From Eubacterium ventriosum (lineage in GTDB: Bacteria; Bacillota; Clostridia; Lachnospirales; Lachnospiraceae): 64,000 bases of DNA. A program made the position numbers and the translations under genes. The stretch spans positions 1,003,501 through 1,067,500 of the forward strand of contig NZ_CP102282.1 in the NCBI RefSeq assembly GCF_025150745.1. Reading direction: 5' to 3'. Below, piece by piece: positions 1 to 64,000 of the stretch (the stretch's first letter is position 1; each line of letters begins with the position of its first letter). The notes under the pieces are model-generated. The model ran no database searches, was not told the origin of the DNA, and saw only the letters and a list, made by a program, of their open reading frames with translations.

Positions 1-621
1 CTCGCAATCTATAAATTTGGATATGAGTAAATGTACAGTTACAAATTTTAGTGAAAAAATGAAAATCCTCAACCATTTAAAGTTGGAACTTCCGCAACTC
101 ACAGTAGCATCTTGCCTATTTCAGGCGTTTCTCTTGTATTTTTCGTATGTAAATTCTATACATTTGCAATTTATAATATCATAAATATTAGGAGAGATTC
201 AAATTATTTTGAATCATTTACCTTCGAGAGTATCTCTTAATTTTTTATCTGAAGTGTAAAAAATTAAAAATATTTTGCAAGAATTTCTGTATGTTGTAAA
301 ACAAGAGAAGATAGAGAAAGTAAGATTGTATATTGATTAGTGGCAAAAAAATAAACCAAATTGAAGATAATAAAAATAACTTAATGAAATAGCTAACTTA
401 TGTTATAATTCCCTCGTGGCAACACGAAATCAGAAGGATAATACAGATTATATAACATAGGTAGAAAAACGGCTGAAAGAACATTGAACTTAAACAAATA
501 TGCTTAAGCTATACTCTGTACACGCTGAGTCATAATCGTTAGAGCACAGTTCCTTTTCTTTTTCATATTCATTCAATAATTTAAACCACAATACGGTTTA
601 TTTTCCTAAATCCCATCCACG
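1..621. other. Gene-free left region of the ICE
   Basis: I see no convincing gene here. The stretch is AT-rich. It holds an 8-bp stem with a 4-nt loop at 196-215, a TATAAT-like -10 at 404-409, a small CGTG/CACG hairpin at about 414-425, and a TAAACC/GGTTTA inverted repeat at 582-600 just upstream of the better promoter at 622. It may be an untranslated leader or an intergenic spacer inside the element. No metG 5' part is seen, so the left end of the element lies outside the window. Confidence 0.5.
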
Positions 622-657
622 TTAGAATTCGACATAGACACACTGCAATAGTAAAAT
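622..657 (+). promoter_or_regulatory. Promoter of the first ICE operon
   Basis: The motif TTAGAATTCGACA at 622-634 contains a -35-like TCGACA (629-634). A 17-bp spacer and TAAAAT (652-657) follow. The same 13-nt motif with the same 17-bp spacing and the same TAAAAT occurs at 18689-18724, before another ICE operon, which makes it unlikely to be chance. The assignment as a sigma-A-type promoter is inferred. Confidence 0.65.
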
Positions 658-713
658 ATAACCATAAAGTTTGAGACCAACAAACCTTAAAACTTTAAAT
701 CAAAAATAAATAA

Positions 714-771
714 ATGCCTTATTGAGAACAGTAGTTTAAGAAACTGACTGTTTTTCAATAAGGCATTTTTT
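714..771 (+). terminator. Leader terminator (putative attenuator)
   Basis: A 12-bp stem (714-725 with 755-766) encloses a smaller CAGT/ACTG stem and is followed by a T-run. It lies about 55 nt downstream of the promoter's -10 box and upstream of the first ORFs, so it would stop transcription of the operon unless read through. A hairpin sharing the ATGCC...GGCAT base is at 18770-18823. Confidence 0.7.
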
Positions 772-793
772 ATTGCAAAAATGGAGGTGTCTT

Positions 794-829
794 ATGAAAA
801 GTGAAAGCATTTTAGTTGTTCCACCGTAG
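794..829 (+). CDS. Putative 11-residue leader peptide
   Basis: An ATG with a strong GGAGGTG ribosome site opens an 11-codon frame reading MKSESILVVPP and a stop. It lies between the leader terminator and the DUF5688 gene. Position and ribosome site suggest that it is translated. It could be a leader peptide that couples translation to expression of the operon, but it may also be a chance frame. Confidence 0.4.
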   Translation: MKSESILVVPP

Positions 830-880
830 GAGTGAAACAGGGCCAATATTAGAATTATGAAATTTTTTAGGAGGACAAAT

Positions 881-1897
881 ATGAATTTAAATTACGAAGA
901 ATTTAAGGAAAAGATTAAGGAAGATATTAAGGATTACATGGATGAGAAGTACAAGGATTGTGGAGTTGTAATCAGAAAGGTTAATAAGACTAACCGTGAG
1001 GTTGATGGATTAAATTTTTATGATATTCCAGGATTAAAAAATGCCACACCAACATTATACGTAAACAACCTGTATGAAGAATACGAAAGAACAGTAAATT
1101 ACGAAGATGTTGTAAGAATGGCAGCTGAAACAATGGAAAATGGAATTGAATCATTTAACAAGGAAATTAAGGCAGATTTTTTAGATACGTCAAGACTTAA
1201 GGATAACGTATTTTTTACATTAATAAATGCTGAACAGAACAGAGAGTTATTGAAGACTGTTCCACACAGAAAATTTGAAGACCTTGCAATTGTGTACAGA
1301 TGGAATCTTGGAAATGATTCATTAGGAACATATACAAATCTTGTTAACAATGATTTAGCAGCAAAGGAAGGTCTTACAGAAAATGACTTATACAATGCAG
1401 CAAATAAGAACACAAAGGAATTATTCCCAGTGTCAATTAAGAACATGAATGAAGTCATTAGTGAAATTATATTTGGTGAAAGTGAATTGGGTGAAGAAAT
1501 GCAGGAAGAATTCAATGAAGTAATGATGGAAACACCTAATGAACATTCAATGTATGTAATTACAAACGAAAGTAAATTGTATGGAGCAGCTTCAATTTTG
1601 TATGAAGAGCCACTACACGAATTAGCAGAAAAAATTGGAAGTGACCTGTATATTTTGCCATCAAGCATCCATGAAGTTATTGCCGTATCAGCAGATTTTG
1701 GTTTACCTGATGAATTGGCAGAAATGGTTTATGAAATCAATATGGACCAGGTAGACATTAATGACCGTCTTTCAAATCAGGTATATTGCTACGACAAGGA
1801 TTTAAGAACATTAAGACTTGCAACAGACACAATAAATAAGAGTCTTGATGACGTTGACCGTGGAGCAATATCAAGTCCGGAAAGAGAGGGCAGATAG
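881..1897 (+). CDS. DUF5688 family protein
   Basis: This 338-residue, soluble, acidic protein resembles the DUF5688 proteins found in conjugative elements of Lachnospiraceae; their function is not known. The start is the ATG at 881, preceded by AGGAGG at 869-874; an upstream ATG at 857 has no ribosome site. No signal peptide, membrane segment or catalytic motif stands out. It is the first full gene of the operon behind the attenuator and precedes the RadC-like and mobilisation genes, so a role in element establishment is possible but unproven. Confidence 0.7.
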   Translation: MNLNYEEFKEKIKEDIKDYMDEKYKDCGVVIRKVNKTNREVDGLNFYDIPGLKNATPTLYVNNLYEEYERTVNYEDVVRMAAETMENGIESFNKEIKADFLDTSRLKDNVFFTLINAEQNRELLKTVPHRKFEDLAIVYRWNLGNDSLGTYTNLVNNDLAAKEGLTENDLYNAANKNTKELFPVSIKNMNEVISEIIFGESELGEEMQEEFNEVMMETPNEHSMYVITNESKLYGAASILYEEPLHELAEKIGSDLYILPSSIHEVIAVSADFGLPDELAEMVYEINMDQVDINDRLSNQVYCYDKDLRTLRLATDTINKSLDDVDRGAISSPEREGR

Positions 1898-2028
1898 TCA
1901 TAGAAGATTTTCAAAAAGAATTGGCAGAGAGGATAAAAAGTGAAGTTGCTAACTGCAGTTCGGATGAAGAGTTTTTCATTAAAGTTGAGGTGATTGCAGA
2001 TGGAAAAGATAAATCAGGTATCAATTAG
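1894..2028 (+). other. Short reading frame between DUF5688 and radC genes
   Basis: In the +1 frame relative to the end of the DUF5688 gene, an open stretch encodes about 43 residues (IEDFQKELAERIKSEV and onward) resembling the N-terminus of DUF5688 proteins. It has no ATG; GTG and TTG starts near a ribosome site are also lacking. It overlaps the RadC-like gene start and may be a remnant of a duplicated DUF5688 gene or a gene with an unusual start. Confidence 0.3.
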
Positions 2029-2536
2029 ACTTGTAAAGGAACGACCGCTGCTATCAGAAGAACAACTTACATCCCCTGAAAAGGTGGCAATGGTAGTTGG
2101 AGATTACATAAGGGATATGGATCGTGAAGCTTTATGTGTAATCAATTTTAACAGTAAGCTTCAGCCATTGAATTTCAATCTGGTAAGCATTGGAGCAATA
2201 GATACTACAATTGCTTCGCCAAGAGAAATACTTAAGTCAGCAATATTGTCAAATGCAGCAAATATGATGATTTTACATAACCATCCATCCAACATTTTAG
2301 AACCATCAAAGGAAGACATCAGAACTACGGCAAAGCTAGTTGATATTTGCAATCTGGTGGGAATACCTCTTCTGGACCACATTATTGTTGGTCCAGATAA
2401 GGGGAGGTATTTCAGCTTAAGGGATAAGCAGTTGGTTGATTTTAGAAAAAGCAGTATATATTCAGACAAGTTAGAGTTCTTAAATTTTAAGAAAGATAAG
2501 GACATAAAAATAGCCGAGGAAGTAAAGGTTAGATAA
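2000..2536 (+). CDS. RadC-like JAB-domain protein
   Basis: A 178-residue JAB/MPN-type putative metalloprotease or isopeptidase domain of the RadC family. The JAMM-like residues are visible: Glu43, then His93-x-His95-Pro-Ser97 and Asp106. Chromosomal RadC proteins carry an N-terminal helix-hairpin-helix domain, which is missing here; the short form is usual in mobile elements. The start chosen is the ATG at 2000, behind GAGGTG. RadC-like proteins are common on ICEs and plasmids, where an anti-defence or DNA-processing role is suspected but not shown. Confidence 0.85.
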   Translation: MEKINQVSIRLVKERPLLSEEQLTSPEKVAMVVGDYIRDMDREALCVINFNSKLQPLNFNLVSIGAIDTTIASPREILKSAILSNAANMMILHNHPSNILEPSKEDIRTTAKLVDICNLVGIPLLDHIIVGPDKGRYFSLRDKQLVDFRKSSIYSDKLEFLNFKKDKDIKIAEEVKVR

Positions 2537-2571
2537 ATAAAAGGGGTTTGGGGATATGCCACAACAAGAAT

Positions 2572-2600
2572 GCATTTGTATATACAAATGCGTATCTTGC
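2572..2600. other. oriT: Candidate origin of transfer (oriT)
   Basis: A perfect 20-nt palindrome (2572-2591) is followed directly by TATCTTGC (2593-2600). The last element resembles the IncP-type nick consensus YATCCTG|Y used by MOBP relaxases, with one mismatch. The site lies directly upstream of mobC and the relaxase gene, the usual place for an oriT. The nick would fall between 2599 and 2600. This is inference from motif and position. Confidence 0.5.
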
Positions 2601-2643
2601 AAAAGACATAGCCTACATTATTTTACAGAAGGAAGGTGGAGAT

Positions 2644-2973
2644 ATGAGTTCAGATAAAAGAGACATTACTAAGCTTATAAGATTCAATGACAGGGAATAT
2701 AAGATAGTAATGGAAAATGCAAATGCCTGTAACATGAATTTCTCAGCCTATGTCAGATATGCAATTTCAAACATAAAGATGCCAAATCCTGATATGAGAA
2801 AACATATTCTTAAACTTATTAATGAGGTCAATCACATAGGTAATAACGTTAATCAGATTGTCCGCAATAATAACAGTGGTTTGTATATGGACAGTGATAA
2901 GACAAGGCTTATGGAGTACATGCGATTACTGAATCTTAAGGTGGGAGCTTTTATGGAAAAGTATGGCGATTAG
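2644..2973 (+). CDS. mobC: MobC-like relaxosome accessory protein
   Basis: A 109-residue protein with a ribbon-helix-helix-like N-terminus and the GNNVNQIVRNNN motif (about residues 71-82) typical of the MobC family. These proteins bind oriT and help the relaxase to open the strands. The start is the ATG at 2644 behind GGTGGAG; a longer frame from 2548 would run through the putative oriT and is rejected. It overlaps the relaxase gene by 11 nt, which suggests translational coupling. Confidence 0.85.
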   Translation: MSSDKRDITKLIRFNDREYKIVMENANACNMNFSAYVRYAISNIKMPNPDMRKHILKLINEVNHIGNNVNQIVRNNNSGLYMDSDKTRLMEYMRLLNLKVGAFMEKYGD

Positions 2974-4408
2974 CAGAATATTACACATGAATAGCCATCA
3001 CTGTTCTAAAGGCTCACATCTGCAGGTGGCAATTGATTACGTCTTAAAGGATGAAAAGACCATGAATGGTCTGCTTACAGGAAGTGTTAACTGCATAAAA
3101 GAAAATGCCTATGAGTGTATGAAGGGGACAAAAAGACTTTATGGAAAAATGGACAAAAGACAGGGGTATCATCTCATCATTTCGTTTGAAGAAAATGAGT
3201 GTGGTGGAGATACAGCAATGAAGGTTATAGAAGAATTTGTTCACGAGTATCTGGAAAGCGATTACGAGGTAGTATATGCAGTTCATACCAATACAGACCA
3301 CATTCATGGTCACATCATCTGGAACAGTGTGCGTTTCACAGACGGATATAAATATCATTACAAAAAAGGTGATTGGGAAAAAGACATTCAGCCAAGAATA
3401 GACAGAATATGTGAAAAGTACAATCTTTCAACACTGGATAAATCAATTAAAAAAACAGACAAAAGGGAATGGGATGTTTTAAAGAACGGGCCGTTTATAT
3501 GGAATGAACAAATTAAACAGGACATAGAGGCGTGTGTTTTAAGAGCTTCAGATTATTCAATGTTTCTGCAAATGCTTGAAGCAGAAGGATATGAAATAAA
3601 GCAGGGGAAATATCTGGCAGTAAAACCGCCGGGAATGGAAAGATTCAGACGTACAAAGACGTTAGGACAGGGCTATGGAATTGATGAATTAAAAGAAAGA
3701 ATTGTAAAGGAAAATCTTAATACTTATAGAAGTAATCAGATAGTAAGATCTCCAAGAGTCAGAAGGTTTAAGTCAAAAAAAGTAAGAAAAACGAGGATGA
3801 CAGGATTGCAAAGACAGTATTTTAGGGAAATGTATCGTTTGGGAAAAATAAGAAAACAACCATACTCACAGGTATGGAAATACAGGAAGGATGTTAAGAA
3901 GTTTAAGTTATTACAAAAGCAGTATTTATTCCTTGCAAAGTATGACGTTACTGATGTGGAACAAATATCTGATGTGCAAAAAGATTTGAGAAAAAAGGTG
4001 TCAGTATTGCTTAAGGCAAAGAAGGTAATTGTTAATGAAATGGACAAACACCTTAAGGTATTTCAGGCAGTGGAGAATATAGATAAGGAAAAGAAAGCAA
4101 CCATTTTCTATAAGATGGGTGATGACACATTTAAGGAATCAGAGCAGATTGTATCAGAAGCAAGGGCAACACTTAAAGAAGAGGGAGTGTCATTTGAGAA
4201 AGTAAAAAAATTAAAGGAATATTATACAGAACTTTTGCAGGCAAATGAAAAGGAAATAAAACAACTAAGAAAAGAAATTGGTGTAGGTTACAAAATCATA
4301 AAGGAAGTAAAAGTAAGGCAGGAGAAAAAAGAAATTGAGGAAAGAGCAATTAAAGAAGAAAAAAACAAACAGGAAGAACAGGAGAAAAAACATGTTAGAA
4401 GGAAGTGA
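2963..4408 (+). CDS. MOBP-type relaxase (VirD2-like)
   Basis: This 481-residue relaxase would nick oriT and stay covalently bound to the transferred strand. The N-terminal nuclease domain (about residues 1-170) shows a likely catalytic Tyr26 in the AIDYVL stretch and the metal-binding histidines His108, His113, His115 and His117 in HTNTDHIHGH. A lysine/arginine-rich middle and a long charged coiled-coil tail follow (about 330-481). It overlaps mobC upstream and the next gene downstream (GTGA overlap), so the mobilisation genes form one operon. Confidence 0.93.
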   Translation: MAISRILHMNSHHCSKGSHLQVAIDYVLKDEKTMNGLLTGSVNCIKENAYECMKGTKRLYGKMDKRQGYHLIISFEENECGGDTAMKVIEEFVHEYLESDYEVVYAVHTNTDHIHGHIIWNSVRFTDGYKYHYKKGDWEKDIQPRIDRICEKYNLSTLDKSIKKTDKREWDVLKNGPFIWNEQIKQDIEACVLRASDYSMFLQMLEAEGYEIKQGKYLAVKPPGMERFRRTKTLGQGYGIDELKERIVKENLNTYRSNQIVRSPRVRRFKSKKVRKTRMTGLQRQYFREMYRLGKIRKQPYSQVWKYRKDVKKFKLLQKQYLFLAKYDVTDVEQISDVQKDLRKKVSVLLKAKKVIVNEMDKHLKVFQAVENIDKEKKATIFYKMGDDTFKESEQIVSEARATLKEEGVSFEKVKKLKEYYTELLQANEKEIKQLRKEIGVGYKIIKEVKVRQEKKEIEERAIKEEKNKQEEQEKKHVRRK

Positions 4409-4743
4409 TTTATGTGGAACAGGCAAAGGAATTTAAAAGTGAATTTCAGATAGCCCAGAAGAATAGAAAAGAGAATATGAGAATTGAGAAAAACATCAGA
4501 AAAGGAGAACCGGTATCCCTGATTAAGAGATTGTTTTTCTCTAAAAAATACAATAATGATTTGGTGGAGAGATTGGCAGATGGAGATTTGACAATTGCAC
4601 AGATGAAACAGATAAAAATTGCAATAAAAAATAAACTGTCTGAAAAACAGATTGATTCATTGATTAACTGTAAGAAAGATGAAAAGGCAATGGCAACAAT
4701 AATAGACATAGCAATCATGCTTAACAATGGGCAGAGGAGGTGA
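4405..4743 (+). CDS. Small conjugation-operon protein of unknown function
   Basis: A 112-residue basic protein that I do not recognise. It starts at GTG 4405, overlapping the relaxase stop codon, with AGAAGGA just upstream, so it is translationally coupled. The C-terminal half is mostly helical and contains alternating charged and leucine residues; no motif or membrane segment is seen. Its position between relaxase and PcfB suggests a relaxosome or coupling accessory role. Confidence 0.7.
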   Translation: MIYVEQAKEFKSEFQIAQKNRKENMRIEKNIRKGEPVSLIKRLFFSKKYNNDLVERLADGDLTIAQMKQIKIAIKNKLSEKQIDSLINCKKDEKAMATIIDIAIMLNNGQRR

Positions 4744-4747
4744 GCAT

Positions 4748-5704
4748 ATGTCAGATGAAATTTCACAGGCAATACAGATAATAAGACTTGAATTTGATGG
4801 TTTGAGATTTGGAATGGACATAACAGGTGGAACAGTGAAGCAGGCAAAAAATCTGGCGGTGTTCATTTATGCACTGCTCACAAGAGAAAAGCTTCAGGGA
4901 AAGACATCATTGAAAAAGATGTTAAGTAAGGATGGTAGTTTGCAGATATTAAAAATCAGGGAAGAGGACATGAAGAAGTTTAAAAAACTTGCAAAGAAAT
5001 ATGGAATTCTTTATTCAAAACTTCCGGACATAAACAAGTCAGACGGAATGACAGAAGTTCTCTTTCACACAGAGGCAACACCAAGAATAAATACATTAAT
5101 CGAAAAGTTAGGCAATGGAAGCATTGAGAACTTAATGGATTATGTAAGAAATGGTAAGGATGGAGATTTTGAAAAGGTTGTTGATTATCTTAAGAAAGAA
5201 AACATTTTAAAAGATACTCCCAGTGAAGTCGAACCAGAAAGAAAGGAACAGTTAGACAGGTATGCAGATGAACTTAAATACAATGCAATGATAAATGATC
5301 CTTCAAGAGTAGATATTACCATTTCAAGGAAACTTTATGAAGAGGAAAATCTTACATCCATAAAGACAAGGGTTCCTAATACATATGGTGACAATGTCAG
5401 ATACTTATGGCTTGATAAGTCAGATGTTGTATCAATTAACGGTGGAAAGACTTTCTTCGCATATCTTAACAAGGACAAGGAATACGAACTTGTTGACAGA
5501 GACGGGCAGGTGGCAGAGAAACTTTCAGGTCAGAATTTACAGAAGCAGCATTATGACAGCGTGGATGTAACTGTTAAACACAGGGCATTACAGGAACAAA
5601 GAAGAGGTAAAAACGAAATGGAACAAAAATACAAAAAGGTTGGGACTCCGGGTCCCAAGGTCAGAAAAACAGAATCGGTTAAAGGAACTCCAAGGGGGCG
5701 ATAG
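4748..5704 (+). CDS. PcfB family (DUF3801) conjugation protein
   Basis: This 318-residue protein resembles the PcfB/DUF3801 family. In the enterococcal plasmid pCF10, PcfB binds the coupling protein PcfC. Here it also directly precedes the coupling-protein gene, with 2 nt between them. The conserved part is the first ~120 residues (EFDGLRFGMDITGG, KKFKKLAKKYGI); the tail is basic and Pro/Gly-rich. The start is the ATG at 4748 with GAGGAGGTG upstream. Confidence 0.82.
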   Translation: MSDEISQAIQIIRLEFDGLRFGMDITGGTVKQAKNLAVFIYALLTREKLQGKTSLKKMLSKDGSLQILKIREEDMKKFKKLAKKYGILYSKLPDINKSDGMTEVLFHTEATPRINTLIEKLGNGSIENLMDYVRNGKDGDFEKVVDYLKKENILKDTPSEVEPERKEQLDRYADELKYNAMINDPSRVDITISRKLYEEENLTSIKTRVPNTYGDNVRYLWLDKSDVVSINGGKTFFAYLNKDKEYELVDRDGQVAEKLSGQNLQKQHYDSVDVTVKHRALQEQRRGKNEMEQKYKKVGTPGPKVRKTESVKGTPRGR

Positions 5705-5706
5705 CC

Positions 5707-6217
5707 ATGAACAGAAAGAATTCAATAGTAATTCCCTGTTTAATAATTGGAGAACTTTTTACCATTTATGTTTCATACGTTCTAAATGGCGTATGGAACA
5801 CCAATGGCGATATAGTACTAATTCTTAATAAGTTTAATGCTGCAATAAAAAATCCATTCGGACATTACTACAATGCCAATACATTAAGAGCAGTAATCTA
5901 TGGTTCGTTAATATACGGAATGGCAGTTTTAATGTATGTGACAAGCAGAAGAAATCTTATGCATGGCAAGGAATATGGTACTGCAAGATTTGCAGATATA
6001 CGAATGGTTAATAAGGCACTTGCAGATAAGGATGAAAGCAAGAATAGAATATTAAGTAATAACGTGCGAATGAGCACTGATACCAGTGTTACCGGTTTGA
6101 ATAACAACATGCTTGTAATCGGAGGCTCCGGTGCAGGAAAAACATTTTACATTGTAAAACCAAACATAATGCAGATGCTGCCAAAGGGATCCTTCATCGC
6201 AACCGATCCAAAGGGAG
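5707..6217 (+). CDS. VirD4/PcfC coupling protein, exon 1
   Basis: First 170 codons of the type IV coupling ATPase that brings the relaxosome to the secretion channel. Two membrane segments lie at about residues 8-28 and 62-80. The Walker A motif GGSGAGKT is at 139-146, and the DPKG motif is at about 167-170. A group II intron begins after the first base of codon 171. If the intron is not spliced, translation runs on to a stop at 6270. Joined to 8891-10506, the full protein is 708 residues, a normal length for the family. Confidence 0.92.
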
Positions 6218-8890
6218 GTGCGAAACGTTCCATAGTGAAAAGCTATGGCACGATTGCAACTAATAATTGAATAAAAAATAGTAGTAAATCGGAGAACTAA
6301 ACACACGATATGTCGAATGATGGAGTAACGTTCTGAAAGGCAACCCTAATCCTCCGACTTGCACCTAAGTTAGTAGAAACTAAAGTGTAAGAAGCTCGGT
6401 GAAGTCGGCAGAGAGATACCGAAACAGATTAGATGTCGAAAGCATTTCAGAGGTGAGATGTGTATCCTATATGCCGGGGGTCTATAAACTATCTATGGTG
6501 AGAATGAAGAGAGTTAAGCTCTTCTGACGAAACTTCGAATGTACGGGTCTATATCGGGACTATGTAGAAATGCATAGTGGCACAAATAGTGCCGTTACTG
6601 TGGGCGAGTAAGACTCCGCCTTTATGAAAGTCCATACATTGTTACAGGCAGTGTCAAGGTAACAGGCTCATAGAAGGAACCTAAGGATAGATGTAAAGAT
6701 AGTGTGTTTGGAACGTTGGAAGCTGACAGCGTGGAGAATCTACTTTCTACGAAACGTATCAAACGGGAAAATCACAATAGTGATATAAGTGAGATTATGT
6801 CAGTGAAAGCGGAGGTATAGTACCGAAGAAACCGTGATAATAAGTGGTGGAGGGAAGACCTCTAGTCATACAGTTAAACAAATTAAAGTCGAATGGTATG
6901 GGTTCGAGTAAGACTAAGAGATGTAATCACTCCCAGATAGGAGGTTACAGACCATGCTAAAGAAAACCAAATTGAGATACAACGAATATTATGATATGCA
7001 AAGAGTATATGATTCATTGTATTCAGCAAGTAAAAACGGTAACAACTTTTATAAGTTACTGGAGATTATTGGTTCAGAAGAAAATATCAGGTTAGCATAT
7101 AGAAACCTAAAGAGTAATAAAGGTAGTAATACCAAGGGAACTGATGGAAAGACAATAGACGATATTAAAGAACTAACAGATGAAACTGTGATTAATACAG
7201 TGAGAGAGATGTTAGCTGACTACAAACCTAAGTCTGTCAGAAGAGTGTACATTCCAAAACCAGGAAGTGACAAGAAAAGACCATTGGGTATTCCGTGTAT
7301 ATGGGACAGATTGGTTCAGCAGTGCATATTGCAGGTCCTTGAACCAATCTGTGAACCTAAGTTTCACAACCATTCATATGGTTTTAGACCAAACAGAGAC
7401 ACACATCACGCAATTAGTAGAACAGTTAGTATGATAAATATGTACAAGCATTACTACTGTGTTGATGTTGACATAAAAGGGTTTTTCGACAATGTCGACC
7501 ACGGAAAACTTTTGAAACAGATATGGACACTTGGAATAAGAGACAAGCGTTTAATAAGTATCATAAGTAAGATACTTAAGTCAGAAATAAAGGGAGAAGG
7601 AATACCGACAAAAGGTACACCACAAGGTGGAATAATAAGTCCACTACTATCCCTAATAGTCTTAAATGAATTAGATTGGTGGATAAGTAATCAATGGGAA
7701 ACATTCAAACCAAACAGAATGTCTAATGTTGAAGCATTTCGAACATATGCGAAGAAATACACCAATCTGAAAGATGGATTTCTAATAAGATATGCAGATG
7801 ATTTCAAAATAATGTGTGGAAGTTATAACGAAGCACAGAGATGGTATCACGCAACAGTGGATTTCTTAAAAACAAGATTGAAATTGGACATAAGTGAAGA
7901 AAAACCAAAAGTCATAAATCTTAAGAAAAACTCATCAACATATTTAGGTTTTAAAATAAAAGTCGTTCCAAAGGGGAAGACCAGATATGGTTATATAGCA
8001 AAGACTGATATGAGTGACAAGGCAATTAAGAATGCAAAAAGCAATCTAAAAGCCAAAATAATTAACATTCGAAAAGACAACCCAACAGTGGCAATTAAAA
8101 ACTATAATTCAGCCATTAGAGGAATACAAAATTATTATTGCATAGCAACAAATATTTACAACAATTTAACGGATGTGAATTACGCTCTCTTACCAACCAT
8201 AAGAATACGTCTTAGAGACATTAGCAAAACAATTCCATTTAAGGAAACAGACATTAATTTTCAAAAACAAACAATGGGTATTCAGAAAGAAACAAAAATT
8301 GTAACCATAGGAGATATGTGTTTACTCCCATTAACGGGAGTTCACCATAGGAGTCCTATGAATTTCTCTCAGGAAATAAGTAATTATACTTCAAAAGGTC
8401 GAGAGAAAATACACAAGAATTTAATGCTTATTACACAAAGAGAATTTGAAGCCATAGCTAAAATGAGAGACCCAACAGAAACAATAGAATTTAATGACAA
8501 TAGTTTATCAGCATATGTCATTCAGCAAGGAAATTGTTACATAACGGGTAAGAAGTTAGATGTTAGCCATATGAAGTGCATTAGAAAGAAACCTTTAAAA
8601 AAGAGGGGAACTAATAATCACGGAAATATAATCTTTATAAATTCAGATGTGTACAAGGCAATATTTACGAGAAAGATGGTTGAAGCCCAAGGTTTATTAA
8701 GAAAATTTAAGTTGAATGAAGAACAATGGAAAAAAGTTAATTATATAAGGCAAAATTATGATTACCAAAAGGTTTAGACAATAAATAATTTGCAAATGTA
8801 TGATGGCACGCCGTATGAGGCGAAAGTCTCACGTACGGTGTAGAGCAGGGGAAAAGGTGGAGATAATATCAAATCCTTACCTATTGCTAT
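6218..8890 (+). mobile_element. Group II intron in the coupling-protein gene
   Basis: The 5' end GTGCG (6218-6222) fits the group II consensus. Domain V is recognisable at about 8806-8840, with GCCGTATGAGG, a GAAA loop and CTCACGTACGG. A domain VI-like hairpin follows and the intron ends in CTAT at 8890. Removing 6218-8890 gives GAA ATC GCA AGA, that is, DPKG-EIARATANML, a perfect coupling-protein sequence, so the boundaries are well supported. About 730 nt of ribozyme sequence precede the ORF, which sits in domain IV. Length is 2673 nt. Confidence 0.95.
6954..8777 (+). CDS. ltrA: Group II intron reverse transcriptase/maturase
   Basis: A 607-residue intron-encoded protein. It has the reverse transcriptase fingers and palm, including the RT0-1 region (GTDGKTIDDI), GTPQGGIISPLL and the catalytic YADD, then a maturase X domain (about 370-470). 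The C-terminus (about 525-580) resembles an HNH endonuclease: CYITGKK, a His (SHMK) and a later His-Gly-Asn. A second Cys pair is not evident, so endonuclease activity is uncertain. It has AGGAGGT upstream. It should promote splicing and retrohoming of the host intron. Confidence 0.95.
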   Translation: MLKKTKLRYNEYYDMQRVYDSLYSASKNGNNFYKLLEIIGSEENIRLAYRNLKSNKGSNTKGTDGKTIDDIKELTDETVINTVREMLADYKPKSVRRVYIPKPGSDKKRPLGIPCIWDRLVQQCILQVLEPICEPKFHNHSYGFRPNRDTHHAISRTVSMINMYKHYYCVDVDIKGFFDNVDHGKLLKQIWTLGIRDKRLISIISKILKSEIKGEGIPTKGTPQGGIISPLLSLIVLNELDWWISNQWETFKPNRMSNVEAFRTYAKKYTNLKDGFLIRYADDFKIMCGSYNEAQRWYHATVDFLKTRLKLDISEEKPKVINLKKNSSTYLGFKIKVVPKGKTRYGYIAKTDMSDKAIKNAKSNLKAKIINIRKDNPTVAIKNYNSAIRGIQNYYCIATNIYNNLTDVNYALLPTIRIRLRDISKTIPFKETDINFQKQTMGIQKETKIVTIGDMCLLPLTGVHHRSPMNFSQEISNYTSKGREKIHKNLMLITQREFEAIAKMRDPTETIEFNDNSLSAYVIQQGNCYITGKKLDVSHMKCIRKKPLKKRGTNNHGNIIFINSDVYKAIFTRKMVEAQGLLRKFKLNEEQWKKVNYIRQNYDYQKV

Positions 8891-10506
8891 AAATCGCAAG
8901 AGCCACGGCAAATATGTTAAAGAAAAACGGTTACAACGTGAAGGTTCTTAATCTGATAGACATGGCAAAGTCAGACGGCTATAACCCTTTCAGATACATA
9001 CGAGAAGAAAATGATGTTGTAAAGCTGGTAACAAACATAATAAGCAATACAACACCAAAGGAAACAGCACCATCAGATCCTTTCTGGGAGAAATCTGAAA
9101 GTATGTTTTTACAGGCATTGTTTTATTATGTATGGCTTGAAATGCCACCAAACAGGAAGAACTTTCAATCAGTACTTGACTTACTTTCAGAAGCAGAAGT
9201 TGATGCAAAAGGCAATGATTCAAAACTTACAAAGAAGATGAAACAGCTTGCAAAGACAAGCAAGCTTAAGCAAAATCATCCTGCCTATAAGCAATACATG
9301 AAAGTAATAAGAGGTGCAGGAGATACGGTGCGTTCCATCATAATCAGTGCCAATTCAAGGCTTGCATTATTGGAAAATCCGCAGATACTTAGAATTCTGT
9401 CAAAAGATGACTTGCATTTAGAGGAACTGGGAATAGGTGTAAATGGTGACAAACATACAAGAACTGCATTGTTCTGTATTATTCCTGATTCAGACAAGTC
9501 TTACAACTTCATTGTAGGAATGCTTTATACACAACTCTTTCAGGAACTGTATTTTCAGGCAGATTTTAGGAATGGAGGTAAGTTACCAATTCAGGTAACT
9601 CTTATGATGGACGAATTCTCGAATGTTGCATTGCCTGATGACTTTTGTTCACTACTTTCAACAATGAGAAGTAGAAGAATAAGTTCAATAATAATCATTC
9701 AGAATCTGGCACAGATTAAGGCTTTGTTTAAGGATACATGGGAAACAATTACAGGTAACTGTGACACTCTTGTATACCTTGGCGGTAATGAAAAATCAAC
9801 TCATCAATACATATCTGAAATGCTTGGTAAAAGTACCATTGACAAAAGGTCAACAGGAGAAACAAGAGGTGTACATGGTAGTGCTTCAAGAAACTATGAT
9901 GTGCTTGGCAGGGAACTGATGACACCAGATGAAGTAAGAAATATGAGTAATAAAAAGTGTCTCATTTTCATTAAAGGCTTTAATCCAATATTTGATGATA
10001 AGTACATTCCGTTTAGACATAAGAATTTTTCACAGACAGAAGATGGTGGTGGAAAGGCTTATGTACATGATCCAAGTTTAAACCAAGAAAGTTTAAGACC
10101 GGTTAAACTTCTTAGCGAAAAACAGATAAATGACATCAAGGAATATAAAAAAGAAAATGAAGTTGTTCACATCATGGACATGTCATTAGAAGAAATAATG
10201 ATGCTTGATGATACAAAAAGACTTTATTTTGAAAATTCAAATGAAAGTGAAAGTTCCGGTGATGAAGGTAGTGCAAAAACAATATCAAGAACAGATATTT
10301 TAGAAAATATGACAGAACAGGAACTTATGGATGAGATAACAAACCGAATGTGTATGATGGATTTTTCAAGAGAGCAGATTGAGGAAATAACAAAATCGCT
10401 TGATGCACACATGAAACTTTCAATACTTCTTAGTTATCTTTACCCAACAACTTCAGCAGAAGAAATGGCTAAGAAAAGAAACGAACATTTAAGTAAAAGA
10501 GATTAG
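8891..10506 (+). CDS. VirD4/PcfC coupling protein, exon 2
   Basis: C-terminal 538 codons of the coupling ATPase. The Walker B region (TLMMDEFSNVALP) and the following arginine-rich segment (STMRSRRISSIIIIQN) typical of TraG/VirD4 are present. Then come an acidic tail and a basic end. An ATG at 8914 could start a truncated product, but it has no ribosome site; the natural product needs intron splicing. Fifteen nt separate it from the Maff2-like gene. Confidence 0.92.
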
Positions 10507-10520
10507 CAAAGGAGAAAGAA

Positions 10521-10850
10521 ATGAGAAAGATTATAAAGAAAATCAAAATGAAAAAAGAAAATATAATGGCTGTACTTTCAGGTGCAGTATTTATGACAGT
10601 AGTGGATGTAAACAATGTACTTGCCGCAGGAGATGCAAGTTCAGTTACAAAACCACTTGATAACTTAAAAACACTGGTGCTTGCAATCATCGGAGCAATC
10701 GGCGTAATCATTCTTGCAAAGAATGTAATGGAGTTTGCACAGGCATATCAGGCACAGGATTCATCGACAATGAACTCGGCACTTAAGGGAATTGTTGCAG
10801 GAGTAATGATGGCAGGCATTTCATCAGTACTTGGTATTTTGGGATTTTAA
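10521..10850 (+). CDS. Maff2 family small membrane protein (VirB2-like)
   Basis: A 109-residue protein with a signal-like first segment ending near VLAAGD (about residue 37) and two hydrophobic stretches (about 50-70 and 88-108). This fits Maff2 proteins of Firmicutes conjugation modules, which sit in the place of the VirB2 pilin-like subunit. AAGGAGAAAG precedes the ATG. Position between coupling protein and VirB6-like gene supports the role. Confidence 0.85.
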   Translation: MRKIIKKIKMKKENIMAVLSGAVFMTVVDVNNVLAAGDASSVTKPLDNLKTLVLAIIGAIGVIILAKNVMEFAQAYQAQDSSTMNSALKGIVAGVMMAGISSVLGILGF

Positions 10851-10865
10851 GGGAGGTAAGAGATT

Positions 10866-11708
10866 ATGGACATATTTAGCTTAGGCGGTGTAATCCTTGA
10901 TCTTTTGCAGACGGTTGTTGATTTCTGGAATGACAAGGTGTCTCTTGTTTTTGAACTGCTGGGGCAGTCCCCGGTAAGCTTCAAGAACGGAGGCCCTTGG
11001 GCAGTGGTGGCAAACCTTGAACCCATATTTGTGGCGGTTGGTTCATCACTGGTGGTTCTGTTCTTTGTAATTGGTTTCTGTTCGGAGAGCATTGACGTAA
11101 AGGAAGAGGTAAGATTTGAAACCATACTAAGGATGTTAATGAGAATAGGAATAGCAGAATGGCTTGTTGCAAACAACGTGACAATAATGAAGGCATTCTT
11201 TACATCAGCAGGAAATCTGGTGGGGCTCATGACACAGGGAACAACAACCAAACTAAAGATACCAGATGAACAGCAGACAATCATAAAGGACCTTGGATTC
11301 GGGGAAAGCCTTTTAATGATGATACTTGCAGTAATCATTGCACTTGTAATCATCTTCTGCGGTTTCATACTCATATACACCGTGTATTTCAGATTCTTAA
11401 AAATACTTGTGGTGGTGCCGTTTGGTGCACTTGCGTTTTCAACTGTAAGCGGAAACCGGATGGTAAGTCATTCGGCAGTAAGCTATGCAAAGTACTTTCT
11501 GTCAATAGTGCTGGAGGCAGTGACAATGGCACTTGCAATAATTGTATGCAATGCATTTTTGAATGCAGGACTGCCAACATTCACAAGCGATTACGCGGAC
11601 TGGACAAAGGCACTGATGTACATGTGTGAACTTACATTCAGTGTGGCAATGACAGTCGGAGCAGTGAAGGGAGCACAGAGTCTTACAGGCAAGGCACTGG
11701 GATTATAG
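10866..11708 (+). CDS. VirB6/TrbL-like channel protein
   Basis: A 280-residue polytopic membrane protein with about six hydrophobic segments, resembling the CD0411/VirB6-like proteins of Tn916/Tn1549-type elements. It would form part of the inner-membrane channel of the type IV secretion system. GGGAGGTAAG precedes the ATG. It lies in the standard order Maff2, VirB6, PrgI, VirB4. Confidence 0.85.
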   Translation: MDIFSLGGVILDLLQTVVDFWNDKVSLVFELLGQSPVSFKNGGPWAVVANLEPIFVAVGSSLVVLFFVIGFCSESIDVKEEVRFETILRMLMRIGIAEWLVANNVTIMKAFFTSAGNLVGLMTQGTTTKLKIPDEQQTIIKDLGFGESLLMMILAVIIALVIIFCGFILIYTVYFRFLKILVVVPFGALAFSTVSGNRMVSHSAVSYAKYFLSIVLEAVTMALAIIVCNAFLNAGLPTFTSDYADWTKALMYMCELTFSVAMTVGAVKGAQSLTGKALGL

Positions 11709-11723
11709 AAACAGGAGGAACAG

Positions 11724-12176
11724 ATGAACATATCAATTAACAAGGACATAGAAAAATATCAGGAGTCAGTGGTGATGGGACTTACCGCAAGACAGCTGAT
11801 ATTTTCCATCGCATCAGTTGCATGCGGCGGCGCAATAGTTCTTCTTACATACAAATACGTGGGGCTTACGGGAAGTGCATACATTGCTATTCCCGTGGTG
11901 GCACCACTTGCATTAAACGGATTTTATTCATATCAGGGAATGAGTTTTACACAGATGTTTAAAAGAAAACTGTGGTTCGCTTTTAAGAACAGACCACTTA
12001 CATACATTTCAGAGGAAAGTGAGAAAACCATAAAAAGAATGAGAATGGAAGAGGAACGGCAGAGAAAAAAGGAAGACAAAAGGAAAAAAAGAAAAACAGG
12101 AGAAGTAACAAAAGCAGAAAATGAGAAACATAAAGGAAAATTTAACACAGGAAAACAGACGGAGGAACAGGAATGA
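11724..12176 (+). CDS. PrgI family (VirB3-like) protein
   Basis: A 150-residue protein. The first ~90 residues carry two membrane segments (about 25-45 and 50-70) with the KDIEKYQESVVMGLTARQL start typical of PrgI; the rest is a highly charged tail rich in Lys, Glu and Arg. PrgI is the VirB3-like partner of the VirB4 ATPase in Firmicutes conjugation. GGAGGAACAG precedes the start, and its end overlaps the virB4 start by 4 nt. Confidence 0.9.
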   Translation: MNISINKDIEKYQESVVMGLTARQLIFSIASVACGGAIVLLTYKYVGLTGSAYIAIPVVAPLALNGFYSYQGMSFTQMFKRKLWFAFKNRPLTYISEESEKTIKRMRMEEERQRKKEDKRKKRKTGEVTKAENEKHKGKFNTGKQTEEQE

Positions 12177-14536
12177 ACATATTTAAGGACAGGTTTTCTG
12201 AAATAAAGAAGGCATCAGAGCCACTTTACAAATCACCAAAGTCGGTGCAGGAAACAATTGAAATACTAAAGATATCTGAAAGCGGAATATTTGAGGTGGC
12301 AGATGGAAAGTATTCAAAGACATACAGATTCAGTGATGTCAATTATGCCACACGTTCAGAGGACGAACAGGAAAGCTTCTTTCAGAGATACTGCAAATGC
12401 CTTAACTCATTTGACTGCACATTCAAGATAACAGTCAACAATAAAAACAAGGACATGGATGTGCTAAGAAATGAGGTAATGCTTAAGTACAGAAATGACG
12501 GATTCGATAAGATGAGGGAAAGTTACAACAGAATCATTGAGGAAAAGATACTTGAGGGAAGACAGGGCATTGAGCAGGAAAGATATCTTACCATAACAAT
12601 TGAGAGAAAGAACTTTGAGGAGGCAAAGGCACAGTTTGCAACAATTGAGGCATCAATGTTTAGAAGTTTTGCCGAACTTGGTTCAAAGCTGACACCACTT
12701 ACAGGAAATGAACGATTAAAGATTCTTCACGACTATTACAGACTTGGAAGGGAGGATGAATTTAACTTTGACATAAAGAATGGAAGAATTACCGGAACAG
12801 ACTTTAGAAATGAAATCTGCAACACAAGGATAAAATATCATCCTGACTATTTTGAGAATGAAGGAAAGGTTGGAAGGGTTCTTTTCATAAAGAAATATCC
12901 AACATACCTTTCTGACAGATTTTTTACGGAGCTGACATTTCTGCCGGTACATTCGGTTACAAGTGTGGATGTGGTTCCGGTGCCAAAGGACCTTACAATG
13001 AAGATGCTGCAGAAAAAGTATCTGGGCATTGAGTCAGACATAATAAAACAGCAGAGAACAAGAAACAGAAACAATGACTTTTCATCAGAAATTTCATATG
13101 CAACGAGACAGAAGAAAAAGGACATTGAGGAGATAATGAACAATGTAAGGGAAAATGACGAAAGCCTTTACTATGTTTCAGTGACAATGATTGTCATGGC
13201 AGATGACAGGGATGAACTTGAAAGCATCTGTGAGACAGTGGATTCCGTTTCAAAGGGAGCAGGATGTGCTGTTGACACATGCATGTACAAACAGAGGGAA
13301 GCAGTTAACACAACACTTCCCATAGGAGTAAGACAGATTGAAACAATGAGAACAATGCTTACACAGAGCCTTGCAGTTTTAATGCCCTTTAATGTGCAGG
13401 AACTTTGTGACAGAAACGGCATTTACTATGGCGTAAACCAGATATCCAAAAACATAATTGTGGGCAACAGAAAAAAACTTTTAAACGGCAACGGATTCAT
13501 ATTCGGTGTGTCAGGTGCAGGAAAGTCGTTTCAGGCAAAGATGGAAATGGGGTCGGTTTTACTTTCAACAGATGACAATGTAATTGCAGTGGATCCAATG
13601 AATGAATATGAGGATGTCACTGAAAAATACAATGGAACCTACATAAACATTTCAACAAACACAAGAAACTACATTAATCCCATGGACATGGATGTGTGGA
13701 ATCTGGACGTATTGGACAGTAAGGGATGGGTAAGGGACAAGTGCCAGTTCATGCTAAGTATCTGCGAGCAGATAATGAAGGAAATAACACCACAGCAGCG
13801 TTCAATCATTTCAAGATGCGTAAAGGACTTGTACATGGACATTGCAAGAAGCAGGGAAAAATACGTTCCCACAATGGAGGATTTGTACAACAGGCTTCTT
13901 AAACAGGAAGACAAGGAAGCAAGAGACGTGGCACTTGGACTTGAAATATTTGTTACCGGAGCATTGAATATCTTTAATCATCAGACAAATATAAATGTAA
14001 ATAACAGATTTATTGTGTATGGAATAAGAGACCTTGGGGAATCTCTTGCCCCACTTGCAATGCTTGTAATGATGGAAACAATACAGCAGAAGATAATCGA
14101 CAACGGTGAAAGGGGAATAGCAACATGGTTTTACATTGATGAGGTGCATGTTCTTTTAAACTCACCGTTTAGTGCGGAATATCTTCGTCAGATGTGGAAA
14201 AAGGTAAGAAAGCAGGGAGGACTTTGTACAGGAATAACACAGAACATAGTGGACCTTCTTATGAGTGAAACGAGCACAACAATGCTTTCAAACTCAGCAT
14301 TCATACTACTTTTAAATCAGTCAAGCAAGGACATAGAAAAGATAGTGGAGTCACTGGAAATATCAGAAGAGCAGCTTAACTATGTTATAGATTCACCGTC
14401 AGGATGCGGGCTTATAAAATGCGGAAGCAGAATAGTACCGTTTGACAATGTGATAACAAAAGACAGTGAACTTTACAGACTTTATAATACAAATATGTAT
14501 GAGAAGATGGAAAGGCTGGAGAAAGAAAAGCAGTAA
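12173..14536 (+). CDS. virB4: VirB4-like conjugation ATPase
   Basis: A 787-residue ATPase that powers assembly and transport in the type IV secretion system. Walker A GVSGAGKS lies at residues 445-452 and a Walker B-like WFYIDEVHVLL near residue 650. The N-terminal half is the VirB4 family domain that contacts the VirB3-like partner. Length is normal. Translation is coupled to prgI by an ATGA overlap. The transfer operon should continue downstream, but cargo genes follow instead. Confidence 0.95.
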   Translation: MNIFKDRFSEIKKASEPLYKSPKSVQETIEILKISESGIFEVADGKYSKTYRFSDVNYATRSEDEQESFFQRYCKCLNSFDCTFKITVNNKNKDMDVLRNEVMLKYRNDGFDKMRESYNRIIEEKILEGRQGIEQERYLTITIERKNFEEAKAQFATIEASMFRSFAELGSKLTPLTGNERLKILHDYYRLGREDEFNFDIKNGRITGTDFRNEICNTRIKYHPDYFENEGKVGRVLFIKKYPTYLSDRFFTELTFLPVHSVTSVDVVPVPKDLTMKMLQKKYLGIESDIIKQQRTRNRNNDFSSEISYATRQKKKDIEEIMNNVRENDESLYYVSVTMIVMADDRDELESICETVDSVSKGAGCAVDTCMYKQREAVNTTLPIGVRQIETMRTMLTQSLAVLMPFNVQELCDRNGIYYGVNQISKNIIVGNRKKLLNGNGFIFGVSGAGKSFQAKMEMGSVLLSTDDNVIAVDPMNEYEDVTEKYNGTYINISTNTRNYINPMDMDVWNLDVLDSKGWVRDKCQFMLSICEQIMKEITPQQRSIISRCVKDLYMDIARSREKYVPTMEDLYNRLLKQEDKEARDVALGLEIFVTGALNIFNHQTNINVNNRFIVYGIRDLGESLAPLAMLVMMETIQQKIIDNGERGIATWFYIDEVHVLLNSPFSAEYLRQMWKKVRKQGGLCTGITQNIVDLLMSETSTTMLSNSAFILLLNQSSKDIEKIVESLEISEEQLNYVIDSPSGCGLIKCGSRIVPFDNVITKDSELYRLYNTNMYEKMERLEKEKQ

Positions 14537-14556
14537 TTGAATAAGGGGAGGTGGGT

Positions 14557-14676
14557 GTGGTAGAATCTAAGGAAGATAAAAGGTTTGAAAAGTGTAGTTC
14601 TTTAGAACTGAACAAATCGGAATTTGTGGAGGTACTTTATGAACGAGAGAGAAAAAATTATCCGATTATGGTTTGA
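14557..14676 (+). pseudogene. Possible truncated conjugation gene
   Basis: Directly after virB4, a strong GGGGAGGTG site (14545-14553) precedes a GTG that opens a 39-codon frame. The frame runs into the NTF2-like gene in another phase and stops at 14676. The position and ribosome site are what would be expected of the next conjugation gene, cut off by arrival of the cargo genes. Which gene it was cannot be said. Confidence 0.35.
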
Positions 14677-15058
14677 TATGTGGATTAAGAAAGCAGATTT
14701 AGGAATTGACAATATTTTTACAGATGATGTTGTATATACTGAGAGTTGGAGTCCTAAATATGAAAACCGCAAAACGGTAAAGCACTGGTTTGACGAATGG
14801 AATACACGCGGAAGTGTTCTTGTCTGGGAGATTAAGCAATTTTTTCATCAAGGCAATCAAACAATCGTGGAGTGGTATTTTAAAAGCAAAATGAATAATG
14901 GAAATGTTGAAGAATTTGACGGAATATCTTTAATTGTATGGACACAGGATAACAAAATAAAATCATTAAAAGAGTTTGGTTGCAATCTTCATAATTACAA
15001 TCCATATCGAGATAGTGATATTCCCGTATTTCGAGAAGAAAAAGCAAATTGGTTTTGA
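14639..15058 (+). CDS. NTF2/SnoaL-like protein
   Basis: A 139-residue protein with the NTF2-like cone fold pattern: an N-terminal helix (REKIIRLWFDMWIKKADLG), FTDDVVYTESWSP and several aromatic-rich strands. Such proteins are small enzymes or ligand binders; no substrate can be assigned. The start is the ATG at 14639 with GGAGG upstream. First of four cargo genes inserted between virB4 and nlpC. Confidence 0.7.
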   Translation: MNEREKIIRLWFDMWIKKADLGIDNIFTDDVVYTESWSPKYENRKTVKHWFDEWNTRGSVLVWEIKQFFHQGNQTIVEWYFKSKMNNGNVEEFDGISLIVWTQDNKIKSLKEFGCNLHNYNPYRDSDIPVFREEKANWF

Positions 15059-15122
15059 GAGGACTATAAACTTGAATTTAACGATATAAATATTCCACAA
15101 CAAGGAGATGAGGAAAAACATA

Positions 15123-15506
15123 ATGATGTACAAGTTTAATGAAAAAGTGTCTGTAAAAGCATTGGCAGATTTGCGTGAATCTGTGGGTTGGAACAGGATG
15201 GAAAAAGAGTATAAAAACCCTTTGATGACATCGTATTACCATATTGCAGTTTATGAAAATGATAAACTGATTGGGTATATTGATAGTGTATCAAATGGGG
15301 TAGCAGATGCTTATATTCAAGATTTAATGGTTTGTCCGGATTACCAAGGTAAAGGGATTGGCACAGACCTGATGGATAAAATGATTGAATATTTGAAGAA
15401 AAAGCGTATCTACATGATTTCAGTGGTTTATGAAGAATGCTTAAAGCCGTTTTATGAGCGATTTGGGTTTTATAATATGCTGTGTGGGCAAATGGAAACA
15501 TATTAA
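15123..15506 (+). CDS. GNAT family N-acetyltransferase
   Basis: A 127-residue acetyltransferase. The acetyl-CoA binding loop is visible as VCPDYQGKGIGTDLM (Q/RxxGxG/A). The protein ends in the usual YERFGF segment. The preferred start is ATG 15123 (GAGGA upstream); an in-frame ATG at 15108 lies too close to AAGGAG. Part of the cargo block; acetylated substrate unknown. Confidence 0.8.
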   Translation: MMYKFNEKVSVKALADLRESVGWNRMEKEYKNPLMTSYYHIAVYENDKLIGYIDSVSNGVADAYIQDLMVCPDYQGKGIGTDLMDKMIEYLKKKRIYMISVVYEECLKPFYERFGFYNMLCGQMETY

Positions 15507-15582
15507 AAATCGTACATAATACAGTTTCTCGCACAAATTCCAATTTTTGAGATTGAGAAATCGGTATTTGGAGGTGAATAAA

Positions 15583-16044
15583 ATGGATAATTGTGATTGG
15601 TGTAACTTGTCTGAAGAAGATAAACAGTTTCAGGTGTACGAAAGTAAATCATGGTCTGTTTTCCTTTCAGATGAACAGGATTATATTGGACGCTGTATAT
15701 TGGTTTTGAATCGTCATTGCAATTCATTGTCAGAGCTAACAGATGATGAATGGGACGAGCTTCGCAATTTGATTTGTAAAATGGAGGCATGCTTAAAAAC
15801 TGTTTTAGGAGCAACTCTATGTAATTGGAGTTGTTTGATGAACAATTTCTATAAAGAGTCAGCGCCTAATCCTCATCTTCATATTCACGTAAGGCCAAGA
15901 TATGATAAGCCCATTGTGCTCAACGGGAGCACCCATACTGATAGCGAGTTTGGTCATCATTATGCGTTGAATAAGGGTGCGGTAATACCTTTTAAAGATA
16001 AGGAAGAAGTGTTTAGCCGACTAAAAGGATGGCTTAATCGTTAA
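15583..16044 (+). CDS. HIT family protein
   Basis: A 153-residue histidine-triad protein. The active-site motif reads PHLHIHVRPR (HxHxH, about residues 105-109). HIT proteins hydrolyse or transfer nucleotide groups. A CDWC pair near the N-terminus could bind metal. GGAGGTG precedes ATG 15583. Placed between two acetyltransferases in the cargo block. Confidence 0.85.
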   Translation: MDNCDWCNLSEEDKQFQVYESKSWSVFLSDEQDYIGRCILVLNRHCNSLSELTDDEWDELRNLICKMEACLKTVLGATLCNWSCLMNNFYKESAPNPHLHIHVRPRYDKPIVLNGSTHTDSEFGHHYALNKGAVIPFKDKEEVFSRLKGWLNR

Positions 16045-16143
16045 CTTCAAGTTTGTTGAACAATTATATTTCAGTTAAACGTAGCAATGTGGTTTGATTT
16101 TCTTGGCATAGAAAATCTACAGTTTATAGTGATAGGAAAACAA

Positions 16144-16761
16144 ATGATAACTATAGATGAATCATATATTAAAGTGTGTAAGCTCACTAAGAATATGGCA
16201 GCCGGTTATATCGATTATTTTGAGAACAGAGCATTTTCTGATGGTAATATTCAAAAAGGTTGTTATTGTGTTTGGCATCATTGGACGGAAAAACATGAAC
16301 ACGAGCGTAGTTTGATGCCGGAAAATGAGCGGCCATATCGAAAAAGAGATTATGCAAAAGAATTGATAGAAAAAGGTGTTTTGAACGGCTTTGTGGCTGT
16401 CTGTGAAGATAGAATAGTTGGATTCTGTAACGCAGATAATAAAAATACCTATTTCAGGTTAAGCAGGGAGAATGCGCCGAATAGTTGGACTGGTTCCCGT
16501 GAAGGGGATAAAATACTATCTATAGTATGTTTTACCGTTGAGCCTGATATGCGTAGGAAAGGAATAGCAAAAGCTATGCTTGAATATGCTTGTCAGTATG
16601 CTAAAGAAAATGGATATGATGGTATTGAAGGGTATCCTTCAAAGGGAAGGTTTTCTGCAAGTGACTGTGGTGGTTCTGTAGAGATGTATACAGATCAGGG
16701 ATTCGATATCATTGAGATTCCTAATGGTGTGGTTGCAAGAAAAAACTTTAAAAAGCAATGA
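16144..16761 (+). CDS. GNAT family N-acetyltransferase
   Basis: A 205-residue acetyltransferase with VCFTVEPDMRRKGIAKAML as the acetyl-CoA binding motif (about residues 119-137). It is larger than the first GNAT and has a Trp/His-rich N-terminal region (CVWHHWTEKHEHE). AGGA precedes ATG 16144; the longer frame from 16087 has no ribosome site. Last cargo gene; substrate unknown. Confidence 0.82.
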   Translation: MITIDESYIKVCKLTKNMAAGYIDYFENRAFSDGNIQKGCYCVWHHWTEKHEHERSLMPENERPYRKRDYAKELIEKGVLNGFVAVCEDRIVGFCNADNKNTYFRLSRENAPNSWTGSREGDKILSIVCFTVEPDMRRKGIAKAMLEYACQYAKENGYDGIEGYPSKGRFSASDCGGSVEMYTDQGFDIIEIPNGVVARKNFKKQ

Positions 16762-16797
16762 TCAATTTAATCGGAAGATAATCATACAACTTCCAGT

Positions 16798-16826
16798 TTG
16801 TAAGGAAAACTATCAAAACATAAATT
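16798..16826 (+). promoter_or_regulatory. Possible promoter of the nlpC gene
   Basis: TTGTAA (16798-16803), a 17-bp spacer and TAAATT (16821-16826) lie between the cargo genes and the hairpin at 16856. It could restore transcription of the last conjugation gene downstream of the insertion. Weak match. Confidence 0.35.
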
Positions 16827-16855
16827 ACATAGACAATAAATAGAATTGTAGACAA

Positions 16856-16896
16856 ACGCCGAGTTAGTGTAAAAGCTAACTTTGGCGTATTTTTTT
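16856..16896 (+). terminator. Intrinsic terminator before nlpC
   Basis: A GC-containing stem (ACGCCGAGTTAG with CTAACTTTGGCGT) with a short loop is followed by seven T. It ends 22 nt before the ribosome site of the NlpC/P60 gene. It either terminates the cargo transcript or acts as a leader attenuator like the other two ICE hairpins. Confidence 0.75.
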
Positions 16897-16919
16897 ACGC
16901 AAAAATAAAGGAGGACAAT

Positions 16920-18647
16920 ATGAAAATAGGTAAAGAAAAAGAAGTTGAAACAAAAATACACAAGAAGAAAAATGGCAAGATTCATAAGAAGCGAGATTTA
17001 AAAATAGATAACAAAGTAATGTCTACAAGGACGAAGAATAATGTAAGAACAATGAGAAAAGTAGCCGAGTCAAAGATTGTAGACAACATTGAAGGTGGTG
17101 AAAACATTGAGGAAACTTTTGAAGCTACAGGAATGGCAATAAAGCCTATAAAGAGCATTGTAAATGAAGGTAATCGTATTAGAAAAAAGGCAAAAGTTTC
17201 AAAACTTCAAAAAGAAGTCGTAGGAAGCAGGTTAAGAAAGAGAGCGGTTAATAAAGGTAAACAATTAGCAAAAAAGTCAGGCAGAAAGGCGGTAAAGAAA
17301 ATATCAAAAAAGATGGCTAAAGATAACGGCAGGAAAGTGGCAAAGGAAAGTGCAAAGATTGCAACCAAGGCTGGAACGGCAGTGGCAGGTTCAGTGGCAG
17401 GTTCAGTGGCAGGACCGGAAGGTACTTTGATAGGAATGGCTGCAGGCGAAGCAGCAGGAATGAAGATTGACAATACATTTTACAAGGCAGAGCAAAGAAG
17501 TAGAATGATGAAATTTTTTATGGATAAGCTGAAACCAAACGAAGAGCAGAATGACAGTCTTTTTAAACTTGTAGGGAGAATGGTAAGAAACAAAATGACT
17601 TTTTTGATAAAAAGAATGGTATCCTTATTGGCACCATTGATTACACCAATTTTAATAATTGTAATAGCAGCAACTGGGATTGTATTTGCCGTCATTGCAG
17701 TTCTGTACAATTCACCATTTGCATTGTTTCTTCCACCATTGGAAAGTGGAGACACAATACAGTCAGTGACAACACAGTATGTTTCAGAATTTAATCAGGA
17801 AGTGCAGACTTTGATTGATGAACACAAGGACGCTGACAAGGGAAGAAAGGTGTATGTGGATTATGAAGGAATGAATAGTGAGCCGTCCAATTATTACGAC
17901 ATTATGAGCGTGTACATGGTTAATTACGGATATGAAAATACCGCAACAAAAATGAATGAAACGAACAAGCAAAATTTGAAGGCAGTGTTTGATGACATGT
18001 GTAAGTACACCACGGAGAATGTGACAGAGAAAAAAGGCAAAAAGAAGATAAAGTATTTAGAGGTGAGAATTACACTAAAAAAATATACAGAAATGGCAAT
18101 AGAGTATCAGTTTGATGATAACAGAACAGCAACACTTAATCAGTTGATGAGTGCTTACATAACAAACAATCCTTCCGGTGGAAGTCAGATAAGTGGATTA
18201 CAGGGAAGTCTTACTCCTCAGGAAATAAGCAACATAACAGACAAGATTTCTAATCCAACACAAAAGGCTGTTGCTTCATTTGTTTTGTCAAAAGTAGGAT
18301 ATCCTTACAGTCAACCATTAAGAAACAGTGGAAAAGCATTTGACTGTAGTTCATTGGCATACTATGCGTGGAAGTCAGCAGGTGTTGACATATCGTTTGG
18401 CGGTGGAACAACTGCGGCTGCAGAAGCAGAAGGGCTGAAAGATAAGACAGTAAAAGAAGAAAATCTACAGCCGGGAGATTTGATTTTCTACAGTTATACA
18501 ACAAACGGAAGATATAGGAACATCAGTCATGTTGGAATTTATGTGGGCAATGGAAAGATGGTGGAAGCCGTGGATGAAGCTCATGGAGTGTGCCTGGGAG
18601 ACTATCATAATGGTGGATTGGTTATGATATGTAGACCGGGGAAATAA
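16920..18647 (+). CDS. Membrane-anchored NlpC/P60 hydrolase of the conjugation system
   Basis: A 575-residue protein. Residues 1-200 are basic with an Ala/Gly-rich helix. One strong membrane segment lies at about 240-267. The extracellular part (about 285-415) is likely VirB8/TcpC-like or spacer. The C-terminus is a C40 peptidase with Cys476 (FDCSSLAYYAW) and His537 (SHVGIYVG). It would cut peptidoglycan for the transfer channel. GGAGG precedes ATG 16920. Confidence 0.88.
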   Translation: MKIGKEKEVETKIHKKKNGKIHKKRDLKIDNKVMSTRTKNNVRTMRKVAESKIVDNIEGGENIEETFEATGMAIKPIKSIVNEGNRIRKKAKVSKLQKEVVGSRLRKRAVNKGKQLAKKSGRKAVKKISKKMAKDNGRKVAKESAKIATKAGTAVAGSVAGSVAGPEGTLIGMAAGEAAGMKIDNTFYKAEQRSRMMKFFMDKLKPNEEQNDSLFKLVGRMVRNKMTFLIKRMVSLLAPLITPILIIVIAATGIVFAVIAVLYNSPFALFLPPLESGDTIQSVTTQYVSEFNQEVQTLIDEHKDADKGRKVYVDYEGMNSEPSNYYDIMSVYMVNYGYENTATKMNETNKQNLKAVFDDMCKYTTENVTEKKGKKKIKYLEVRITLKKYTEMAIEYQFDDNRTATLNQLMSAYITNNPSGGSQISGLQGSLTPQEISNITDKISNPTQKAVASFVLSKVGYPYSQPLRNSGKAFDCSSLAYYAWKSAGVDISFGGGTTAAAEAEGLKDKTVKEENLQPGDLIFYSYTTNGRYRNISHVGIYVGNGKMVEAVDEAHGVCLGDYHNGGLVMICRPGK

Positions 18648-18656
18648 AATATGTTA

Positions 18657-18724
18657 AATGTGGTTCCAATCTTAATAATTCAACCACATTAGAATTCGAC
18701 AACCTATCTTATCTTTGATAAAAT
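18657..18724 (+). promoter_or_regulatory. Inverted repeat and promoter of the second ICE operon
   Basis: A 9-bp inverted repeat (AATGTGGTT 18657-18665, AACCACATT 18682-18690) overlaps the start of the motif TTAGAATTCGACA (18689-18701). TCGACA, a 17-bp spacer and TAAAAT (18719-18724) follow, matching the promoter at 622-657 in all 13 motif bases. The inverted repeat could be an operator or the terminator stem of the nlpC transcript. Confidence 0.65.
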
Positions 18725-18769
18725 TATTGTGTCAAAGGAAATTGATCAATAACTAAGACAACAAAATAA

Positions 18770-18823
18770 ATGCCTTATTAAAATTCTTGGTTTAATACCG
18801 GGAGTTTTAATAGGGCATTTTTT
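18770..18823 (+). terminator. Leader terminator (putative attenuator)
   Basis: A stem based on ATGCC(T)TATTAAAA and TTTTAATAGGGCAT is followed by a T-run. It starts about 45 nt after the promoter's -10 and lies upstream of the gene at 18861. The arrangement copies that at 622-771. Confidence 0.7.
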
Positions 18824-18860
18824 ATTTACAAAATTTTGATGGGAAGAGAGGAGTGAACCA

Positions 18861-19223
18861 GTGAAACAGACAGGAGAAAAATACAAAATTAGAGAAATCA
18901 GTTATCTTTTTCAGACACTTGAAAAGGAATGGGAACGTTCCGGAAGAACAGTGACTAAGCGAAAACTAGATCAGGATGCATTGGACATGTTTTCTGAATA
19001 TTACGTGCGAAAGGTGAAGGAATATGAAACAGAGCAGGACAATATCAAAACCAAAACAATTCAAAAGATGGTGAAGGAAATAAAGGAAATGAGCATTCTT
19101 TTAAGAATAACAAAAAAGATTTGTACCAAATCAAAAGCTCAGACTACAAAGGATTACATCATTATTGAATTGGACAAGGAAGAAAGGAATTGTTTGGAAA
19201 ATATTATAGGAAGTGAGGAGTAG
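18861..19223 (+). CDS. ICE protein of unknown function
   Basis: A 120-residue charged, mostly helical protein that I do not recognise. It starts at GTG 18861 with GAGAGGAG upstream. It is the first gene behind the second ICE promoter and attenuator and precedes the tandem SpoVG gene by 3 nt, so the genes are co-transcribed. Confidence 0.65.
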   Translation: MKQTGEKYKIREISYLFQTLEKEWERSGRTVTKRKLDQDALDMFSEYYVRKVKEYETEQDNIKTKTIQKMVKEIKEMSILLRITKKICTKSKAQTTKDYIIIELDKEERNCLENIIGSEE

Positions 19224-19226
19224 CGG

Positions 19227-19856
19227 ATGAATTATAAGATAAAAGTGTACAAGACAAAAAATAATGAATGGAGCACTAAGGCATATGCTTCAGTTACATT
19301 TAATAACAGTTTTGTTGTAACAGGAATAACGGTTAGGGAAGGAAAGAACAATAACTTATTTGTAGCCATGCCAAGTTATAAAAGCAGCAAGACAGATGAA
19401 AATGGCAGACCCATATACAAAGATTATTGTAATCCAACCACAAAGGAATTCAGGGATGAACTTTATGGAAACATCATTGATGCTTATATGAATGACAAGA
19501 AGGAACTTGAAGTAAAAGGTGCAAGCAACAAGTTTGAATTTGGAATAGCCCTAAGAAGTTTTAGTGGTGAGAACATAGAAGCCTTGGGACGCATTTATTT
19601 TGACAAATGCTTTGTCATTAATAATGTGAAAGTAATTCCAAGCGAAAAAGGTTCATTTGTGGCAATGCCATCACAACTTGTAAGCAAGGAAAATGGTGAA
19701 AAAGAATATGAAGATATTTGTTTTCCAATAACCAAGGAATTTAGGAAAGAATTATATGATGCAATTTTAAAGGAAAAGGACGTAATGAAACAGAAACAGC
19801 AGGAAGAATTTCAAAAGATTGACGAAATGGACAAAGAAAATTTGCCATTTAGATAG
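19227..19856 (+). CDS. Tandem SpoVG-domain protein
   Basis: A 209-residue protein made of two SpoVG-like domains. Repeat 1 (about 1-95) has ASVTFNNSFVVTGITVREG, NNLFVAMPSYK and a terminal PTTKEFRDELY. Repeat 2 (about 100-190) has GRIYFDKCFVINNVKVIP, GSFVAMPSQ and PITKEFRKELY. SpoVG is normally a single ~95-residue RNA/DNA-binding regulator of cell envelope and sporulation genes. Here a regulatory role in the element is inferred. Confidence 0.85.
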   Translation: MNYKIKVYKTKNNEWSTKAYASVTFNNSFVVTGITVREGKNNNLFVAMPSYKSSKTDENGRPIYKDYCNPTTKEFRDELYGNIIDAYMNDKKELEVKGASNKFEFGIALRSFSGENIEALGRIYFDKCFVINNVKVIPSEKGSFVAMPSQLVSKENGEKEYEDICFPITKEFRKELYDAILKEKDVMKQKQQEEFQKIDEMDKENLPFR

Positions 19857-19865
19857 GAGGAGCTT

Positions 19866-20363
19866 ATGGACAAAAATATATGTGTAATTTTTAGAAAAGA
19901 TGGATTGTCAGACGATGACGTAAGAATGGAAATAATGAAGAGTATTGCGTGTATTCCAAAGCAGGAACTAAGCAATATACATATTTGCATTGACAGCTTG
20001 AAAGAAGATAATGACGGTATTAGACGTGAATGGTTAAAACAATTCATAAAGGAAAACTTATTTACAACGAGTACAATATATACTAATTCATTAGTAAGTA
20101 TTGCATATGACATAACAGAAATAAACATTTTCATAGCATTGATGCATTTGTTTGGAATAAATATTTATCTGGAAAATGAAGAGGCAAGCATATTACCTGA
20201 TCCATTGTATGTAGGTGAAATTCAAAAAATAATAAAGACTAAACTTAAGGAGCATCCAATGTGTATAGCAAAGGCTAATGCAGAGGAAAGAGTGTTTGTA
20301 GCAAATGTTGTGTTAGACATTATAGATAATCTTTGGTTAAGTTACAGAAAGACAGCACAGTAA
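19866..20363 (+). CDS. ICE protein of unknown function
   Basis: A 165-residue acidic protein that I do not recognise. It starts with a strand-like DKNICVIFRKDG, and contains alternating hydrophobic segments that suggest an alpha/beta fold (for example TEINIFIALMHLFGINIYLE). It has AGGAGG 5 nt before ATG 19866 and is co-transcribed with the SpoVG gene. Confidence 0.6.
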   Translation: MDKNICVIFRKDGLSDDDVRMEIMKSIACIPKQELSNIHICIDSLKEDNDGIRREWLKQFIKENLFTTSTIYTNSLVSIAYDITEINIFIALMHLFGINIYLENEEASILPDPLYVGEIQKIIKTKLKEHPMCIAKANAEERVFVANVVLDIIDNLWLSYRKTAQ

Positions 20364-20428
20364 AATGAAAATGTTTTTATACTTTACAAATGAAAGAGGA
20401 AGTTATATAATGACACTACAGCAGAAAT

Positions 20429-20442
20429 CGAACATACATTCG
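20429..20442. promoter_or_regulatory. SOS-box-like site upstream of the LexA-like gene
   Basis: CGAACATACATTCG matches the Gram-positive LexA/DinR box CGAACRNRYGTTCG at 13 of 14 positions. It lies about 62 nt before the gene for a LexA-type DNA-binding domain. This suggests control by host LexA, or self-control. Confidence 0.55.
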
Positions 20443-20504
20443 AACGAAAGCTGAGCTTCTATCCGGAATGAAGTAAGAGAAATGAAAACTTAAACAGAAG
20501 GGAG

Positions 20505-20732
20505 ATGAACCAGGTGTCTACAGAAGATTTGAGCAAAAGGCAGATACAGATATATGACAGCATTGTAGCTCATGTCCAGGAATACGGTTTTGCACCCACC
20601 GTCAGAGAGTCGTGCAAATTAACAGGTTTAGCTTCCACATCAACTATAATTGGGCATTTAAAGACTTTAGAGAAAAAGGGATACATAAAAAGATATCCTG
20701 CACACCCTAGAGCAATTACAATATTACAGTAG
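20505..20732 (+). CDS. LexA-type DNA-binding domain protein
   Basis: A 75-residue protein equal to the N-terminal winged-helix domain of LexA (SKRQIQIYDSIVAHVQEYGF, PTVRESCKLTGLASTSTIIGHL, LEKKGYIKR). The C-terminal dimerisation and self-cleaving protease domain is absent, so it cannot be inactivated by RecA-driven cleavage. It could compete with host LexA or regulate the element. Start at ATG 20505, AGAAGGGAG upstream. Confidence 0.85.
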   Translation: MNQVSTEDLSKRQIQIYDSIVAHVQEYGFAPTVRESCKLTGLASTSTIIGHLKTLEKKGYIKRYPAHPRAITILQ

Positions 20733-20904
20733 ATGTGTGAGATGGAAATTACCGAAGTATAAGATCAGCTGAATAACAGGTCATGTGCGTAAGGCTAAAC
20801 AGGCGCAGATGATGGTTACATAAGGCTTACAAGGAATAGTTTCCCATCCTTTGTGAGTACAAAAATTTAATGATTAAATATTTGTATAACAAGGAGAAAC
20901 ACAA

Positions 20905-21177
20905 TTGAACAGAATAGATACTAATGGAAAGAATACATTTAATGTAGGAGATGAAGCCTACATTATTGAGAGTAATCGCAACGTAAGAAAAGTTACAATC
21001 ATAAAGATAAGCAGAGATTTCTGTACAGTAAGATTTGCTGATACAGATGGAGCAATAGCAGTAAGAGTAAGCAGACTGTATGGTACCCGCAAGATGGCAG
21101 AGGAATCACTGCCAAAGAAACTAACAGTTGCAGTCAGACAGGAAGGACCTCGTCCTCCACATAACGTATGGATGTAG
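20905..21177 (+). CDS. Small ICE protein of unknown function
   Basis: A 90-residue protein, start TTG 20905 with AAGGAGA 7 nt upstream. The first half looks like a small beta-barrel (FNVGDEAYIIESNRNVRKVTIIKI, CTVRFADTDGAIAVRVSRLY), possibly KOW/SH3-like. The end reads RPPHNVWM. The 170 nt upstream (20733-20904) hold no gene but several short inverted repeats. Function unknown. Confidence 0.6.
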   Translation: MNRIDTNGKNTFNVGDEAYIIESNRNVRKVTIIKISRDFCTVRFADTDGAIAVRVSRLYGTRKMAEESLPKKLTVAVRQEGPRPPHNVWM

Positions 21178-21190
21178 TGGAGGTGATTTG

Positions 21191-21526
21191 GTGATAGAGT
21201 TTGAATATGACAAAACGGGGGTCGGCATACGACTAGAGATGCTTAGGAAAAAGGCTAACAGTTCCAGAGAAAAGGCAGCGGAAGACTTAGACATATCAAA
21301 GGATTCCTTATATGCCTATGAAAAGGGAAAAAGCATCATGAGTGCAGAAGTATTGGCAAAGGTTTGTATCTTATACAATACTTCAATGGAATACTTACTT
21401 AATGGTTGTGAGTCAGAAAACAATGTTATAATTCCGGAAATAATGATTTCTTTAGGAAAATATAATGTTGAACAACAGAAACACATGTATGCAGCATTGA
21501 GTCATATGATGAAAGTGTTTGCGTAA
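21191..21526 (+). CDS. XRE-family transcriptional regulator
   Basis: A 111-residue protein with an HTH_3 domain at about residues 11-65 (IRLEMLRKKANSSREKAAEDL, DSLYAYEKGKSIMSAEVLAKV). The preferred start is GTG 21191, 5 nt after GGAGGTG; an upstream in-frame ATG at 21128 lies inside the preceding gene. Probably controls ICE genes. Confidence 0.75.
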   Translation: MIEFEYDKTGVGIRLEMLRKKANSSREKAAEDLDISKDSLYAYEKGKSIMSAEVLAKVCILYNTSMEYLLNGCESENNVIIPEIMISLGKYNVEQQKHMYAALSHMMKVFA

Positions 21527-21540
21527 GAAGAATAAAAAAA

Positions 21541-21572
21541 TCACACTTATGGTGTGAAAACCATAAGTGTGA
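21541..21572 (-). terminator. Strong hairpin terminator
   Basis: A perfect 12-bp stem (TCACACTTATGG with CCATAAGTGTGA) with an 8-nt loop. On the minus strand it is followed by seven T, giving a canonical terminator in that direction. On the plus strand it lacks a T-run, but it may still act at the end of the regulator operon and insulate the defence genes. Confidence 0.7.
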
Positions 21573-21779
21573 TAAATGGAGAAAAAAATTATAGAAAGAG
21601 TAAAACAAAAGGATTTAACATAAAATCATACAAGGTTTAATGGTGCGTTGAATTGATTAGAATTAATGTTTTTAAGAATATTATGCTATATAAAAAGTAG
21701 TTGATATTACAGTAATATTTTTTTAGAAAATATAGTGCAAAAAATAGATAAAAGAAAATATGTAAATTATAAAGCGAAA

Positions 21780-21808
21780 TTGTCTTTTTTTAAAATTCAG
21801 GATATGTT
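21780..21808 (+). promoter_or_regulatory. Promoter of the ABC-3C-like operon
   Basis: TTGTCT (21780-21785), a 17-bp spacer and TATGTT (21803-21808) lie 38 nt before the start codon of the first gene in the defence set. The surroundings are very AT-rich. It suggests independent expression of the three-gene cassette. Confidence 0.45.
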
Positions 21809-21846
21809 ATTATTTTAGTATTAAATGATAAATATATAGGTGTAAG

Positions 21847-23109
21847 ATGATTAAAGAAAAGTTACAATTGGAACAAATTAATACAGACGCAGATGCAAGC
21901 ATAAAAGGAATAGGATTACAAAAGTTACGAGTGGCGGAAAGATTGTTAAGGGCTATTATTGATGGCAAAAAAGCAATATTTTGCACTATCGAACATATTG
22001 ATGATGTATTAGAGATAGATGTATCTAAAAGTAAAGATGTAACAGATTATGTAACAGAACAGGACAAATCATATTCTACAAATTTTTCAATAAACGACGA
22101 GGAAATAAAAAAATCTTTAAGAATTTTCTTTGATAATTGGTATGGTACAGTAGAGGGGTCAGAAAATATTAAATTTCTTTTTTATACGAATGCTAGTATC
22201 AAAAAAGAGAAAAAAGTTGGAATATTAAAAGAAATCGATATGGATCTTCCGAAAAAACCGTTATTACAGTTGATAGTAGAAAAAAAGTATTCGGAAGCGT
22301 TTCCGTTTGTTTTACCAGTTTTTAAAAAATATTATATAGAACAACATAAGAAACATACTGATAAAATAGAAACATATGAAAAAATATTAGATTCTATGGA
22401 TGAAAAAGAGTGGAGAAAGTTTTTCGATTTGATTGAATGGAACTTTGAAAGACCTAATGAACAAGAAATTAGAAATAATATTAACGAAATGGTAAAAGAA
22501 TTATGTATAAAATACAATGTATCTAATAAGTATACAAATGCGATTATTGCAAGTATTTTAGACATGGTTGAGTCGAGAAGATTTGCAGACGATTTTTTAG
22601 AGAAAATTGTCCATGTGAGTGAGATTAAAACACTTTTTCTTGAATTTGCGCAAGAAGCAAAAATAGAAGAAAAATTAGATCCAATGCATACAAAATGGGA
22701 TGGCATATTGTGTGATGATGTGAGATGCCTTAGCGAAAAATTTAAAAATGTGTGTGTAGAGTATGATAAAGAAGATTTGGAAGATTTAGAGGAAGAATAT
22801 GTGGATGGAATATATGAACAACGCCAACATCCAAATGTACAACAGGTAAAAGCATATAATTATAGGGTTTATAAAGTCTGTAATAAAGCAATAAAAAAAT
22901 TTTTGAAAAAGAATCAAAATAATTTAAAACAGGATGAAATAGAAAAATTTCTCGATGATCTAACAGATGAGGCATATGATTTTATAAAGGATAAATCTAA
23001 GACTTACAATGTTGCATATGAGGATAGAGATATGATTAGAAAGACAATCATTATTTTATTTCAAGAGTGTTATTTAGCATTAGATGAAAGGAAATCAATA
23101 AATGGATAG
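21847..23109 (+). CDS. ABC-3C-like effector with Cap4-like nuclease domain
   Basis: A 420-residue protein. The N-terminus (about 20-130) has the Cap4/DUF4297 nuclease pattern: GIGLQKLRVAERLL, then Glu49, Asp53 and Gln72-x-Lys74, matching the E...D...QxK core of restriction-like nucleases. The C-terminal ~280 residues are helical and charged, as in ABC-three-component effectors. It overlaps the next gene by 8 nt. I infer a nuclease effector controlled by the downstream ATPase. Base composition is more AT-rich than the transfer genes. Confidence 0.65.
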   Translation: MIKEKLQLEQINTDADASIKGIGLQKLRVAERLLRAIIDGKKAIFCTIEHIDDVLEIDVSKSKDVTDYVTEQDKSYSTNFSINDEEIKKSLRIFFDNWYGTVEGSENIKFLFYTNASIKKEKKVGILKEIDMDLPKKPLLQLIVEKKYSEAFPFVLPVFKKYYIEQHKKHTDKIETYEKILDSMDEKEWRKFFDLIEWNFERPNEQEIRNNINEMVKELCIKYNVSNKYTNAIIASILDMVESRRFADDFLEKIVHVSEIKTLFLEFAQEAKIEEKLDPMHTKWDGILCDDVRCLSEKFKNVCVEYDKEDLEDLEEEYVDGIYEQRQHPNVQQVKAYNYRVYKVCNKAIKKFLKKNQNNLKQDEIEKFLDDLTDEAYDFIKDKSKTYNVAYEDRDMIRKTIIILFQECYLALDERKSING

Positions 23110-23620
23110 CAAAAAAAGAATGATGTTTATTTTAGAGGAAGATTATTATTTTATTACAATCAAGATTCTTTCAATTTTAAAAGCATTAGACTGTGAAAAA
23201 AATCCATTTCAGGATTATAGAAAATTGGGAATAATATTTGAGTTTATAAAAAACGATGAAAATATTTGTTTCCTAAAAAAATTAATTAAACATAATTCAG
23301 AAGAAATTTTGGATAGTGAAAAAACTTTAAAGATTTTTTGTGAATCAAGGTTGTGTGTTGCTGTAATAAAAAGAGTGATTTTCTTTCTTGAAAAAAAAGA
23401 TATAATTGAATTGATTAGGAATAAAAAAAATTGTAACATAGATATTAGATTAAAAGAATCAATTGTAATGGAAGAATTAATGAATTTGGATATCTTGCAC
23501 TGTGATATAGAGAAGTGTAAAGAAATAAAGGATTTAGTTCCTAGAATTAGAAGTTTGAAATTAGAAACACTTCAAACAAAAGTATTTGGATATAATGAGG
23601 TATCAAAATGGGAAGATTAG
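23102..23620 (+). CDS. ABC-3C-like middle component
   Basis: A 172-residue helical protein between the nuclease-like and ATPase genes, overlapping both (8 and 13 nt). Length, position and the segment QDYRKLGIIFEFIKN fit the middle component of ABC-three-component systems. The family link is weak on sequence alone and leans on context. Confidence 0.6.
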   Translation: MDSKKRMMFILEEDYYFITIKILSILKALDCEKNPFQDYRKLGIIFEFIKNDENICFLKKLIKHNSEEILDSEKTLKIFCESRLCVAVIKRVIFFLEKKDIIELIRNKKNCNIDIRLKESIVMEELMNLDILHCDIEKCKEIKDLVPRIRSLKLETLQTKVFGYNEVSKWED

Positions 23621-25527
23621 CCATTCGAAGAGTAATTTATAAAGGTGAAAAATATAGTTATGAGTCTCCTTATTTAAATGATGGATTGGTCATAATGGAA
23701 GGAGTTAATGGTCATGGAAAAAGTACATTTATGAGTTTAATCTATTATTGCTTAGGCGGAAGTGTACAATCATTCAATAAGAATGATAATTCAGGGAAAA
23801 AACATAAAGAAATATGTGAAGACAAGAATAATTATGTTGAAATGTTAATAGAAATTAATGGTGAGGAATATGAACTAACGAGGTACATTGGTAGTTCGTC
23901 TATTTTTATTGTAGATGAAAAGGAAAATGTAATTGAAACGTGTGTATTTAGACAACAAAATGATAAAACAATAACGGTTTTTTCTGACTGGATACTAGAC
24001 AAGTTGAAAATCGAAGTATTTGATCTTGTTCAAGGAACAAAGAGTTTTAAATTAAATTTTACTGATTTAATGAGACTTATTTATCATGATCAAACGACAG
24101 AAGTAGATCGAATTTATAAAGATGCAGATAATTCTAATTTTATGTCAGACTCATTAGAAATTAGGAAGGCAATTTTTGAGATTTTATTGGGAAAGATATA
24201 TAATGACTATTATTATACATTGGGACAATACAAAATAAAGTTAAAAGAATATGAAAAAGCACAGGCGATTATGGATAGTTACGATGAGTTTTTGAGAGAA
24301 ATATTAGATGAGGATTTATTAAATGAAATTCATATTAAATCTATGGTTTTGGAAAACGAAGAAATGGTCGAAAAAGTGAAACTAGAGCGTGATATTATTA
24401 TTAATCAACAAAGCGATGTAAATGATGTGTGGGATATTATCAAGGAGCAAAAAAGTGTATTAGCAGAAGAACAAAGTAAGGAAGAGGAATTATTATATTC
24501 AAAATATATCACAAATCAATCAATAGATAAAATTATATATTTAATAGATGAGGCTGAGAAAGAGTTAGAGGAAATTAAAAAAATTCGTTTAGTAAATAAA
24601 AAGTTAAAATTATTTAATCCAGATACATGCCCATATTGTTTAAGAAAGGTAGAAAGGAAAGAAGGAAAATGTATTTGTGGAAAAGATATTACAGAGGAAC
24701 AATATGAAAAATTTTTTTATACAGATGAAGAGTATTTGGATATATTAAAAGTAAAGAAAAAATCTATTTCATCACTCAATTCATTGCTAGAAAGAAAAAA
24801 AGACAGTTTACAAACTATAGCTAAAAAGATAGAAATAGTTCGAGATGAAAGTGAAAAAACTAAAGATTATATTGCAGAATTAATGAAAGAAATCAATTTG
24901 AATTATAATTCAGCATACATAAGGAAACTAGATGAACGAGAAAGGCAACTTAATGAAAAAATTGCTGAACTGCAACGAGCTGAGCAATTAGCTGAAAAAA
25001 GAGAAAAAATCGATAAAAAAGTTATGAAATTACGAAATAGCGTAGAAGGATTAAAAATCAAGGTGGATTCTTGTTTAAATGATGCAAGGGATGATATGTT
25101 AAATAAAAAGAATGATTTTGATGAAATATATTTGGAATTAATGAAGAAGGCAGATAAACATTGTTATTCAGCATATTTAGGAAATGATTATATGCCTCAT
25201 ATAAACAGTGGAACATATAGAGAAAGAAGTGCAGAAGTCCCTAAACGCTTGATGTATTTTTTAACATTAATGATTGAAAGCTTGAAGGATAAAGATAATT
25301 TCCCGAGATTTTTAATGATTGATACACCTAATAAAGAAGGAATTGATAGAGATAATTTAATAGATAATATTGCATTACTAAAAGAAGCAGATAAATATAC
25401 TGATAATGGCAATATTTCGTATCAAATTTTGCTAACAACAGGGAAGGATGTTTATCCAAATGAATTTAAAAAATTTGTTTGTTGTTCTCTTGATGCAGAT
25501 ACATATTTACTGAAAGAAAATGAGTGA
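23608..25527 (+). CDS. Rad50/SMC-like ABC ATPase of ABC-3C-like system
   Basis: A 639-residue ATPase. Walker A GVNGHGKS is at 32-39. A long coiled coil follows (about 200-520), broken by a zinc-hook-like CPYC...CICG (about 342-357). The C-terminus holds the Walker B-like FLMIDTPNKEG typical of this family. Such ATPases sense foreign DNA and license the effector. It ends the three-gene operon, followed by a terminator. Confidence 0.8.
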   Translation: MGRLAIRRVIYKGEKYSYESPYLNDGLVIMEGVNGHGKSTFMSLIYYCLGGSVQSFNKNDNSGKKHKEICEDKNNYVEMLIEINGEEYELTRYIGSSSIFIVDEKENVIETCVFRQQNDKTITVFSDWILDKLKIEVFDLVQGTKSFKLNFTDLMRLIYHDQTTEVDRIYKDADNSNFMSDSLEIRKAIFEILLGKIYNDYYYTLGQYKIKLKEYEKAQAIMDSYDEFLREILDEDLLNEIHIKSMVLENEEMVEKVKLERDIIINQQSDVNDVWDIIKEQKSVLAEEQSKEEELLYSKYITNQSIDKIIYLIDEAEKELEEIKKIRLVNKKLKLFNPDTCPYCLRKVERKEGKCICGKDITEEQYEKFFYTDEEYLDILKVKKKSISSLNSLLERKKDSLQTIAKKIEIVRDESEKTKDYIAELMKEINLNYNSAYIRKLDERERQLNEKIAELQRAEQLAEKREKIDKKVMKLRNSVEGLKIKVDSCLNDARDDMLNKKNDFDEIYLELMKKADKHCYSAYLGNDYMPHINSGTYRERSAEVPKRLMYFLTLMIESLKDKDNFPRFLMIDTPNKEGIDRDNLIDNIALLKEADKYTDNGNISYQILLTTGKDVYPNEFKKFVCCSLDADTYLLKENE

Positions 25528-25545
25528 GTTAGTATTGTTGATGAA

Positions 25546-25582
25546 AACCGATTGATTTGTAAAATAATCAATCGGTTTTTTT
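25546..25582 (+). terminator. Terminator of the ABC-3C-like operon
   Basis: A 12-bp perfect stem (AACCGATTGATT with AATCAATCGGTT), an 8-nt loop and a T-run, 19 nt after the ATPase stop codon. Confidence 0.9.
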
Positions 25583-26001
25583 ACTATGGTGAGAGGACTG
25601 GATTAGATACACTTTCCTACTCAATTTATAATCTCGTACTATTTTCATACCCCTTTTCGTATTATCCTCGATTTTAAGTTACCCCGGAAAATTTTACAAT
25701 AAGTGCATAGTCATTGAGGTACCAACCCAAGGCTTAACTTACAAATACATAGAACAGGTTTCTACTATATTAATAGTGAATCTGCACTACGCCGTGATTA
25801 GTGTGGCTTTGTGGTAAGAGTAGCATTATAGCGAGACAGATTTATACTGGCGACGGTCAGAGGAAAAGAAACAACTATCGTGTAGGAGATTTAATAAGGC
25901 GTTTCTCTGTTGTGAAAACAGTCGATATACATTCAGACGTGATGACTATGTAGATGTAAGTTACCATTTATAACAAATATCAATTTAAAGAAGGTAGCAG
26001 A
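25583..26001. other. Gene-free, possibly structured region before the xis/int genes
   Basis: About 420 nt with no credible ORF and less AT-rich than the flanking intergenic DNA. It contains many short inverted repeats. The segment TCGATATACATTC (25921-25933) resembles the SOS-box segment TCGAACATACATTC upstream of the LexA-like gene. It could be a long untranslated leader or small RNA for the excision operon. Confidence 0.4.
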
Positions 26002-26328
26002 ATGAAATATGACAAAATAGAAACAGGAGTAAATTTAAGACAGTTAAGAATAGAAAATAAATTGTCACCGGGAGAAGTAAGCGACATCGTTGATAAAAGC
26101 GAATCACATATAATGCAGCTTGAAAGAGGAAGCAGAAACCTTACAGTAGAAATGCTTTGTAAGTTTGCAGATGTATATAATGCAGATCCCAATACTATTC
26201 TTGGAATACATACATCAATGTCAGAAGAATTGTATGCAGAATTGAGTATGTTGTCTATGGATATAAGAAATAAGTTATGTTCTAGTTTCTTGGAAATTGT
26301 AAAAAGTGTAAAAAACGGACAGAGGTGA
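26002..26328 (+). CDS. XRE-family transcriptional regulator
   Basis: A 108-residue protein with an HTH_3 domain at about residues 9-65 (LRQLRIENKLSPGEVSDIV, SESHIMQLERGSRNLTVEML). AAGAAGG precedes the ATG. It is followed 6 nt later by the DUF6462 gene and lies before the integrase, so it probably controls excision. Confidence 0.85.
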   Translation: MKYDKIETGVNLRQLRIENKLSPGEVSDIVDKSESHIMQLERGSRNLTVEMLCKFADVYNADPNTILGIHTSMSEELYAELSMLSMDIRNKLCSSFLEIVKSVKNGQR

Positions 26329-26334
26329 TTATAA

Positions 26335-26544
26335 ATGACAAAAGGTGCACAAGTAATGATAAGAAATCAGAAAATAGCAAAAAAATTTGTAAGATATGGT
26401 GAAGGGGCACAATTATATTCAATGTCCCAAAGTACCTTTGAAAAACTTGCAAAGGAAGCAAAAGCTATATATAAGTACAACAAGTTAGTATTAGTAAATA
26501 CTGAAAAAATAGATGAATATTTAGAATTGTTTCATGAATTTTAG
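26335..26544 (+). CDS. DUF6462 family protein (putative excisionase)
   Basis: A 69-residue protein resembling DUF6462 proteins that lie beside integrases in Firmicutes ICEs. It has a winged-helix or excisionase-like pattern (KKFVRYGEGAQLYSMSQST, FEKLAKEAKAIYKYNKLVLV). AGAGGTG precedes the ATG. An excisionase-like DNA-bending role is inferred from size and position. Confidence 0.7.
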   Translation: MTKGAQVMIRNQKIAKKFVRYGEGAQLYSMSQSTFEKLAKEAKAIYKYNKLVLVNTEKIDEYLELFHEF

Positions 26545-26565
26545 AAAAAGACCTTTCATTGACAC

Positions 26566-26594
26566 TTGACTTTTTGGAGTACAAAAAGTAAAAT
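26566..26594 (+). promoter_or_regulatory. Promoter with internal operator for the RHH/integrase genes
   Basis: TTGACT (26566-26571), a 17-bp spacer and TAAAAT (26589-26594). Between them lies an inverted repeat TTTTTG-GAGTA-CAAAAA (26571-26587), well placed for a repressor, plausibly the ribbon-helix-helix protein that follows. Confidence 0.65.
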
Positions 26595-26621
26595 ATTGGT
26601 AAGTGCAGGGAGGTGTAGATA

Positions 26622-26792
26622 ATGTCAAAAATGGGAAGACCAAAATCTGATAATCCAAAGAATAAGAAAGTATCTACAAGATTATCAGAAGCAGAGTACG
26701 ATCGTTTGAAATTATATGCATCTAAGCATTCTCTTACAATATCAGAAGTGATTAACTTGAGTTTAGAATATTTGTATTCTAGCAGAGAGTGA
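26622..26792 (+). CDS. Small ribbon-helix-helix (CopG-like) protein
   Basis: A 56-residue protein. The start GRPKSDNPKNKKVSTRLSEA and the helices DRLKLYASKHSLTISEVI and LSLEYLYS fit a ribbon-helix-helix DNA binder. GGGAGGTG precedes ATG 26622. It sits between the putative excisionase and the integrase, directly behind a promoter with an operator-like palindrome, so autorepression is likely. Confidence 0.75.
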   Translation: MSKMGRPKSDNPKNKKVSTRLSEAEYDRLKLYASKHSLTISEVINLSLEYLYSSRE

Positions 26793-26833
26793 AAATGAAG
26801 GGTCTTTTTTGTTTATTTGAAAGGAGACCAATC

Positions 26834-28075
26834 ATGGAAAAGAAACGTAAAGATAGTAGAGGAAGAGTTCTTCGTAAAGGTGAAGCATTTCGTGAAAAGG
26901 AAGGTAGATATTCGTATGAATATAAAGATACCTTTGGAAATAGGAAGACAATTTACTCTGTAGATTTATTGAAATTACGTGAAAGAGAAAAACAAATAGA
27001 AAGAGACATAAGTGATGGACTCAACATGTATGTAGCTGGGAAGGCAACATTAAACTATTTGTTTGAAAGGTATATGGATACAAAATATAATTTACGAGAA
27101 AATACAAAAGTAAATTATAAATATATGTACGACAATTATGTTAGAAATACTATAGGAAAAAGACTGATAGCTGACATAAAATATTCAGACATCGTTTATT
27201 TTTACAAAAGTTTAATTACTGAAAAAGGTTTAGAACTTAATACAGTGGATACAATTCATACGGTAATACATCCGGTGTTTTCAATGGCGGTTAGGGATGA
27301 TGTTATTAGAAAAAATCCAGCTAGTGGAGTATTGGCTGATATTAAGAAAGAGAGTGGTAAAAATAAAGGAATAAGACACGCTTTGACAATAGAACAACAG
27401 AGAGTTTTTATGAAATATATGATTGAAGAGGAACAATTTAATCATTGGATTCCAATTTTTACTATTTTATTAGGAACGGGATGTAGGGTAGGTGAATTTA
27501 TAGGACTTAGATGGGAGGATGTTGATTTTAAACAAAAAGTAATTAGTATAAATCATAGTATAGCGTACGTGTGTTATGGTAAAGAAGATGGTAGGAAGAG
27601 CCATTATGCAATATCTTTGCCTAAAACAGAAGCGGGTATAAGATACATTCCAATGACAGACGAAGTATATGATGTATTCAAAGCAGAGTATTACAGACAA
27701 CAGGAAAATGGCTTTAGTCAGTTTTCAATAGAAGGAATGTCGGGATTTATATTTACAAATCGTTGTGGAAGAATTTATAATCAACAAACTTTAAATAAAG
27801 GACTAAAAAGAATATCCGAGAATTATAACCAGAAGGAATTAATAGATGCAAAGAAACAAAAACGTGAACCTATTATTCTACCACATTTTACATGTCATCA
27901 ATTAAGGCATACTTTTGCAACAAGATTATGTGAAAGTACAAGTAATTTAAAAGCAATTCAAGATATTATGGGACATGCAAATATTGAAACAACAATGGAC
28001 ATATATGCAGAAGCCACAGTAGGAACAAAACAAAAAGCAATTGAAAATTTATCAAACAATTTAAAACTTTTTTAG
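26834..28075 (+). CDS. int: Tyrosine integrase
   Basis: A 413-residue site-specific recombinase. It has an N-terminal arm-binding domain (about 1-65), a core-binding SAM-like domain (about 70-165) and a catalytic domain with Arg218, His355-x-x-Arg358, His381 and the nucleophile Tyr391. It should integrate and excise the ICE. The start is ATG 26834 with AAGGAG upstream; an earlier ATG at 26793 lacks a ribosome site. The element end lies about 160 bp downstream. Confidence 0.95.
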   Translation: MEKKRKDSRGRVLRKGEAFREKEGRYSYEYKDTFGNRKTIYSVDLLKLREREKQIERDISDGLNMYVAGKATLNYLFERYMDTKYNLRENTKVNYKYMYDNYVRNTIGKRLIADIKYSDIVYFYKSLITEKGLELNTVDTIHTVIHPVFSMAVRDDVIRKNPASGVLADIKKESGKNKGIRHALTIEQQRVFMKYMIEEEQFNHWIPIFTILLGTGCRVGEFIGLRWEDVDFKQKVISINHSIAYVCYGKEDGRKSHYAISLPKTEAGIRYIPMTDEVYDVFKAEYYRQQENGFSQFSIEGMSGFIFTNRCGRIYNQQTLNKGLKRISENYNQKELIDAKKQKREPIILPHFTCHQLRHTFATRLCESTSNLKAIQDIMGHANIETTMDIYAEATVGTKQKAIENLSNNLKLF

Positions 28076-28096
28076 AAAGAGAACCTTATTGTTAGG

Positions 28097-28131
28097 GACG
28101 TAAAAAGTGACAAAAGACGTGAAAAGGACGT
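28097..28131. repeat. Candidate integrase arm-binding repeats
   Basis: Three GACGT motifs, each followed by an A-rich tract (28097, 28116 and 28127), lie between the integrase stop codon and the element end, where arm-type sites are expected. The sequence shows the repeats; the function is inferred. Confidence 0.45.
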
Positions 28132-28174
28132 AATAATAATATTCCTTTATACATTATAATACACTATGATAAGT

Positions 28175-28202
28175 TTGACTGAATTAGGGAAATAACGATA
28201 AT
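28175..28202 (+). promoter_or_regulatory. Outward promoter at the ICE end
   Basis: TTGACT (28175-28180), a 16-bp spacer and GATAAT (28197-28202) point out of the element into the metG remnant. It could drive transcription of the orphan domain and the genes beyond. Confidence 0.45.
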
Positions 28203-28213
28203 ACCTTGTAGTA

Positions 28214-28246
28214 TGGGATAATAAGTATAGCATATGATTATTCCCA
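28214..28246. other. ICE attachment-site junction (putative attR core)
   Basis: The 33-bp imperfect palindrome has arms TGGGATAAT (28214-28222) and ATTATTCCCA (28237-28246) around a 14-bp centre. The right arm already reads as metG codons (L-F-P), while an in-frame TGA (28235-28237) lies just before. This fits a tyrosine-recombinase core site formed half by the ICE and half by the chromosome. Confidence 0.6.
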
Positions 28247-28726
28247 ACAATGAAGAGCTTAGATAGCCCTGTTAAGGAAAATAAGGAAGCTAAGAGTGAT
28301 GAAGCAGAAAATTGCAACCAGAATGCGACTGTTGAAGAAAAGATTGATTTTTCAAATGTAAAGATTGAACCTTTATTTGAAGAAGAAGTTGATTTTGAAA
28401 CATTTAGCAAGTCAGACTTTAGAGCAGTTAAGGTTAAAGAGTGTGTTGCAGTACCAAAGAGTAAAAAACTTTTACAGTTTACACTTGATGATGGCACAGG
28501 CGTAGATAGAACAATCCTTTCTGGTATTCATGCATATTATGAACCGGAAGAATTAGTTGGAAAGACATTGATTGCAATCACAAATCTTCCACCAAGAAAA
28601 ATGATGGGAATAGAATCATGTGGTATGTTACTTTCAGCAGTAAATAACCTTAAGGATTCAGAAGATGAGGAACTTCATCTTGTTATGGTTGATAACCATA
28701 TTCCAGCAGGAGCAAAGCTCTACTAA
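28238..28726 (+). pseudogene. metG: Orphan C-terminal tRNA-binding domain of methionyl-tRNA synthetase
   Basis: The frame from 28238 reads L-F-P-T, then a Lys/Glu/Asn-rich linker and the MetRS C-terminal OB-fold tRNA-binding domain (about 100 residues: FSKSDFRAVKVKECVAVPKSKKLL, GMLLSAV, and an end AGAKLY). Full MetRS is ~640-680 residues, so the catalytic and anticodon-binding parts are missing and should lie beyond the left end of the ICE. A product could start at ATG 28250, but no ribosome site is visible. Confidence 0.8.
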
Positions 28727-29188
28727 GATGAGAAAACTGAGCCTTGCGGCGGTGTGCGCTTGCAAACACCGACATAAGGCGAAAAACACACGGAGACGTC
28801 AGTCGACGTGATGTAAAGATGGACCGTTTCACCGAATAGACGGGACGTACTTCATTTGATAAAAAACTAAAAAAACAGCGATTTACATCAAACTTACATC
28901 AATTGATGCAGAAATCGGTGCAAGCAAGAAAAAATCGCATAATTTGGAACATCAGCAGGAAAACAAGCACGAGCAAAGCGAGTATTTGTTTTCACCTGAT
29001 GTGACAACGACAAAATCAAGGAGTGCGAAGCACGGCAACGGCAAAGCCGTTGGATTTTGGAGTGATAAATGAGTGGGCAATTCTAATCGGAGTTGCCCAT
29101 TTTTAAAACAAACAGAAATACAAATCGGGATTTGAGAAGGTAAGTGAAAGGGATACCACAATACAAGATACAATGGAGGAATATGATA
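28727..29188. other. Gene-free, GC-richer segment, possibly remnant of another element
   Basis: No ORF is supported. The stretch holds several hairpins: GTGC/GCAC and CAACGGC/GCCGTTG at about 29020-29052, with CAAAATC and GATTTTG around them. A terminator follows at 29074-29104. Its composition differs from the AT-rich neighbours and resembles the MATE gene that follows, suggesting they arrived together. Confidence 0.4.
29074..29104 (+). terminator. Intrinsic terminator
   Basis: Stem TGGGCAA with TTGCCCA, a 12-nt loop and five T, located before the MATE gene. Confidence 0.75.
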
Positions 29189-30532
29189 ATGTCGAAAGAT
29201 GAGTATTTGATAACCGATACGCCCCTCAAAGCGTTGACGGTTTTTGCAATGCCAATGATTCTTGGAAGTTTTTTTCAGCAAATATACAATATGGCCGACT
29301 CTATTATTGTCGGCCAGTTTGTTGGTTCTTCCGCACTTGCAGCTGTGGGTGCATGTGCAGCATTGACCAATGTGTTCATTTGTGTGGCACTGGGAGCCGG
29401 TGTCGGAGCCGGTGTGCTTGTGAGCCGTTATTTCGGAGCCAGGGAGTATGGCAAAATGAAAACAATAGTATCAACCTCCTTGATTAGCTTTTTGCTTCTA
29501 AGTATAGTCCTTGGTGTTTTTGGCTTTTTCTTCGCCAGCTCGATGATGAGTGGACTGCAAACCCCTGCCGACATACTGGATGATGCAGTACTGTATCTGC
29601 GGGTCTATTTTGTGGGCTTTCCGTTTCTGTTTATGTATAACATTCTTTCTACCATGTTTACCTCAATCGGCGAATCCAAAATTCCGTTAGGACTGCTGAT
29701 TTTTTCGTCTATCCTGAATATTTTAATGGATTTTTGGATGGTAGCCGGGCTAGGCCTCGGTGTGTTCGGTGCGGCTATTGCAACTCTGATTGCACAGGGA
29801 ATTTCCGCAGTGTTTTCGTTTTTGATTTTCTTTGCACGGATGCAGCAATATAAAAGCCCCTTTAACAGGTTTGAACGGCAGGAGCTGCATTCCATGCTTC
29901 GCATTGCGGTGCCGTCGGTTTTACAGCAGTCCACAGTGTCCATCGGTATGATGATTGTGCAGGCAGTGGTAAATCCTTTCGGTACACAGGCACTGGCTGG
30001 GTATACAGCAACGATGAGGGTGGAAAATATTTTTTCATTGATCTTTGTATCCATCGGCAATGCGGTTTCGCCGTATGTTTCCCAGAATCTTGGCGCAAAG
30101 AAAATTGATCGTATCAAAAAAGGCTACCATGCTGCGCTGGTGCTAGATCTGTGCTTTGCGGCCATTGCGTTTGTGACCATTGAAGCGCTGCATACGCAGA
30201 TCTCCTCACTGTTCTTAGGAAAAGACGGAACGGCGTTTGCTTATCAGGTGTCTGGTGATTATATGAGATGGATTGGTTACTTTTTCATCTTCATGGGTAT
30301 CAAGATGGCAACCGATGGAGTTCTTCGCGGTCTCGGAATTATGCGTCCGTTCCTCGTTGCAAACATAGTGAATCTTGCGATTCGTCTGTCCGTTGCCCTA
30401 ATCTGTGCACCACGTTTCGGCATTGTCTTTGTCTGGCTTGCGGTACCAGTTGGCTGGCTTGCAAACTTTTTAATCTCCTACATGGCTCTTAGGAGATTAT
30501 GGTCGACTGATAAAATGGCATCCATTAGTTAG
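29189..30532 (+). CDS. MATE family efflux transporter
   Basis: A 447-residue multidrug/toxin extrusion protein with about 12 membrane segments in two similar halves. The start motif PLKALTVFAMPMILGSFFQQIYNMADSIIVG is diagnostic. GGAGGA lies 8 nt before ATG 29189. The gene is distinctly richer in GC than its surroundings, a sign of horizontal transfer. Substrate unknown; Na+- or H+-driven export of cationic compounds is usual. Confidence 0.93.
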   Translation: MSKDEYLITDTPLKALTVFAMPMILGSFFQQIYNMADSIIVGQFVGSSALAAVGACAALTNVFICVALGAGVGAGVLVSRYFGAREYGKMKTIVSTSLISFLLLSIVLGVFGFFFASSMMSGLQTPADILDDAVLYLRVYFVGFPFLFMYNILSTMFTSIGESKIPLGLLIFSSILNILMDFWMVAGLGLGVFGAAIATLIAQGISAVFSFLIFFARMQQYKSPFNRFERQELHSMLRIAVPSVLQQSTVSIGMMIVQAVVNPFGTQALAGYTATMRVENIFSLIFVSIGNAVSPYVSQNLGAKKIDRIKKGYHAALVLDLCFAAIAFVTIEALHTQISSLFLGKDGTAFAYQVSGDYMRWIGYFFIFMGIKMATDGVLRGLGIMRPFLVANIVNLAIRLSVALICAPRFGIVFVWLAVPVGWLANFLISYMALRRLWSTDKMASIS

Positions 30533-30550
30533 CTTCCTGTTTGCCAACTT

Positions 30551-30592
30551 GCCCTTTGAGAGAGGAGAAATCCCTTTCTCAAAGGGCTTTTT
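30551..30592 (+). terminator. Terminator after the MATE gene
   Basis: A 13-bp perfect stem (GCCCTTTGAGAGA with its complement ending AAAGGGC) and a T-run, 19 nt after the stop codon. Confidence 0.9.
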
Positions 30593-30667
30593 CTATTTAT
30601 ACGGATACTCGCAAACTACAAGATAAAGCCAAAACTTCATATAATCTAAGCACAAGGAGGTTGAGGT

Positions 30668-31132
30668 TTGGCTATGAATAACAGTTTAGCAGAAGTACAC
30701 CCGGAGCTTGCTTCGGAGTGGTCGGAAAAGAACTTGCCTTTGAAACCTGATGAAGTAAATGCAAAGTCGAGGAAAAACGTCTGGTGGAAGTGCAGGCACG
30801 GTCATTCGTGGAGTATGAAGATAAATGAAAGAACGATATTGAAGAAAGGCTGTCGAATTTGTGAGCAGGAGTATTTGTCATTGTTTCCTGCTTTGGCTGT
30901 CAGCTATTATTCTAATAAGAAAGGCTTGAAAGCAGAACTTGGACGAATGGCCACAGAAAGTGGTTTTGTGAGGTATACTTTTGAAAAGGTGATTCGATTG
31001 AAGGAAATATTTGCAGCTAAAGGCAATGCTCTTATTACAAGAGCTGTAGCCAGGGATTTGTATGATTGGTGCAATATGGTGTCTGAGGGTCTCTTTGAAG
31101 AACAGCGTGATTTGTTTAGAAAATGCCGGTAG
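30668..31132 (+). CDS. Zinc-ribbon (treble-clef) domain protein
   Basis: A 154-residue protein. The N-terminus (about 5-75) is a treble-clef zinc finger of the type often repeated in large endonuclease-like proteins: HPELASEWSEKN, then VWWKCRHGHSW and GCRICE. The rest is helical and unknown. AAGGAGG precedes TTG 30668; ATG 30674 is the alternative. Only one finger is present, so it may be a cut-down member. Confidence 0.7.
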   Translation: MAMNNSLAEVHPELASEWSEKNLPLKPDEVNAKSRKNVWWKCRHGHSWSMKINERTILKKGCRICEQEYLSLFPALAVSYYSNKKGLKAELGRMATESGFVRYTFEKVIRLKEIFAAKGNALITRAVARDLYDWCNMVSEGLFEEQRDLFRKCR

Positions 31133-31215
31133 ATGCTTATTTATAGCAAGAAGATTAAATAAAATAAAAAAGTCGCAAAATTCCAAATAATTGGAAGTTG
31201 AGAGGAGGGTGCGGA

Positions 31216-31530
31216 CATTCGCACGATCACATTTGATAAGGAATTTGATGTTGTGCTGAATATGGCGGATGGAGCAATAGGATATCTTGAAGACGATGGG
31301 GAAAATCATAAGATTTTTTCTGTCATTGCGAAAGCATTAAAAAATGGTGGAAAGCACTTTATAAGCCTGAAATGAAAGAAGGAAATCCTATAAGGTTATA
31401 TAGTTTGGATGAAATCACGGAGATATTCTGTAAATTAGGACTTCATATTTGTAACAGCTTTGCTGATTTCAGTGGAAAGCCGAGTTCTGATAATGATATT
31501 CAATTGATGGTTTATTCCATACGGGAATAA
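31216..31530 (+). pseudogene. Decayed class I SAM-dependent methyltransferase
   Basis: The first part reads DIRTITFDKEFDVVLNMADG and on to LKNGGKHF, a methyltransferase core. The second part, in another frame, reads EGNPIRLYSLDEITEIF and SSDNDIQLMVYSIRE, the usual C-terminus. The N-terminal SAM-binding motif I and the middle region are missing, so there is a truncation, an internal deletion and a frameshift. It cannot encode a working enzyme. Confidence 0.75.
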
Positions 31531-31608
31531 ATCTTCATCAAATCTTTATTTTTTTCTGTTAGGTTATATTTCAGTAAGAAATGAAATATAGAAGGAAGGA
31601 TAGTAAAG

Positions 31609-32322
31609 ATGGAAATGATGTTACAGACACAAAATCTATGTAAATATTTTAGAAAACAGAAAGCGGTAAATAATGTTTCACTTAATATCGAAAAGGGACA
31701 GATTTATGGACTGCTTGGACCGAATGGCGCTGGTAAATCTACCACATTGAAAATGCTGACCGGTATGATGAAACCAACTGCAGGAAAGATTTACTTTGAT
31801 GGAAAACTTTTGGATAGGAAAGATTTATCAAAAATAGGAGCGTTAATTGAAAATCCGCCTATTTATGAAAATCTTTCCGCCAGAGAGAATTTGAAGGTAA
31901 GACAATTATTGCTTGGTACAGATGAAAACAGAATTGATGAGGTCTTGCAGATTGTATCACTTACAAACACCGGAAAGAAGAAAGCAGGACAGTTTTCTTT
32001 GGGGATGAAGCAAAGACTAGGTATTGCAATGGCATTGCTTGGAGAACCGGAACTTTTGATATTGGATGAACCTACGAATGGATTAGATCCAATAGGCATC
32101 GAGGAATTACGAGAGCTGATCCTGTCTTTTCCGGAACAGGGAATCACTGTAATTCTCTCCAGTCATATTCTCTCAGAGGTACAGTTACTTGCAGATAAAG
32201 TCGGGATTATTTCAGGTGGAATCTTAGGATACGAAGGAGCATTAAAGCAGGGAGATAATCTTGAAGATTTGTTTATGAATGTGGTAAGAAAAAACCAGAA
32301 AGCAGGTGAAATCCATGGTTAA
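31609..32322 (+). CDS. Lantibiotic-immunity ABC transporter ATPase (LanF-like)
   Basis: A 237-residue ABC ATPase with Walker A GPNGAGKS (about 38-45), signature FSLGMKQR and Walker B LLILDEP. It resembles the LanF/BcrA/CprA subgroup, which pumps cationic peptides away from the membrane. GGAAGGA precedes ATG 31609. Its stop overlaps the next gene. First gene of an immunity plus two-component operon. Confidence 0.9.
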   Translation: MEMMLQTQNLCKYFRKQKAVNNVSLNIEKGQIYGLLGPNGAGKSTTLKMLTGMMKPTAGKIYFDGKLLDRKDLSKIGALIENPPIYENLSARENLKVRQLLLGTDENRIDEVLQIVSLTNTGKKKAGQFSLGMKQRLGIAMALLGEPELLILDEPTNGLDPIGIEELRELILSFPEQGITVILSSHILSEVQLLADKVGIISGGILGYEGALKQGDNLEDLFMNVVRKNQKAGEIHG

Positions 32323-33046
32323 TATTATAAAAGCAGAACATCAAAAAGCCAAAAGAACCATGCGAAAAAAGTTTATCTGGGGATTTCCTCTTCTTACATT
32401 TGTCATGGCATTTATATTTACTCTTGGGATGACAAATGCTTATGCAGAAAGTGTTTGGAACTGGTGGTATACACTTTTGTTGCCGGGGATGATTGCTCTA
32501 TTTTGTTATCTTTCTGTGGCGCAGGAGAAAAAGATAAAATACTATCATTTAATGACTATTCCCACAGACAGAAGAAAATTGTTGCTGGGGAAAATTATTT
32601 ATATTGGGTACATGATTTTGTTTTCTAATGTGATTGTGTTTGCAGGAGCAACGCTTGGAGGCTTTCTTCTAACGACACATGTTCCAGTTGGAGGAGCGTT
32701 GATTGCAGTATTGTTTCTGACGGTTTCTGAGTTATGGGAGATTCCGGTAGCTTTATTTTTAAGTGAACGATTTGGAATGATTGTAAACCTGTTCGTCTGC
32801 CTATTTATTACCGTCAGCGGTGTGGTAATATCACAAACCAGAATCTGGTATGTACTTGTTTCTGCAATCCCTATGCGAATGATGTGCCCGTTGCTTCATG
32901 TTTTACCAAATGGACTTGCCACAGAAGCAGGGAATCCTCTTTTGGATACGGGAGTCATTGTTCCGGGAATGTGTCTCTCAATCATCTGGTTTGTTTTTGT
33001 GACGGTTCTGTTTTTGAAATGGTTTGAGAGAAGAGAGGTGAAATAA
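32315..33046 (+). CDS. Lantibiotic-immunity permease, MutE/EpiE type
   Basis: A 243-residue membrane protein with about six hydrophobic segments, beginning MVNIIKAEHQKAKRTMRKKF, as in LanE permeases. It overlaps the ATPase gene by 8 nt. ATG 32315 is preferred over the in-frame GTG 32306. Pairs with the ATPase and the LanG-like permease. Confidence 0.88.
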   Translation: MVNIIKAEHQKAKRTMRKKFIWGFPLLTFVMAFIFTLGMTNAYAESVWNWWYTLLLPGMIALFCYLSVAQEKKIKYYHLMTIPTDRRKLLLGKIIYIGYMILFSNVIVFAGATLGGFLLTTHVPVGGALIAVLFLTVSELWEIPVALFLSERFGMIVNLFVCLFITVSGVVISQTRIWYVLVSAIPMRMMCPLLHVLPNGLATEAGNPLLDTGVIVPGMCLSIIWFVFVTVLFLKWFERREVK

Positions 33047-33047
33047 G

Positions 33048-33788
33048 ATGATTGGAAGATCTCTCAATGCAGACTTGCGAAAGATGAAAGGAACATCTGT
33101 GATTCTGGCACACTTACTGATTCCGATTATAACCAGCGTTATTTTTTTAATATATTACTTTTTTTCACCATGGAATGAAAATATGAAAGTGATTGCATTT
33201 TATCAGGCAATAGGAGCAGGACTTCCGGTACTTATTGGAATTTTTACAGCAAGTGTGATGGAACAGGAACAAAATGCAGGTGATTTTCAAAATCTGTTGT
33301 CTTTACCGGATAAACCTGCAGCATTTTTATCGAAACTGTTGCTGCTACTGGTTTTGTGTCTGTGCTCTATCCTATTGACAGCAATCATATTCGGAATTGG
33401 ATTTGGAAGAATCGCATCAAGCGATATCGAAATCATGAAAGGATGTATATTTGCAGCATTGCTGCTGTGGGGAAGCAGTGTTCCACTTTATCTGTGGCAG
33501 CTGATTCTGGCTTTTCAGTTTGGAAAAGGGGTATCCATTGGAGCAGGGATTATATCAGGACTAATTAGTGCATTGATGCTTACCGGACTTGGAGATTATG
33601 TGTGGAAATATGTATTTGTCTGCTGGACGGGTAGAGTACCATATACTTATCTGCAATCTGTATTGGGAGAAACTAGTGTAGGTGAATGGTTGTCATTCAT
33701 ACCAGGTTGCTTAACATTTACAGGGATTAGTATGGTATACTATTTTTGGTGGGTAAACCACTGGGAAGGAAACAGAATATCGGAATAG
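33048..33788 (+). CDS. Lantibiotic-immunity permease, MutG type
   Basis: A 246-residue membrane protein with about six hydrophobic segments (start NADLRKMKGTSVILAHLLIP, and EQEQNAGDFQNLL) fitting the MutG/LanG permease. It follows the LanE-like gene by one nt. No lanthipeptide precursor or modification gene lies nearby, so the operon is for resistance rather than production. Confidence 0.88.
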   Translation: MIGRSLNADLRKMKGTSVILAHLLIPIITSVIFLIYYFFSPWNENMKVIAFYQAIGAGLPVLIGIFTASVMEQEQNAGDFQNLLSLPDKPAAFLSKLLLLLVLCLCSILLTAIIFGIGFGRIASSDIEIMKGCIFAALLLWGSSVPLYLWQLILAFQFGKGVSIGAGIISGLISALMLTGLGDYVWKYVFVCWTGRVPYTYLQSVLGETSVGEWLSFIPGCLTFTGISMVYYFWWVNHWEGNRISE

Positions 33789-33802
33789 AATCGAGGGAAA
33801 CT

Positions 33803-34465
33803 ATGGCAAAAATACTGGCAGTTGATGATGAACCGGCAATTTTGGAAATGATAGAAAGCATTTTGAATAAGGATGGACATCTGGTTACCAAAGTAAGTAA
33901 TCCACTAAAAATTAATATGGAAGAATTACATCGTTATGACCTGATTTTACTGGACATTATGATGCCTGGAATTGATGGCTTCGAATTATGCAAAAGAATT
34001 AGGATACTTGTGGATTGTCCGATTTTGTTTCTTACGGCAAAAACGGAGGAAAACAGTCTGGTAAACGGACTTTCTTTAGGAGCAGATGATTATATTTCAA
34101 AGCCATTTGGAGTGATGGAACTTCGGGCAAGGATCAATGCACATCTTAGAAGAGAGCACAGGGAACATTCTGTCCGGATGGTTTTGGGGAGGGTCTGTAT
34201 TCAAATATCTCAAAAGAAACTATTGGTTGATGATAAGGAACTTCCTCTTACGAAAGCGGAGTACGAAATCTGTGAATTTCTGGCTAAAAACAGAGGACAG
34301 GTTTTCTCGAAGGAACAGATATTGGAAGCGGTCTTTGGCTTTGACAATGAGAGTAATGACAGTACTATAATCACGCATATCAAAAATATAAGAGCAAAAT
34401 TTGCGGATTATGATTATACACCGATAAAAACAGTCTGGGGGATTGGATATAAATGGGAAGAGTAA
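33803..34465 (+). CDS. OmpR-family response regulator
   Basis: A 220-residue regulator. The receiver domain has Asp8-Asp9, the phospho-acceptor Asp51 (LLDIMMPG) and the ISKPF lysine. The C-terminus is a winged helix ending in TVWGIGYKWEE. It resembles the CprR/NsrR/SpaR regulators that switch on peptide-immunity transporters. ATG 33803 follows GAGGG. It overlaps the kinase gene by 13 nt. Confidence 0.92.
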   Translation: MAKILAVDDEPAILEMIESILNKDGHLVTKVSNPLKINMEELHRYDLILLDIMMPGIDGFELCKRIRILVDCPILFLTAKTEENSLVNGLSLGADDYISKPFGVMELRARINAHLRREHREHSVRMVLGRVCIQISQKKLLVDDKELPLTKAEYEICEFLAKNRGQVFSKEQILEAVFGFDNESNDSTIITHIKNIRAKFADYDYTPIKTVWGIGYKWEE

Positions 34466-35829
34466 AGAGAAGCAATGCACTCAGCAGGATTTTTATGAGA
34501 TATGTACTGGTCATGCTTGGATCATTAGTAGGTTTGGTGATTGTTGCTTATCTGCTGCTGTACCTTTTGATTAGTGTGGGCTGTATTTATCCGGCAAATT
34601 ATGCGGAGCAAAAGATTAATGAAGCATATGATACGATTCTACGTGCAGATAAAGTAACTGCTGAGATGATTCCCGCACTTTGTGATTATGTAATCTTTTC
34701 AGAGAATGGAGAGAAAATAGGTGGAGATCTGTCAGAACAATACGAACAGATAGCATGGAATGTTGCAAAGTACGGAAACGCATCCGGGAAATATTTTTAT
34801 AAAGTAATTGTAAGGGAAAATGAATATGTTGTATTGCAATATCGCCTGACACCTCAATATCATTCAGCTTTTTTGAGGGAGCATTTTATAGGACCACAGA
34901 ATGTGATGATTATTATGTCTGTGATTGGAGCGGTAGCGATTATCATCATTCCGTCCATACGTTTTGGAAAAAGAATCAAAAAGCAGATGCAGCCTGTATT
35001 AGACGCAATCGGACAAATAAAGGATCAAAATCTGGAATATGAGACATCCTGTTCCGGTATCAAAGAGTTTGATGACTGTTTATCGGCAATCGATGATATG
35101 CGAGATGCATTGCGAGAATCTTTAGAAAAGCAGTGGAAAACAGAGCAGGAAAAGAAACAACAGATGTCTGCTTTGGCGCATGATATTAAAACACCTCTTA
35201 CGATTGTACGGGGAAATGCAGAACTACTTTCAGAGACTGAACTGACCACAGAACAGAAGAATAATATCACTTATGTTTTGAACGGCACAACACAGATACA
35301 AAGTTATGTAAAACAGTTGATAGATGTCACAAAATCATGGAATTGCAGTGATGTTACCTATACAACGGTGAGGTTAGAAGATTTTTTCGCAGATATAAAG
35401 GAACAGGCACTCGGACTGGTAGAAATCTATCACCAGAAGATAGATTGGAAGGCGGAACAAAGTGATAAAAAGGTAACGGTTGCTTATGATCCAATGTTCC
35501 GAGCCGTAATGAATGTGATTCAGAATGCAGTGGAGCATACAAAAGAAAATGGAATCATTTATATTGACGCAAAGGAGCAGGATGACCGGCTGACATTCAT
35601 TGTGGAGGATAGCGGATCAGGATTTACAAAAGAAGCATTATTGCATGGCACAGAGCAGTTTTTTATGGATGATACAAGTAGAAATGGCGAAGCCCATTAT
35701 GGGATGGGACTATTTTTTGCAAAAACTGTGGCTGAAAAATATGGTGGAGGTATTAAACTTTCAAATTCTGAAAATACAGGTGGGGCGAGGGTAGAAATAT
35801 TTTTCCTGAGTAGTCAGGAAACGAGCTAA
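34453..35829 (+). CDS. Sensor histidine kinase of the peptide-immunity operon
   Basis: A 458-residue kinase with two membrane segments (about 17-42 and 150-168) around a ~105-residue external sensor. It has the H-box with His243 (SALAHDIKTPLT), N-box (NVIQNAVEH) and G-boxes (VEDSGSGF, GMGLFFAK). Together with the regulator and LanFEG-like transporter it matches the layout of peptide-sensing cpr/nsr/spa systems. Confidence 0.92.
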   Translation: MGRVKRSNALSRIFMRYVLVMLGSLVGLVIVAYLLLYLLISVGCIYPANYAEQKINEAYDTILRADKVTAEMIPALCDYVIFSENGEKIGGDLSEQYEQIAWNVAKYGNASGKYFYKVIVRENEYVVLQYRLTPQYHSAFLREHFIGPQNVMIIMSVIGAVAIIIIPSIRFGKRIKKQMQPVLDAIGQIKDQNLEYETSCSGIKEFDDCLSAIDDMRDALRESLEKQWKTEQEKKQQMSALAHDIKTPLTIVRGNAELLSETELTTEQKNNITYVLNGTTQIQSYVKQLIDVTKSWNCSDVTYTTVRLEDFFADIKEQALGLVEIYHQKIDWKAEQSDKKVTVAYDPMFRAVMNVIQNAVEHTKENGIIYIDAKEQDDRLTFIVEDSGSGFTKEALLHGTEQFFMDDTSRNGEAHYGMGLFFAKTVAEKYGGGIKLSNSENTGGARVEIFFLSSQETS

Positions 35830-35847
35830 ATAGATCGCAATTAAGCT

Positions 35848-35875
35848 ATGTAAAAGAAATTTTACATGCTTTTAT
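35848..35875 (+). terminator. Weak AT-rich terminator
   Basis: An 8-bp stem ATGTAAAA/TTTTACAT with a 4-nt loop followed by GCTTTTAT, 19 nt after the kinase stop codon. AT-rich, so of uncertain strength. Confidence 0.45.
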
Positions 35876-35953
35876 CTAATATGTAAAAGCCTTTTGATAG
35901 ACATTACTACTACGTTTGCTGTAATCTCATGGAAGAAGGAGGCATACAGAATT

Positions 35954-36052
35954 ATGATAGCTGATAAAATTAAAAATGCTCGTACTATTCTTTATTACAT
36001 AACTATCATTATAGTTGGGATTATATGCACATATAAGAAGAGAATAATATAA
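35954..36052 (+). CDS. Putative 32-residue membrane peptide
   Basis: AGAAGGAGG lies upstream of ATG 35954. The product is a short basic start (MIADKIKNARTILYY), one hydrophobic segment (ITIIIVGIICTY) and KKRII. It might be a real small membrane protein or the surviving N-terminus of a broken gene; the next remnant (36071-36223) could be the other end. Confidence 0.35.
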   Translation: MIADKIKNARTILYYITIIIVGIICTYKKRII

Positions 36053-36070
36053 CTTTTGTTATTATATCAA

Positions 36071-36223
36071 ATGATTTTTTCATTTAATATAACATTGCAT
36101 TGGATAGAAAAAATCAAATCAAATAAATTTGAAGAATACACTAAGTTAGATGAAAAGATAGGTGTAGAAGACTATATAGAAAAATTCAAAAAACTAATAA
36201 AAAGAATATATTTATCAGAATAA
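36071..36223 (+). pseudogene. Short charged reading frame, probably a gene remnant
   Basis: A 50-codon frame from ATG 36071 without a clear ribosome site. The product is charged and helical (WIEKIKSNKFEEYTKLDEKI). It looks like the C-terminal end of a lost gene. No family is recognised. Confidence 0.3.
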
Positions 36224-36266
36224 AGTGGTTATTGCATATTAAAATTAGAACTAAAGGAGAAACAAA

Positions 36267-37424
36267 ATGAAATTTATTATAGCGTCAGATTCGTTTAAAG
36301 GAAGTTTATCTTCTAATCAGGTTAATAATATTATTGAATCAAAAGTTAAGGAAATTTTTCCAAAAAGCTTTTGTGAAAAAATGTTAATTGCTGATGGAGG
36401 AGAAGGAACTTTAGAAGCTATTTATGGTGAAAGTGGCAATGGATATGACAAAATAGTAATTGATACAGTGAATCCTTTAGGTAAAAAAATAGATGGATAT
36501 TATCTTAGAAAAGGTAATATTGCAGTTATTGAAATGGCGCAGGCTTCAGGATTAACGTTAATTGACGAAAAAGAAAAAAATCCTATGATTACAACATCTT
36601 TTGGAACTGGAATTTTCATAAAGCATGCAATTGAAAACGGTTGTACTAAAATCTATATAGGAATAGGTGGGAGTGCTACAAATGATGGAGGAATAGGTGC
36701 AATGATAGCCCTTGGTTATAGATTCTTGGATTCGGAAGGAAATGAATTGTCAGGAATAGGAGAAAATCTTGAAAAAATTGCAACTATAGATGATACCTTT
36801 GCTATAAAAGAAATTTCTGAAGTCGAAACCATTGTCATGTGTGATGTGACTAATACTCTAACAGGTGAAAAAGGTGCAACATACGTTTATGGACCACAAA
36901 AAGGTGGTACAGAAGAAAAGTTGGAAAAGCTGGAAAAAGGAATGATTTCCTATAGAAAAATTCTGGAAGAATATTTGGGACATTCAATAGAAGAAATTGA
37001 AGGGTTAGGTGCTGCAGGAGGACTTGGTGCCGCTTTATATGGATTTTTAAATGGAAAGATGCAATCAGGCATAGATGTGTTACTTGAGTTAAATAATTTT
37101 GAAGAAAAATTAGATAGTACGGATATTGTTATTACAGGAGAAGGTAAGACGGATTACCAGTCAGCATGTGGAAAGGTTATCTATGGAATTGCAAGAAAAT
37201 GTAAGAAATATAATGTTCCGGTATTGGTTATTTCAGGAAGTTTAGGAGAAGAAATTAATCAATTGTATAGTATGGGAGTTAGCGGAATGGAAGCTTCTGT
37301 GTGTAACATTATTTCTTTAAATAATGCCATGGACAATGCAGAGAAATATTTATGCTATGCAGTAGAGAGAGTACTTCGTGTACTTAAAACAGGAATGGAG
37401 TTAGTACAAAATGAAAAAATATAA
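36267..37424 (+). CDS. Glycerate kinase
   Basis: A 385-residue member of the type 1 glycerate kinase family (GarK/GlxK). It phosphorylates glycerate with ATP, feeding it into lower glycolysis. Conserved segments are IASDSFKGSLSS at the start, IADGGEGTLEA, GIGGSATNDGG and ITGEGKTD. Length is normal. AAAGGAGAAAC precedes ATG 36267. Its last codons overlap the remnant at 37411. Confidence 0.93.
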   Translation: MKFIIASDSFKGSLSSNQVNNIIESKVKEIFPKSFCEKMLIADGGEGTLEAIYGESGNGYDKIVIDTVNPLGKKIDGYYLRKGNIAVIEMAQASGLTLIDEKEKNPMITTSFGTGIFIKHAIENGCTKIYIGIGGSATNDGGIGAMIALGYRFLDSEGNELSGIGENLEKIATIDDTFAIKEISEVETIVMCDVTNTLTGEKGATYVYGPQKGGTEEKLEKLEKGMISYRKILEEYLGHSIEEIEGLGAAGGLGAALYGFLNGKMQSGIDVLLELNNFEEKLDSTDIVITGEGKTDYQSACGKVIYGIARKCKKYNVPVLVISGSLGEEINQLYSMGVSGMEASVCNIISLNNAMDNAEKYLCYAVERVLRVLKTGMELVQNEKI

Positions 37425-37524
37425 AGGAATTATTTTTGATTCAGCTGGGTTAGGCGAAGCATCAAAGTATAACAAAACTACATACAAGTTAAACAATTTT
37501 AAAGAAATATTAGATATAGTATAG
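37411..37524 (+). pseudogene. HAD-family hydrolase remnant with internal deletion
   Basis: The 37-codon frame starts MKKYKGIIFDSAG, as in HAD motif I (IIFDxDG), and ends NNFKEILDIV, as HAD proteins often do. About 170 middle residues are missing, and the second catalytic Asp is replaced. It overlaps the end of the glycerate kinase gene, suggesting a former two-gene operon. Confidence 0.5.
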
Positions 37525-37587
37525 TTGGGAGTAATTATAGCAGTAAAAATAGCCTAAAATTAAATATGAGACATATGTCAACTTGTT

Positions 37588-37635
37588 AACCGGTAAGGGA
37601 ATGTGTAATACTAAACATACCTTATCGGTTTTTTA
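37588..37635 (+). terminator. Terminator after the glycerate kinase gene
   Basis: Stem AACCGGTAAGG with CCTTATCGGTT (one G-T pair) followed by six T. Confidence 0.85.
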
Positions 37636-37754
37636 TTCTTTAACATAAATTCTGTTAAAGAATAAAATTAAGTGTACATTATTTTTGCAAATCAGCACAT
37701 AAATGGGAATGTGAAAATAACGGGAAATATAATAAAAATTTGGAGGCATATGTG

Positions 37755-37937
37755 ATGAATAAAAAATGGGTAGTTATAATTTTAAGCCTGGCGTTGATAA
37801 TGTTAATAATGCCATAGAACATTACAGCAGAAGACAACAGTGTCAATTATGATAATTTGATAATAGTAAGTGACGACATCGTGTCCGAAGATGGAAGCCA
37901 ATCCACGGAAACATTTTGGTTCAACAGTATGCTTTGA
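37755..37937 (+). pseudogene. Broken secreted-protein gene
   Basis: TTGGAGG precedes an ATG at 37755 that opens a signal peptide-like sequence (MNKKWVVIILSLALIMLIMP), at once broken by TAG at 37815. In the same frame ITAEDNSVNYDNLIIVSDD and a stop near 37937 follow. No family is recognised. It converges on the minus-strand small gene at 38061. Confidence 0.45.
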
Positions 37938-38004
37938 GGTGGCGCCCGACAATTATTTATCACGTAAGTTTATAGAAGCAGAAATTTGATTAATAGAGAT
38001 GCAA

Positions 38005-38040
38005 AGAAAGGGTGCCTTGCAAATATTAGGCACCCTTTCT
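38005..38040. terminator. Bidirectional hairpin between converging reading frames
   Basis: A perfect 13-bp stem (AGAAAGGGTGCCT with its complement) and a 10-nt loop. T-runs are absent, but the location between converging frames fits a terminator. Confidence 0.55.
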
Positions 38041-38060
38041 GTAATATGAAATAATAAATT

Positions 38061-38192
38061 TTAATAGATATCTAGGTCGTAATCACCAAAGTCGGCATAG
38101 TCGAATTTTAATGTTTCTACAACTTTTGTTTTCTTGTTTGTCATTGTTAGGACAGCAAGAAATGCAATGTTCTTTGATAAAAATTTTTTCAT
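38061..38192 (-). CDS. Putative small peptide with acidic Tyr/Asp tail
   Basis: A 43-residue frame on the minus strand with a near-perfect ribosome site (AGAAGGAGT at 38201-38209). The product has a basic hydrophobic start (MKKFLSKNIAFLAVLTM), a KKTK turn and the tail FDYADFGDYDLDIY. It could be a small peptide precursor or an unknown small protein. No partner genes are nearby. Confidence 0.4.
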   Translation of the reverse strand: MKKFLSKNIAFLAVLTMTNKKTKVVETLKFDYADFGDYDLDIY

Positions 38193-38454
38193 AGCACATA
38201 CTCCTTCTTTTGTATAAATTATTATGTATGGTTAGAATATCAAATCACCTTAATATTTGGGGGAAAGATAAAAAAGACCCTTATCCATACAACTTAATAA
38301 TAACATAAATCACAAGTATATAAAAATAATTTTATAAGTATATTTAAAAATTTAAAAGAATATTTCGAAATATCTTTCTAAAATAATGTAAGACTTTACA
38401 TTGCAAATATGATACAATAGGTTTCATATAGCGAGTAGAAAGGATATTTATTTA

Positions 38455-39786
38455 ATGGAAAAAACGAGGGACGGTTTTAAGAGCGGGACTGGGTTTGTTA
38501 TCGCCTGTATTGGTTCTGCCGTAGGTATGGGGAATATTTGGAGATTCCCATATATGGTATCAGACTGGGGAGGAATGACTTTTTTGATTCCCTATGTTTT
38601 GTTTGTAATTTTGATAGGTTCAACTGGACTTATTGAAGAGATGGCTTTGGGACGTGCGGCTAAGGGCGGTCCTATTAAGGCTTTTGGAAAGTGTACTGAG
38701 GTGCACACAGGCAAGAAGAAGTCAGGAGAGATTGTGGGCTTACTGCCTGTAATTGGTTCTCTTGCATTGGCTATTGGCTACACAGTTGTTGTAGGATGGA
38801 TTTTTAAATATGCATTCCTTGCAATATCAGGTCAGCTTTCAGGAATGGGAAAGAATATGGATGTCATAGGCGGTATGTTTGGAACTACGGCTTCAGCTTT
38901 CGGAAACAATACTTGGCTTGTAATTGCGGTGATTGTTACAGCAGTGATTATGGCATTTGGTATTGCCGGAGGTATTGAAAGAGCCAATAAGTTTATGATG
39001 CCTTTATTGTTTGCGTTGTTTCTTGGACTTGGAATTTATATTTTTACACTTCCGGGAGCAAGCGAAGGATACAAGTATATTTTTACAATTAATCCTAAGG
39101 GATTGCTGAATCCAAGACTTTGGATTTATGCTTTTGGACAGGCATTTTTCTCATTATCAATTGCAGGCAATGGAACAGTTATTTACGGTTCATATTTAAG
39201 TGAAACAGAAGATGTGGTAAGTTCAGCAAGAAATGTGGCTATTTTTGACACATTGGCAGCCCTTCTTGCATCATTTGTAATTATTCCGGGAATGGCAGTT
39301 GGTGGAGCAGAGCTTTCATCAGGCGGACCGGGATTAATGTTTATCTACCTTGTTAACGTGTTTAACGGTATGCCGGGTGGCAAGATTGTTGGAATTGTTT
39401 TCTACATATGCGTATTGTTCGCAGGAATGAGTTCACTTGTTAATTTATACGAGGCACCTGTGGCAACATTGGAAGAAAGATTTGGGTTCAAAAGACCTGT
39501 GGCAGTTGGAAGTATTGCCGTTGTAGGTTGCATTGTAGCATTAGTTATCCAGGGAATTGTTTCAGGCTGGATGGATGCAGTTTCAATTTATATTTGTCCA
39601 CTGGGAGCAATGCTTGCGGCGATTATGTTCTTCTGGGTTGCAGGAAAAGACTTTGCGATTAATGCGGTTAATCAGGGAAGAGATAAGAATATCGGTCCAT
39701 GGTTTGTGCCACTTGGAAAGTATGTTTTAGTACCACTTGCTTTTATTGCTTTGGTAGCCGGAGCAGTACTGGGCGGAATCGGATGA
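38455..39786 (+). CDS. Neurotransmitter:sodium symporter family transporter
   Basis: A 443-residue Na+-dependent amino acid transporter of the SNF/LeuT family. The signature GSAVGMGNIWRFPYM is in helix 1. About 11 membrane segments are seen, which is common for bacterial members. A TATGATACAAT extended -10 lies about 35 nt upstream. Monocistronic, with a terminator at 39911. Substrate is probably an amino acid. Confidence 0.93.
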   Translation: MEKTRDGFKSGTGFVIACIGSAVGMGNIWRFPYMVSDWGGMTFLIPYVLFVILIGSTGLIEEMALGRAAKGGPIKAFGKCTEVHTGKKKSGEIVGLLPVIGSLALAIGYTVVVGWIFKYAFLAISGQLSGMGKNMDVIGGMFGTTASAFGNNTWLVIAVIVTAVIMAFGIAGGIERANKFMMPLLFALFLGLGIYIFTLPGASEGYKYIFTINPKGLLNPRLWIYAFGQAFFSLSIAGNGTVIYGSYLSETEDVVSSARNVAIFDTLAALLASFVIIPGMAVGGAELSSGGPGLMFIYLVNVFNGMPGGKIVGIVFYICVLFAGMSSLVNLYEAPVATLEERFGFKRPVAVGSIAVVGCIVALVIQGIVSGWMDAVSIYICPLGAMLAAIMFFWVAGKDFAINAVNQGRDKNIGPWFVPLGKYVLVPLAFIALVAGAVLGGIG

Positions 39787-39910
39787 TAAAAAATCTCAAT
39801 ACAACTTCTTGTTGAGACAAAAGTTACCAGTTTACATAATGCCATAAACTTGGAATTTAAAGAAAAACTGGTTTACATAAAATCAAGAAAATATTTGGTA
39901 TATTGAGAAA

Positions 39911-39955
39911 TACCCCAAAAATTCAGAAATATTGAATTTTTGGGGTACATTTTTT
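39911..39955 (+). terminator. Terminator with GTACCCC-type hairpin
   Basis: TACCCCAAAAATTC pairs with GAATTTTTGGGGTA and a T-run follows. It belongs to a group of GTACCCC/GGGGTAC hairpins that recur at 40077 and 60813-61216. Confidence 0.8.
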
Positions 39956-40127
39956 GCAACATAGCTAGTATAAGTAACATATTAGTTTACATAACAATCT
40001 AAGGATAAGTCAATATGTGACAATAGCGAGCTTAAAGCAAGAATATGTGACATAACAAGTTTACATAAGTTGAAAACGTACCACAAAAAAATGAAAAATG
40101 GTGAAATTTGGGGTACGTTACCGAAAA

Positions 40128-40306
40128 TATGGGACAAATCGAAGAGATGGGAAAATTTGAAAGCTAAGAGCCTAAAGGCTTTCTGTGATAAGTATAAGCC
40201 AAAATATGCGGTGAGAACATCCATGTCAGATTTCAGGCAGCAGGATTGGATGACAAACATTCCTCTGTATAATATAGATAAGATATCTGAAATTTTGGAT
40301 GAATAA
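40128..40306 (+). pseudogene. C-terminal remnant of a DUF4143-type AAA ATPase
   Basis: The open frame (from 40070) ends in LKAFCDKYKPKYAVRTSMSD and NIPLYNIDKISEIL, the usual C-terminus of AAA ATPases with a DUF4143 domain. The ATPase and most of DUF4143 are missing, so only about 55 residues remain of ~400. It overlaps a GTACC/GGGGTAC hairpin (40077-40117) at its broken end. Confidence 0.6.
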
Positions 40307-40341
40307 AGAAAGATAGAAAAATAAAATACTAAAATAAAAGA

Positions 40342-40387
40342 CAGCCGATTCAGTGAAGCAATTCTTCAGTGGTGCGGCTGTTTTTTT
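40342..40387 (+). terminator. Intrinsic terminator
   Basis: Stem CAGCCG/CGGCTG with an inner CAGTGAAG/CTTCAGTG-like stem, followed by seven T. Confidence 0.85.
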
Positions 40388-40605
40388 GTGGAAAAACAAG
40401 GGGTCAGTTTGTGAAAAAAACGACCATTCCATAGTGGTAAAATTATATCAGAGCTCAAAAATAAAACACATATTTAAGAATTAGGTTAATATTTGAAAAA
40501 AATCAATGAGATTTATGAATAAAATTTGTTGTATATGCCTAGAGTGACAATATGTGTCTATGCAAATTTGTATAATTCTTATAAACAAAAAATGGAGGAA
40601 TGAAT
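40388..40605. other. Upstream region of the WYL operon
   Basis: AT-rich stretch with no ORF. It should hold the promoter of the WYL regulator; TATAAT occurs at 40571-40576, close to the gene start, with no clear -35. Confidence 0.35.
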
Positions 40606-41559
40606 ATGCAGCTTGAAAGCACTGATAAGATACAACGAGTTCTTGGTATATATAAAAAATTAGTCAGTGGTGAAATTGTTAGCAAGGTTGAGGAAGCTAA
40701 TAATTATGGAGTAAATGAGAGAAGTATTCAGAGAGACATTGATGATATAAGAAGTTTTATGGAATCAGAAGTAGGGCGAACAGGAATTATAAATAATGTT
40801 ATTTATGATAGAGAGAAGAAAGGATTTCGTCTGGAACAACAGAATCCGACGGAATTGACTAATGGTCAAATGTTGGCAATCTGCAAGATATTACTTGATA
40901 GCAGAGCACTTCTAAAAACAGATATGATAGAAATTCTGAATAAGCTGATTGAAAATTGTGTTACTAAAAATAATCAGAAAGAAATTCTTGATTTAATAAA
41001 AAATGAAAGATTTCATTATATTGAACCAAGGCATAAGGTTAGCTTTTTGGACACAATGTGGAATATTGGACAGGCAATCAGAAAATCACAATACATCCAT
41101 ATTAAATATGAAAAAGCAGGAACAAAAGAAATAGTAGAAAGAAAATTAAAGCCGGTGGCAATAATGTTTTCGGAATACTATTTTTATGTAACGGCATTCA
41201 TCAGTGATGAAGAAATCAAAAAAGATTTTGAAGTTTTAAATGATTCGTTCCCAACAATATACAGAATTGACCGAATAAGAGAGCTTAAAATATTAGATGA
41301 GAAATTCTTTATACCATACAGAAACAGATTCGAAGAGGGAGAGTTTAGAAAACGAATTCAGTTTATGTACGGTGGCAAACTTAGAAACGTAAAATTCAAG
41401 TATATAGGCGACGATATTGATGCAATACTTGACCGACTTCCAACAGCGCAGATATTAGAAGAAGGAAAAGGCTACTACATTGTGAAAGCAGAAGTATTTG
41501 GTAAGGGAATTGATATGTGGTTGAGAAGCCAGGGGGATAAAGTTGAAACAATGGGATAG
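40606..41559 (+). CDS. WYL-domain transcriptional regulator
   Basis: A 317-residue regulator. The N-terminus (about 8-60) is a winged helix (KLVSGEIVSKVEEANNYGVNERSIQRDI) and the middle to C-terminus a WYL domain plus WCX region (about 145-315). The aromatic motif is FYV rather than WYL (EYYFYVTAF). The preferred start is ATG 40606, 6 nt from GGAGGA. It begins a three-gene operon. WYL regulators often control defence loci by sensing nucleic acid or nucleotides. Confidence 0.88.
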   Translation: MQLESTDKIQRVLGIYKKLVSGEIVSKVEEANNYGVNERSIQRDIDDIRSFMESEVGRTGIINNVIYDREKKGFRLEQQNPTELTNGQMLAICKILLDSRALLKTDMIEILNKLIENCVTKNNQKEILDLIKNERFHYIEPRHKVSFLDTMWNIGQAIRKSQYIHIKYEKAGTKEIVERKLKPVAIMFSEYYFYVTAFISDEEIKKDFEVLNDSFPTIYRIDRIRELKILDEKFFIPYRNRFEEGEFRKRIQFMYGGKLRNVKFKYIGDDIDAILDRLPTAQILEEGKGYYIVKAEVFGKGIDMWLRSQGDKVETMG

Positions 41560-41592
41560 AACAATAGTACATATAGAGGAAAATATTTGTAT

Positions 41593-42780
41593 ATGAACAG
41601 ATTTGATAAATTAAGAGAAAGTTCAAAAAAATCATTTGAGGAATACAATAATGAAGCAGATAAACTAAAAGTATTATCAGATGATGCAAAGAGGGTTGCG
41701 AAGATCTCGAAAAATGCAGGAACAATAATAAGAGATTTGGATGATGAATTTACAAATGCAACAAAGTTAACAAAATTTGATGTTGAAATTTTGTTTGTTG
41801 CTGTTGCAATGCAATGTACTAGACAATTGATTTTAAACGCGTTAAATAAAAGGACGGATGATAAAACAGCAGCAAAAAAAGTTAAGGGAGGTATAAAAGA
41901 AAAATCGTTGAGACAACATAGATTTTATCAACCTAGCTTACAGGAAATAATAAGTTCACCGGTTCCTTTTGATACGGTTTTTGGGGCAAAAAAATTTGAT
42001 TTGGGATTAAGTGGCCTTAATCATAGAATAAAAACTTTGGGGCATGATCCATTATTAGGATTGATATTTGGAACAGCGAATATTGCAACAAGTACAATTA
42101 CAATAAATCCCGGCTTTGAATCGTATCATGTCATAACAGGTCAAAATCAGTTAAATAGGTCATTGGACAAAATAGCATATAGAGCTAATACATATAAGGT
42201 GTTTGAATATACAAAAAATGCAATACTATTTGAGGGAAAAGAAGGAAAAGAAAAGATTGCATATTCTTTGGTTAAAGAAGTTGTCCATTTGGCATCAGAT
42301 GTACAGAGCACATCAAGTCTTCCATTACCGGGAATTTCAGCATTATCAGTTGAAACTGCTCAAAGTTTAGCAACATGGGGATTAGATTTGGGAAATGCGA
42401 TTAAGTTTGGAGAACAGGCTGTTTTTTGTGAACTTATAAATAGTTTAGTTGGTTATTATCATATGCTTTTTTACGATAGAAGTATAGATGGAAGTAAAAA
42501 ATTATATATGGTTAGAACAAGAAAAATAATAAGATATTCAAACATTATATCTTCGTTAAGCAATGTTATTTGTGTGGCATTTAGCACATTGGCTGGAATA
42601 GAGACAATAAATAAAAGAGCGATAACAAAAAGTTTGGGGAATTTAGATGTTGGTGGATTTTTAATTACGGTATATAGAATATTAAATGACAGAAAATTTA
42701 AAAACGAAATAAAAAAGGAATTCATAAAAGAAGGATTTAAAGATGTTGTTATGGGAGATTTAGATTCAATACTGTTATAG
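41593..42780 (+). CDS. Uncharacterised protein of the WYL operon, gene 1
   Basis: A ~395-residue protein that I do not recognise. It starts at ATG 41593 (or 41587) with weak ribosome sites. Helical N-terminus; the middle has a striking conserved-looking patch, SSPVPFDTVFGAKK and GHDPLLGLIFGTANIATS (about 125-185). Two or three hydrophobic segments lie near 260-285 and 330-350, so membrane contact is possible. It ends 12 nt before the next gene. Confidence 0.7.
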   Translation: MNRFDKLRESSKKSFEEYNNEADKLKVLSDDAKRVAKISKNAGTIIRDLDDEFTNATKLTKFDVEILFVAVAMQCTRQLILNALNKRTDDKTAAKKVKGGIKEKSLRQHRFYQPSLQEIISSPVPFDTVFGAKKFDLGLSGLNHRIKTLGHDPLLGLIFGTANIATSTITINPGFESYHVITGQNQLNRSLDKIAYRANTYKVFEYTKNAILFEGKEGKEKIAYSLVKEVVHLASDVQSTSSLPLPGISALSVETAQSLATWGLDLGNAIKFGEQAVFCELINSLVGYYHMLFYDRSIDGSKKLYMVRTRKIIRYSNIISSLSNVICVAFSTLAGIETINKRAITKSLGNLDVGGFLITVYRILNDRKFKNEIKKEFIKEGFKDVVMGDLDSILL

Positions 42781-42792
42781 GAGGAAAGGAAT

Positions 42793-44067
42793 ATGAGTAA
42801 AAAGAAAGAAATGGAAGCTTTTAAAGAGGGAATGGTAGCAGGAGCACAACCTTTTGAGGAAAAATTTAATCAACATGCGAAGTTTTTGAATAATATACAA
42901 AGAAGTATAAAACATAAAAGCGATTGCATACAGAATGATGTGGATAGTTTGATAGATATTGCCCAAGAGCATGATGATAGGTTGAATCAAATTCAATATC
43001 CGGAATTATATGATATATCAAAATTAGAAGAAGAAGAGAAGAATGTAATTTTTTCGTTTTTAATAGAGATAGTAGAAGAGTATGGAATGAATGACTATCA
43101 AAAACAAATGATAGAATTGTTAGCGAAATATTTTGAAAAGGATTTGGATTCGATAGATGCTGAACCAGATGATATTGATGAAATTGAAACTGTAAAAAAA
43201 CAGAAGATTATATATAGAACAGTTTATGAATTTATGGCAATTAATTTTCAGACAGAATGTGTGGAAACATATAGAGATTATTTTTCTCTAAGTCCAAGAG
43301 CAAAGGCGAAGATAGAAGATTATGTTAAAGAAATAATTGAGGAATCAGGTGAAGAGGGAATAATTGAAATATATGATCAGGAAATCTTAAAAAAACCAAA
43401 AAGAAAATATCCAGTTTTGGAAATAGAAACAAAAATTGAAGATTATGAGTTAGAAGAATGGGAGGTGGATATGTGGTTTGAACCTGATATGGATATTGGA
43501 GAAAAGATTTTTAGAAAGGAAAACGAGTGTAGAGATGCTTATGCATATCTTTTATGGCCATATATAACAAAGAGAAATTCTTTTATTGAGAGAGAATCAA
43601 ATAATTATGTTGGGAATAAAATAGTTGAAAAATTTGGAAAAGTAATTGAAAGTGATATAAATAAAATTTTGGATTATGTAAACGTAAACAAATTTAATAT
43701 AGATATACAAGATTTATTGGATATGCGTGACAATTATAAAGAGAAAATATGTGATTTCTTTGATTATAAAGTTAAAAGTGCAAGTGATATATATCAATTT
43801 AAGTCGTTTTCATATTATAAGGACAAACTTGATATTGATAAAGATACAGATTATGTTGAAACACTTTTTGGTGATTTTAAAGAGGTGACAGTGTACGTTG
43901 AGAGTTTTGATGGATATGATTGTTACCAAGCAGTAGAGGATATGAAAAAGGAATTGTTGAGTATGGTAAATTATGCTTCAAGTGATATTTACTTTTTTGT
44001 AAAAGACAATTATATTCAACGTTTTGAACAAATAGTAGAACAAATTAATTCATATTTAGATAATTAA
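42793..44067 (+). CDS. Uncharacterised protein of the WYL operon, gene 2
   Basis: A 424-residue acidic protein. AGGAGGAAAGG precedes ATG 42793. A helical stretch (EEEKNVIFSFLIEIVEEYGM, 75-160) is loosely like TerB-type helical domains. The rest is charged helices and ends in a coiled coil-like segment. No catalytic motif or membrane segment seen. It probably works together with the preceding gene. Confidence 0.68.
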   Translation: MSKKKEMEAFKEGMVAGAQPFEEKFNQHAKFLNNIQRSIKHKSDCIQNDVDSLIDIAQEHDDRLNQIQYPELYDISKLEEEEKNVIFSFLIEIVEEYGMNDYQKQMIELLAKYFEKDLDSIDAEPDDIDEIETVKKQKIIYRTVYEFMAINFQTECVETYRDYFSLSPRAKAKIEDYVKEIIEESGEEGIIEIYDQEILKKPKRKYPVLEIETKIEDYELEEWEVDMWFEPDMDIGEKIFRKENECRDAYAYLLWPYITKRNSFIERESNNYVGNKIVEKFGKVIESDINKILDYVNVNKFNIDIQDLLDMRDNYKEKICDFFDYKVKSASDIYQFKSFSYYKDKLDIDKDTDYVETLFGDFKEVTVYVESFDGYDCYQAVEDMKKELLSMVNYASSDIYFFVKDNYIQRFEQIVEQINSYLDN

Positions 44068-44105
44068 AAGGAGGAATAAAATATTTTTTTTAATTATTGT
44101 ATAAG

Positions 44106-44225
44106 ATGTGCAAAGTTAACTTAGTTAACAACTCGGAAAATGAAGAAGAGATGAATACAATTAATGAAGAAGAGATTAATACCACTTTGGATGATGCATA
44201 TAAGGTTGTAAATCGTCTTAAATAA
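44106..44225 (+). CDS. Possible 39-residue small ORF
   Basis: An ATG at 44106 opens a 39-codon acidic frame (SENEEEMNTIN...DDAYKVVNRLK). The strong GGAGG at 44070 is 31 nt upstream, too far for this ATG, so either the start is elsewhere or it is a remnant. It may be the last gene of the WYL operon. Confidence 0.3.
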   Translation: MCKVNLVNNSENEEEMNTINEEEINTTLDDAYKVVNRLK

Positions 44226-44240
44226 TAAATGAAGAAAGAG

Positions 44241-44276
44241 AAAAGGATTTCCTGCATTCCGGGAAATCCTTTTTCC
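44241..44276 (+). terminator. Terminator of the WYL operon
   Basis: A 12-bp stem AAAAGGATTTCC with GGAAATCCTTTT, a 9-nt loop, ending in a short T-run. Confidence 0.75.
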
Positions 44277-44346
44277 AACAATACTTTATCTTCCACATAT
44301 GGTACAATAGAACTACCATAAAAAATACACAAAGAAAGGAGTCCCC

Positions 44347-45459
44347 ATGAATCAATTCGCATTAACAAAAAGCATTGATACATACCTAAAGCATAACAAT
44401 TTAACTATGATTGAACAGTCTTCATGGAACAATGGTGTTGTTGTTTTTAAGATTGAAGATGGGGACGGTTTGCCGAAATCATTGGTTGTTATTTATTTAG
44501 AGAAGGATGAACTTCATTTAAAGGATATGGTAAAGCAGCTTTATGGAGAAAGCAGCAACAGCTCTAATCTTATTCAATGCACAAGTATGTATGAGGAAAG
44601 TGTTGAGGACGGAATTATTATTTACATAGTGACGGAAAGGGTGAATCAGTTAGTTGATTTGGTTTTAGATGGTGGAGATGAGCTAAAGAACAAGACTGAG
44701 GAAGAAAAGAAGATTTACCTTTATGAGATTATGTATGATGTTGGAATGAGCGCAAAGTATTTGAAAAGCAGGCTTTCCAAGTTAAATATTTTTGTTAACA
44801 ATGAAGAGTTGTGCGTTGATGGAAGTGGAAAGGGCAAGTTGTTGCTTTTTGATTTGATTAAGAATCAGGTAATGATTAACAATGAAGCTTATGAGATTTC
44901 AAGGCTTGTAAAGCAGGTTGCCAATGGACTGGGTACAGGGATTAATATTGATGTTAAGGAACAGACTATTGAGCAGCTTAACAGGGAGTGCCTTGAACAG
45001 ATTGAGCATAGCAGGAAGAAGAATCAGCAATACAAATTAATTTTTCAAAGTAATATTGAAAATGCAAAAAAGGGAGACGAAAAAGCCCAATATGTGGTAG
45101 GCTATATGTATTACAAAGGAAAAGGGGTTCCAAAAGATTACATTAAAGCAGCAGAATGGTACAAAAAATCAGCAGAAGGTAGTTATACTAAGGCACTTAA
45201 TAATCTTGCCTATCTTTATCAAAAAGGAAAAGGTGTAAACAAAGATATACATAAAGCTGAACAATTATTGCTTAAATCGGCAAAGCAGGGGGATGATGTG
45301 GCATGTTTAAATCTTGGGATTTTATACCAGACAGGAAAACTTGGAACAGCCAATATGGAAGACGCAGAATACTGGTATAGGAAAGCTATGGATAAAGGAA
45401 ATCCTGCAGCGACAAGGATATATAGAAGAATCCAAGCAATGGAGCAAAAAGAAAACTAA
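44347..45459 (+). CDS. Sel1-repeat protein
   Basis: A 370-residue protein. The C-terminus (about 240-365) has three to four Sel1-like TPR repeats (AQYVVGYMYYKGKGVPKDYIKA, ALNNLAYLYQKGKGVNKDIHKA, ACLNLGILYQTGK). The N-terminal ~220 residues are unclassified but could be a degenerate kinase lobe. AAAGGAG precedes ATG 44347 and a GGTACAAT -10 lies about 36 nt upstream. First gene of an operon ending with a Ser/Thr kinase. Confidence 0.82.
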   Translation: MNQFALTKSIDTYLKHNNLTMIEQSSWNNGVVVFKIEDGDGLPKSLVVIYLEKDELHLKDMVKQLYGESSNSSNLIQCTSMYEESVEDGIIIYIVTERVNQLVDLVLDGGDELKNKTEEEKKIYLYEIMYDVGMSAKYLKSRLSKLNIFVNNEELCVDGSGKGKLLLFDLIKNQVMINNEAYEISRLVKQVANGLGTGINIDVKEQTIEQLNRECLEQIEHSRKKNQQYKLIFQSNIENAKKGDEKAQYVVGYMYYKGKGVPKDYIKAAEWYKKSAEGSYTKALNNLAYLYQKGKGVNKDIHKAEQLLLKSAKQGDDVACLNLGILYQTGKLGTANMEDAEYWYRKAMDKGNPAATRIYRRIQAMEQKEN

Positions 45460-45506
45460 TATACAGAACAGATATACGGAGCAGAAAGAAAACTAATATA
45501 CAGGAC
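45441..45506 (+). repeat. 29-bp direct duplication at the end of the Sel1 gene
   Basis: The 29-nt segment at 45441-45469, which includes the Sel1 stop codon, is repeated at 45478-45506 with two mismatches. It looks like a recent local duplication in the intergenic gap. Confidence 0.8.
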
Positions 45507-45515
45507 GGAGACAGG

Positions 45516-46619
45516 ATGAAACATATAAACACTACAGATATGTATTTTCAGGTAATTAACTGTGAAGAAATAGATGAATTAAAGCAGATTTTGAACAAAT
45601 ACAGTCCATATTATTCTAATTGGAGGGATTACGTTAATAATGTTATGTTAACCAATGGACTGTCATATGAAAAACTAGGCAAGAAATGTGGTTTTAGCAA
45701 GAATACAATTAAAGGTTGGGTAAAAAACAACTGTATGCCTAAATCAAGAGAGAATTTTATAAAGTTTGGTATGGGTCTAAGATATAATCTACAGGAGATT
45801 AATTTTGTACTTCAAAGATACGGCAAGTATCCAAGACTTTATTCTAAGTCATTGGAAGATGCCATTTGTATTTATATTATTTCCCATTATCCAAAGGACG
45901 AAAGCATAAATCCATATGACGAATATGAGAAAATTAAAGCCAATTTCCTTAATATTTTGAAAACAAAAAATAAAAGAAAGTTTCTTGCAGATTCACCTAA
46001 TAGTACAATGGATATGGAAAAGAAAATTATTGGTTTTTCTAATGAAAAGGAACTGGTGGATTTTGTAAGAAAGAATGAAGTAGAATATTTAAACAGTTAT
46101 TATAAGCTGATTGATTATATTGAAGCCTATGTTAAAGCGGAAAATTTAGGAGGTTCTTATCACAGCCTGATTGAAAATGAAAAGCTTGATAAAGGATTTG
46201 AAAAGATGATTTCAAATCTTAAAAACTGGGGCGAAGTTCCCAACAGACAGCGCCTTATGGCTTTAGGTATTAAGCTTAATATGTCTTGTCTTGAAATAAA
46301 CCAGTTGTTATGGTATGCCAATATGGAGAAGCTTTGTCCAAAGGACAAGATAGAATGTATAATTCTTTATGTGTTGTCTAATATTGATGTGGCAAATCCC
46401 ACATATCAGACTAATCATATGGCGCTTGTAAGTGCTTATTCCGACAATCCACATATAGAAGAACAGTGTAAAAATCTTCTTGTTGAGCTAACAGGACTAA
46501 AAACTTCTGAGGAAATACAGGAAGAGGTACAGTATTATATTAAGGATACATTACAATCACTTGATTTGGAGGATGACAATTATGGAATACTTCAGTTGTT
46601 TATGGAAGAAAATAAGTAG
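45516..46619 (+). CDS. HTH-like protein with duplicated domain
   Basis: A 367-residue protein. Near residue 45-75 is an XRE-like helix-turn-helix (LSYEKLGKKCGFSKNTIKGW) followed by NLQEINFVLQRYGKYPRL and a short helix pair. The same layout recurs at about 228-300 (NWGEVPNRQRLMALGIKLNM, CLEINQLLWYANMEKLCP), so the module is duplicated. Function unknown; the context is signalling. Confidence 0.7.
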   Translation: MKHINTTDMYFQVINCEEIDELKQILNKYSPYYSNWRDYVNNVMLTNGLSYEKLGKKCGFSKNTIKGWVKNNCMPKSRENFIKFGMGLRYNLQEINFVLQRYGKYPRLYSKSLEDAICIYIISHYPKDESINPYDEYEKIKANFLNILKTKNKRKFLADSPNSTMDMEKKIIGFSNEKELVDFVRKNEVEYLNSYYKLIDYIEAYVKAENLGGSYHSLIENEKLDKGFEKMISNLKNWGEVPNRQRLMALGIKLNMSCLEINQLLWYANMEKLCPKDKIECIILYVLSNIDVANPTYQTNHMALVSAYSDNPHIEEQCKNLLVELTGLKTSEEIQEEVQYYIKDTLQSLDLEDDNYGILQLFMEENK

Positions 46620-47654
46620 AATAGTTATTGTTGTTATTGCATTATTTTGTGTTGGAAGTATTATGCCGGAAGAAGTTAAGGCATATGAAGGGGTGGACTT
46701 AAGATATAAAGAGGAAGGCAAGCACAATTTATATGATTCAAAAAGCTATACACATAATGGATATTTAAGAGTTTACTTTGATGAAACACAAGGATATGAA
46801 CCGGGAGTTTATTTGTATCTATCATTTTATGATTGGACTGTAAAGTCTAATTATTCATTTTCTGTTTATATGGACAATGCACTATTATTACAGGGAATGT
46901 GTTCAGATTATCTGGAAGATTCAAAAGGATGGGCATATAAATATATCTTTATTCCATTACAATATTTTAAAGAACTGAATCGTCAGCATGTTATAACAAT
47001 GTATACAATGAGTCCTTCCGGACAAATAGGCGATAGTGTTGTTAATAACATTACGTTGTACAAACCATTAATAAAAAACAATACAACTGTTTCAGCAAAA
47101 CAGATTAGCGGAAAAGAATCTGTAAAACTGGAATGGGGTGAAATGACAGGTGCAAAAAAGTACTCTGTTTATCGTTCAGATAATTTAAATGGAAGATACG
47201 AAAAGATAGGTGAAACTACATCAACTAATATTTCAGATAATGAAGTTAAGAGTGGCAATAAATACTATTATTATGTGGAAGCAAAATACGTTGATTGTGA
47301 TGTTTTAGCTACAAACAATACATCAGTAGAAGTAAAAAAGCCAGAACTATCAATTCCGAAAATAAAAGTAAAAAAGAAAAGAAAAACTCTAAATATATAT
47401 TGGGGAATTATACCTGATTCAAGTAAAGGTATAGAAATATATATGAAAGAGGGGAAAAATAAGAAGTATAAGAAAGTAAATACAACTACTAATTTAAAGA
47501 AAAATAAAAACAAAAAAGGGGCAGTTGGAATTACAGCTTCAAAAAATACTTAAAAAAAGGAAAAAAATACAGTTTTAGAGCAAGAACATATACTTATTTT
47601 AACAATGAAAAAATTTATGGAAAATGGTCTAAAACAGTTAGCATTAAAGGATAA
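46582..47654 (+). pseudogene. Secreted Fn3-like protein, frameshifted near the end
   Basis: Signal peptide (about 1-34, ending EEVKA), an N-terminal beta domain, a fibronectin type III-like domain (about 170-240, VKLEWGEMTGAKKYSVYRS) and a second beta domain. The frame stops at 47553, but the paralogous C-terminus (KKGKKYSFRARTYTYF) continues in the next frame to 47654. One lost T in the run near 47545 explains this. GGAGG lies 9 nt before ATG 46582. Confidence 0.78.
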
Positions 47655-47671
47655 GATAATAGGAAGTGCTT

Positions 47672-48754
47672 ATGAGAAATAATAGATTATGGGAAAATAT
47701 AAATAAAATAAGTATAGTGTTTGTTTTTACAGTAATGTGTGTAATTACCGGTGTTACTAATGTAAGAGCTGATGATACAAGGTGTACTTATTATAGAGAA
47801 ATAACAGAAGATGAAAATGTGTATTTTCATGGAGTTCAGATTAGGTATGAAGAAGATAGTAATTCACTAAATCCACCAGAGGTAAGATTAGACTTTGAAT
47901 ATATATCAGACGTTAAAAAGGGAAGCGTATTTAGTGTTTATCTGGATAATAAATGTTTAAAAAGAGACAGATGTATTGTTGGGCAAGGTGAGTCAGTTTC
48001 AATAGAACCGGAAAGTTTTATGGAAATGAATCGTAGGTATACACTTGCGTTATATACTGAGGATAGCAATGGAATAGTATATAACGTGCAAAAGTATTAC
48101 TTGATTTTTCATAAGCCCCTAGTGAAAAAGGCTACTACTGTTTCAGCCAGTCAGGTTTACGGCGAAAAAGCAATTCGGGTTAAATGGGATAAAATAGTTG
48201 GAGCACAGAAGTATTATATCTACAGGGCAACTAGTGAGAATGGCATGTATAGAAACATAGGTGTCTGCACAGAGCCAAATATCATTGATGACCAAGTGAA
48301 TATAGGAACGAAATATTATTACTATATTGAGGCAGCTTATGTTGATGATGATAGAGTTACAACTAACAAGTCCTCAGCTACTGTAGTTTCATCAAAGATA
48401 AAATTATCAGGTCCAAAGATTAAAATTAAAAGAAAACATAAGACATGGCAGGTTTATTGGGGAACTATATCAGATGAAAGTAACGGTATTGAAGTTTATA
48501 TGAAAAAAGCAAATGGAAAATACAAAAAAATCAATACTACTACTAAGATAAAAAAACGAGAAAGCAAGCGTGGAATAGTTGGAATAACAAGTTCTAACAA
48601 GGCATTAAGGCCAGGGGTAGAATATAGCTTTAAGGCAAGAACTTTTAGATGGGTTAAAACTAAGAAAGTTTATAGCAAATGGTCTAACACAGCTACAATT
48701 ATAAAGCGTGGTCAAAAGAATTCATCAATAAAGTTTAAGACACTAAAAAAATAG
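47672..48754 (+). CDS. Secreted Fn3-like protein
   Basis: A 360-residue paralog of the preceding gene, intact. Signal peptide (about 1-34, ending NVRA), N-terminal beta domain, Fn3-like domain (about 170-240, IRVKWDKIVGAQKYYIYRA), and a second beta domain ending FKARTFRWVKTKKVYSKWS. No sortase motif, so it is secreted or held non-covalently. The preferred start is ATG 47672 behind AGGAAG. Confidence 0.8.
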   Translation: MRNNRLWENINKISIVFVFTVMCVITGVTNVRADDTRCTYYREITEDENVYFHGVQIRYEEDSNSLNPPEVRLDFEYISDVKKGSVFSVYLDNKCLKRDRCIVGQGESVSIEPESFMEMNRRYTLALYTEDSNGIVYNVQKYYLIFHKPLVKKATTVSASQVYGEKAIRVKWDKIVGAQKYYIYRATSENGMYRNIGVCTEPNIIDDQVNIGTKYYYYIEAAYVDDDRVTTNKSSATVVSSKIKLSGPKIKIKRKHKTWQVYWGTISDESNGIEVYMKKANGKYKKINTTTKIKKRESKRGIVGITSSNKALRPGVEYSFKARTFRWVKTKKVYSKWSNTATIIKRGQKNSSIKFKTLKK

Positions 48755-48773
48755 ATAAAACCGGGAGAAAACA

Positions 48774-50375
48774 ATGGATTCTATTTTAGGCAGAACAATA
48801 CTTGGATACAGGGTAGTGGAAAAAATAGGTTCAGGTGGTTTTGGCAATGTATATAGAGTGGAGCGAAATAACATTGTAGGAAATACCACAAGGGCATTAA
48901 AGGTTATAACACTACCGGGCGAAAATGAATATATAGAAATATTAAACTCTATGGGCGGAGACAGGGAGAAGACGAATTCTTATTTCAAAAAGGAATTGGA
49001 TCGTGTTCTTAACGAGATTAGGGTTTTTTCGTTGATTTCTGAAAAAGATAATCATAATATTGTTTCCTATTATGAAAGTGATGTGGAGCAGACAGGTGAG
49101 TTTAGATATAACATTTATATTTTAATGGAAATGCTTACACCTCTCACAAAGTGGCTGCAGGAGAACAACCTGACAGTTGGAGAAGGTCTAAAGATTGGTA
49201 TTGATATATCAAGCGGATTAAGTATTTGCCATGAAAACAACATTATCCACAGAGATATAAAATTAAGCAATATTTTTGTGTCAAAAGACGGAACTTTTAA
49301 GCTGGGAGACTTTGGCGTTTCAAAGCGAATGAACGATACAACTATGGCAGGAACCCTTAAAGGTACGCCTAATTACATAGCACCTGAGATTTATATAGGA
49401 CAGGAAAAATATAACAGTTCAGTTGATAATTATTCTCTTGGAATACTTTTGTATTATTTGTTTAACAAGAAGAGATTTCCATATTATCCTGATTTTCCAT
49501 ATGAATATTCAACAGAAGATGAGGACAGAGCTTTCTATAAAAGAATGAAATATGAAGAATTAAGTAATCCGGTCTGTGCACCTAAAACAGTTGCCCGAAT
49601 TATAAAGAAGGCAATTTCCAAACCTGATGAAAGATATAGAAAGACAGAACAGTTTCTTGAAGATTTGATGGAGGCAAAAAATAATCTTACGGAAGATGAA
49701 CTTAATACGCCAATTGGTTTTGAACCGGTAATAAAAGAATCTCCAATAGTAAATGAGAAAGAGGCAAAGCTAGTTGAAAATCTGTATGGGCAAACTGATG
49801 AAAGCATAAGTTTTGAGCAGTATGGCGTAACAATGGAAGATACAGATTCGATTAAGGGGCAGAATGCTTTGACGGATGATGAAGCAGAAAAAAACAACCG
49901 AGCAAAAATAGATTATAATTATGTGACAGACGAAAAAAACGGTAATAAATTAAGTAGTGGTGGTTCAGAAATAAACAAGCAGGAACTTACCAATGAATCT
50001 TCTAGTGAAAAGAGCAAATTTAAGTGGCTTCTCATTGGTGCAATAATAATCACCTGTAATGTAATGATTATTTTGTTGGCGGTATATGGAATAACTAACA
50101 GAATAAATAACACTCAGGGAGAAAGTAACAATATAGGAAACATAGGAGAAACTATAGCGCAAACAGCCATAGAAGAAACAACTATTGCTGAAACAACTGT
50201 GGCTCAGACAACCGTGCAGGAAACTACATCACAGCAACCGGTTACCACAACTGTACCTGCAACTACTAAAGCAAAAAAGAAAAAAGCCAAGAATACCACT
50301 ACGACGAAGGCTTCAGGCAGCAGTTCTAAAAAAAGCAATGATGATGATTTTAACTTTAAAAATGTGGTAGAATAG
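48774..50375 (+). CDS. Transmembrane Ser/Thr protein kinase
   Basis: A 533-residue Hanks-type kinase. Gly loop 19-27 (GSGGFGNVY), Lys43, HRDIKLSN 159-166, DFG 179-181, and APE 203-205: all key residues are present. An acidic linker precedes one membrane segment at about 416-442. The outside part (~90 residues) is Thr/Gln-rich with a Lys-rich patch and has no PASTA domains. It probably senses the envelope and acts on neighbours in the operon. Confidence 0.93.
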   Translation: MDSILGRTILGYRVVEKIGSGGFGNVYRVERNNIVGNTTRALKVITLPGENEYIEILNSMGGDREKTNSYFKKELDRVLNEIRVFSLISEKDNHNIVSYYESDVEQTGEFRYNIYILMEMLTPLTKWLQENNLTVGEGLKIGIDISSGLSICHENNIIHRDIKLSNIFVSKDGTFKLGDFGVSKRMNDTTMAGTLKGTPNYIAPEIYIGQEKYNSSVDNYSLGILLYYLFNKKRFPYYPDFPYEYSTEDEDRAFYKRMKYEELSNPVCAPKTVARIIKKAISKPDERYRKTEQFLEDLMEAKNNLTEDELNTPIGFEPVIKESPIVNEKEAKLVENLYGQTDESISFEQYGVTMEDTDSIKGQNALTDDEAEKNNRAKIDYNYVTDEKNGNKLSSGGSEINKQELTNESSSEKSKFKWLLIGAIIITCNVMIILLAVYGITNRINNTQGESNNIGNIGETIAQTAIEETTIAETTVAQTTVQETTSQQPVTTTVPATTKAKKKKAKNTTTTKASGSSSKKSNDDDFNFKNVVE

Positions 50376-50462
50376 TTATAATTAATTACAAAGTAATAGT
50401 ACGGAAGTGATTATATATAACGACAGCACATATAATCAGGACTTAATCGCATAGGAGAAGTT

Positions 50463-51194
50463 ATGAAGATTGCCATTGTAGACGACAGCAGTTTGGATAG
50501 AGATTTTTTAAAGAACGGATTAGAAATAATCTTTGAAGAGAGAAACATAGAGAACCTTGAAATACAGGAGTTTAGCAGTGGGGAAGAGCTGCTTAATTAT
50601 CTAAGAGAGAATCCTTCAGATTTTTTCCACATTATTTTTATGGATATTTATATGGAAGATTTAACAGGTGTGGAGACGGCAAAAGCAATTAGAAAGACTG
50701 ATGAACAGGTGAAAATTGTATTTATTACAACAAGTAATGAGTTTGCCAGTGAAAGTTATGAGGTAAGAGCAGAGGATTATTTGATTAAGCCTTTTGACGG
50801 CCGGCGGATGAATAAGATTATTGACAGATTTTTTAGAAAAAACAAAGAAGTTAATATTTTGGAATTTCCCAACGGCAGAAAGGTTTCTGTTAATTCTATT
50901 GTCTATACCAGTTTTTCAGGACATTACGTAACTGTTTTTATGAATGATGGCGAGAAGGTGCAGATAAGATGCACTCAGAAGAATTTTGAAAAAATAATCG
51001 GACCATATCCTCAACTTATATCAAGTTTCAAAGGTGTTATAGTTAATTTGGAACAGGTTGACGGAATCGAAGAGGACAGATTTAGAATGAAAGATGGTGA
51101 ATTTGTTCCAATTAGCAGAAGAAAGTATGGTGAAGTGAAGAAGCAATATACAGATTTTCTTATGAAAAAATTAACGGAAAAGGAGGAAACGTAA
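50463..51194 (+). CDS. LytTR-family response regulator
   Basis: A 243-residue AgrA/VirR-like regulator. Receiver with Asp7, Asp8 and phospho-Asp61 (FMDIYMEDLTG), then a LytTR DNA-binding domain (about 135-235; VNSIVYTSFSGHYVTVFM, FVPISRRK). It overlaps none but directly abuts the kinase gene. No agrB/agrD genes are adjacent. Confidence 0.92.
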   Translation: MKIAIVDDSSLDRDFLKNGLEIIFEERNIENLEIQEFSSGEELLNYLRENPSDFFHIIFMDIYMEDLTGVETAKAIRKTDEQVKIVFITTSNEFASESYEVRAEDYLIKPFDGRRMNKIIDRFFRKNKEVNILEFPNGRKVSVNSIVYTSFSGHYVTVFMNDGEKVQIRCTQKNFEKIIGPYPQLISSFKGVIVNLEQVDGIEEDRFRMKDGEFVPISRRKYGEVKKQYTDFLMKKLTEKEET

Positions 51195-52532
51195 ATGACC
51201 TCTTTTAGAATGTTTGAAATTATATTGTATTCAATGGTTAGTCTTTTGCCATATTTAGGACTGGCGTTGTATCCTTTCGAGGACAAGTTTAGAATGTCCA
51301 AAATTAAGTTAAGCGGATGCATTGTTATTCTTACGGTAATTCAAAGTGCTCTTGGAATATATGCAACAATGTGTTCACAGGAACAGAAAGCTTTATTTTC
51401 ACTGCTAAGCACAGTATGCTACGGTGGATTTTATTTTCTTGCAATAAAAGAGAATGTAGGAAAACTTGTATTTGTTTTATTAATAGTATCTAATTTTGCC
51501 AACTTTGTTGTAATGTGTGCAAAGTGTGTGGAAGGTCATATTTTTCCACAGCTTGCAGTTGAAAACAACAAATGGTCTTTTTCTTTATGCACAATGATAG
51601 TGCAGCTTATTTTTATTCCACTTTTATTTTTATATTTTAAAAAGTATATAAAAGGGGTGGCTCATATAGAAACGGGAAAAAAGATTTGGAGATTTTTGTG
51701 GACAATTCCGGCAACTTTTTATCTGTTCTGGTATCATGGGCTTTATTTTAATACAAAATCATCAATTGAGTTAGCAATGGACCCGGTTAATATGATTTTT
51801 ACGTTTTTTATTAATCTTGGAGCTGTGGTTGTTTATACGGTTATTGTTAATTCTATGGCTGAATTTCAATATAATCTTAATTTGGAAGAAGAAAAGAAAC
51901 AGCTTGAAATTGAAAATCTTTGTTTTGAAAATATGAAGAAGCAAATGGAATTTACAAGGAGGGCGCGTCACGATTTGAAGCATCATATGAAGGCTGTTCA
52001 CACAATGGCAGAAAACAATGAGTGTAAGAAAATTACAGAGTACATAGAAACATATTTGGAACACGTGTCATTAAAGAAGCCTTTGGTTTATTGCACCAAT
52101 TTTACTTTAAATGCACTGATTGTATATTATGTTCAGCAGGCGGAAGCTCACAAAATAAAGTTAAAGTTAAATATTGAGTTGCCGGAAGAAACCAATGTTA
52201 AGGAGGCAGATTTAACAGTATTGTTTGGAAATCTTTTGGAGAATGCAATTGATGCCTGTGATGAGGTGCAGGAAAATAAAAGATATATTAATTTAAAAAT
52301 CTACAAGCCTAATTCAGATTCAATAGTTTTCTATATTGAGAATGGTTTTAATGGAAGTATTAAAAAGAAAAATCAGCAATTTCTGACAACTAAGGCTAAC
52401 GGCAACGGTATTGGAATTGAGTCGGTAAAATATGTTGTTCACAAATACAACGGAGACGTTAATATAAAAACAGACGAAAACAAATTTATCGTTTCAGGAG
52501 TTTTATTACAACCACTTGACGCCACAAAATAA
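51195..52532 (+). CDS. GHKL sensor histidine kinase (AgrC-like)
   Basis: A 445-residue kinase. Six membrane segments in the first ~220 residues, a short coiled coil, the phospho-acceptor His259 (RRARHDLKHH) and a GHKL ATPase domain with N-box (LFGNLLENAIDAC) and G-box (GNGIGIESV). Partner of the LytTR regulator. Signal unknown. Confidence 0.92.
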   Translation: MTSFRMFEIILYSMVSLLPYLGLALYPFEDKFRMSKIKLSGCIVILTVIQSALGIYATMCSQEQKALFSLLSTVCYGGFYFLAIKENVGKLVFVLLIVSNFANFVVMCAKCVEGHIFPQLAVENNKWSFSLCTMIVQLIFIPLLFLYFKKYIKGVAHIETGKKIWRFLWTIPATFYLFWYHGLYFNTKSSIELAMDPVNMIFTFFINLGAVVVYTVIVNSMAEFQYNLNLEEEKKQLEIENLCFENMKKQMEFTRRARHDLKHHMKAVHTMAENNECKKITEYIETYLEHVSLKKPLVYCTNFTLNALIVYYVQQAEAHKIKLKLNIELPEETNVKEADLTVLFGNLLENAIDACDEVQENKRYINLKIYKPNSDSIVFYIENGFNGSIKKKNQQFLTTKANGNGIGIESVKYVVHKYNGDVNIKTDENKFIVSGVLLQPLDATK

Positions 52533-52623
52533 CCGTTGGACGCCAGCTTATAGATTTCTTATATATTATTTTTTTATAATAATGTTGTAATAGACAAGGT
52601 ACGATAAAAAAGGAGGATAATAT

Positions 52624-55600
52624 ATGAGGAGAAAATGGAAAAAATTACTAAGCACAACATTGGCATTGGCAATGGTTATAACAACTATTGGAGTACGTGA
52701 AGTGCCGGTAAGTGCAGCGGAAGAAGAGAATACAAATGAGAGTGTGGTTTATATGGATAACATGGCATATGATACCACAACAGGACATTTTTATAAGTTA
52801 AGTAGTGTGGGAACATACGAGCAGGTAAATGCAGAAGCTAAGGAAAGTGGCGGCTACCTTGCCTGTATTTCTTCAGCAGAAGAGAATGAGATAGTTGCAA
52901 AGGTTTCAAGTACAGGAAAAACAACTACATCATCTTATATTGGACTTATGAGAAATGAGGAAAATATTCAGGAATGGATGTGGGCAGATGGAAGCGAAGT
53001 AAATTACACTAATTGGAACGAAGGTGAACCTAACAGTGAAAATGAAAAAGTAGCGGAAATTTACGATAGCACAAGAAGTCCAGGTGCAGAAAAATGGAAT
53101 GACTGTACTGTGTCAAGTAGAAATACAGGTGTCATAGAATACAATGAATGTATTCATCCTGAATCACAGTATGTTGTAAAGAATAAAACTTTTGCAGACT
53201 GTGAACAGGGAGGTTACACAGGAGATACTTATTGTGGATTTTGTAATGAAAAGATAGCAGACGGAAAAGAGACAGAGCCGGGAGGACATGCAGAGGCTGT
53301 TATTGATGAAAAAACAGTAAAAGAGGCAACATGTACAGAAGAGGGCTATACAGGCGATAAGATTTGCCCTACATGTAAGAAGGTTTTGGAACATGGGAAA
53401 ACAACTCCGGTCAATGGACATACAGAGTCAGAAGAGCTTCGTAAGGTTAGGGAAGCAAGCTGTTATTTAGATGGTTATACAGGTGAAACATATTGTATAG
53501 TTTGTGGAGAAACATTAGAAGCCGGGGATGCCATTACAAAATTAGAACATAAATATGAAGATAATGTATGTAAAAACTGTGGAAGAATTAATAATGCCCA
53601 GTTAGATACAACATATACATCAAAAACAACAAATTTATATCCGTTTCAGGTAATACAGTTTAAGGCACCTGAAAATGGAACGTACAAGTTTTATTGTGAA
53701 AATATTACAAATTGGGATTCATATGGCTATTTATTTAAAGAAGAAAACTTTAATGACCAGGTTATAAAAGGCGGAATAGAAAAGTTTAATGCAAAATTAG
53801 AAAATTCGAATGTAGAGAATTCAAGATTAGATGGTTTTTGGGGTGTTAATGATGATGGGGGTAAAAATGGTGCACCTGCAATGACAGAAGAATTAGAGAA
53901 AGATAAGACATATTATTTCGTTTTAGGTACTTATTATGCTTATACATATACAGGAGAATTTAGCGTAACAATAACATGTACTCACGATAAAACACATATA
54001 GAAGGAAAAACTTTATCGGATTGTACAGTTGGAGGTTATACAGGAGATACTGTCTGTGATACATGTGGAAAAGTTGTGGAACAGGGACAGACTTTGGAAC
54101 CGGGTGAACATCAGGAAGCAGTATTAGATGTTAAAGATGCAACCTGCTATGTAACGGGTTATACAGGCGATACATATTGTAGTGTTTGTAATATAAAATT
54201 AGCAGAGGGAACAGTTACTCCAAAACTTGAACATGAATATGAAGATAATGTATGTAAAAACTGTGGAAGAATTAATAATGCCCAGTTAGATACAACATAT
54301 ACATCAAAGACAACAAATTCATATCCGTTCCAGGTAATACAGTTTAAGGCACCTGAAAATGGAAAGTACAAGTTCTATTGTGAAAATATTAAAAATTGGG
54401 ATTCATATGGCTATTTATTTAAAGAAGAAAACTTTAATGACCAGATTATAATAGACGGAATAGAAAAGTTTAACGCAAAAAAGGCAGATTCAGGTGCAGA
54501 AATACCTACGTTGAGTGGTTATTGGCAGTGCGACGATGAACATGGTAAAAATAGCGCACCTGCAATAACATCAGAATTAGAGAAAGATAAGACGTATTAT
54601 TTTGTTGTAGGACCTTATTCAACAGCTACAGGTGAATTTAGAATAACAATAACATGTGCTCACGAGAAAACACACATAGAAGGAAGAACTTTTTCGAATT
54701 GTATAGTAGGTGGCTATACAGGGGATATAGTCTGTGATACATGTGGAAAAGTTGTGGAACAGGGACAGACTTTGGAACCGGGTGAACATCAGGAAGCAGT
54801 ATTAGATGTTAAAGATGCAACCTGCTATGTAACGGGTTATACAGGCGATACATATTGTAGTTTTTGTAATATAAAATTAGCAGAGGGAACAGTTATTCCA
54901 AAGCTTGAACATGAATATGAAGATAATGTATGTAAAAACTGTGGAAGAATTAATAATGCCCAGTTAGATACAACATATACATCAAAGACAACAAATTTAT
55001 ATCCGTTCCAGGTAATACAGTTTAAGGCAGCTGAAAATGGAAAGTACAAGTTTCATTGTGAAAATATTACAGTTTGGGATTCATATGGCTATTTATTTAA
55101 AGAAGAAAACTTTAATGACCAGGTTATAATAGACGGAATAGAAAAGTTTAACGCAAAAATAGAGAATAATACCGGAGGCAATTCTAGATTAAAAGGTTAT
55201 TGGAAGATTAACGATGATGATGGCGCAAACTCGGCACCTGAAATAACCGCAGAATTAGAGAAAGATAAGATATATTATTTTGTTGTAGGACCTCATTCAA
55301 CAGCTACAGGTGAATTTAGCATAACAATAACATGTGCTCATGAGAAAACACACAGGGAAGGAAGAACACTTTCAGACTGTACAGAGGGTGGTTACACAGG
55401 TGATGTTATTTGTGATACATGTGGAAAACTTGTGGAACAGGGACAGACTTTGGAACCGGGTGAACATACAGTTGAGGTTGTGGATGCCAGAGAAGCAAAT
55501 TGTTATATCGAAGGAAAAACAGGTGAAGAAAAATGTTCAGTATGTGATAAAGTATTAAAAGAAAATAAGGCAATACCAAAGCTCGAACATAAATATGAAA

Positions 55601-58600
55601 ATGATATTTGCAAAAACTGTGGAAGAATTAATAATGCCCAGTTAGATACAACATATACATCAAAGACAACAAATTCATATCCGTTTCAGGTAATACAGTT
55701 TAAGACACCTGAAAATGGAAAGTACAAGTTTCATTGTGAAAATATTACAGTTTGGGATTCATATGGCTATTTATTTAAAGAAGAAAACTTTAATGACCAG
55801 GTTATAATAGACGGAATAGAAAAGTTTAACGCAAAAATAGAGAATAATACTGGAGACGATCCTAGATTAAAAGGTTATTGGGATACTAACGATGATGATG
55901 GCGTAGGCTCGGCACCTGAAATAACCGCAGAATTAGAGAAAGATAAGATATATTATTTTGTTGTAGGACCTTATTCAACAGCTACAGGTGAATTTAGCAT
56001 AACAATAACATGTACTCATGAGAAAACACACAAGGAAGGAAGAACACTTTCAGACTGTACAGAGGGTGGTTACACAGGTGATGTTATTTGTGATACATGT
56101 GGAAAACTTGTGGAACAGGGACAGAATTTGGAACCTGGTGAACATACAGTTGAGGTTGTGGATGCCAGAGAAACAAATTGTTATATCGAAGGAAAAACAG
56201 GTGAAGAAAAATGTTCAGTATGTGATAAAGTATTAAAAGAAAATGAAGTAATACCAAAGCTCGAACATAAATATGAAAATGAGGTATGTGTTAATTGTGG
56301 AAGAATAGAGAATGCTAAAAAAGGCACAGAATATTCTTCATATATAACAGAAAAATTACCAATTCAGGTAGTAGAATATACTGCACCGGAAACAGAAAAA
56401 ATTATTTTTGAATGTAACAATACAAGATATTGGAATAGCATCGGATACTTGTTTGACGAAACAAATTATAGCGATGAAATGCTTATGGATGAACTTGAAA
56501 AATATTATTCAGGAGATAGCGATTATATAAGCTTTAAAAACTATTTGGCAGAAAATGAGTATGGTGGAGGAGCGGGTGCTCCGGCAATTAAGTATAAAGT
56601 TCAAAAAGATAAGAAATACTACTTAGTTATAGTGCCTCAAGAAAATGATTATGGAGAATTTACTGTAACAATTGATTGTCCACATGACAGAACACATGTA
56701 GAAAATAAAGCAATTAAAACATGTTCAGAAGGTGGTTATACAGGAGATGTTATATGTGATTTATGTGGAAAAGTTGTAAAACATGGTGAAAACATAGAAC
56801 CTGACAGTGAACATAATTACATTAATTATAAGTCAATTGAACCTACATGTAATGAATATGGTAAACGTTATTTAAAATGTGTGAATTGTGGAAATGAGAA
56901 AGTTTTAGAAGATGAAGACTATGGATATGCAGATCATAGGTATGTCTTAGTTAATAGCGTAAAGGCAACATGTACAACTGACGGATATTTAGGTGACAGT
57001 AAATGTAAGTATTGCGGTTTGGAAAATGAAAACCAGCCGGAAAATAAGGTCATAAAGGCATATCATGATATGGATCCGGAAGAAATAGATTCATGTTTGA
57101 TAAATGATTATAAAAGTGTAGAAGCAACATGTGAGAAAGAAGGCTATACAGGAGATGTATATTGCACAATATGCCATAAAGTTATTGAAGAAGGCAAAAC
57201 AATTGAGAAATTAGAGCACTCATTTAAAGATGGCAAGTGTATGGAATGTGGCGCTGACGAGAAAGTAGTAAAAAGCGAGAAAGACGGTTACTATGAAATT
57301 TCTACATTTGACCAATTAATTACATATTTGAAAAATGTAGAGTCAGGAATCAGCGGAAAACTTATAAATGATATAGAGTTTCCGGAAAATTATGATGATG
57401 AAGATGACGTTATTGGAAGAAAAACACTGAAAAATAGTACTTTTGATGGCAATGGTCATAAAATATCAGGAATTAATTCAAATGGAACTCAAACAAAGTT
57501 ATTTGATGATATTTACGTAAGTGAAATAAAGGATCTTGAAATCGAATGTAAAGAAAAAGAAGATGGCAGAGGTTTGGGCGTCTACCTTGCAGATTCAACT
57601 ATTGATTCAAAATTTACAAACTGTAGTATTACAGGTAATAGGATTGAAATAGACGGTTATTGTTCAGCTATGATAAGGGAAGCATATGCGAGTGAATTTA
57701 TACATTGTATAAATAATGCAGACATTATATACAACAATGATACGCAGATAGTGGCAGGATTGGTATGCGAGGCAGAGAATTGTATTTTTGATAAATGTGA
57801 AAATAATGGAAATATTGCTACCACGAAGGCATATGTAGTTGGTGGTATTATTGCTCAAGCTAAAAATTGTATTATAAAAGACTGTATTAACAGAGGTGAC
57901 ATTACAACTTATGGTTATACAGCAGGAATTGTTGCAGGAGTTACTAATACAGATAATAGACCATGTACAACATCAATAACAGGATGTACAAATGAAGGCA
58001 AAGTGGAAAGTATAGCAAAGGGTAATCATACTTATACAGCAGGAATATGTATTATATATAATGGGTCTAATGGATCAACATATGCCGATGAATTAATTAT
58101 AAATAATTGTGTTAATAACGGTGAAATTGAAGGAGATACAGTAGCAGGAATAATTGGTAACAGTTCTGGAAATTTGAAATTATCAGACTGCGAAAATAAC
58201 GGTGCCATTAATGGACGATATAGTGCAGGCGGAATCGCACAATGTATAGAAAATAAAAATAGTAATGAGGCTGAAGTAAGCAACTGTATTAATAATGGTA
58301 ATGTATTTGGTGGCGCAGAAGCAGCAGGAATAATTGATTATGCGGAAGGTATAACTGTTACAAACTGTATAAATAACGGAAATATTTCATCAAATGGTTA
58401 TGTAGGCGGAATATTTAGTTATACTTCTTCTGTAAAAGGAACAGGGCTTGTTAACAATGGTAAAATAAGTGGTTTGGAAGATATTGGTGGAATCAGCGCA
58501 TATGATGAAGGCAATTCAATATTTAGCAAGTTATATAATACAGGTGTAATTGATGAGGAAAACATAGGTGCTCAAGTAAGTAATCTTGTTAAATTGGGAG

Positions 58601-59343
58601 AAAGTTCAACAGGCGAAGAACTTGAAGAAGAGCATAAGCATGATTATGTTGCATTATCAACAGTAACAAAGGCAACAACTGAAAAAGACGGTTACATAGA
58701 AAAAAGATGTAAATGCGGTCAGACAGAAAAACAGCCTATAAAACAGATTAAGAGTGTTGATATTTCAAATACAAAATTTGAATATACAGGAAACAGCATT
58801 ACTCCAACAGTAACTGTAAATGATACAGATGACAAGGTGATTTCATCTGAATACTACACAGTAACTTACAGAAACAAAGCAACAGGCAAGGCAGTAAATG
58901 AAGTAAAGGAAGTTGGAACATACGAAGTAGTTGTAACTTTCAAGGACTTATATGAAGGTCAGGTTGTAAAACAGATTGTTGTTGAAAATACAAATAAGCC
59001 ATCAAATCCAAAAACTGACAATCCTAATGCTGGAGGTAAGGTATCCGCAAAAGTAACAAAACCTGCAAAGGTTAAAGGTGTTTCTGCAAAGAACAATAAG
59101 AAGAAATCATTAACAGTAAAATGGAGAAAAGTAAATGGCGTAAAAGGCTATCAGCTTAGATATGCAACAAACAAGAAAATGAAAAAGGCCAAAATAATAA
59201 CAATTACAAAAAACAAACTTGTAATCAAAAAATTGGCAAAGAAGAAATACTACATTCAGGTTTGTGCATACAAAGTAGACAGTAACGGAAAGAAAGTCAA
59301 AGGAAAATGGAGTGCAAAGAAGGCTATAAAAGTTAAAAAATAG
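52624..59343 (+). CDS. Giant secreted C-type lectin/repeat surface protein
   Basis: A 2239-residue surface protein. Order: signal peptide (1-32, VPVSAAE); C-type lectin-like domain (~40-175, WADGSEVNYTNWNEGEPN); CxxC-bearing repeats of the TCxxxGYTGxxxCxxCG type; four nearly identical ~226-residue units plus a diverged fifth (~315-1450); more CxxC repeats; a GLUG/right-handed helix-like region (~1580-1990); a bacterial Ig-like segment; and an Fn3-like C-terminus. No LPxTG is seen. AAAGGAGG precedes ATG 52624. Probably adhesion or glycan binding. Confidence 0.88.
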   Translation: MRRKWKKLLSTTLALAMVITTIGVREVPVSAAEEENTNESVVYMDNMAYDTTTGHFYKLSSVGTYEQVNAEAKESGGYLACISSAEENEIVAKVSSTGKTTTSSYIGLMRNEENIQEWMWADGSEVNYTNWNEGEPNSENEKVAEIYDSTRSPGAEKWNDCTVSSRNTGVIEYNECIHPESQYVVKNKTFADCEQGGYTGDTYCGFCNEKIADGKETEPGGHAEAVIDEKTVKEATCTEEGYTGDKICPTCKKVLEHGKTTPVNGHTESEELRKVREASCYLDGYTGETYCIVCGETLEAGDAITKLEHKYEDNVCKNCGRINNAQLDTTYTSKTTNLYPFQVIQFKAPENGTYKFYCENITNWDSYGYLFKEENFNDQVIKGGIEKFNAKLENSNVENSRLDGFWGVNDDGGKNGAPAMTEELEKDKTYYFVLGTYYAYTYTGEFSVTITCTHDKTHIEGKTLSDCTVGGYTGDTVCDTCGKVVEQGQTLEPGEHQEAVLDVKDATCYVTGYTGDTYCSVCNIKLAEGTVTPKLEHEYEDNVCKNCGRINNAQLDTTYTSKTTNSYPFQVIQFKAPENGKYKFYCENIKNWDSYGYLFKEENFNDQIIIDGIEKFNAKKADSGAEIPTLSGYWQCDDEHGKNSAPAITSELEKDKTYYFVVGPYSTATGEFRITITCAHEKTHIEGRTFSNCIVGGYTGDIVCDTCGKVVEQGQTLEPGEHQEAVLDVKDATCYVTGYTGDTYCSFCNIKLAEGTVIPKLEHEYEDNVCKNCGRINNAQLDTTYTSKTTNLYPFQVIQFKAAENGKYKFHCENITVWDSYGYLFKEENFNDQVIIDGIEKFNAKIENNTGGNSRLKGYWKINDDDGANSAPEITAELEKDKIYYFVVGPHSTATGEFSITITCAHEKTHREGRTLSDCTEGGYTGDVICDTCGKLVEQGQTLEPGEHTVEVVDAREANCYIEGKTGEEKCSVCDKVLKENKAIPKLEHKYENDICKNCGRINNAQLDTTYTSKTTNSYPFQVIQFKTPENGKYKFHCENITVWDSYGYLFKEENFNDQVIIDGIEKFNAKIENNTGDDPRLKGYWDTNDDDGVGSAPEITAELEKDKIYYFVVGPYSTATGEFSITITCTHEKTHKEGRTLSDCTEGGYTGDVICDTCGKLVEQGQNLEPGEHTVEVVDARETNCYIEGKTGEEKCSVCDKVLKENEVIPKLEHKYENEVCVNCGRIENAKKGTEYSSYITEKLPIQVVEYTAPETEKIIFECNNTRYWNSIGYLFDETNYSDEMLMDELEKYYSGDSDYISFKNYLAENEYGGGAGAPAIKYKVQKDKKYYLVIVPQENDYGEFTVTIDCPHDRTHVENKAIKTCSEGGYTGDVICDLCGKVVKHGENIEPDSEHNYINYKSIEPTCNEYGKRYLKCVNCGNEKVLEDEDYGYADHRYVLVNSVKATCTTDGYLGDSKCKYCGLENENQPENKVIKAYHDMDPEEIDSCLINDYKSVEATCEKEGYTGDVYCTICHKVIEEGKTIEKLEHSFKDGKCMECGADEKVVKSEKDGYYEISTFDQLITYLKNVESGISGKLINDIEFPENYDDEDDVIGRKTLKNSTFDGNGHKISGINSNGTQTKLFDDIYVSEIKDLEIECKEKEDGRGLGVYLADSTIDSKFTNCSITGNRIEIDGYCSAMIREAYASEFIHCINNADIIYNNDTQIVAGLVCEAENCIFDKCENNGNIATTKAYVVGGIIAQAKNCIIKDCINRGDITTYGYTAGIVAGVTNTDNRPCTTSITGCTNEGKVESIAKGNHTYTAGICIIYNGSNGSTYADELIINNCVNNGEIEGDTVAGIIGNSSGNLKLSDCENNGAINGRYSAGGIAQCIENKNSNEAEVSNCINNGNVFGGAEAAGIIDYAEGITVTNCINNGNISSNGYVGGIFSYTSSVKGTGLVNNGKISGLEDIGGISAYDEGNSIFSKLYNTGVIDEENIGAQVSNLVKLGESSTGEELEEEHKHDYVALSTVTKATTEKDGYIEKRCKCGQTEKQPIKQIKSVDISNTKFEYTGNSITPTVTVNDTDDKVISSEYYTVTYRNKATGKAVNEVKEVGTYEVVVTFKDLYEGQVVKQIVVENTNKPSNPKTDNPNAGGKVSAKVTKPAKVKGVSAKNNKKKSLTVKWRKVNGVKGYQLRYATNKKMKKAKIITITKNKLVIKKLAKKKYYIQVCAYKVDSNGKKVKGKWSAKKAIKVKK
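53569..56964 (+). repeat. Five in-frame repeats of about 678 bp
   Basis: Unit starts taken at the TGTAAAAACTGT block fall at 53569, 54253, 54931, 55609 and 56287, i.e. steps of 684, 678, 678 and 678 bp. Units 1-4 are highly similar at the DNA level, unit 5 diverged. Such repeats can expand or contract by recombination. Confidence 0.88.
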
Positions 59344-59344
59344 C

Positions 59345-59435
59345 AAGTTAGAGAAACAGTAAAGTTAGAGAATTATTTAAGTTAGATAATCAGTAAAGCT
59401 AGAAAAATAGTAGAGTTAGATAATCATTTAAGTTT
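59345..59435 (+). repeat. Degenerate ~17-bp tandem repeat
   Basis: About five imperfect copies of a unit like AAGTTAGAGAAACAGTA directly after the stop codon of the giant gene. Non-coding. Confidence 0.65.
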
Positions 59436-59445
59436 ACCTAAACGG

Positions 59446-59481
59446 GGCGCTGTGTCGATGAAGCAATATCGATACAGCGCC
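59446..59481 (+). terminator. Hairpin after the giant surface gene
   Basis: A 14-bp stem (GGCGCTGTGTCGAT with ATCGATACAGCGCC) with an 8-nt loop; the T-run is poor. Probably ends the surface-protein transcript. Confidence 0.65.
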
Positions 59482-59660
59482 TTAATAGTTGGAGAGGATG
59501 GAATTTTTTTGTTATAATAAATGAATAAATATGCAGCTAAAGTATTGCCAAATAGGGTGAAAAAAACTATAATTTTTTTGGTGAAAAATTTTAAAAGACT
59601 ATGTTAGTTGGTGAAAACCAGAGAGAAGATTAAGTAAAAAATATTAGAGGAGAGACTGAA

Positions 59661-60647
59661 ATGAAAACAAGAATTGGTATTTTAGGTTATGGTAACCTTG
59701 GAAAAGGTGTTGAATGCGCAGTTAAAGAAGCTAATGATATGGAATTAGTTGCTGTATTTACAAGAAGAGATCCTAAGAATGTAACTATTTTAACAGAAAA
59801 TGTTCCGGTATGTCATATTGATGAAGCAGCAGACTGGAAAGACAAGATAGATGTTATGATTTTATGTGGTGGTAGTGCTACAGATCTTCCTGTACAGACT
59901 CCACAGTTTGCTTCAATGTTTAACGTAATTGATAGTTTTGATACTCACGCAAGAATTCCTGAACATTTTGCAGCAGTAGATAAGGCGGCTAAGGAAGCTG
60001 GAAAAGTAGCAGTTATTTCAGTAGGTTGGGATCCTGGAATGTTCTCACTTAACAGAGTTTATGCTAATGCAATTCTTCCAGATGGAAAAGATTATACATT
60101 CTGGGGCAAAGGTGTAAGCCAGGGACATTCAGATGCAATTCGTAGAATTAAAGGCGTTAAGAATGCAAAGCAGTACACAATCCCTGTTGAAAGTGCTTTG
60201 GAAAGAGTTAGATCAGGTGAAAATCCTGAACTTACAACAAGAGAAAAACATGAAAGAGAATGTTTTGTTGTATTAGAAGAAGGTGCAGATGCTGCAACAG
60301 TAGAGAAAGAAATCAAAGAAATGCCTAACTATTTCTCAGACTACAATACAACAGTTCACTTCATTACTGAGGAAGAATTAGAAAAGAACCACAGCGGAAT
60401 GGCTCACGGTGGTTTTGTAATTCGTTCAGGAAAGACAGGAATGAACAAAGAACATAATCACATTATCGAATATAGCTTAAAGTTAGATTCAAACCCTGAA
60501 TTTACAACAAGCGTATTAATCGCTTATGCAAGAGCTGCAAAACGTCTTTATGATGAAGGCCAGAAAGGATGCAAGACAGTATTAGATATTGCACCTGCAT
60601 ACTTATCAGAAATGAGCGATGAAGATTTAAGAGCACATTTATTATAA
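59661..60647 (+). CDS. ddh: meso-Diaminopimelate D-dehydrogenase
   Basis: A 328-residue NADP-dependent enzyme of the one-step lysine/peptidoglycan branch, making meso-diaminopimelate from tetrahydrodipicolinate. Rossmann GYGNLGKG at 9-16, and the conserved SVGWDPGMFSLNR and GVSQGHSDAIR segments. Length matches the family. GAGGAGAG precedes ATG 59661. Monocistronic. Confidence 0.95.
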   Translation: MKTRIGILGYGNLGKGVECAVKEANDMELVAVFTRRDPKNVTILTENVPVCHIDEAADWKDKIDVMILCGGSATDLPVQTPQFASMFNVIDSFDTHARIPEHFAAVDKAAKEAGKVAVISVGWDPGMFSLNRVYANAILPDGKDYTFWGKGVSQGHSDAIRRIKGVKNAKQYTIPVESALERVRSGENPELTTREKHERECFVVLEEGADAATVEKEIKEMPNYFSDYNTTVHFITEEELEKNHSGMAHGGFVIRSGKTGMNKEHNHIIEYSLKLDSNPEFTTSVLIAYARAAKRLYDEGQKGCKTVLDIAPAYLSEMSDEDLRAHLL

Positions 60648-60743
60648 TAAGTAGATAGGATACAAATATTGAAGATTGAAAGTATTGAATTGTAGAGTAG
60701 TTGATTCAAAATTAAATTTGTATAATTGAATATTTGAAATAAA

Positions 60744-60779
60744 AAGGTCTGGTAGAAATATCGGACCTTATTTATTTTT
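60744..60779 (+). terminator. Terminator after ddh
   Basis: Stem AAGGTC with GGACCTT and an ATTTATTTTT tail. Confidence 0.65.
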
Positions 60780-60808
60780 GAAAAAGTGAGCAACGCTTCC
60801 GGAAAGTG

Positions 60809-61090
60809 AAACGTACCCCGAAAGAAGGGGTTTATGAAATATTGGGGTACATATCGCTATTTCAAACAAGAAAATAGTTGTCATATTGGTTGTATTAAAG
60901 GAAAACGTACCCCGAAAAAAGAGATTTATGAAATATTGGGGTACATATCGCTATTTCAAACAAGAAATTAATTATCATATTGGTTGTATTAAAAGAAAAC
61001 GTACCCCGAAAAAAGAAGCTTACGAAATATCGGGGTACGCATCAATATTTCTAACGAGAAAAAGTTATCAAATCAGCTGCATTCAAATGA
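60809..61090 (+). repeat. Three 94-bp tandem repeats with GTACCCC hairpins
   Basis: GTACCCC occurs at 60813, 60907 and 61001 (steps of exactly 94 bp), each followed about 25 nt later by GGGGTAC. Each unit would encode a peptide like KRTPKKEAYEISGY, but since 94 is not a multiple of 3 each lies in a different frame. An 81-codon frame at 60886-61131 crosses the units but has no ribosome site. No gene is otherwise seen in 60780-61177. Confidence 0.8.
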
Positions 61091-61177
61091 TATGTGATGC
61101 TATAAAGAAGGGGATACCGCAACAAACTTAAAAAATAGGAATGTTGTGGTATAAATCAACAGAAAAGAGAATAAAAA

Positions 61178-61216
61178 AGTACCCCGAAAAGCATTTTTGC
61201 CGTATCGGGGTACTTT
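61178..61216 (-). terminator. Terminator of the capA-like gene (GTACCCC hairpin)
   Basis: AGTACCCCGA pairs with TCGGGGTACT. On the minus strand six T follow, so it ends the CapA-like transcript, whose stop codon is 15 nt away. Confidence 0.8.
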
Positions 61217-61230
61217 CTGTAACATTTAAT

Positions 61231-62454
61231 CTACAGCGGACTTTTTCTCTTCCCGTTCATAAAACTTAGCACTTTCTTTTTCGTGGCCTTGTCTTTTATT
61301 TGCGCAGGCTGCCAGTTGTTTGTATCTCCGGTGTAAACGTAACATGGAATTATGTCGCCTGTTTCCTCTGATATTTTATTATTTGAAGTAAGAGTTATTG
61401 TGTGCTGGTATATGATTGTGCGGTTTTCGGGATGGCGGTTGCCACCAAAAATAAAGTTGCCCATTGAATAAATAATTGTTTTATTTTTGTATTTCTCCAA
61501 TGGCTGTAGCACGTGTGGGTGGTCGCCGATTATCAGGTCGGCACCGGAATCAATTAAAGTATGACAGGCGTTAACCTTCCAGTTTTCAGGTTCGTGAAGA
61601 CCTTCAGTTCCACCGTGGAAATAAATAATTTGATAGTCACTTTTTTTCGTAGCTTTTTTCAGGGCAGACTGAATTGTAGGTAAAACATAATCGCCATACA
61701 TAGATACACAAATTACAGAAATTTTAAAATTATGCTTTTCGAAATAAACAATCTTACCTTCCTCGCCCCATTTAACGTTAGCAGCATCTAAAGCTTTTCT
61801 TGTGTCTTCGTGTCCCTCCAAGCCGTAATCATTAATATGATTATTTGAAATAGAAACCATATCAATGCCACCGGCTGATAAGATTTTGGCATTTTTTGCA
61901 GGTGACTTAAACCAAAAAGCACGGACATTAGGATCTGCATATTGTCCCTTGTCGCTAACTTTCAATTTCTTGCTGTCTGAATAAACATTTTCGCAGTCAG
62001 CAATTGTAAAGTCATCATTTAAGAAATAAGAGTTAACTTTCTCTAAAAAATATGAAGGATTCTTAGCCTTTGCAACGTCATTAAAACAATTCTCATAAGA
62101 AGTATTTTCGTCTGTTGCACAGAGACAATCACCAACAAAACTTAACTTAATAGTATTAGCAGGAGCGGTTGTTGCAACAGTACTTGAATCTTTAGTAGTG
62201 GTTTGTCCTGAACTTGAAAATTTGCTTTCATCGGATGAATTGCCTGTGTTGCTTCCAATTGATTTTGAATTGCTATTATTTTGAGCTGCATTTCCTATAG
62301 TGTTTTTCTTCGAATTTTCATTCTGACTCATCGTTTCTTTCTGACCCAAAACATTAGTTGTCGTATCCATGGGTTTAACCGAAAGGTTAAAAAATATTGC
62401 CACGGTTATAACCGACAGTATTATGGGAAAAATTACTATAATATTTTTTTTCAT
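61231..62454 (-). CDS. CapA family protein (PgsA-like)
   Basis: A 407-residue protein on the minus strand. N-terminal membrane anchor (about 5-25), a Ser/Asn/Thr-rich linker (about 30-98), then a CapA metallophosphatase-like domain (LSFVGDCLCATDENT, SISNNHINDYGLEG, YFHGGTEG, GDHPHVLQP, YSMGNFIFGG). CapA proteins take part in capsule or poly-gamma-glutamate handling; the true role in such bacteria is unclear. GGAGAG precedes the start. Confidence 0.9.
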   Translation of the reverse strand: MKKNIIVIFPIILSVITVAIFFNLSVKPMDTTTNVLGQKETMSQNENSKKNTIGNAAQNNSNSKSIGSNTGNSSDESKFSSSGQTTTKDSSTVATTAPANTIKLSFVGDCLCATDENTSYENCFNDVAKAKNPSYFLEKVNSYFLNDDFTIADCENVYSDSKKLKVSDKGQYADPNVRAFWFKSPAKNAKILSAGGIDMVSISNNHINDYGLEGHEDTRKALDAANVKWGEEGKIVYFEKHNFKISVICVSMYGDYVLPTIQSALKKATKKSDYQIIYFHGGTEGLHEPENWKVNACHTLIDSGADLIIGDHPHVLQPLEKYKNKTIIYSMGNFIFGGNRHPENRTIIYQHTITLTSNNKISEETGDIIPCYVYTGDTNNWQPAQIKDKATKKKVLSFMNGKRKSPL

Positions 62455-62679
62455 TTTCTCTCCATTCTTCTATAATTATGTAGAATAAATTTGAGGGTGC
62501 TTATAGAAAATATACAAAACCCGACCTTAGAATTTATTGTACCATATGAGTCGTTAAGATGAAAAATAAAAAACAATAAAAAAGAAGATAAAATATATAC
62601 AAAAATAGATTGGCCGTATATACAAGGAATAAATAAGTGTGATACAATTATCGAAGTTAAAATTTATAGGAGAAATCAT

Positions 62680-63453
62680 ATGTCAAAATACATATTAGAA
62701 GTTTGTGTTGATTCAGTAGAATCAGCAATTTCCGCATATAATGGAGGAGCAACAAGAATTGAGTTATGCTCAAATCTTGTTATAGGAGGAACAACTCCGG
62801 ATTTAGAATTGTTTAAAACTATTAGAAACCATATTCAGATTCCAATTAACGTAATGATACGTCCTCGTTACGGTGATTTTTGCTACACAGAATATGAACA
62901 CGAAATTATGTGCAGACAGGTGGAAAACTTTAAAAACGAAGGTGCGGATGCAGTTGTAATTGGGAGTTTAAATATTGACGGAACATTAAATGAAAAGCAG
63001 ATGAAAGAACTTATTAAAGAGGCAGGTCAGTGTAAAATTACGCTTCATAGAGCTTTCGATATGTGTAAGGATTATTTTCAAACAATGGAAGAAGCCATAA
63101 AACTTGGTGTGGATACGATTTTAACTTCAGGAGGAAAACAGAACTGCATTGTAGGTGCTGAAACCATTAGAAATTTGGTTGAACAGGCGGAAGGAAGAAT
63201 AGAAATATTAGTTGGTGCAGGTGTAAGTCAAAATAATATTGCAGAACTGATTAAGAGAACAAAAACCAAAAGCTTCCATATGTCGGGAAAAACAATTATA
63301 GAGAGCACAATGAAATATAGAAATCCAGACGTTTTTATGGGACTTCCGGGAATTAGTGAGTATAAAAAATATCAAACAGATGAAAAAATTATAAAACAGG
63401 TAGTAGAAATACTACAAAGAAATATAGAGTCCAAAACACAGATTCAGGAATAA
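62680..63453 (+). CDS. cutC: CutC family protein
   Basis: A 257-residue TIM-barrel protein of the CutC family, once linked to copper homeostasis; the true activity is unsettled. Segments YILEVCVDSVESA, GGATRIELCSNL, IPINVMIRPR and ITLHRAFDMC are diagnostic. A TGTGATACAAT extended -10 lies about 32 nt upstream, with AGGAG before ATG 62680. Confidence 0.93.
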   Translation: MSKYILEVCVDSVESAISAYNGGATRIELCSNLVIGGTTPDLELFKTIRNHIQIPINVMIRPRYGDFCYTEYEHEIMCRQVENFKNEGADAVVIGSLNIDGTLNEKQMKELIKEAGQCKITLHRAFDMCKDYFQTMEEAIKLGVDTILTSGGKQNCIVGAETIRNLVEQAEGRIEILVGAGVSQNNIAELIKRTKTKSFHMSGKTIIESTMKYRNPDVFMGLPGISEYKKYQTDEKIIKQVVEILQRNIESKTQIQE

Positions 63454-63532
63454 AAATTTTAATTTAAGAAAATTAATATAATCTGAAAACTAAAAAGTAA
63501 CTTGCAGGAAAATGCAAAAGAAGGAGGAAAAA

Positions 63533-64000
63533 ATGTATTCAGCATTATTAGTAATTATTTATTTAGCATTTATAAGTTTAGGTTTGCCTGATACTCTGTT
63601 GGGCTCAGCGTGGCCACAGATGCACATCGAACTTAATGCATCATTGTCTTCAGCAGGAATTATAACAATGATTATATCAATGGGAACGGTTATATCAAGT
63701 TTGTTTTCTGACAGATTAAACATTAAGCTTGGAACAGGAAAAGTTACAGCTATTAGTGTATTAATGACAGCAGTAGCATTGCTTGGATTTTCACTATCAC
63801 ATAGTTTCATAATATTATGTGTGCTCGCAGTACCATATGGATTAGGTGCAGGAGCTGTAGATGCGGCATTAAATAATTATGTTGCACTACATTATTCCTC
63901 AAAACATATGAGCTGGCTCCACTGTTTCTGGGGAGTTGGCGCGTCAATAGGACCATATATTATAGGAACATGTATGGCTCACGGTTTAGGCTGGCGTGGT
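63533..64000 (+). CDS. MFS transporter (partial, runs off the window)
   Basis: The first 156 residues of a major facilitator superfamily protein. Four to five membrane segments, with SLGLPDTLLGSAWPQMH and a loop SDRLNIKLGTGKV; it resembles the FucP/NarK-like branch. AAGGAGG lies just before ATG 63533. Substrate not assignable from this part. Confidence 0.88.
   Translation, partial: MYSALLVIIYLAFISLGLPDTLLGSAWPQMHIELNASLSSAGIITMIISMGTVISSLFSDRLNIKLGTGKVTAISVLMTAVALLGFSLSHSFIILCVLAVPYGLGAGAVDAALNNYVALHYSSKHMSWLHCFWGVGASIGPYIIGTCMAHGLGWRG

Follow-up and report, generated by a model that had tools for sequence, protein, structure and literature searches.

The element and its insertion site

The DNA analysed here, a stretch of 64,000 nucleotides referred to as the window, comes from Eubacterium ventriosum (genome G000; C1:1003501-1067500, C1 being the contig), the genome of which is a single contig of 2.86 Mb with a completeness of 99.97%. 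The window begins inside an integrative and conjugative element (ICE) of 59.9 kb that is delimited by a 19-bp repeat with one mismatch (Table 1). The two copies of this repeat, attL and attR, lie 59,880 bp apart and share 18 of 19 bases, and identity drops on either side of them. Judged from the genome sequence alone, this one bounded element carries the components by which an ICE is recognized, namely an integrase, a relaxase, a coupling protein and a VirB4-type ATPase, the last represented by a PF19044 protein that we take to be VirB4-like. The element also encodes ParA, ParB, RepA_N and SpaA-domain proteins.

Table 1. Features of the right ICE end, its insertion site and the adjoining DNA (window positions unless preceded by C1).
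Feature	Position	Strand	Remarks
attL repeat	C1:971857-971875 (outside window)		3′ part of lysS; reads ATTATTCCCGACAATGAAG, G in place of A
Right part of 59.9-kb ICE	1..28236	+	left part upstream of window, from C1:971876
Relaxase, MobA/VirD2-like	2963..4408	+	PF03432
VirD4/TraG-type coupling protein	8914..10506	+	PF02534, PF12696
Conjugation ATPase	12173..14536	+	PF19044
NlpC/P60 cell-wall hydrolase, probably of conjugation module	16920..18647	+	domain match
Tyrosine integrase, Tn916-type arm-binding domain	26834..28075	+	PF02920 + PF00589
Putative outward sigma-70-like sequence	28175..28202	+	ICE right end; TTGACT-16-GATAAT, 10/12 consensus
attR repeat	28237..28255 (C1:1031737-1031755)	+	ATTATTCCC-A-ACAATGAAG; whole copy reads ATTATTCCCAACAATGAAG
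Stranded LysRS C-terminal tRNA-binding domain	28250..28726	+	158 aa; PF01588 tRNA_bind, 85.8 bits
DNA just past orphan, 136 bp	28809..28944	+	96-98% identical to DNA after fused domain in G331, G186, G087, G005 and G299
DUF4379 zinc-finger gene, shortened, with upstream DNA	30533..31132	+	pieces 88-98% identical to G087/G186 elements

The split gene is lysS

The right end of the ICE abuts an orphan frame for a tRNA-binding domain, upstream of which the in-frame sequence reads TGA-L-F-P-T. The original prediction had correctly described the TGA and the ICE end directly before the orphan, and it had considered that the 5′ part of the split gene might be at the other ICE end, where it is indeed found on the orphan's strand. 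It had, however, named the wrong enzyme, taking the orphan for the C-terminal domain of MetRS, L-F-P for the end of the MetRS anticodon-binding domain and metG for the target. That the orphan is a tRNA-binding domain of the PF01588 family holds, and its 42% identity to the C-terminal domain of the G000 MetRS speaks for the metG reading. Yet the sole MetRS of G000 is complete and encoded elsewhere in the genome, so that the metG version fails, the orphan being neither fused to nor split from a MetRS core. Relatives instead carry a homologue of the orphan fused to class II LysRS sequence (GIGFGIDRMCMLLTN..IRDVLLFPTMK, also given as GIDRMCMLLTN..IRDVLLFPTMK; the GIGFGIDRMCMLLTN stretch is presumably motif 3), L-F-P is the end of the LysRS core, and the left flank of the ICE is lysS. 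We therefore rejected metG as the target and assign this reading next to no probability. The domains contained in the long LysRS frames of relatives are at most 88% identical to the orphan, and the position of PF01588 after the LysRS core in these proteins identifies a LysRS C-terminal EMAP/Trbp111-like domain.

G000 encodes one LysRS above the TIGR00499 cut-off (668 bits; C1:970349-971890), which lies at the left ICE flank on the orphan's strand. The L-F-P codons expected at this flank are present, albeit in lysS, the product of which ends in LLFPTMKQLDK-stop. The final codons, CAGTTGGATAAATAA (Q-L-D-K-stop), are element DNA, meaning that the G000 LysRS is now short-tailed, which is the usual state in the genus, and the element end regenerates an in-frame lysS terminus as do islands that restore the 3′ end of their target. 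A LysRS match was obtained in 18 of 21 genus relatives (E 1e-100), comprising 15 frames of 498-541 aa, some of which end near a contig end, and three partial ones. The predicted structure, in which the core of an essential aminoacyl-tRNA synthetase is kept without its accessory C-terminal domain and the ICE sits at the linker, thus stands for LysRS and falls for MetRS. Plain bacterial LysRS is functional without the extra domain. Related OB-folds are described, in the accessible part of the source, as aiding tRNA binding (PMC11286949), and the domain may likewise influence aminoacylation by LysRS.

Expression of the stranded domain

The original prediction further held that an outward promoter at the ICE end could express the free domain. 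The consensus match exists (Table 1), but a 1.2-kb scan returned four promoter-like sites against 3.6 ± 1.8 in shuffled sequences and hence no excess over chance; in the circular ICE, moreover, the site would point at the parA-parB-rep genes of the left end, an equally good reason for its presence. Upstream of the G000 orphan, there is no in-frame start with a Shine-Dalgarno-like site, and the sole nearby ATG lies in the att core without a ribosome-binding site, which leaves expression of the free domain unsupported. As a general design, free expression was rejected over 42 lysS-type right ends (see below), of which six have an in-frame start with a Shine-Dalgarno-like site.

By analogy, the orphan might nevertheless be one half of a split protein that is expressed and serves as a free, trans-acting tRNA-binding factor in the manner of Trbp111. 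Its frame in G000 is intact, the promoter-like sequence is directed at it, and such a start is found in four of 27 domain-bearing right ends. Given that the remaining 23 lack one, that in G000 a TGA is directly upstream and the nearby ATG is buried in the att core, and that the promoter-like match does not exceed chance, we regard this as very unlikely.

Distribution of the domain and the integrase

The domain was found in 48 of 391 genomes in a scan of the class (E 1e-30) and in 141 of 397 genomes in a scan of the family, the window genome being included in both. At least 39 of the 141 domain-bearing family genomes contain short orphan frames of 104-230 aa according to a hand tally of the matches listed; in at least five of these, the orphan starts less than 200 bp from the contig start and may merely be cut. 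A fused lysS-domain gene with an orphan downstream on the same contig and strand was seen in the class scan in G405 (two orphans), G351, G369 and G070, and among the matches listed for the family scan in G805, G495 (two), G599, G794, G640, G431, G525, G574, G679, G687, G737, G567 (three) and G711. A homologous integrase lies directly upstream of 18 of the 26 orphans examined in detail. The eight orphans without one are those of G681, G795 and G431, one of two in G495, two of three in G640 and two of the three read in G590. G527 and G678 have both orphan and integrase, with no lysS within 118 and 78 kb upstream, respectively.

Altogether, 61 distinct integrase right ends were collected, that of G000 included, and the integrases of the relatives are 38-59% identical. 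A lysS-type 3′ end was recognized by pattern within 700 bp at 42 of them, 105-344 bp past the integrase stop codon, 27 being followed by the domain and 15 by a short tail; since possession of the domain was the reason for including many of these loci, such proportions are not prevalences. The proposed co-occurrence of this integrase with a split gene in other genomes is thus borne out at these 42 ends, the gene being lysS instead of metG. No lysS core was detected by pattern at the other 19, where the domain follows the integrase in three cases (G794, G679, G622) and neither feature is seen in 16. Other targets, contig ends or diverged cores are candidate readings of these ends. A search of the class in which only the integrase served as query gave a match in 30 of 391 genomes (E 1e-60).

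Searches beyond assembled chromosomes yielded little. With the domain as query, tblastn returned a clean circular form neither from plasmids (235 records, with matches that include records annotated as lysS or metG) nor from a phage collection (28 records, with short unannotated contigs as best matches), and none of 10 candidate stretches from a scan of viral contigs was confirmed. A scan of genome contigs gave five loci, one of them useful (Enterocloster citroniae, see below). Separately, the draft contigs of G022, G015, G016, G361, G012 and G367 end approximately 100 bp or less from the lysS 3′ end, as expected if repeated or variable elements occupy the site.

Gain, exchange and loss of the domain

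Pairwise comparisons of lysS show jumps in identity at the att core, indicating that the domain travels with the elements. Between G405 and G070, which belong to different genera, twelve 120-column windows before the att core are 58-82% identical and twelve after it 94-99%, with the high identity extending beyond the stop codon and into DNA of the element. G331 and G087, from different families, are 46-85% identical before the core and 94-100% after it for approximately 600 bp; for G405 and G351 the corresponding values are 59-88% and, over 840 bp, 96-100%. Within one genus, G351 and G369 share 80-94% in the core and 63% in the first 120 tail columns, followed by 91-100% in six windows. At the protein level, core and tail identities are 59% and 93% for G186/G331 and 76% and 99.4% for G405/G351. 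Tails exceed cores by a mean of 12 points (sd 8) over 465 pairs from 31 genomes, G175, G300, G423 and G005 being excluded because the core match is missing or the pieces are short; since tails are generally more conserved than cores, the proof of exchange comes solely from the extreme pairs and the breakpoints in the DNA. It is these breakpoints, not a core-versus-domain tree, from which exchange is inferred.

Individual loci illustrate all three outcomes. Gain is seen in G186, where on one contig a fused domain is present at lysS and a displaced short tail (PTMKPKDTL*) lies beside an integrase 54.6 kb downstream on the same strand, and in G087, which likewise has the domain fused at lysS and where the displaced tail PTMKPLDK* lies beside an integrase 108 kb downstream, again on the same strand. 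A swap is represented by the genomes with one domain fused and another displaced, among them G405, G351, G369 and G070. G431 combines a fused tail of the G186 type with a displaced one of the G087/G331 type, so that one element-borne domain has replaced another. Loss is represented by Enterocloster citroniae WAL-17108 (NZ_JH376420.1; Lachnospiraceae), in which LysRS ends in FPTMKSLEK* (357647-359089) and the stranded domain is located beside an integrase at approximately 236 kb, 121 kb downstream of lysS on the same strand. Here, ptsI, which is encoded near lysS in several relatives (G004, G010, G020 and G349), follows 4.5 kb beyond the stranded domain. None of the 20 other right flanks retrieved passed the same test for a native flank (ptsI within approximately 20 kb), and a clear native neighbour is thus seen for the displaced domain of E. 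citroniae alone.

Two further candidates for clean loss were discarded: G795 was set aside, as its short tail and domain are separated by a parA-parB-rep module that contains no integrase, and G681 was rejected on account of a second integrase approximately 6.5 kb beyond the orphan. G005 was dropped as an example of an intact lysS, its two lysS contigs overlapping at only 79% identity, which points to two lysS copies or a mixed bin. As a side observation, a lysS-type unit of approximately 8 kb with a tRNA-binding domain at its left end is 96% identical between G590 and G681, and G590 and G795 share, at 96% identity, a 6-kb parA-parB-rep stretch in which no integrase separates the short tail from the domain.

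Origin of the orphan in E. ventriosum

The DNA that follows the G000 orphan resembles the left end of domain-carrying elements, suggesting that the orphan is probably element-borne. The 136 bp just past it (Table 1) match DNA that in G186 and G087 lies inside the integrated element, while the domains next to these 136 bp share only 74-80% DNA identity. Further on, the shortened DUF4379 gene has its counterpart in the G087 and G186 elements between the lysS-domain gene and parA (G000 pieces around 30533-30942). On this sequence evidence, the orphan probably marks the left end of an older element that has since decayed. A third att core was not found by pattern in C1:923502-1107500, nor was a second integrase homologue in the G000 genome at E 1e-30, and the right end of the older element was accordingly not located as far as C1:1107500. 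Two orders of events fit: the older element may have given LysRS the domain, which the present ICE then cut off, or it may have entered at the right att site of the ICE, in which case the domain was never fused to the G000 LysRS.

Alternatively, the orphan could be the host's own former LysRS domain, as its in-frame position at the att core would allow. This appears unlikely, considering that, among 40 genomes including its own, a strong match to the orphan is confined to G000 and the draft G005, that the 136 bp as well as the DUF4379 region have counterparts in element DNA, and that ptsI is far off in G000. The last point is tempered by the absence of ptsI from the stretch beside lysS in G009, G065, G239, G403 and G280 as well. 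In G000, metG and ptsI are close together (C1:473597-478577), probably reflecting a rearrangement at the lysS-ptsI junction.

A model for the reassortment of LysRS tails

Overall, the outline of the original prediction is correct and its enzyme wrong, and the pattern is wider than foreseen: the tRNA-binding domain at the C-terminus of LysRS is reassorted by elements that target lysS. We propose, with a probability of about 0.88, that such elements add, exchange or remove this domain, and that the G000 orphan probably stems from an older element. As the comparisons show, the tyrosine integrase of a wide group of elements recombines at a short conserved lysS stretch that encodes (L)FPTMK, the last residues of the catalytic domain. 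Where LysRS is plain, lysS terminates with this stretch, and the last few codons are restored by the element. Many relatives have the extra tRNA-binding domain directly after (L)FPTMK, which is why insertion falls on a domain boundary. The left end of the element becomes the new LysRS C-terminus, supplying either a short tail (e.g. QLDK-stop) or a complete tRNA-binding domain, and the former tail ends up next to the integrase at the opposite end, with the result that successive insertions add, exchange or remove the domain. At the sequence level, the catalytic core stays in frame throughout, and aminoacylation may be affected. In G000, the ICE supplies the short tail to LysRS, and a domain lies stranded at its right end; excision of the ICE should reverse the exchange.

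Whether the domain matters to this traffic is a separate question. The elements may simply practise ordinary 3′-end targeting, with the domain dispensable and its loss or exchange a neutral by-catch. In keeping with this, a domain-free LysRS is usual in the genus (15 of the 18 matched relatives), elements occur beside short tails as well as beside domain tails, and some orphans are broken (G640, G687, G074). In domain-bearing hosts, however, elements often bring their own full-length domain (G405, G351, G369, G070 and others), which suggests that it is worth keeping. From the sequence patterns, we would give neutral by-catch slightly less than an even chance.

Relation to known lysS-targeted elements

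Targeting of lysS as such is already known from published repeats and ICEs. The att core TTCCC(A/G)ACAATGA in the 3′ part of the lysS core is that of vanD-type lysS targeting: the vanD islands Tn6711-Tn6713 in Enterococcus lysS have the repeats TTCCCAACAATGA, TTCCCGACAATGA and TTCCCCACAATGA, 17 bp from the gene end (PMC8301612 Table 3, seen in the accessible part of the article), and the 13-bp TTCCCAACAATGA / TTCCCGACAATGA form the centre of the G000 repeat, A/G difference included. At that distance from the 3′ end only a few codons can change in the vanD hosts, whereas the G000 ICE sits at a domain boundary; unlike the latter, the islands are described without conjugation genes, and the accessible text does not mention domain gain or loss (PMC8301612). 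As in G000, ICEs occupy lysS in streptococci, both at the 3′ end with tyrosine integrases and repeats of 13-17 bp (PMC4701971) and, for vanG-family ICEs, in Streptococcus suis (PMC7168690), as far as these sources are accessible. Insertion at the LysRS end is presented in PMC4701971 as minimising the impact on the host, and a tRNA-binding domain is not mentioned in the available portions of either source.

The logic of a regenerated target and a displaced fragment is shared with tRNA-gene islands (Islander, PMC4383910, accessible part), but the fragment displaced by lysS elements can be a whole protein domain, so that protein architecture may change. ICEs in rumA likewise alter the C-terminus of a protein; according to the accessible text, they use a serine integrase and swap C-termini with the integrase gene, and no separate domain of the target enzyme is involved (PMC4701971). 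In a literature search that was thin on subscription journals and in part limited to partial texts, lysS was found as a target, but no description of elements by which a LysRS domain is gained, lost or exchanged.

Integration at the 3′ ends of housekeeping genes is usually held to be harmless because the element restores the end. In domain-bearing hosts, what the same trick exchanges is an entire tRNA-binding domain, and the enzyme concerned is an essential aminoacyl-tRNA synthetase; this provides a concrete route for the gain, the loss and the spread between families of aminoacyl-tRNA synthetase domain architectures. The patchy occurrence of the domain may be due in part to this route, as may the PF01588 frames that are split or duplicated downstream of lysS. 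It is a rather doubtful extension that elements are the main shapers of LysRS architecture, probably in Clostridia, drawing on a circulating pool of domains and using a reversible, switchable domain by which tRNA affinity is changed to the benefit of host or element.

Further features of the region

Some observations concern the surrounding DNA. Within the conjugation module, a reverse transcriptase (PF00078, window 6954-8777) is encoded, presumably a group II intron maturase. In the left part of the ICE, a radical SAM protein, an ABC transporter and a subtilase-family protein are encoded in a row (C1:986362-992045), with frames nearby that by eye resemble LytTR-type regulators; this row is perhaps a cluster for a ribosomally made peptide carried as cargo. 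To the right of the insertion, a cassette of ABC transporter, response regulator and histidine kinase genes (named by eye; window 31348-35849) is 97.6% identical over 4.5 kb to one in G331 that is likewise located approximately 8 kb downstream of lysS, as would befit a recently moved cassette. Farther to the right, a very long frame of 2239 aa spans window positions 52624-59343.
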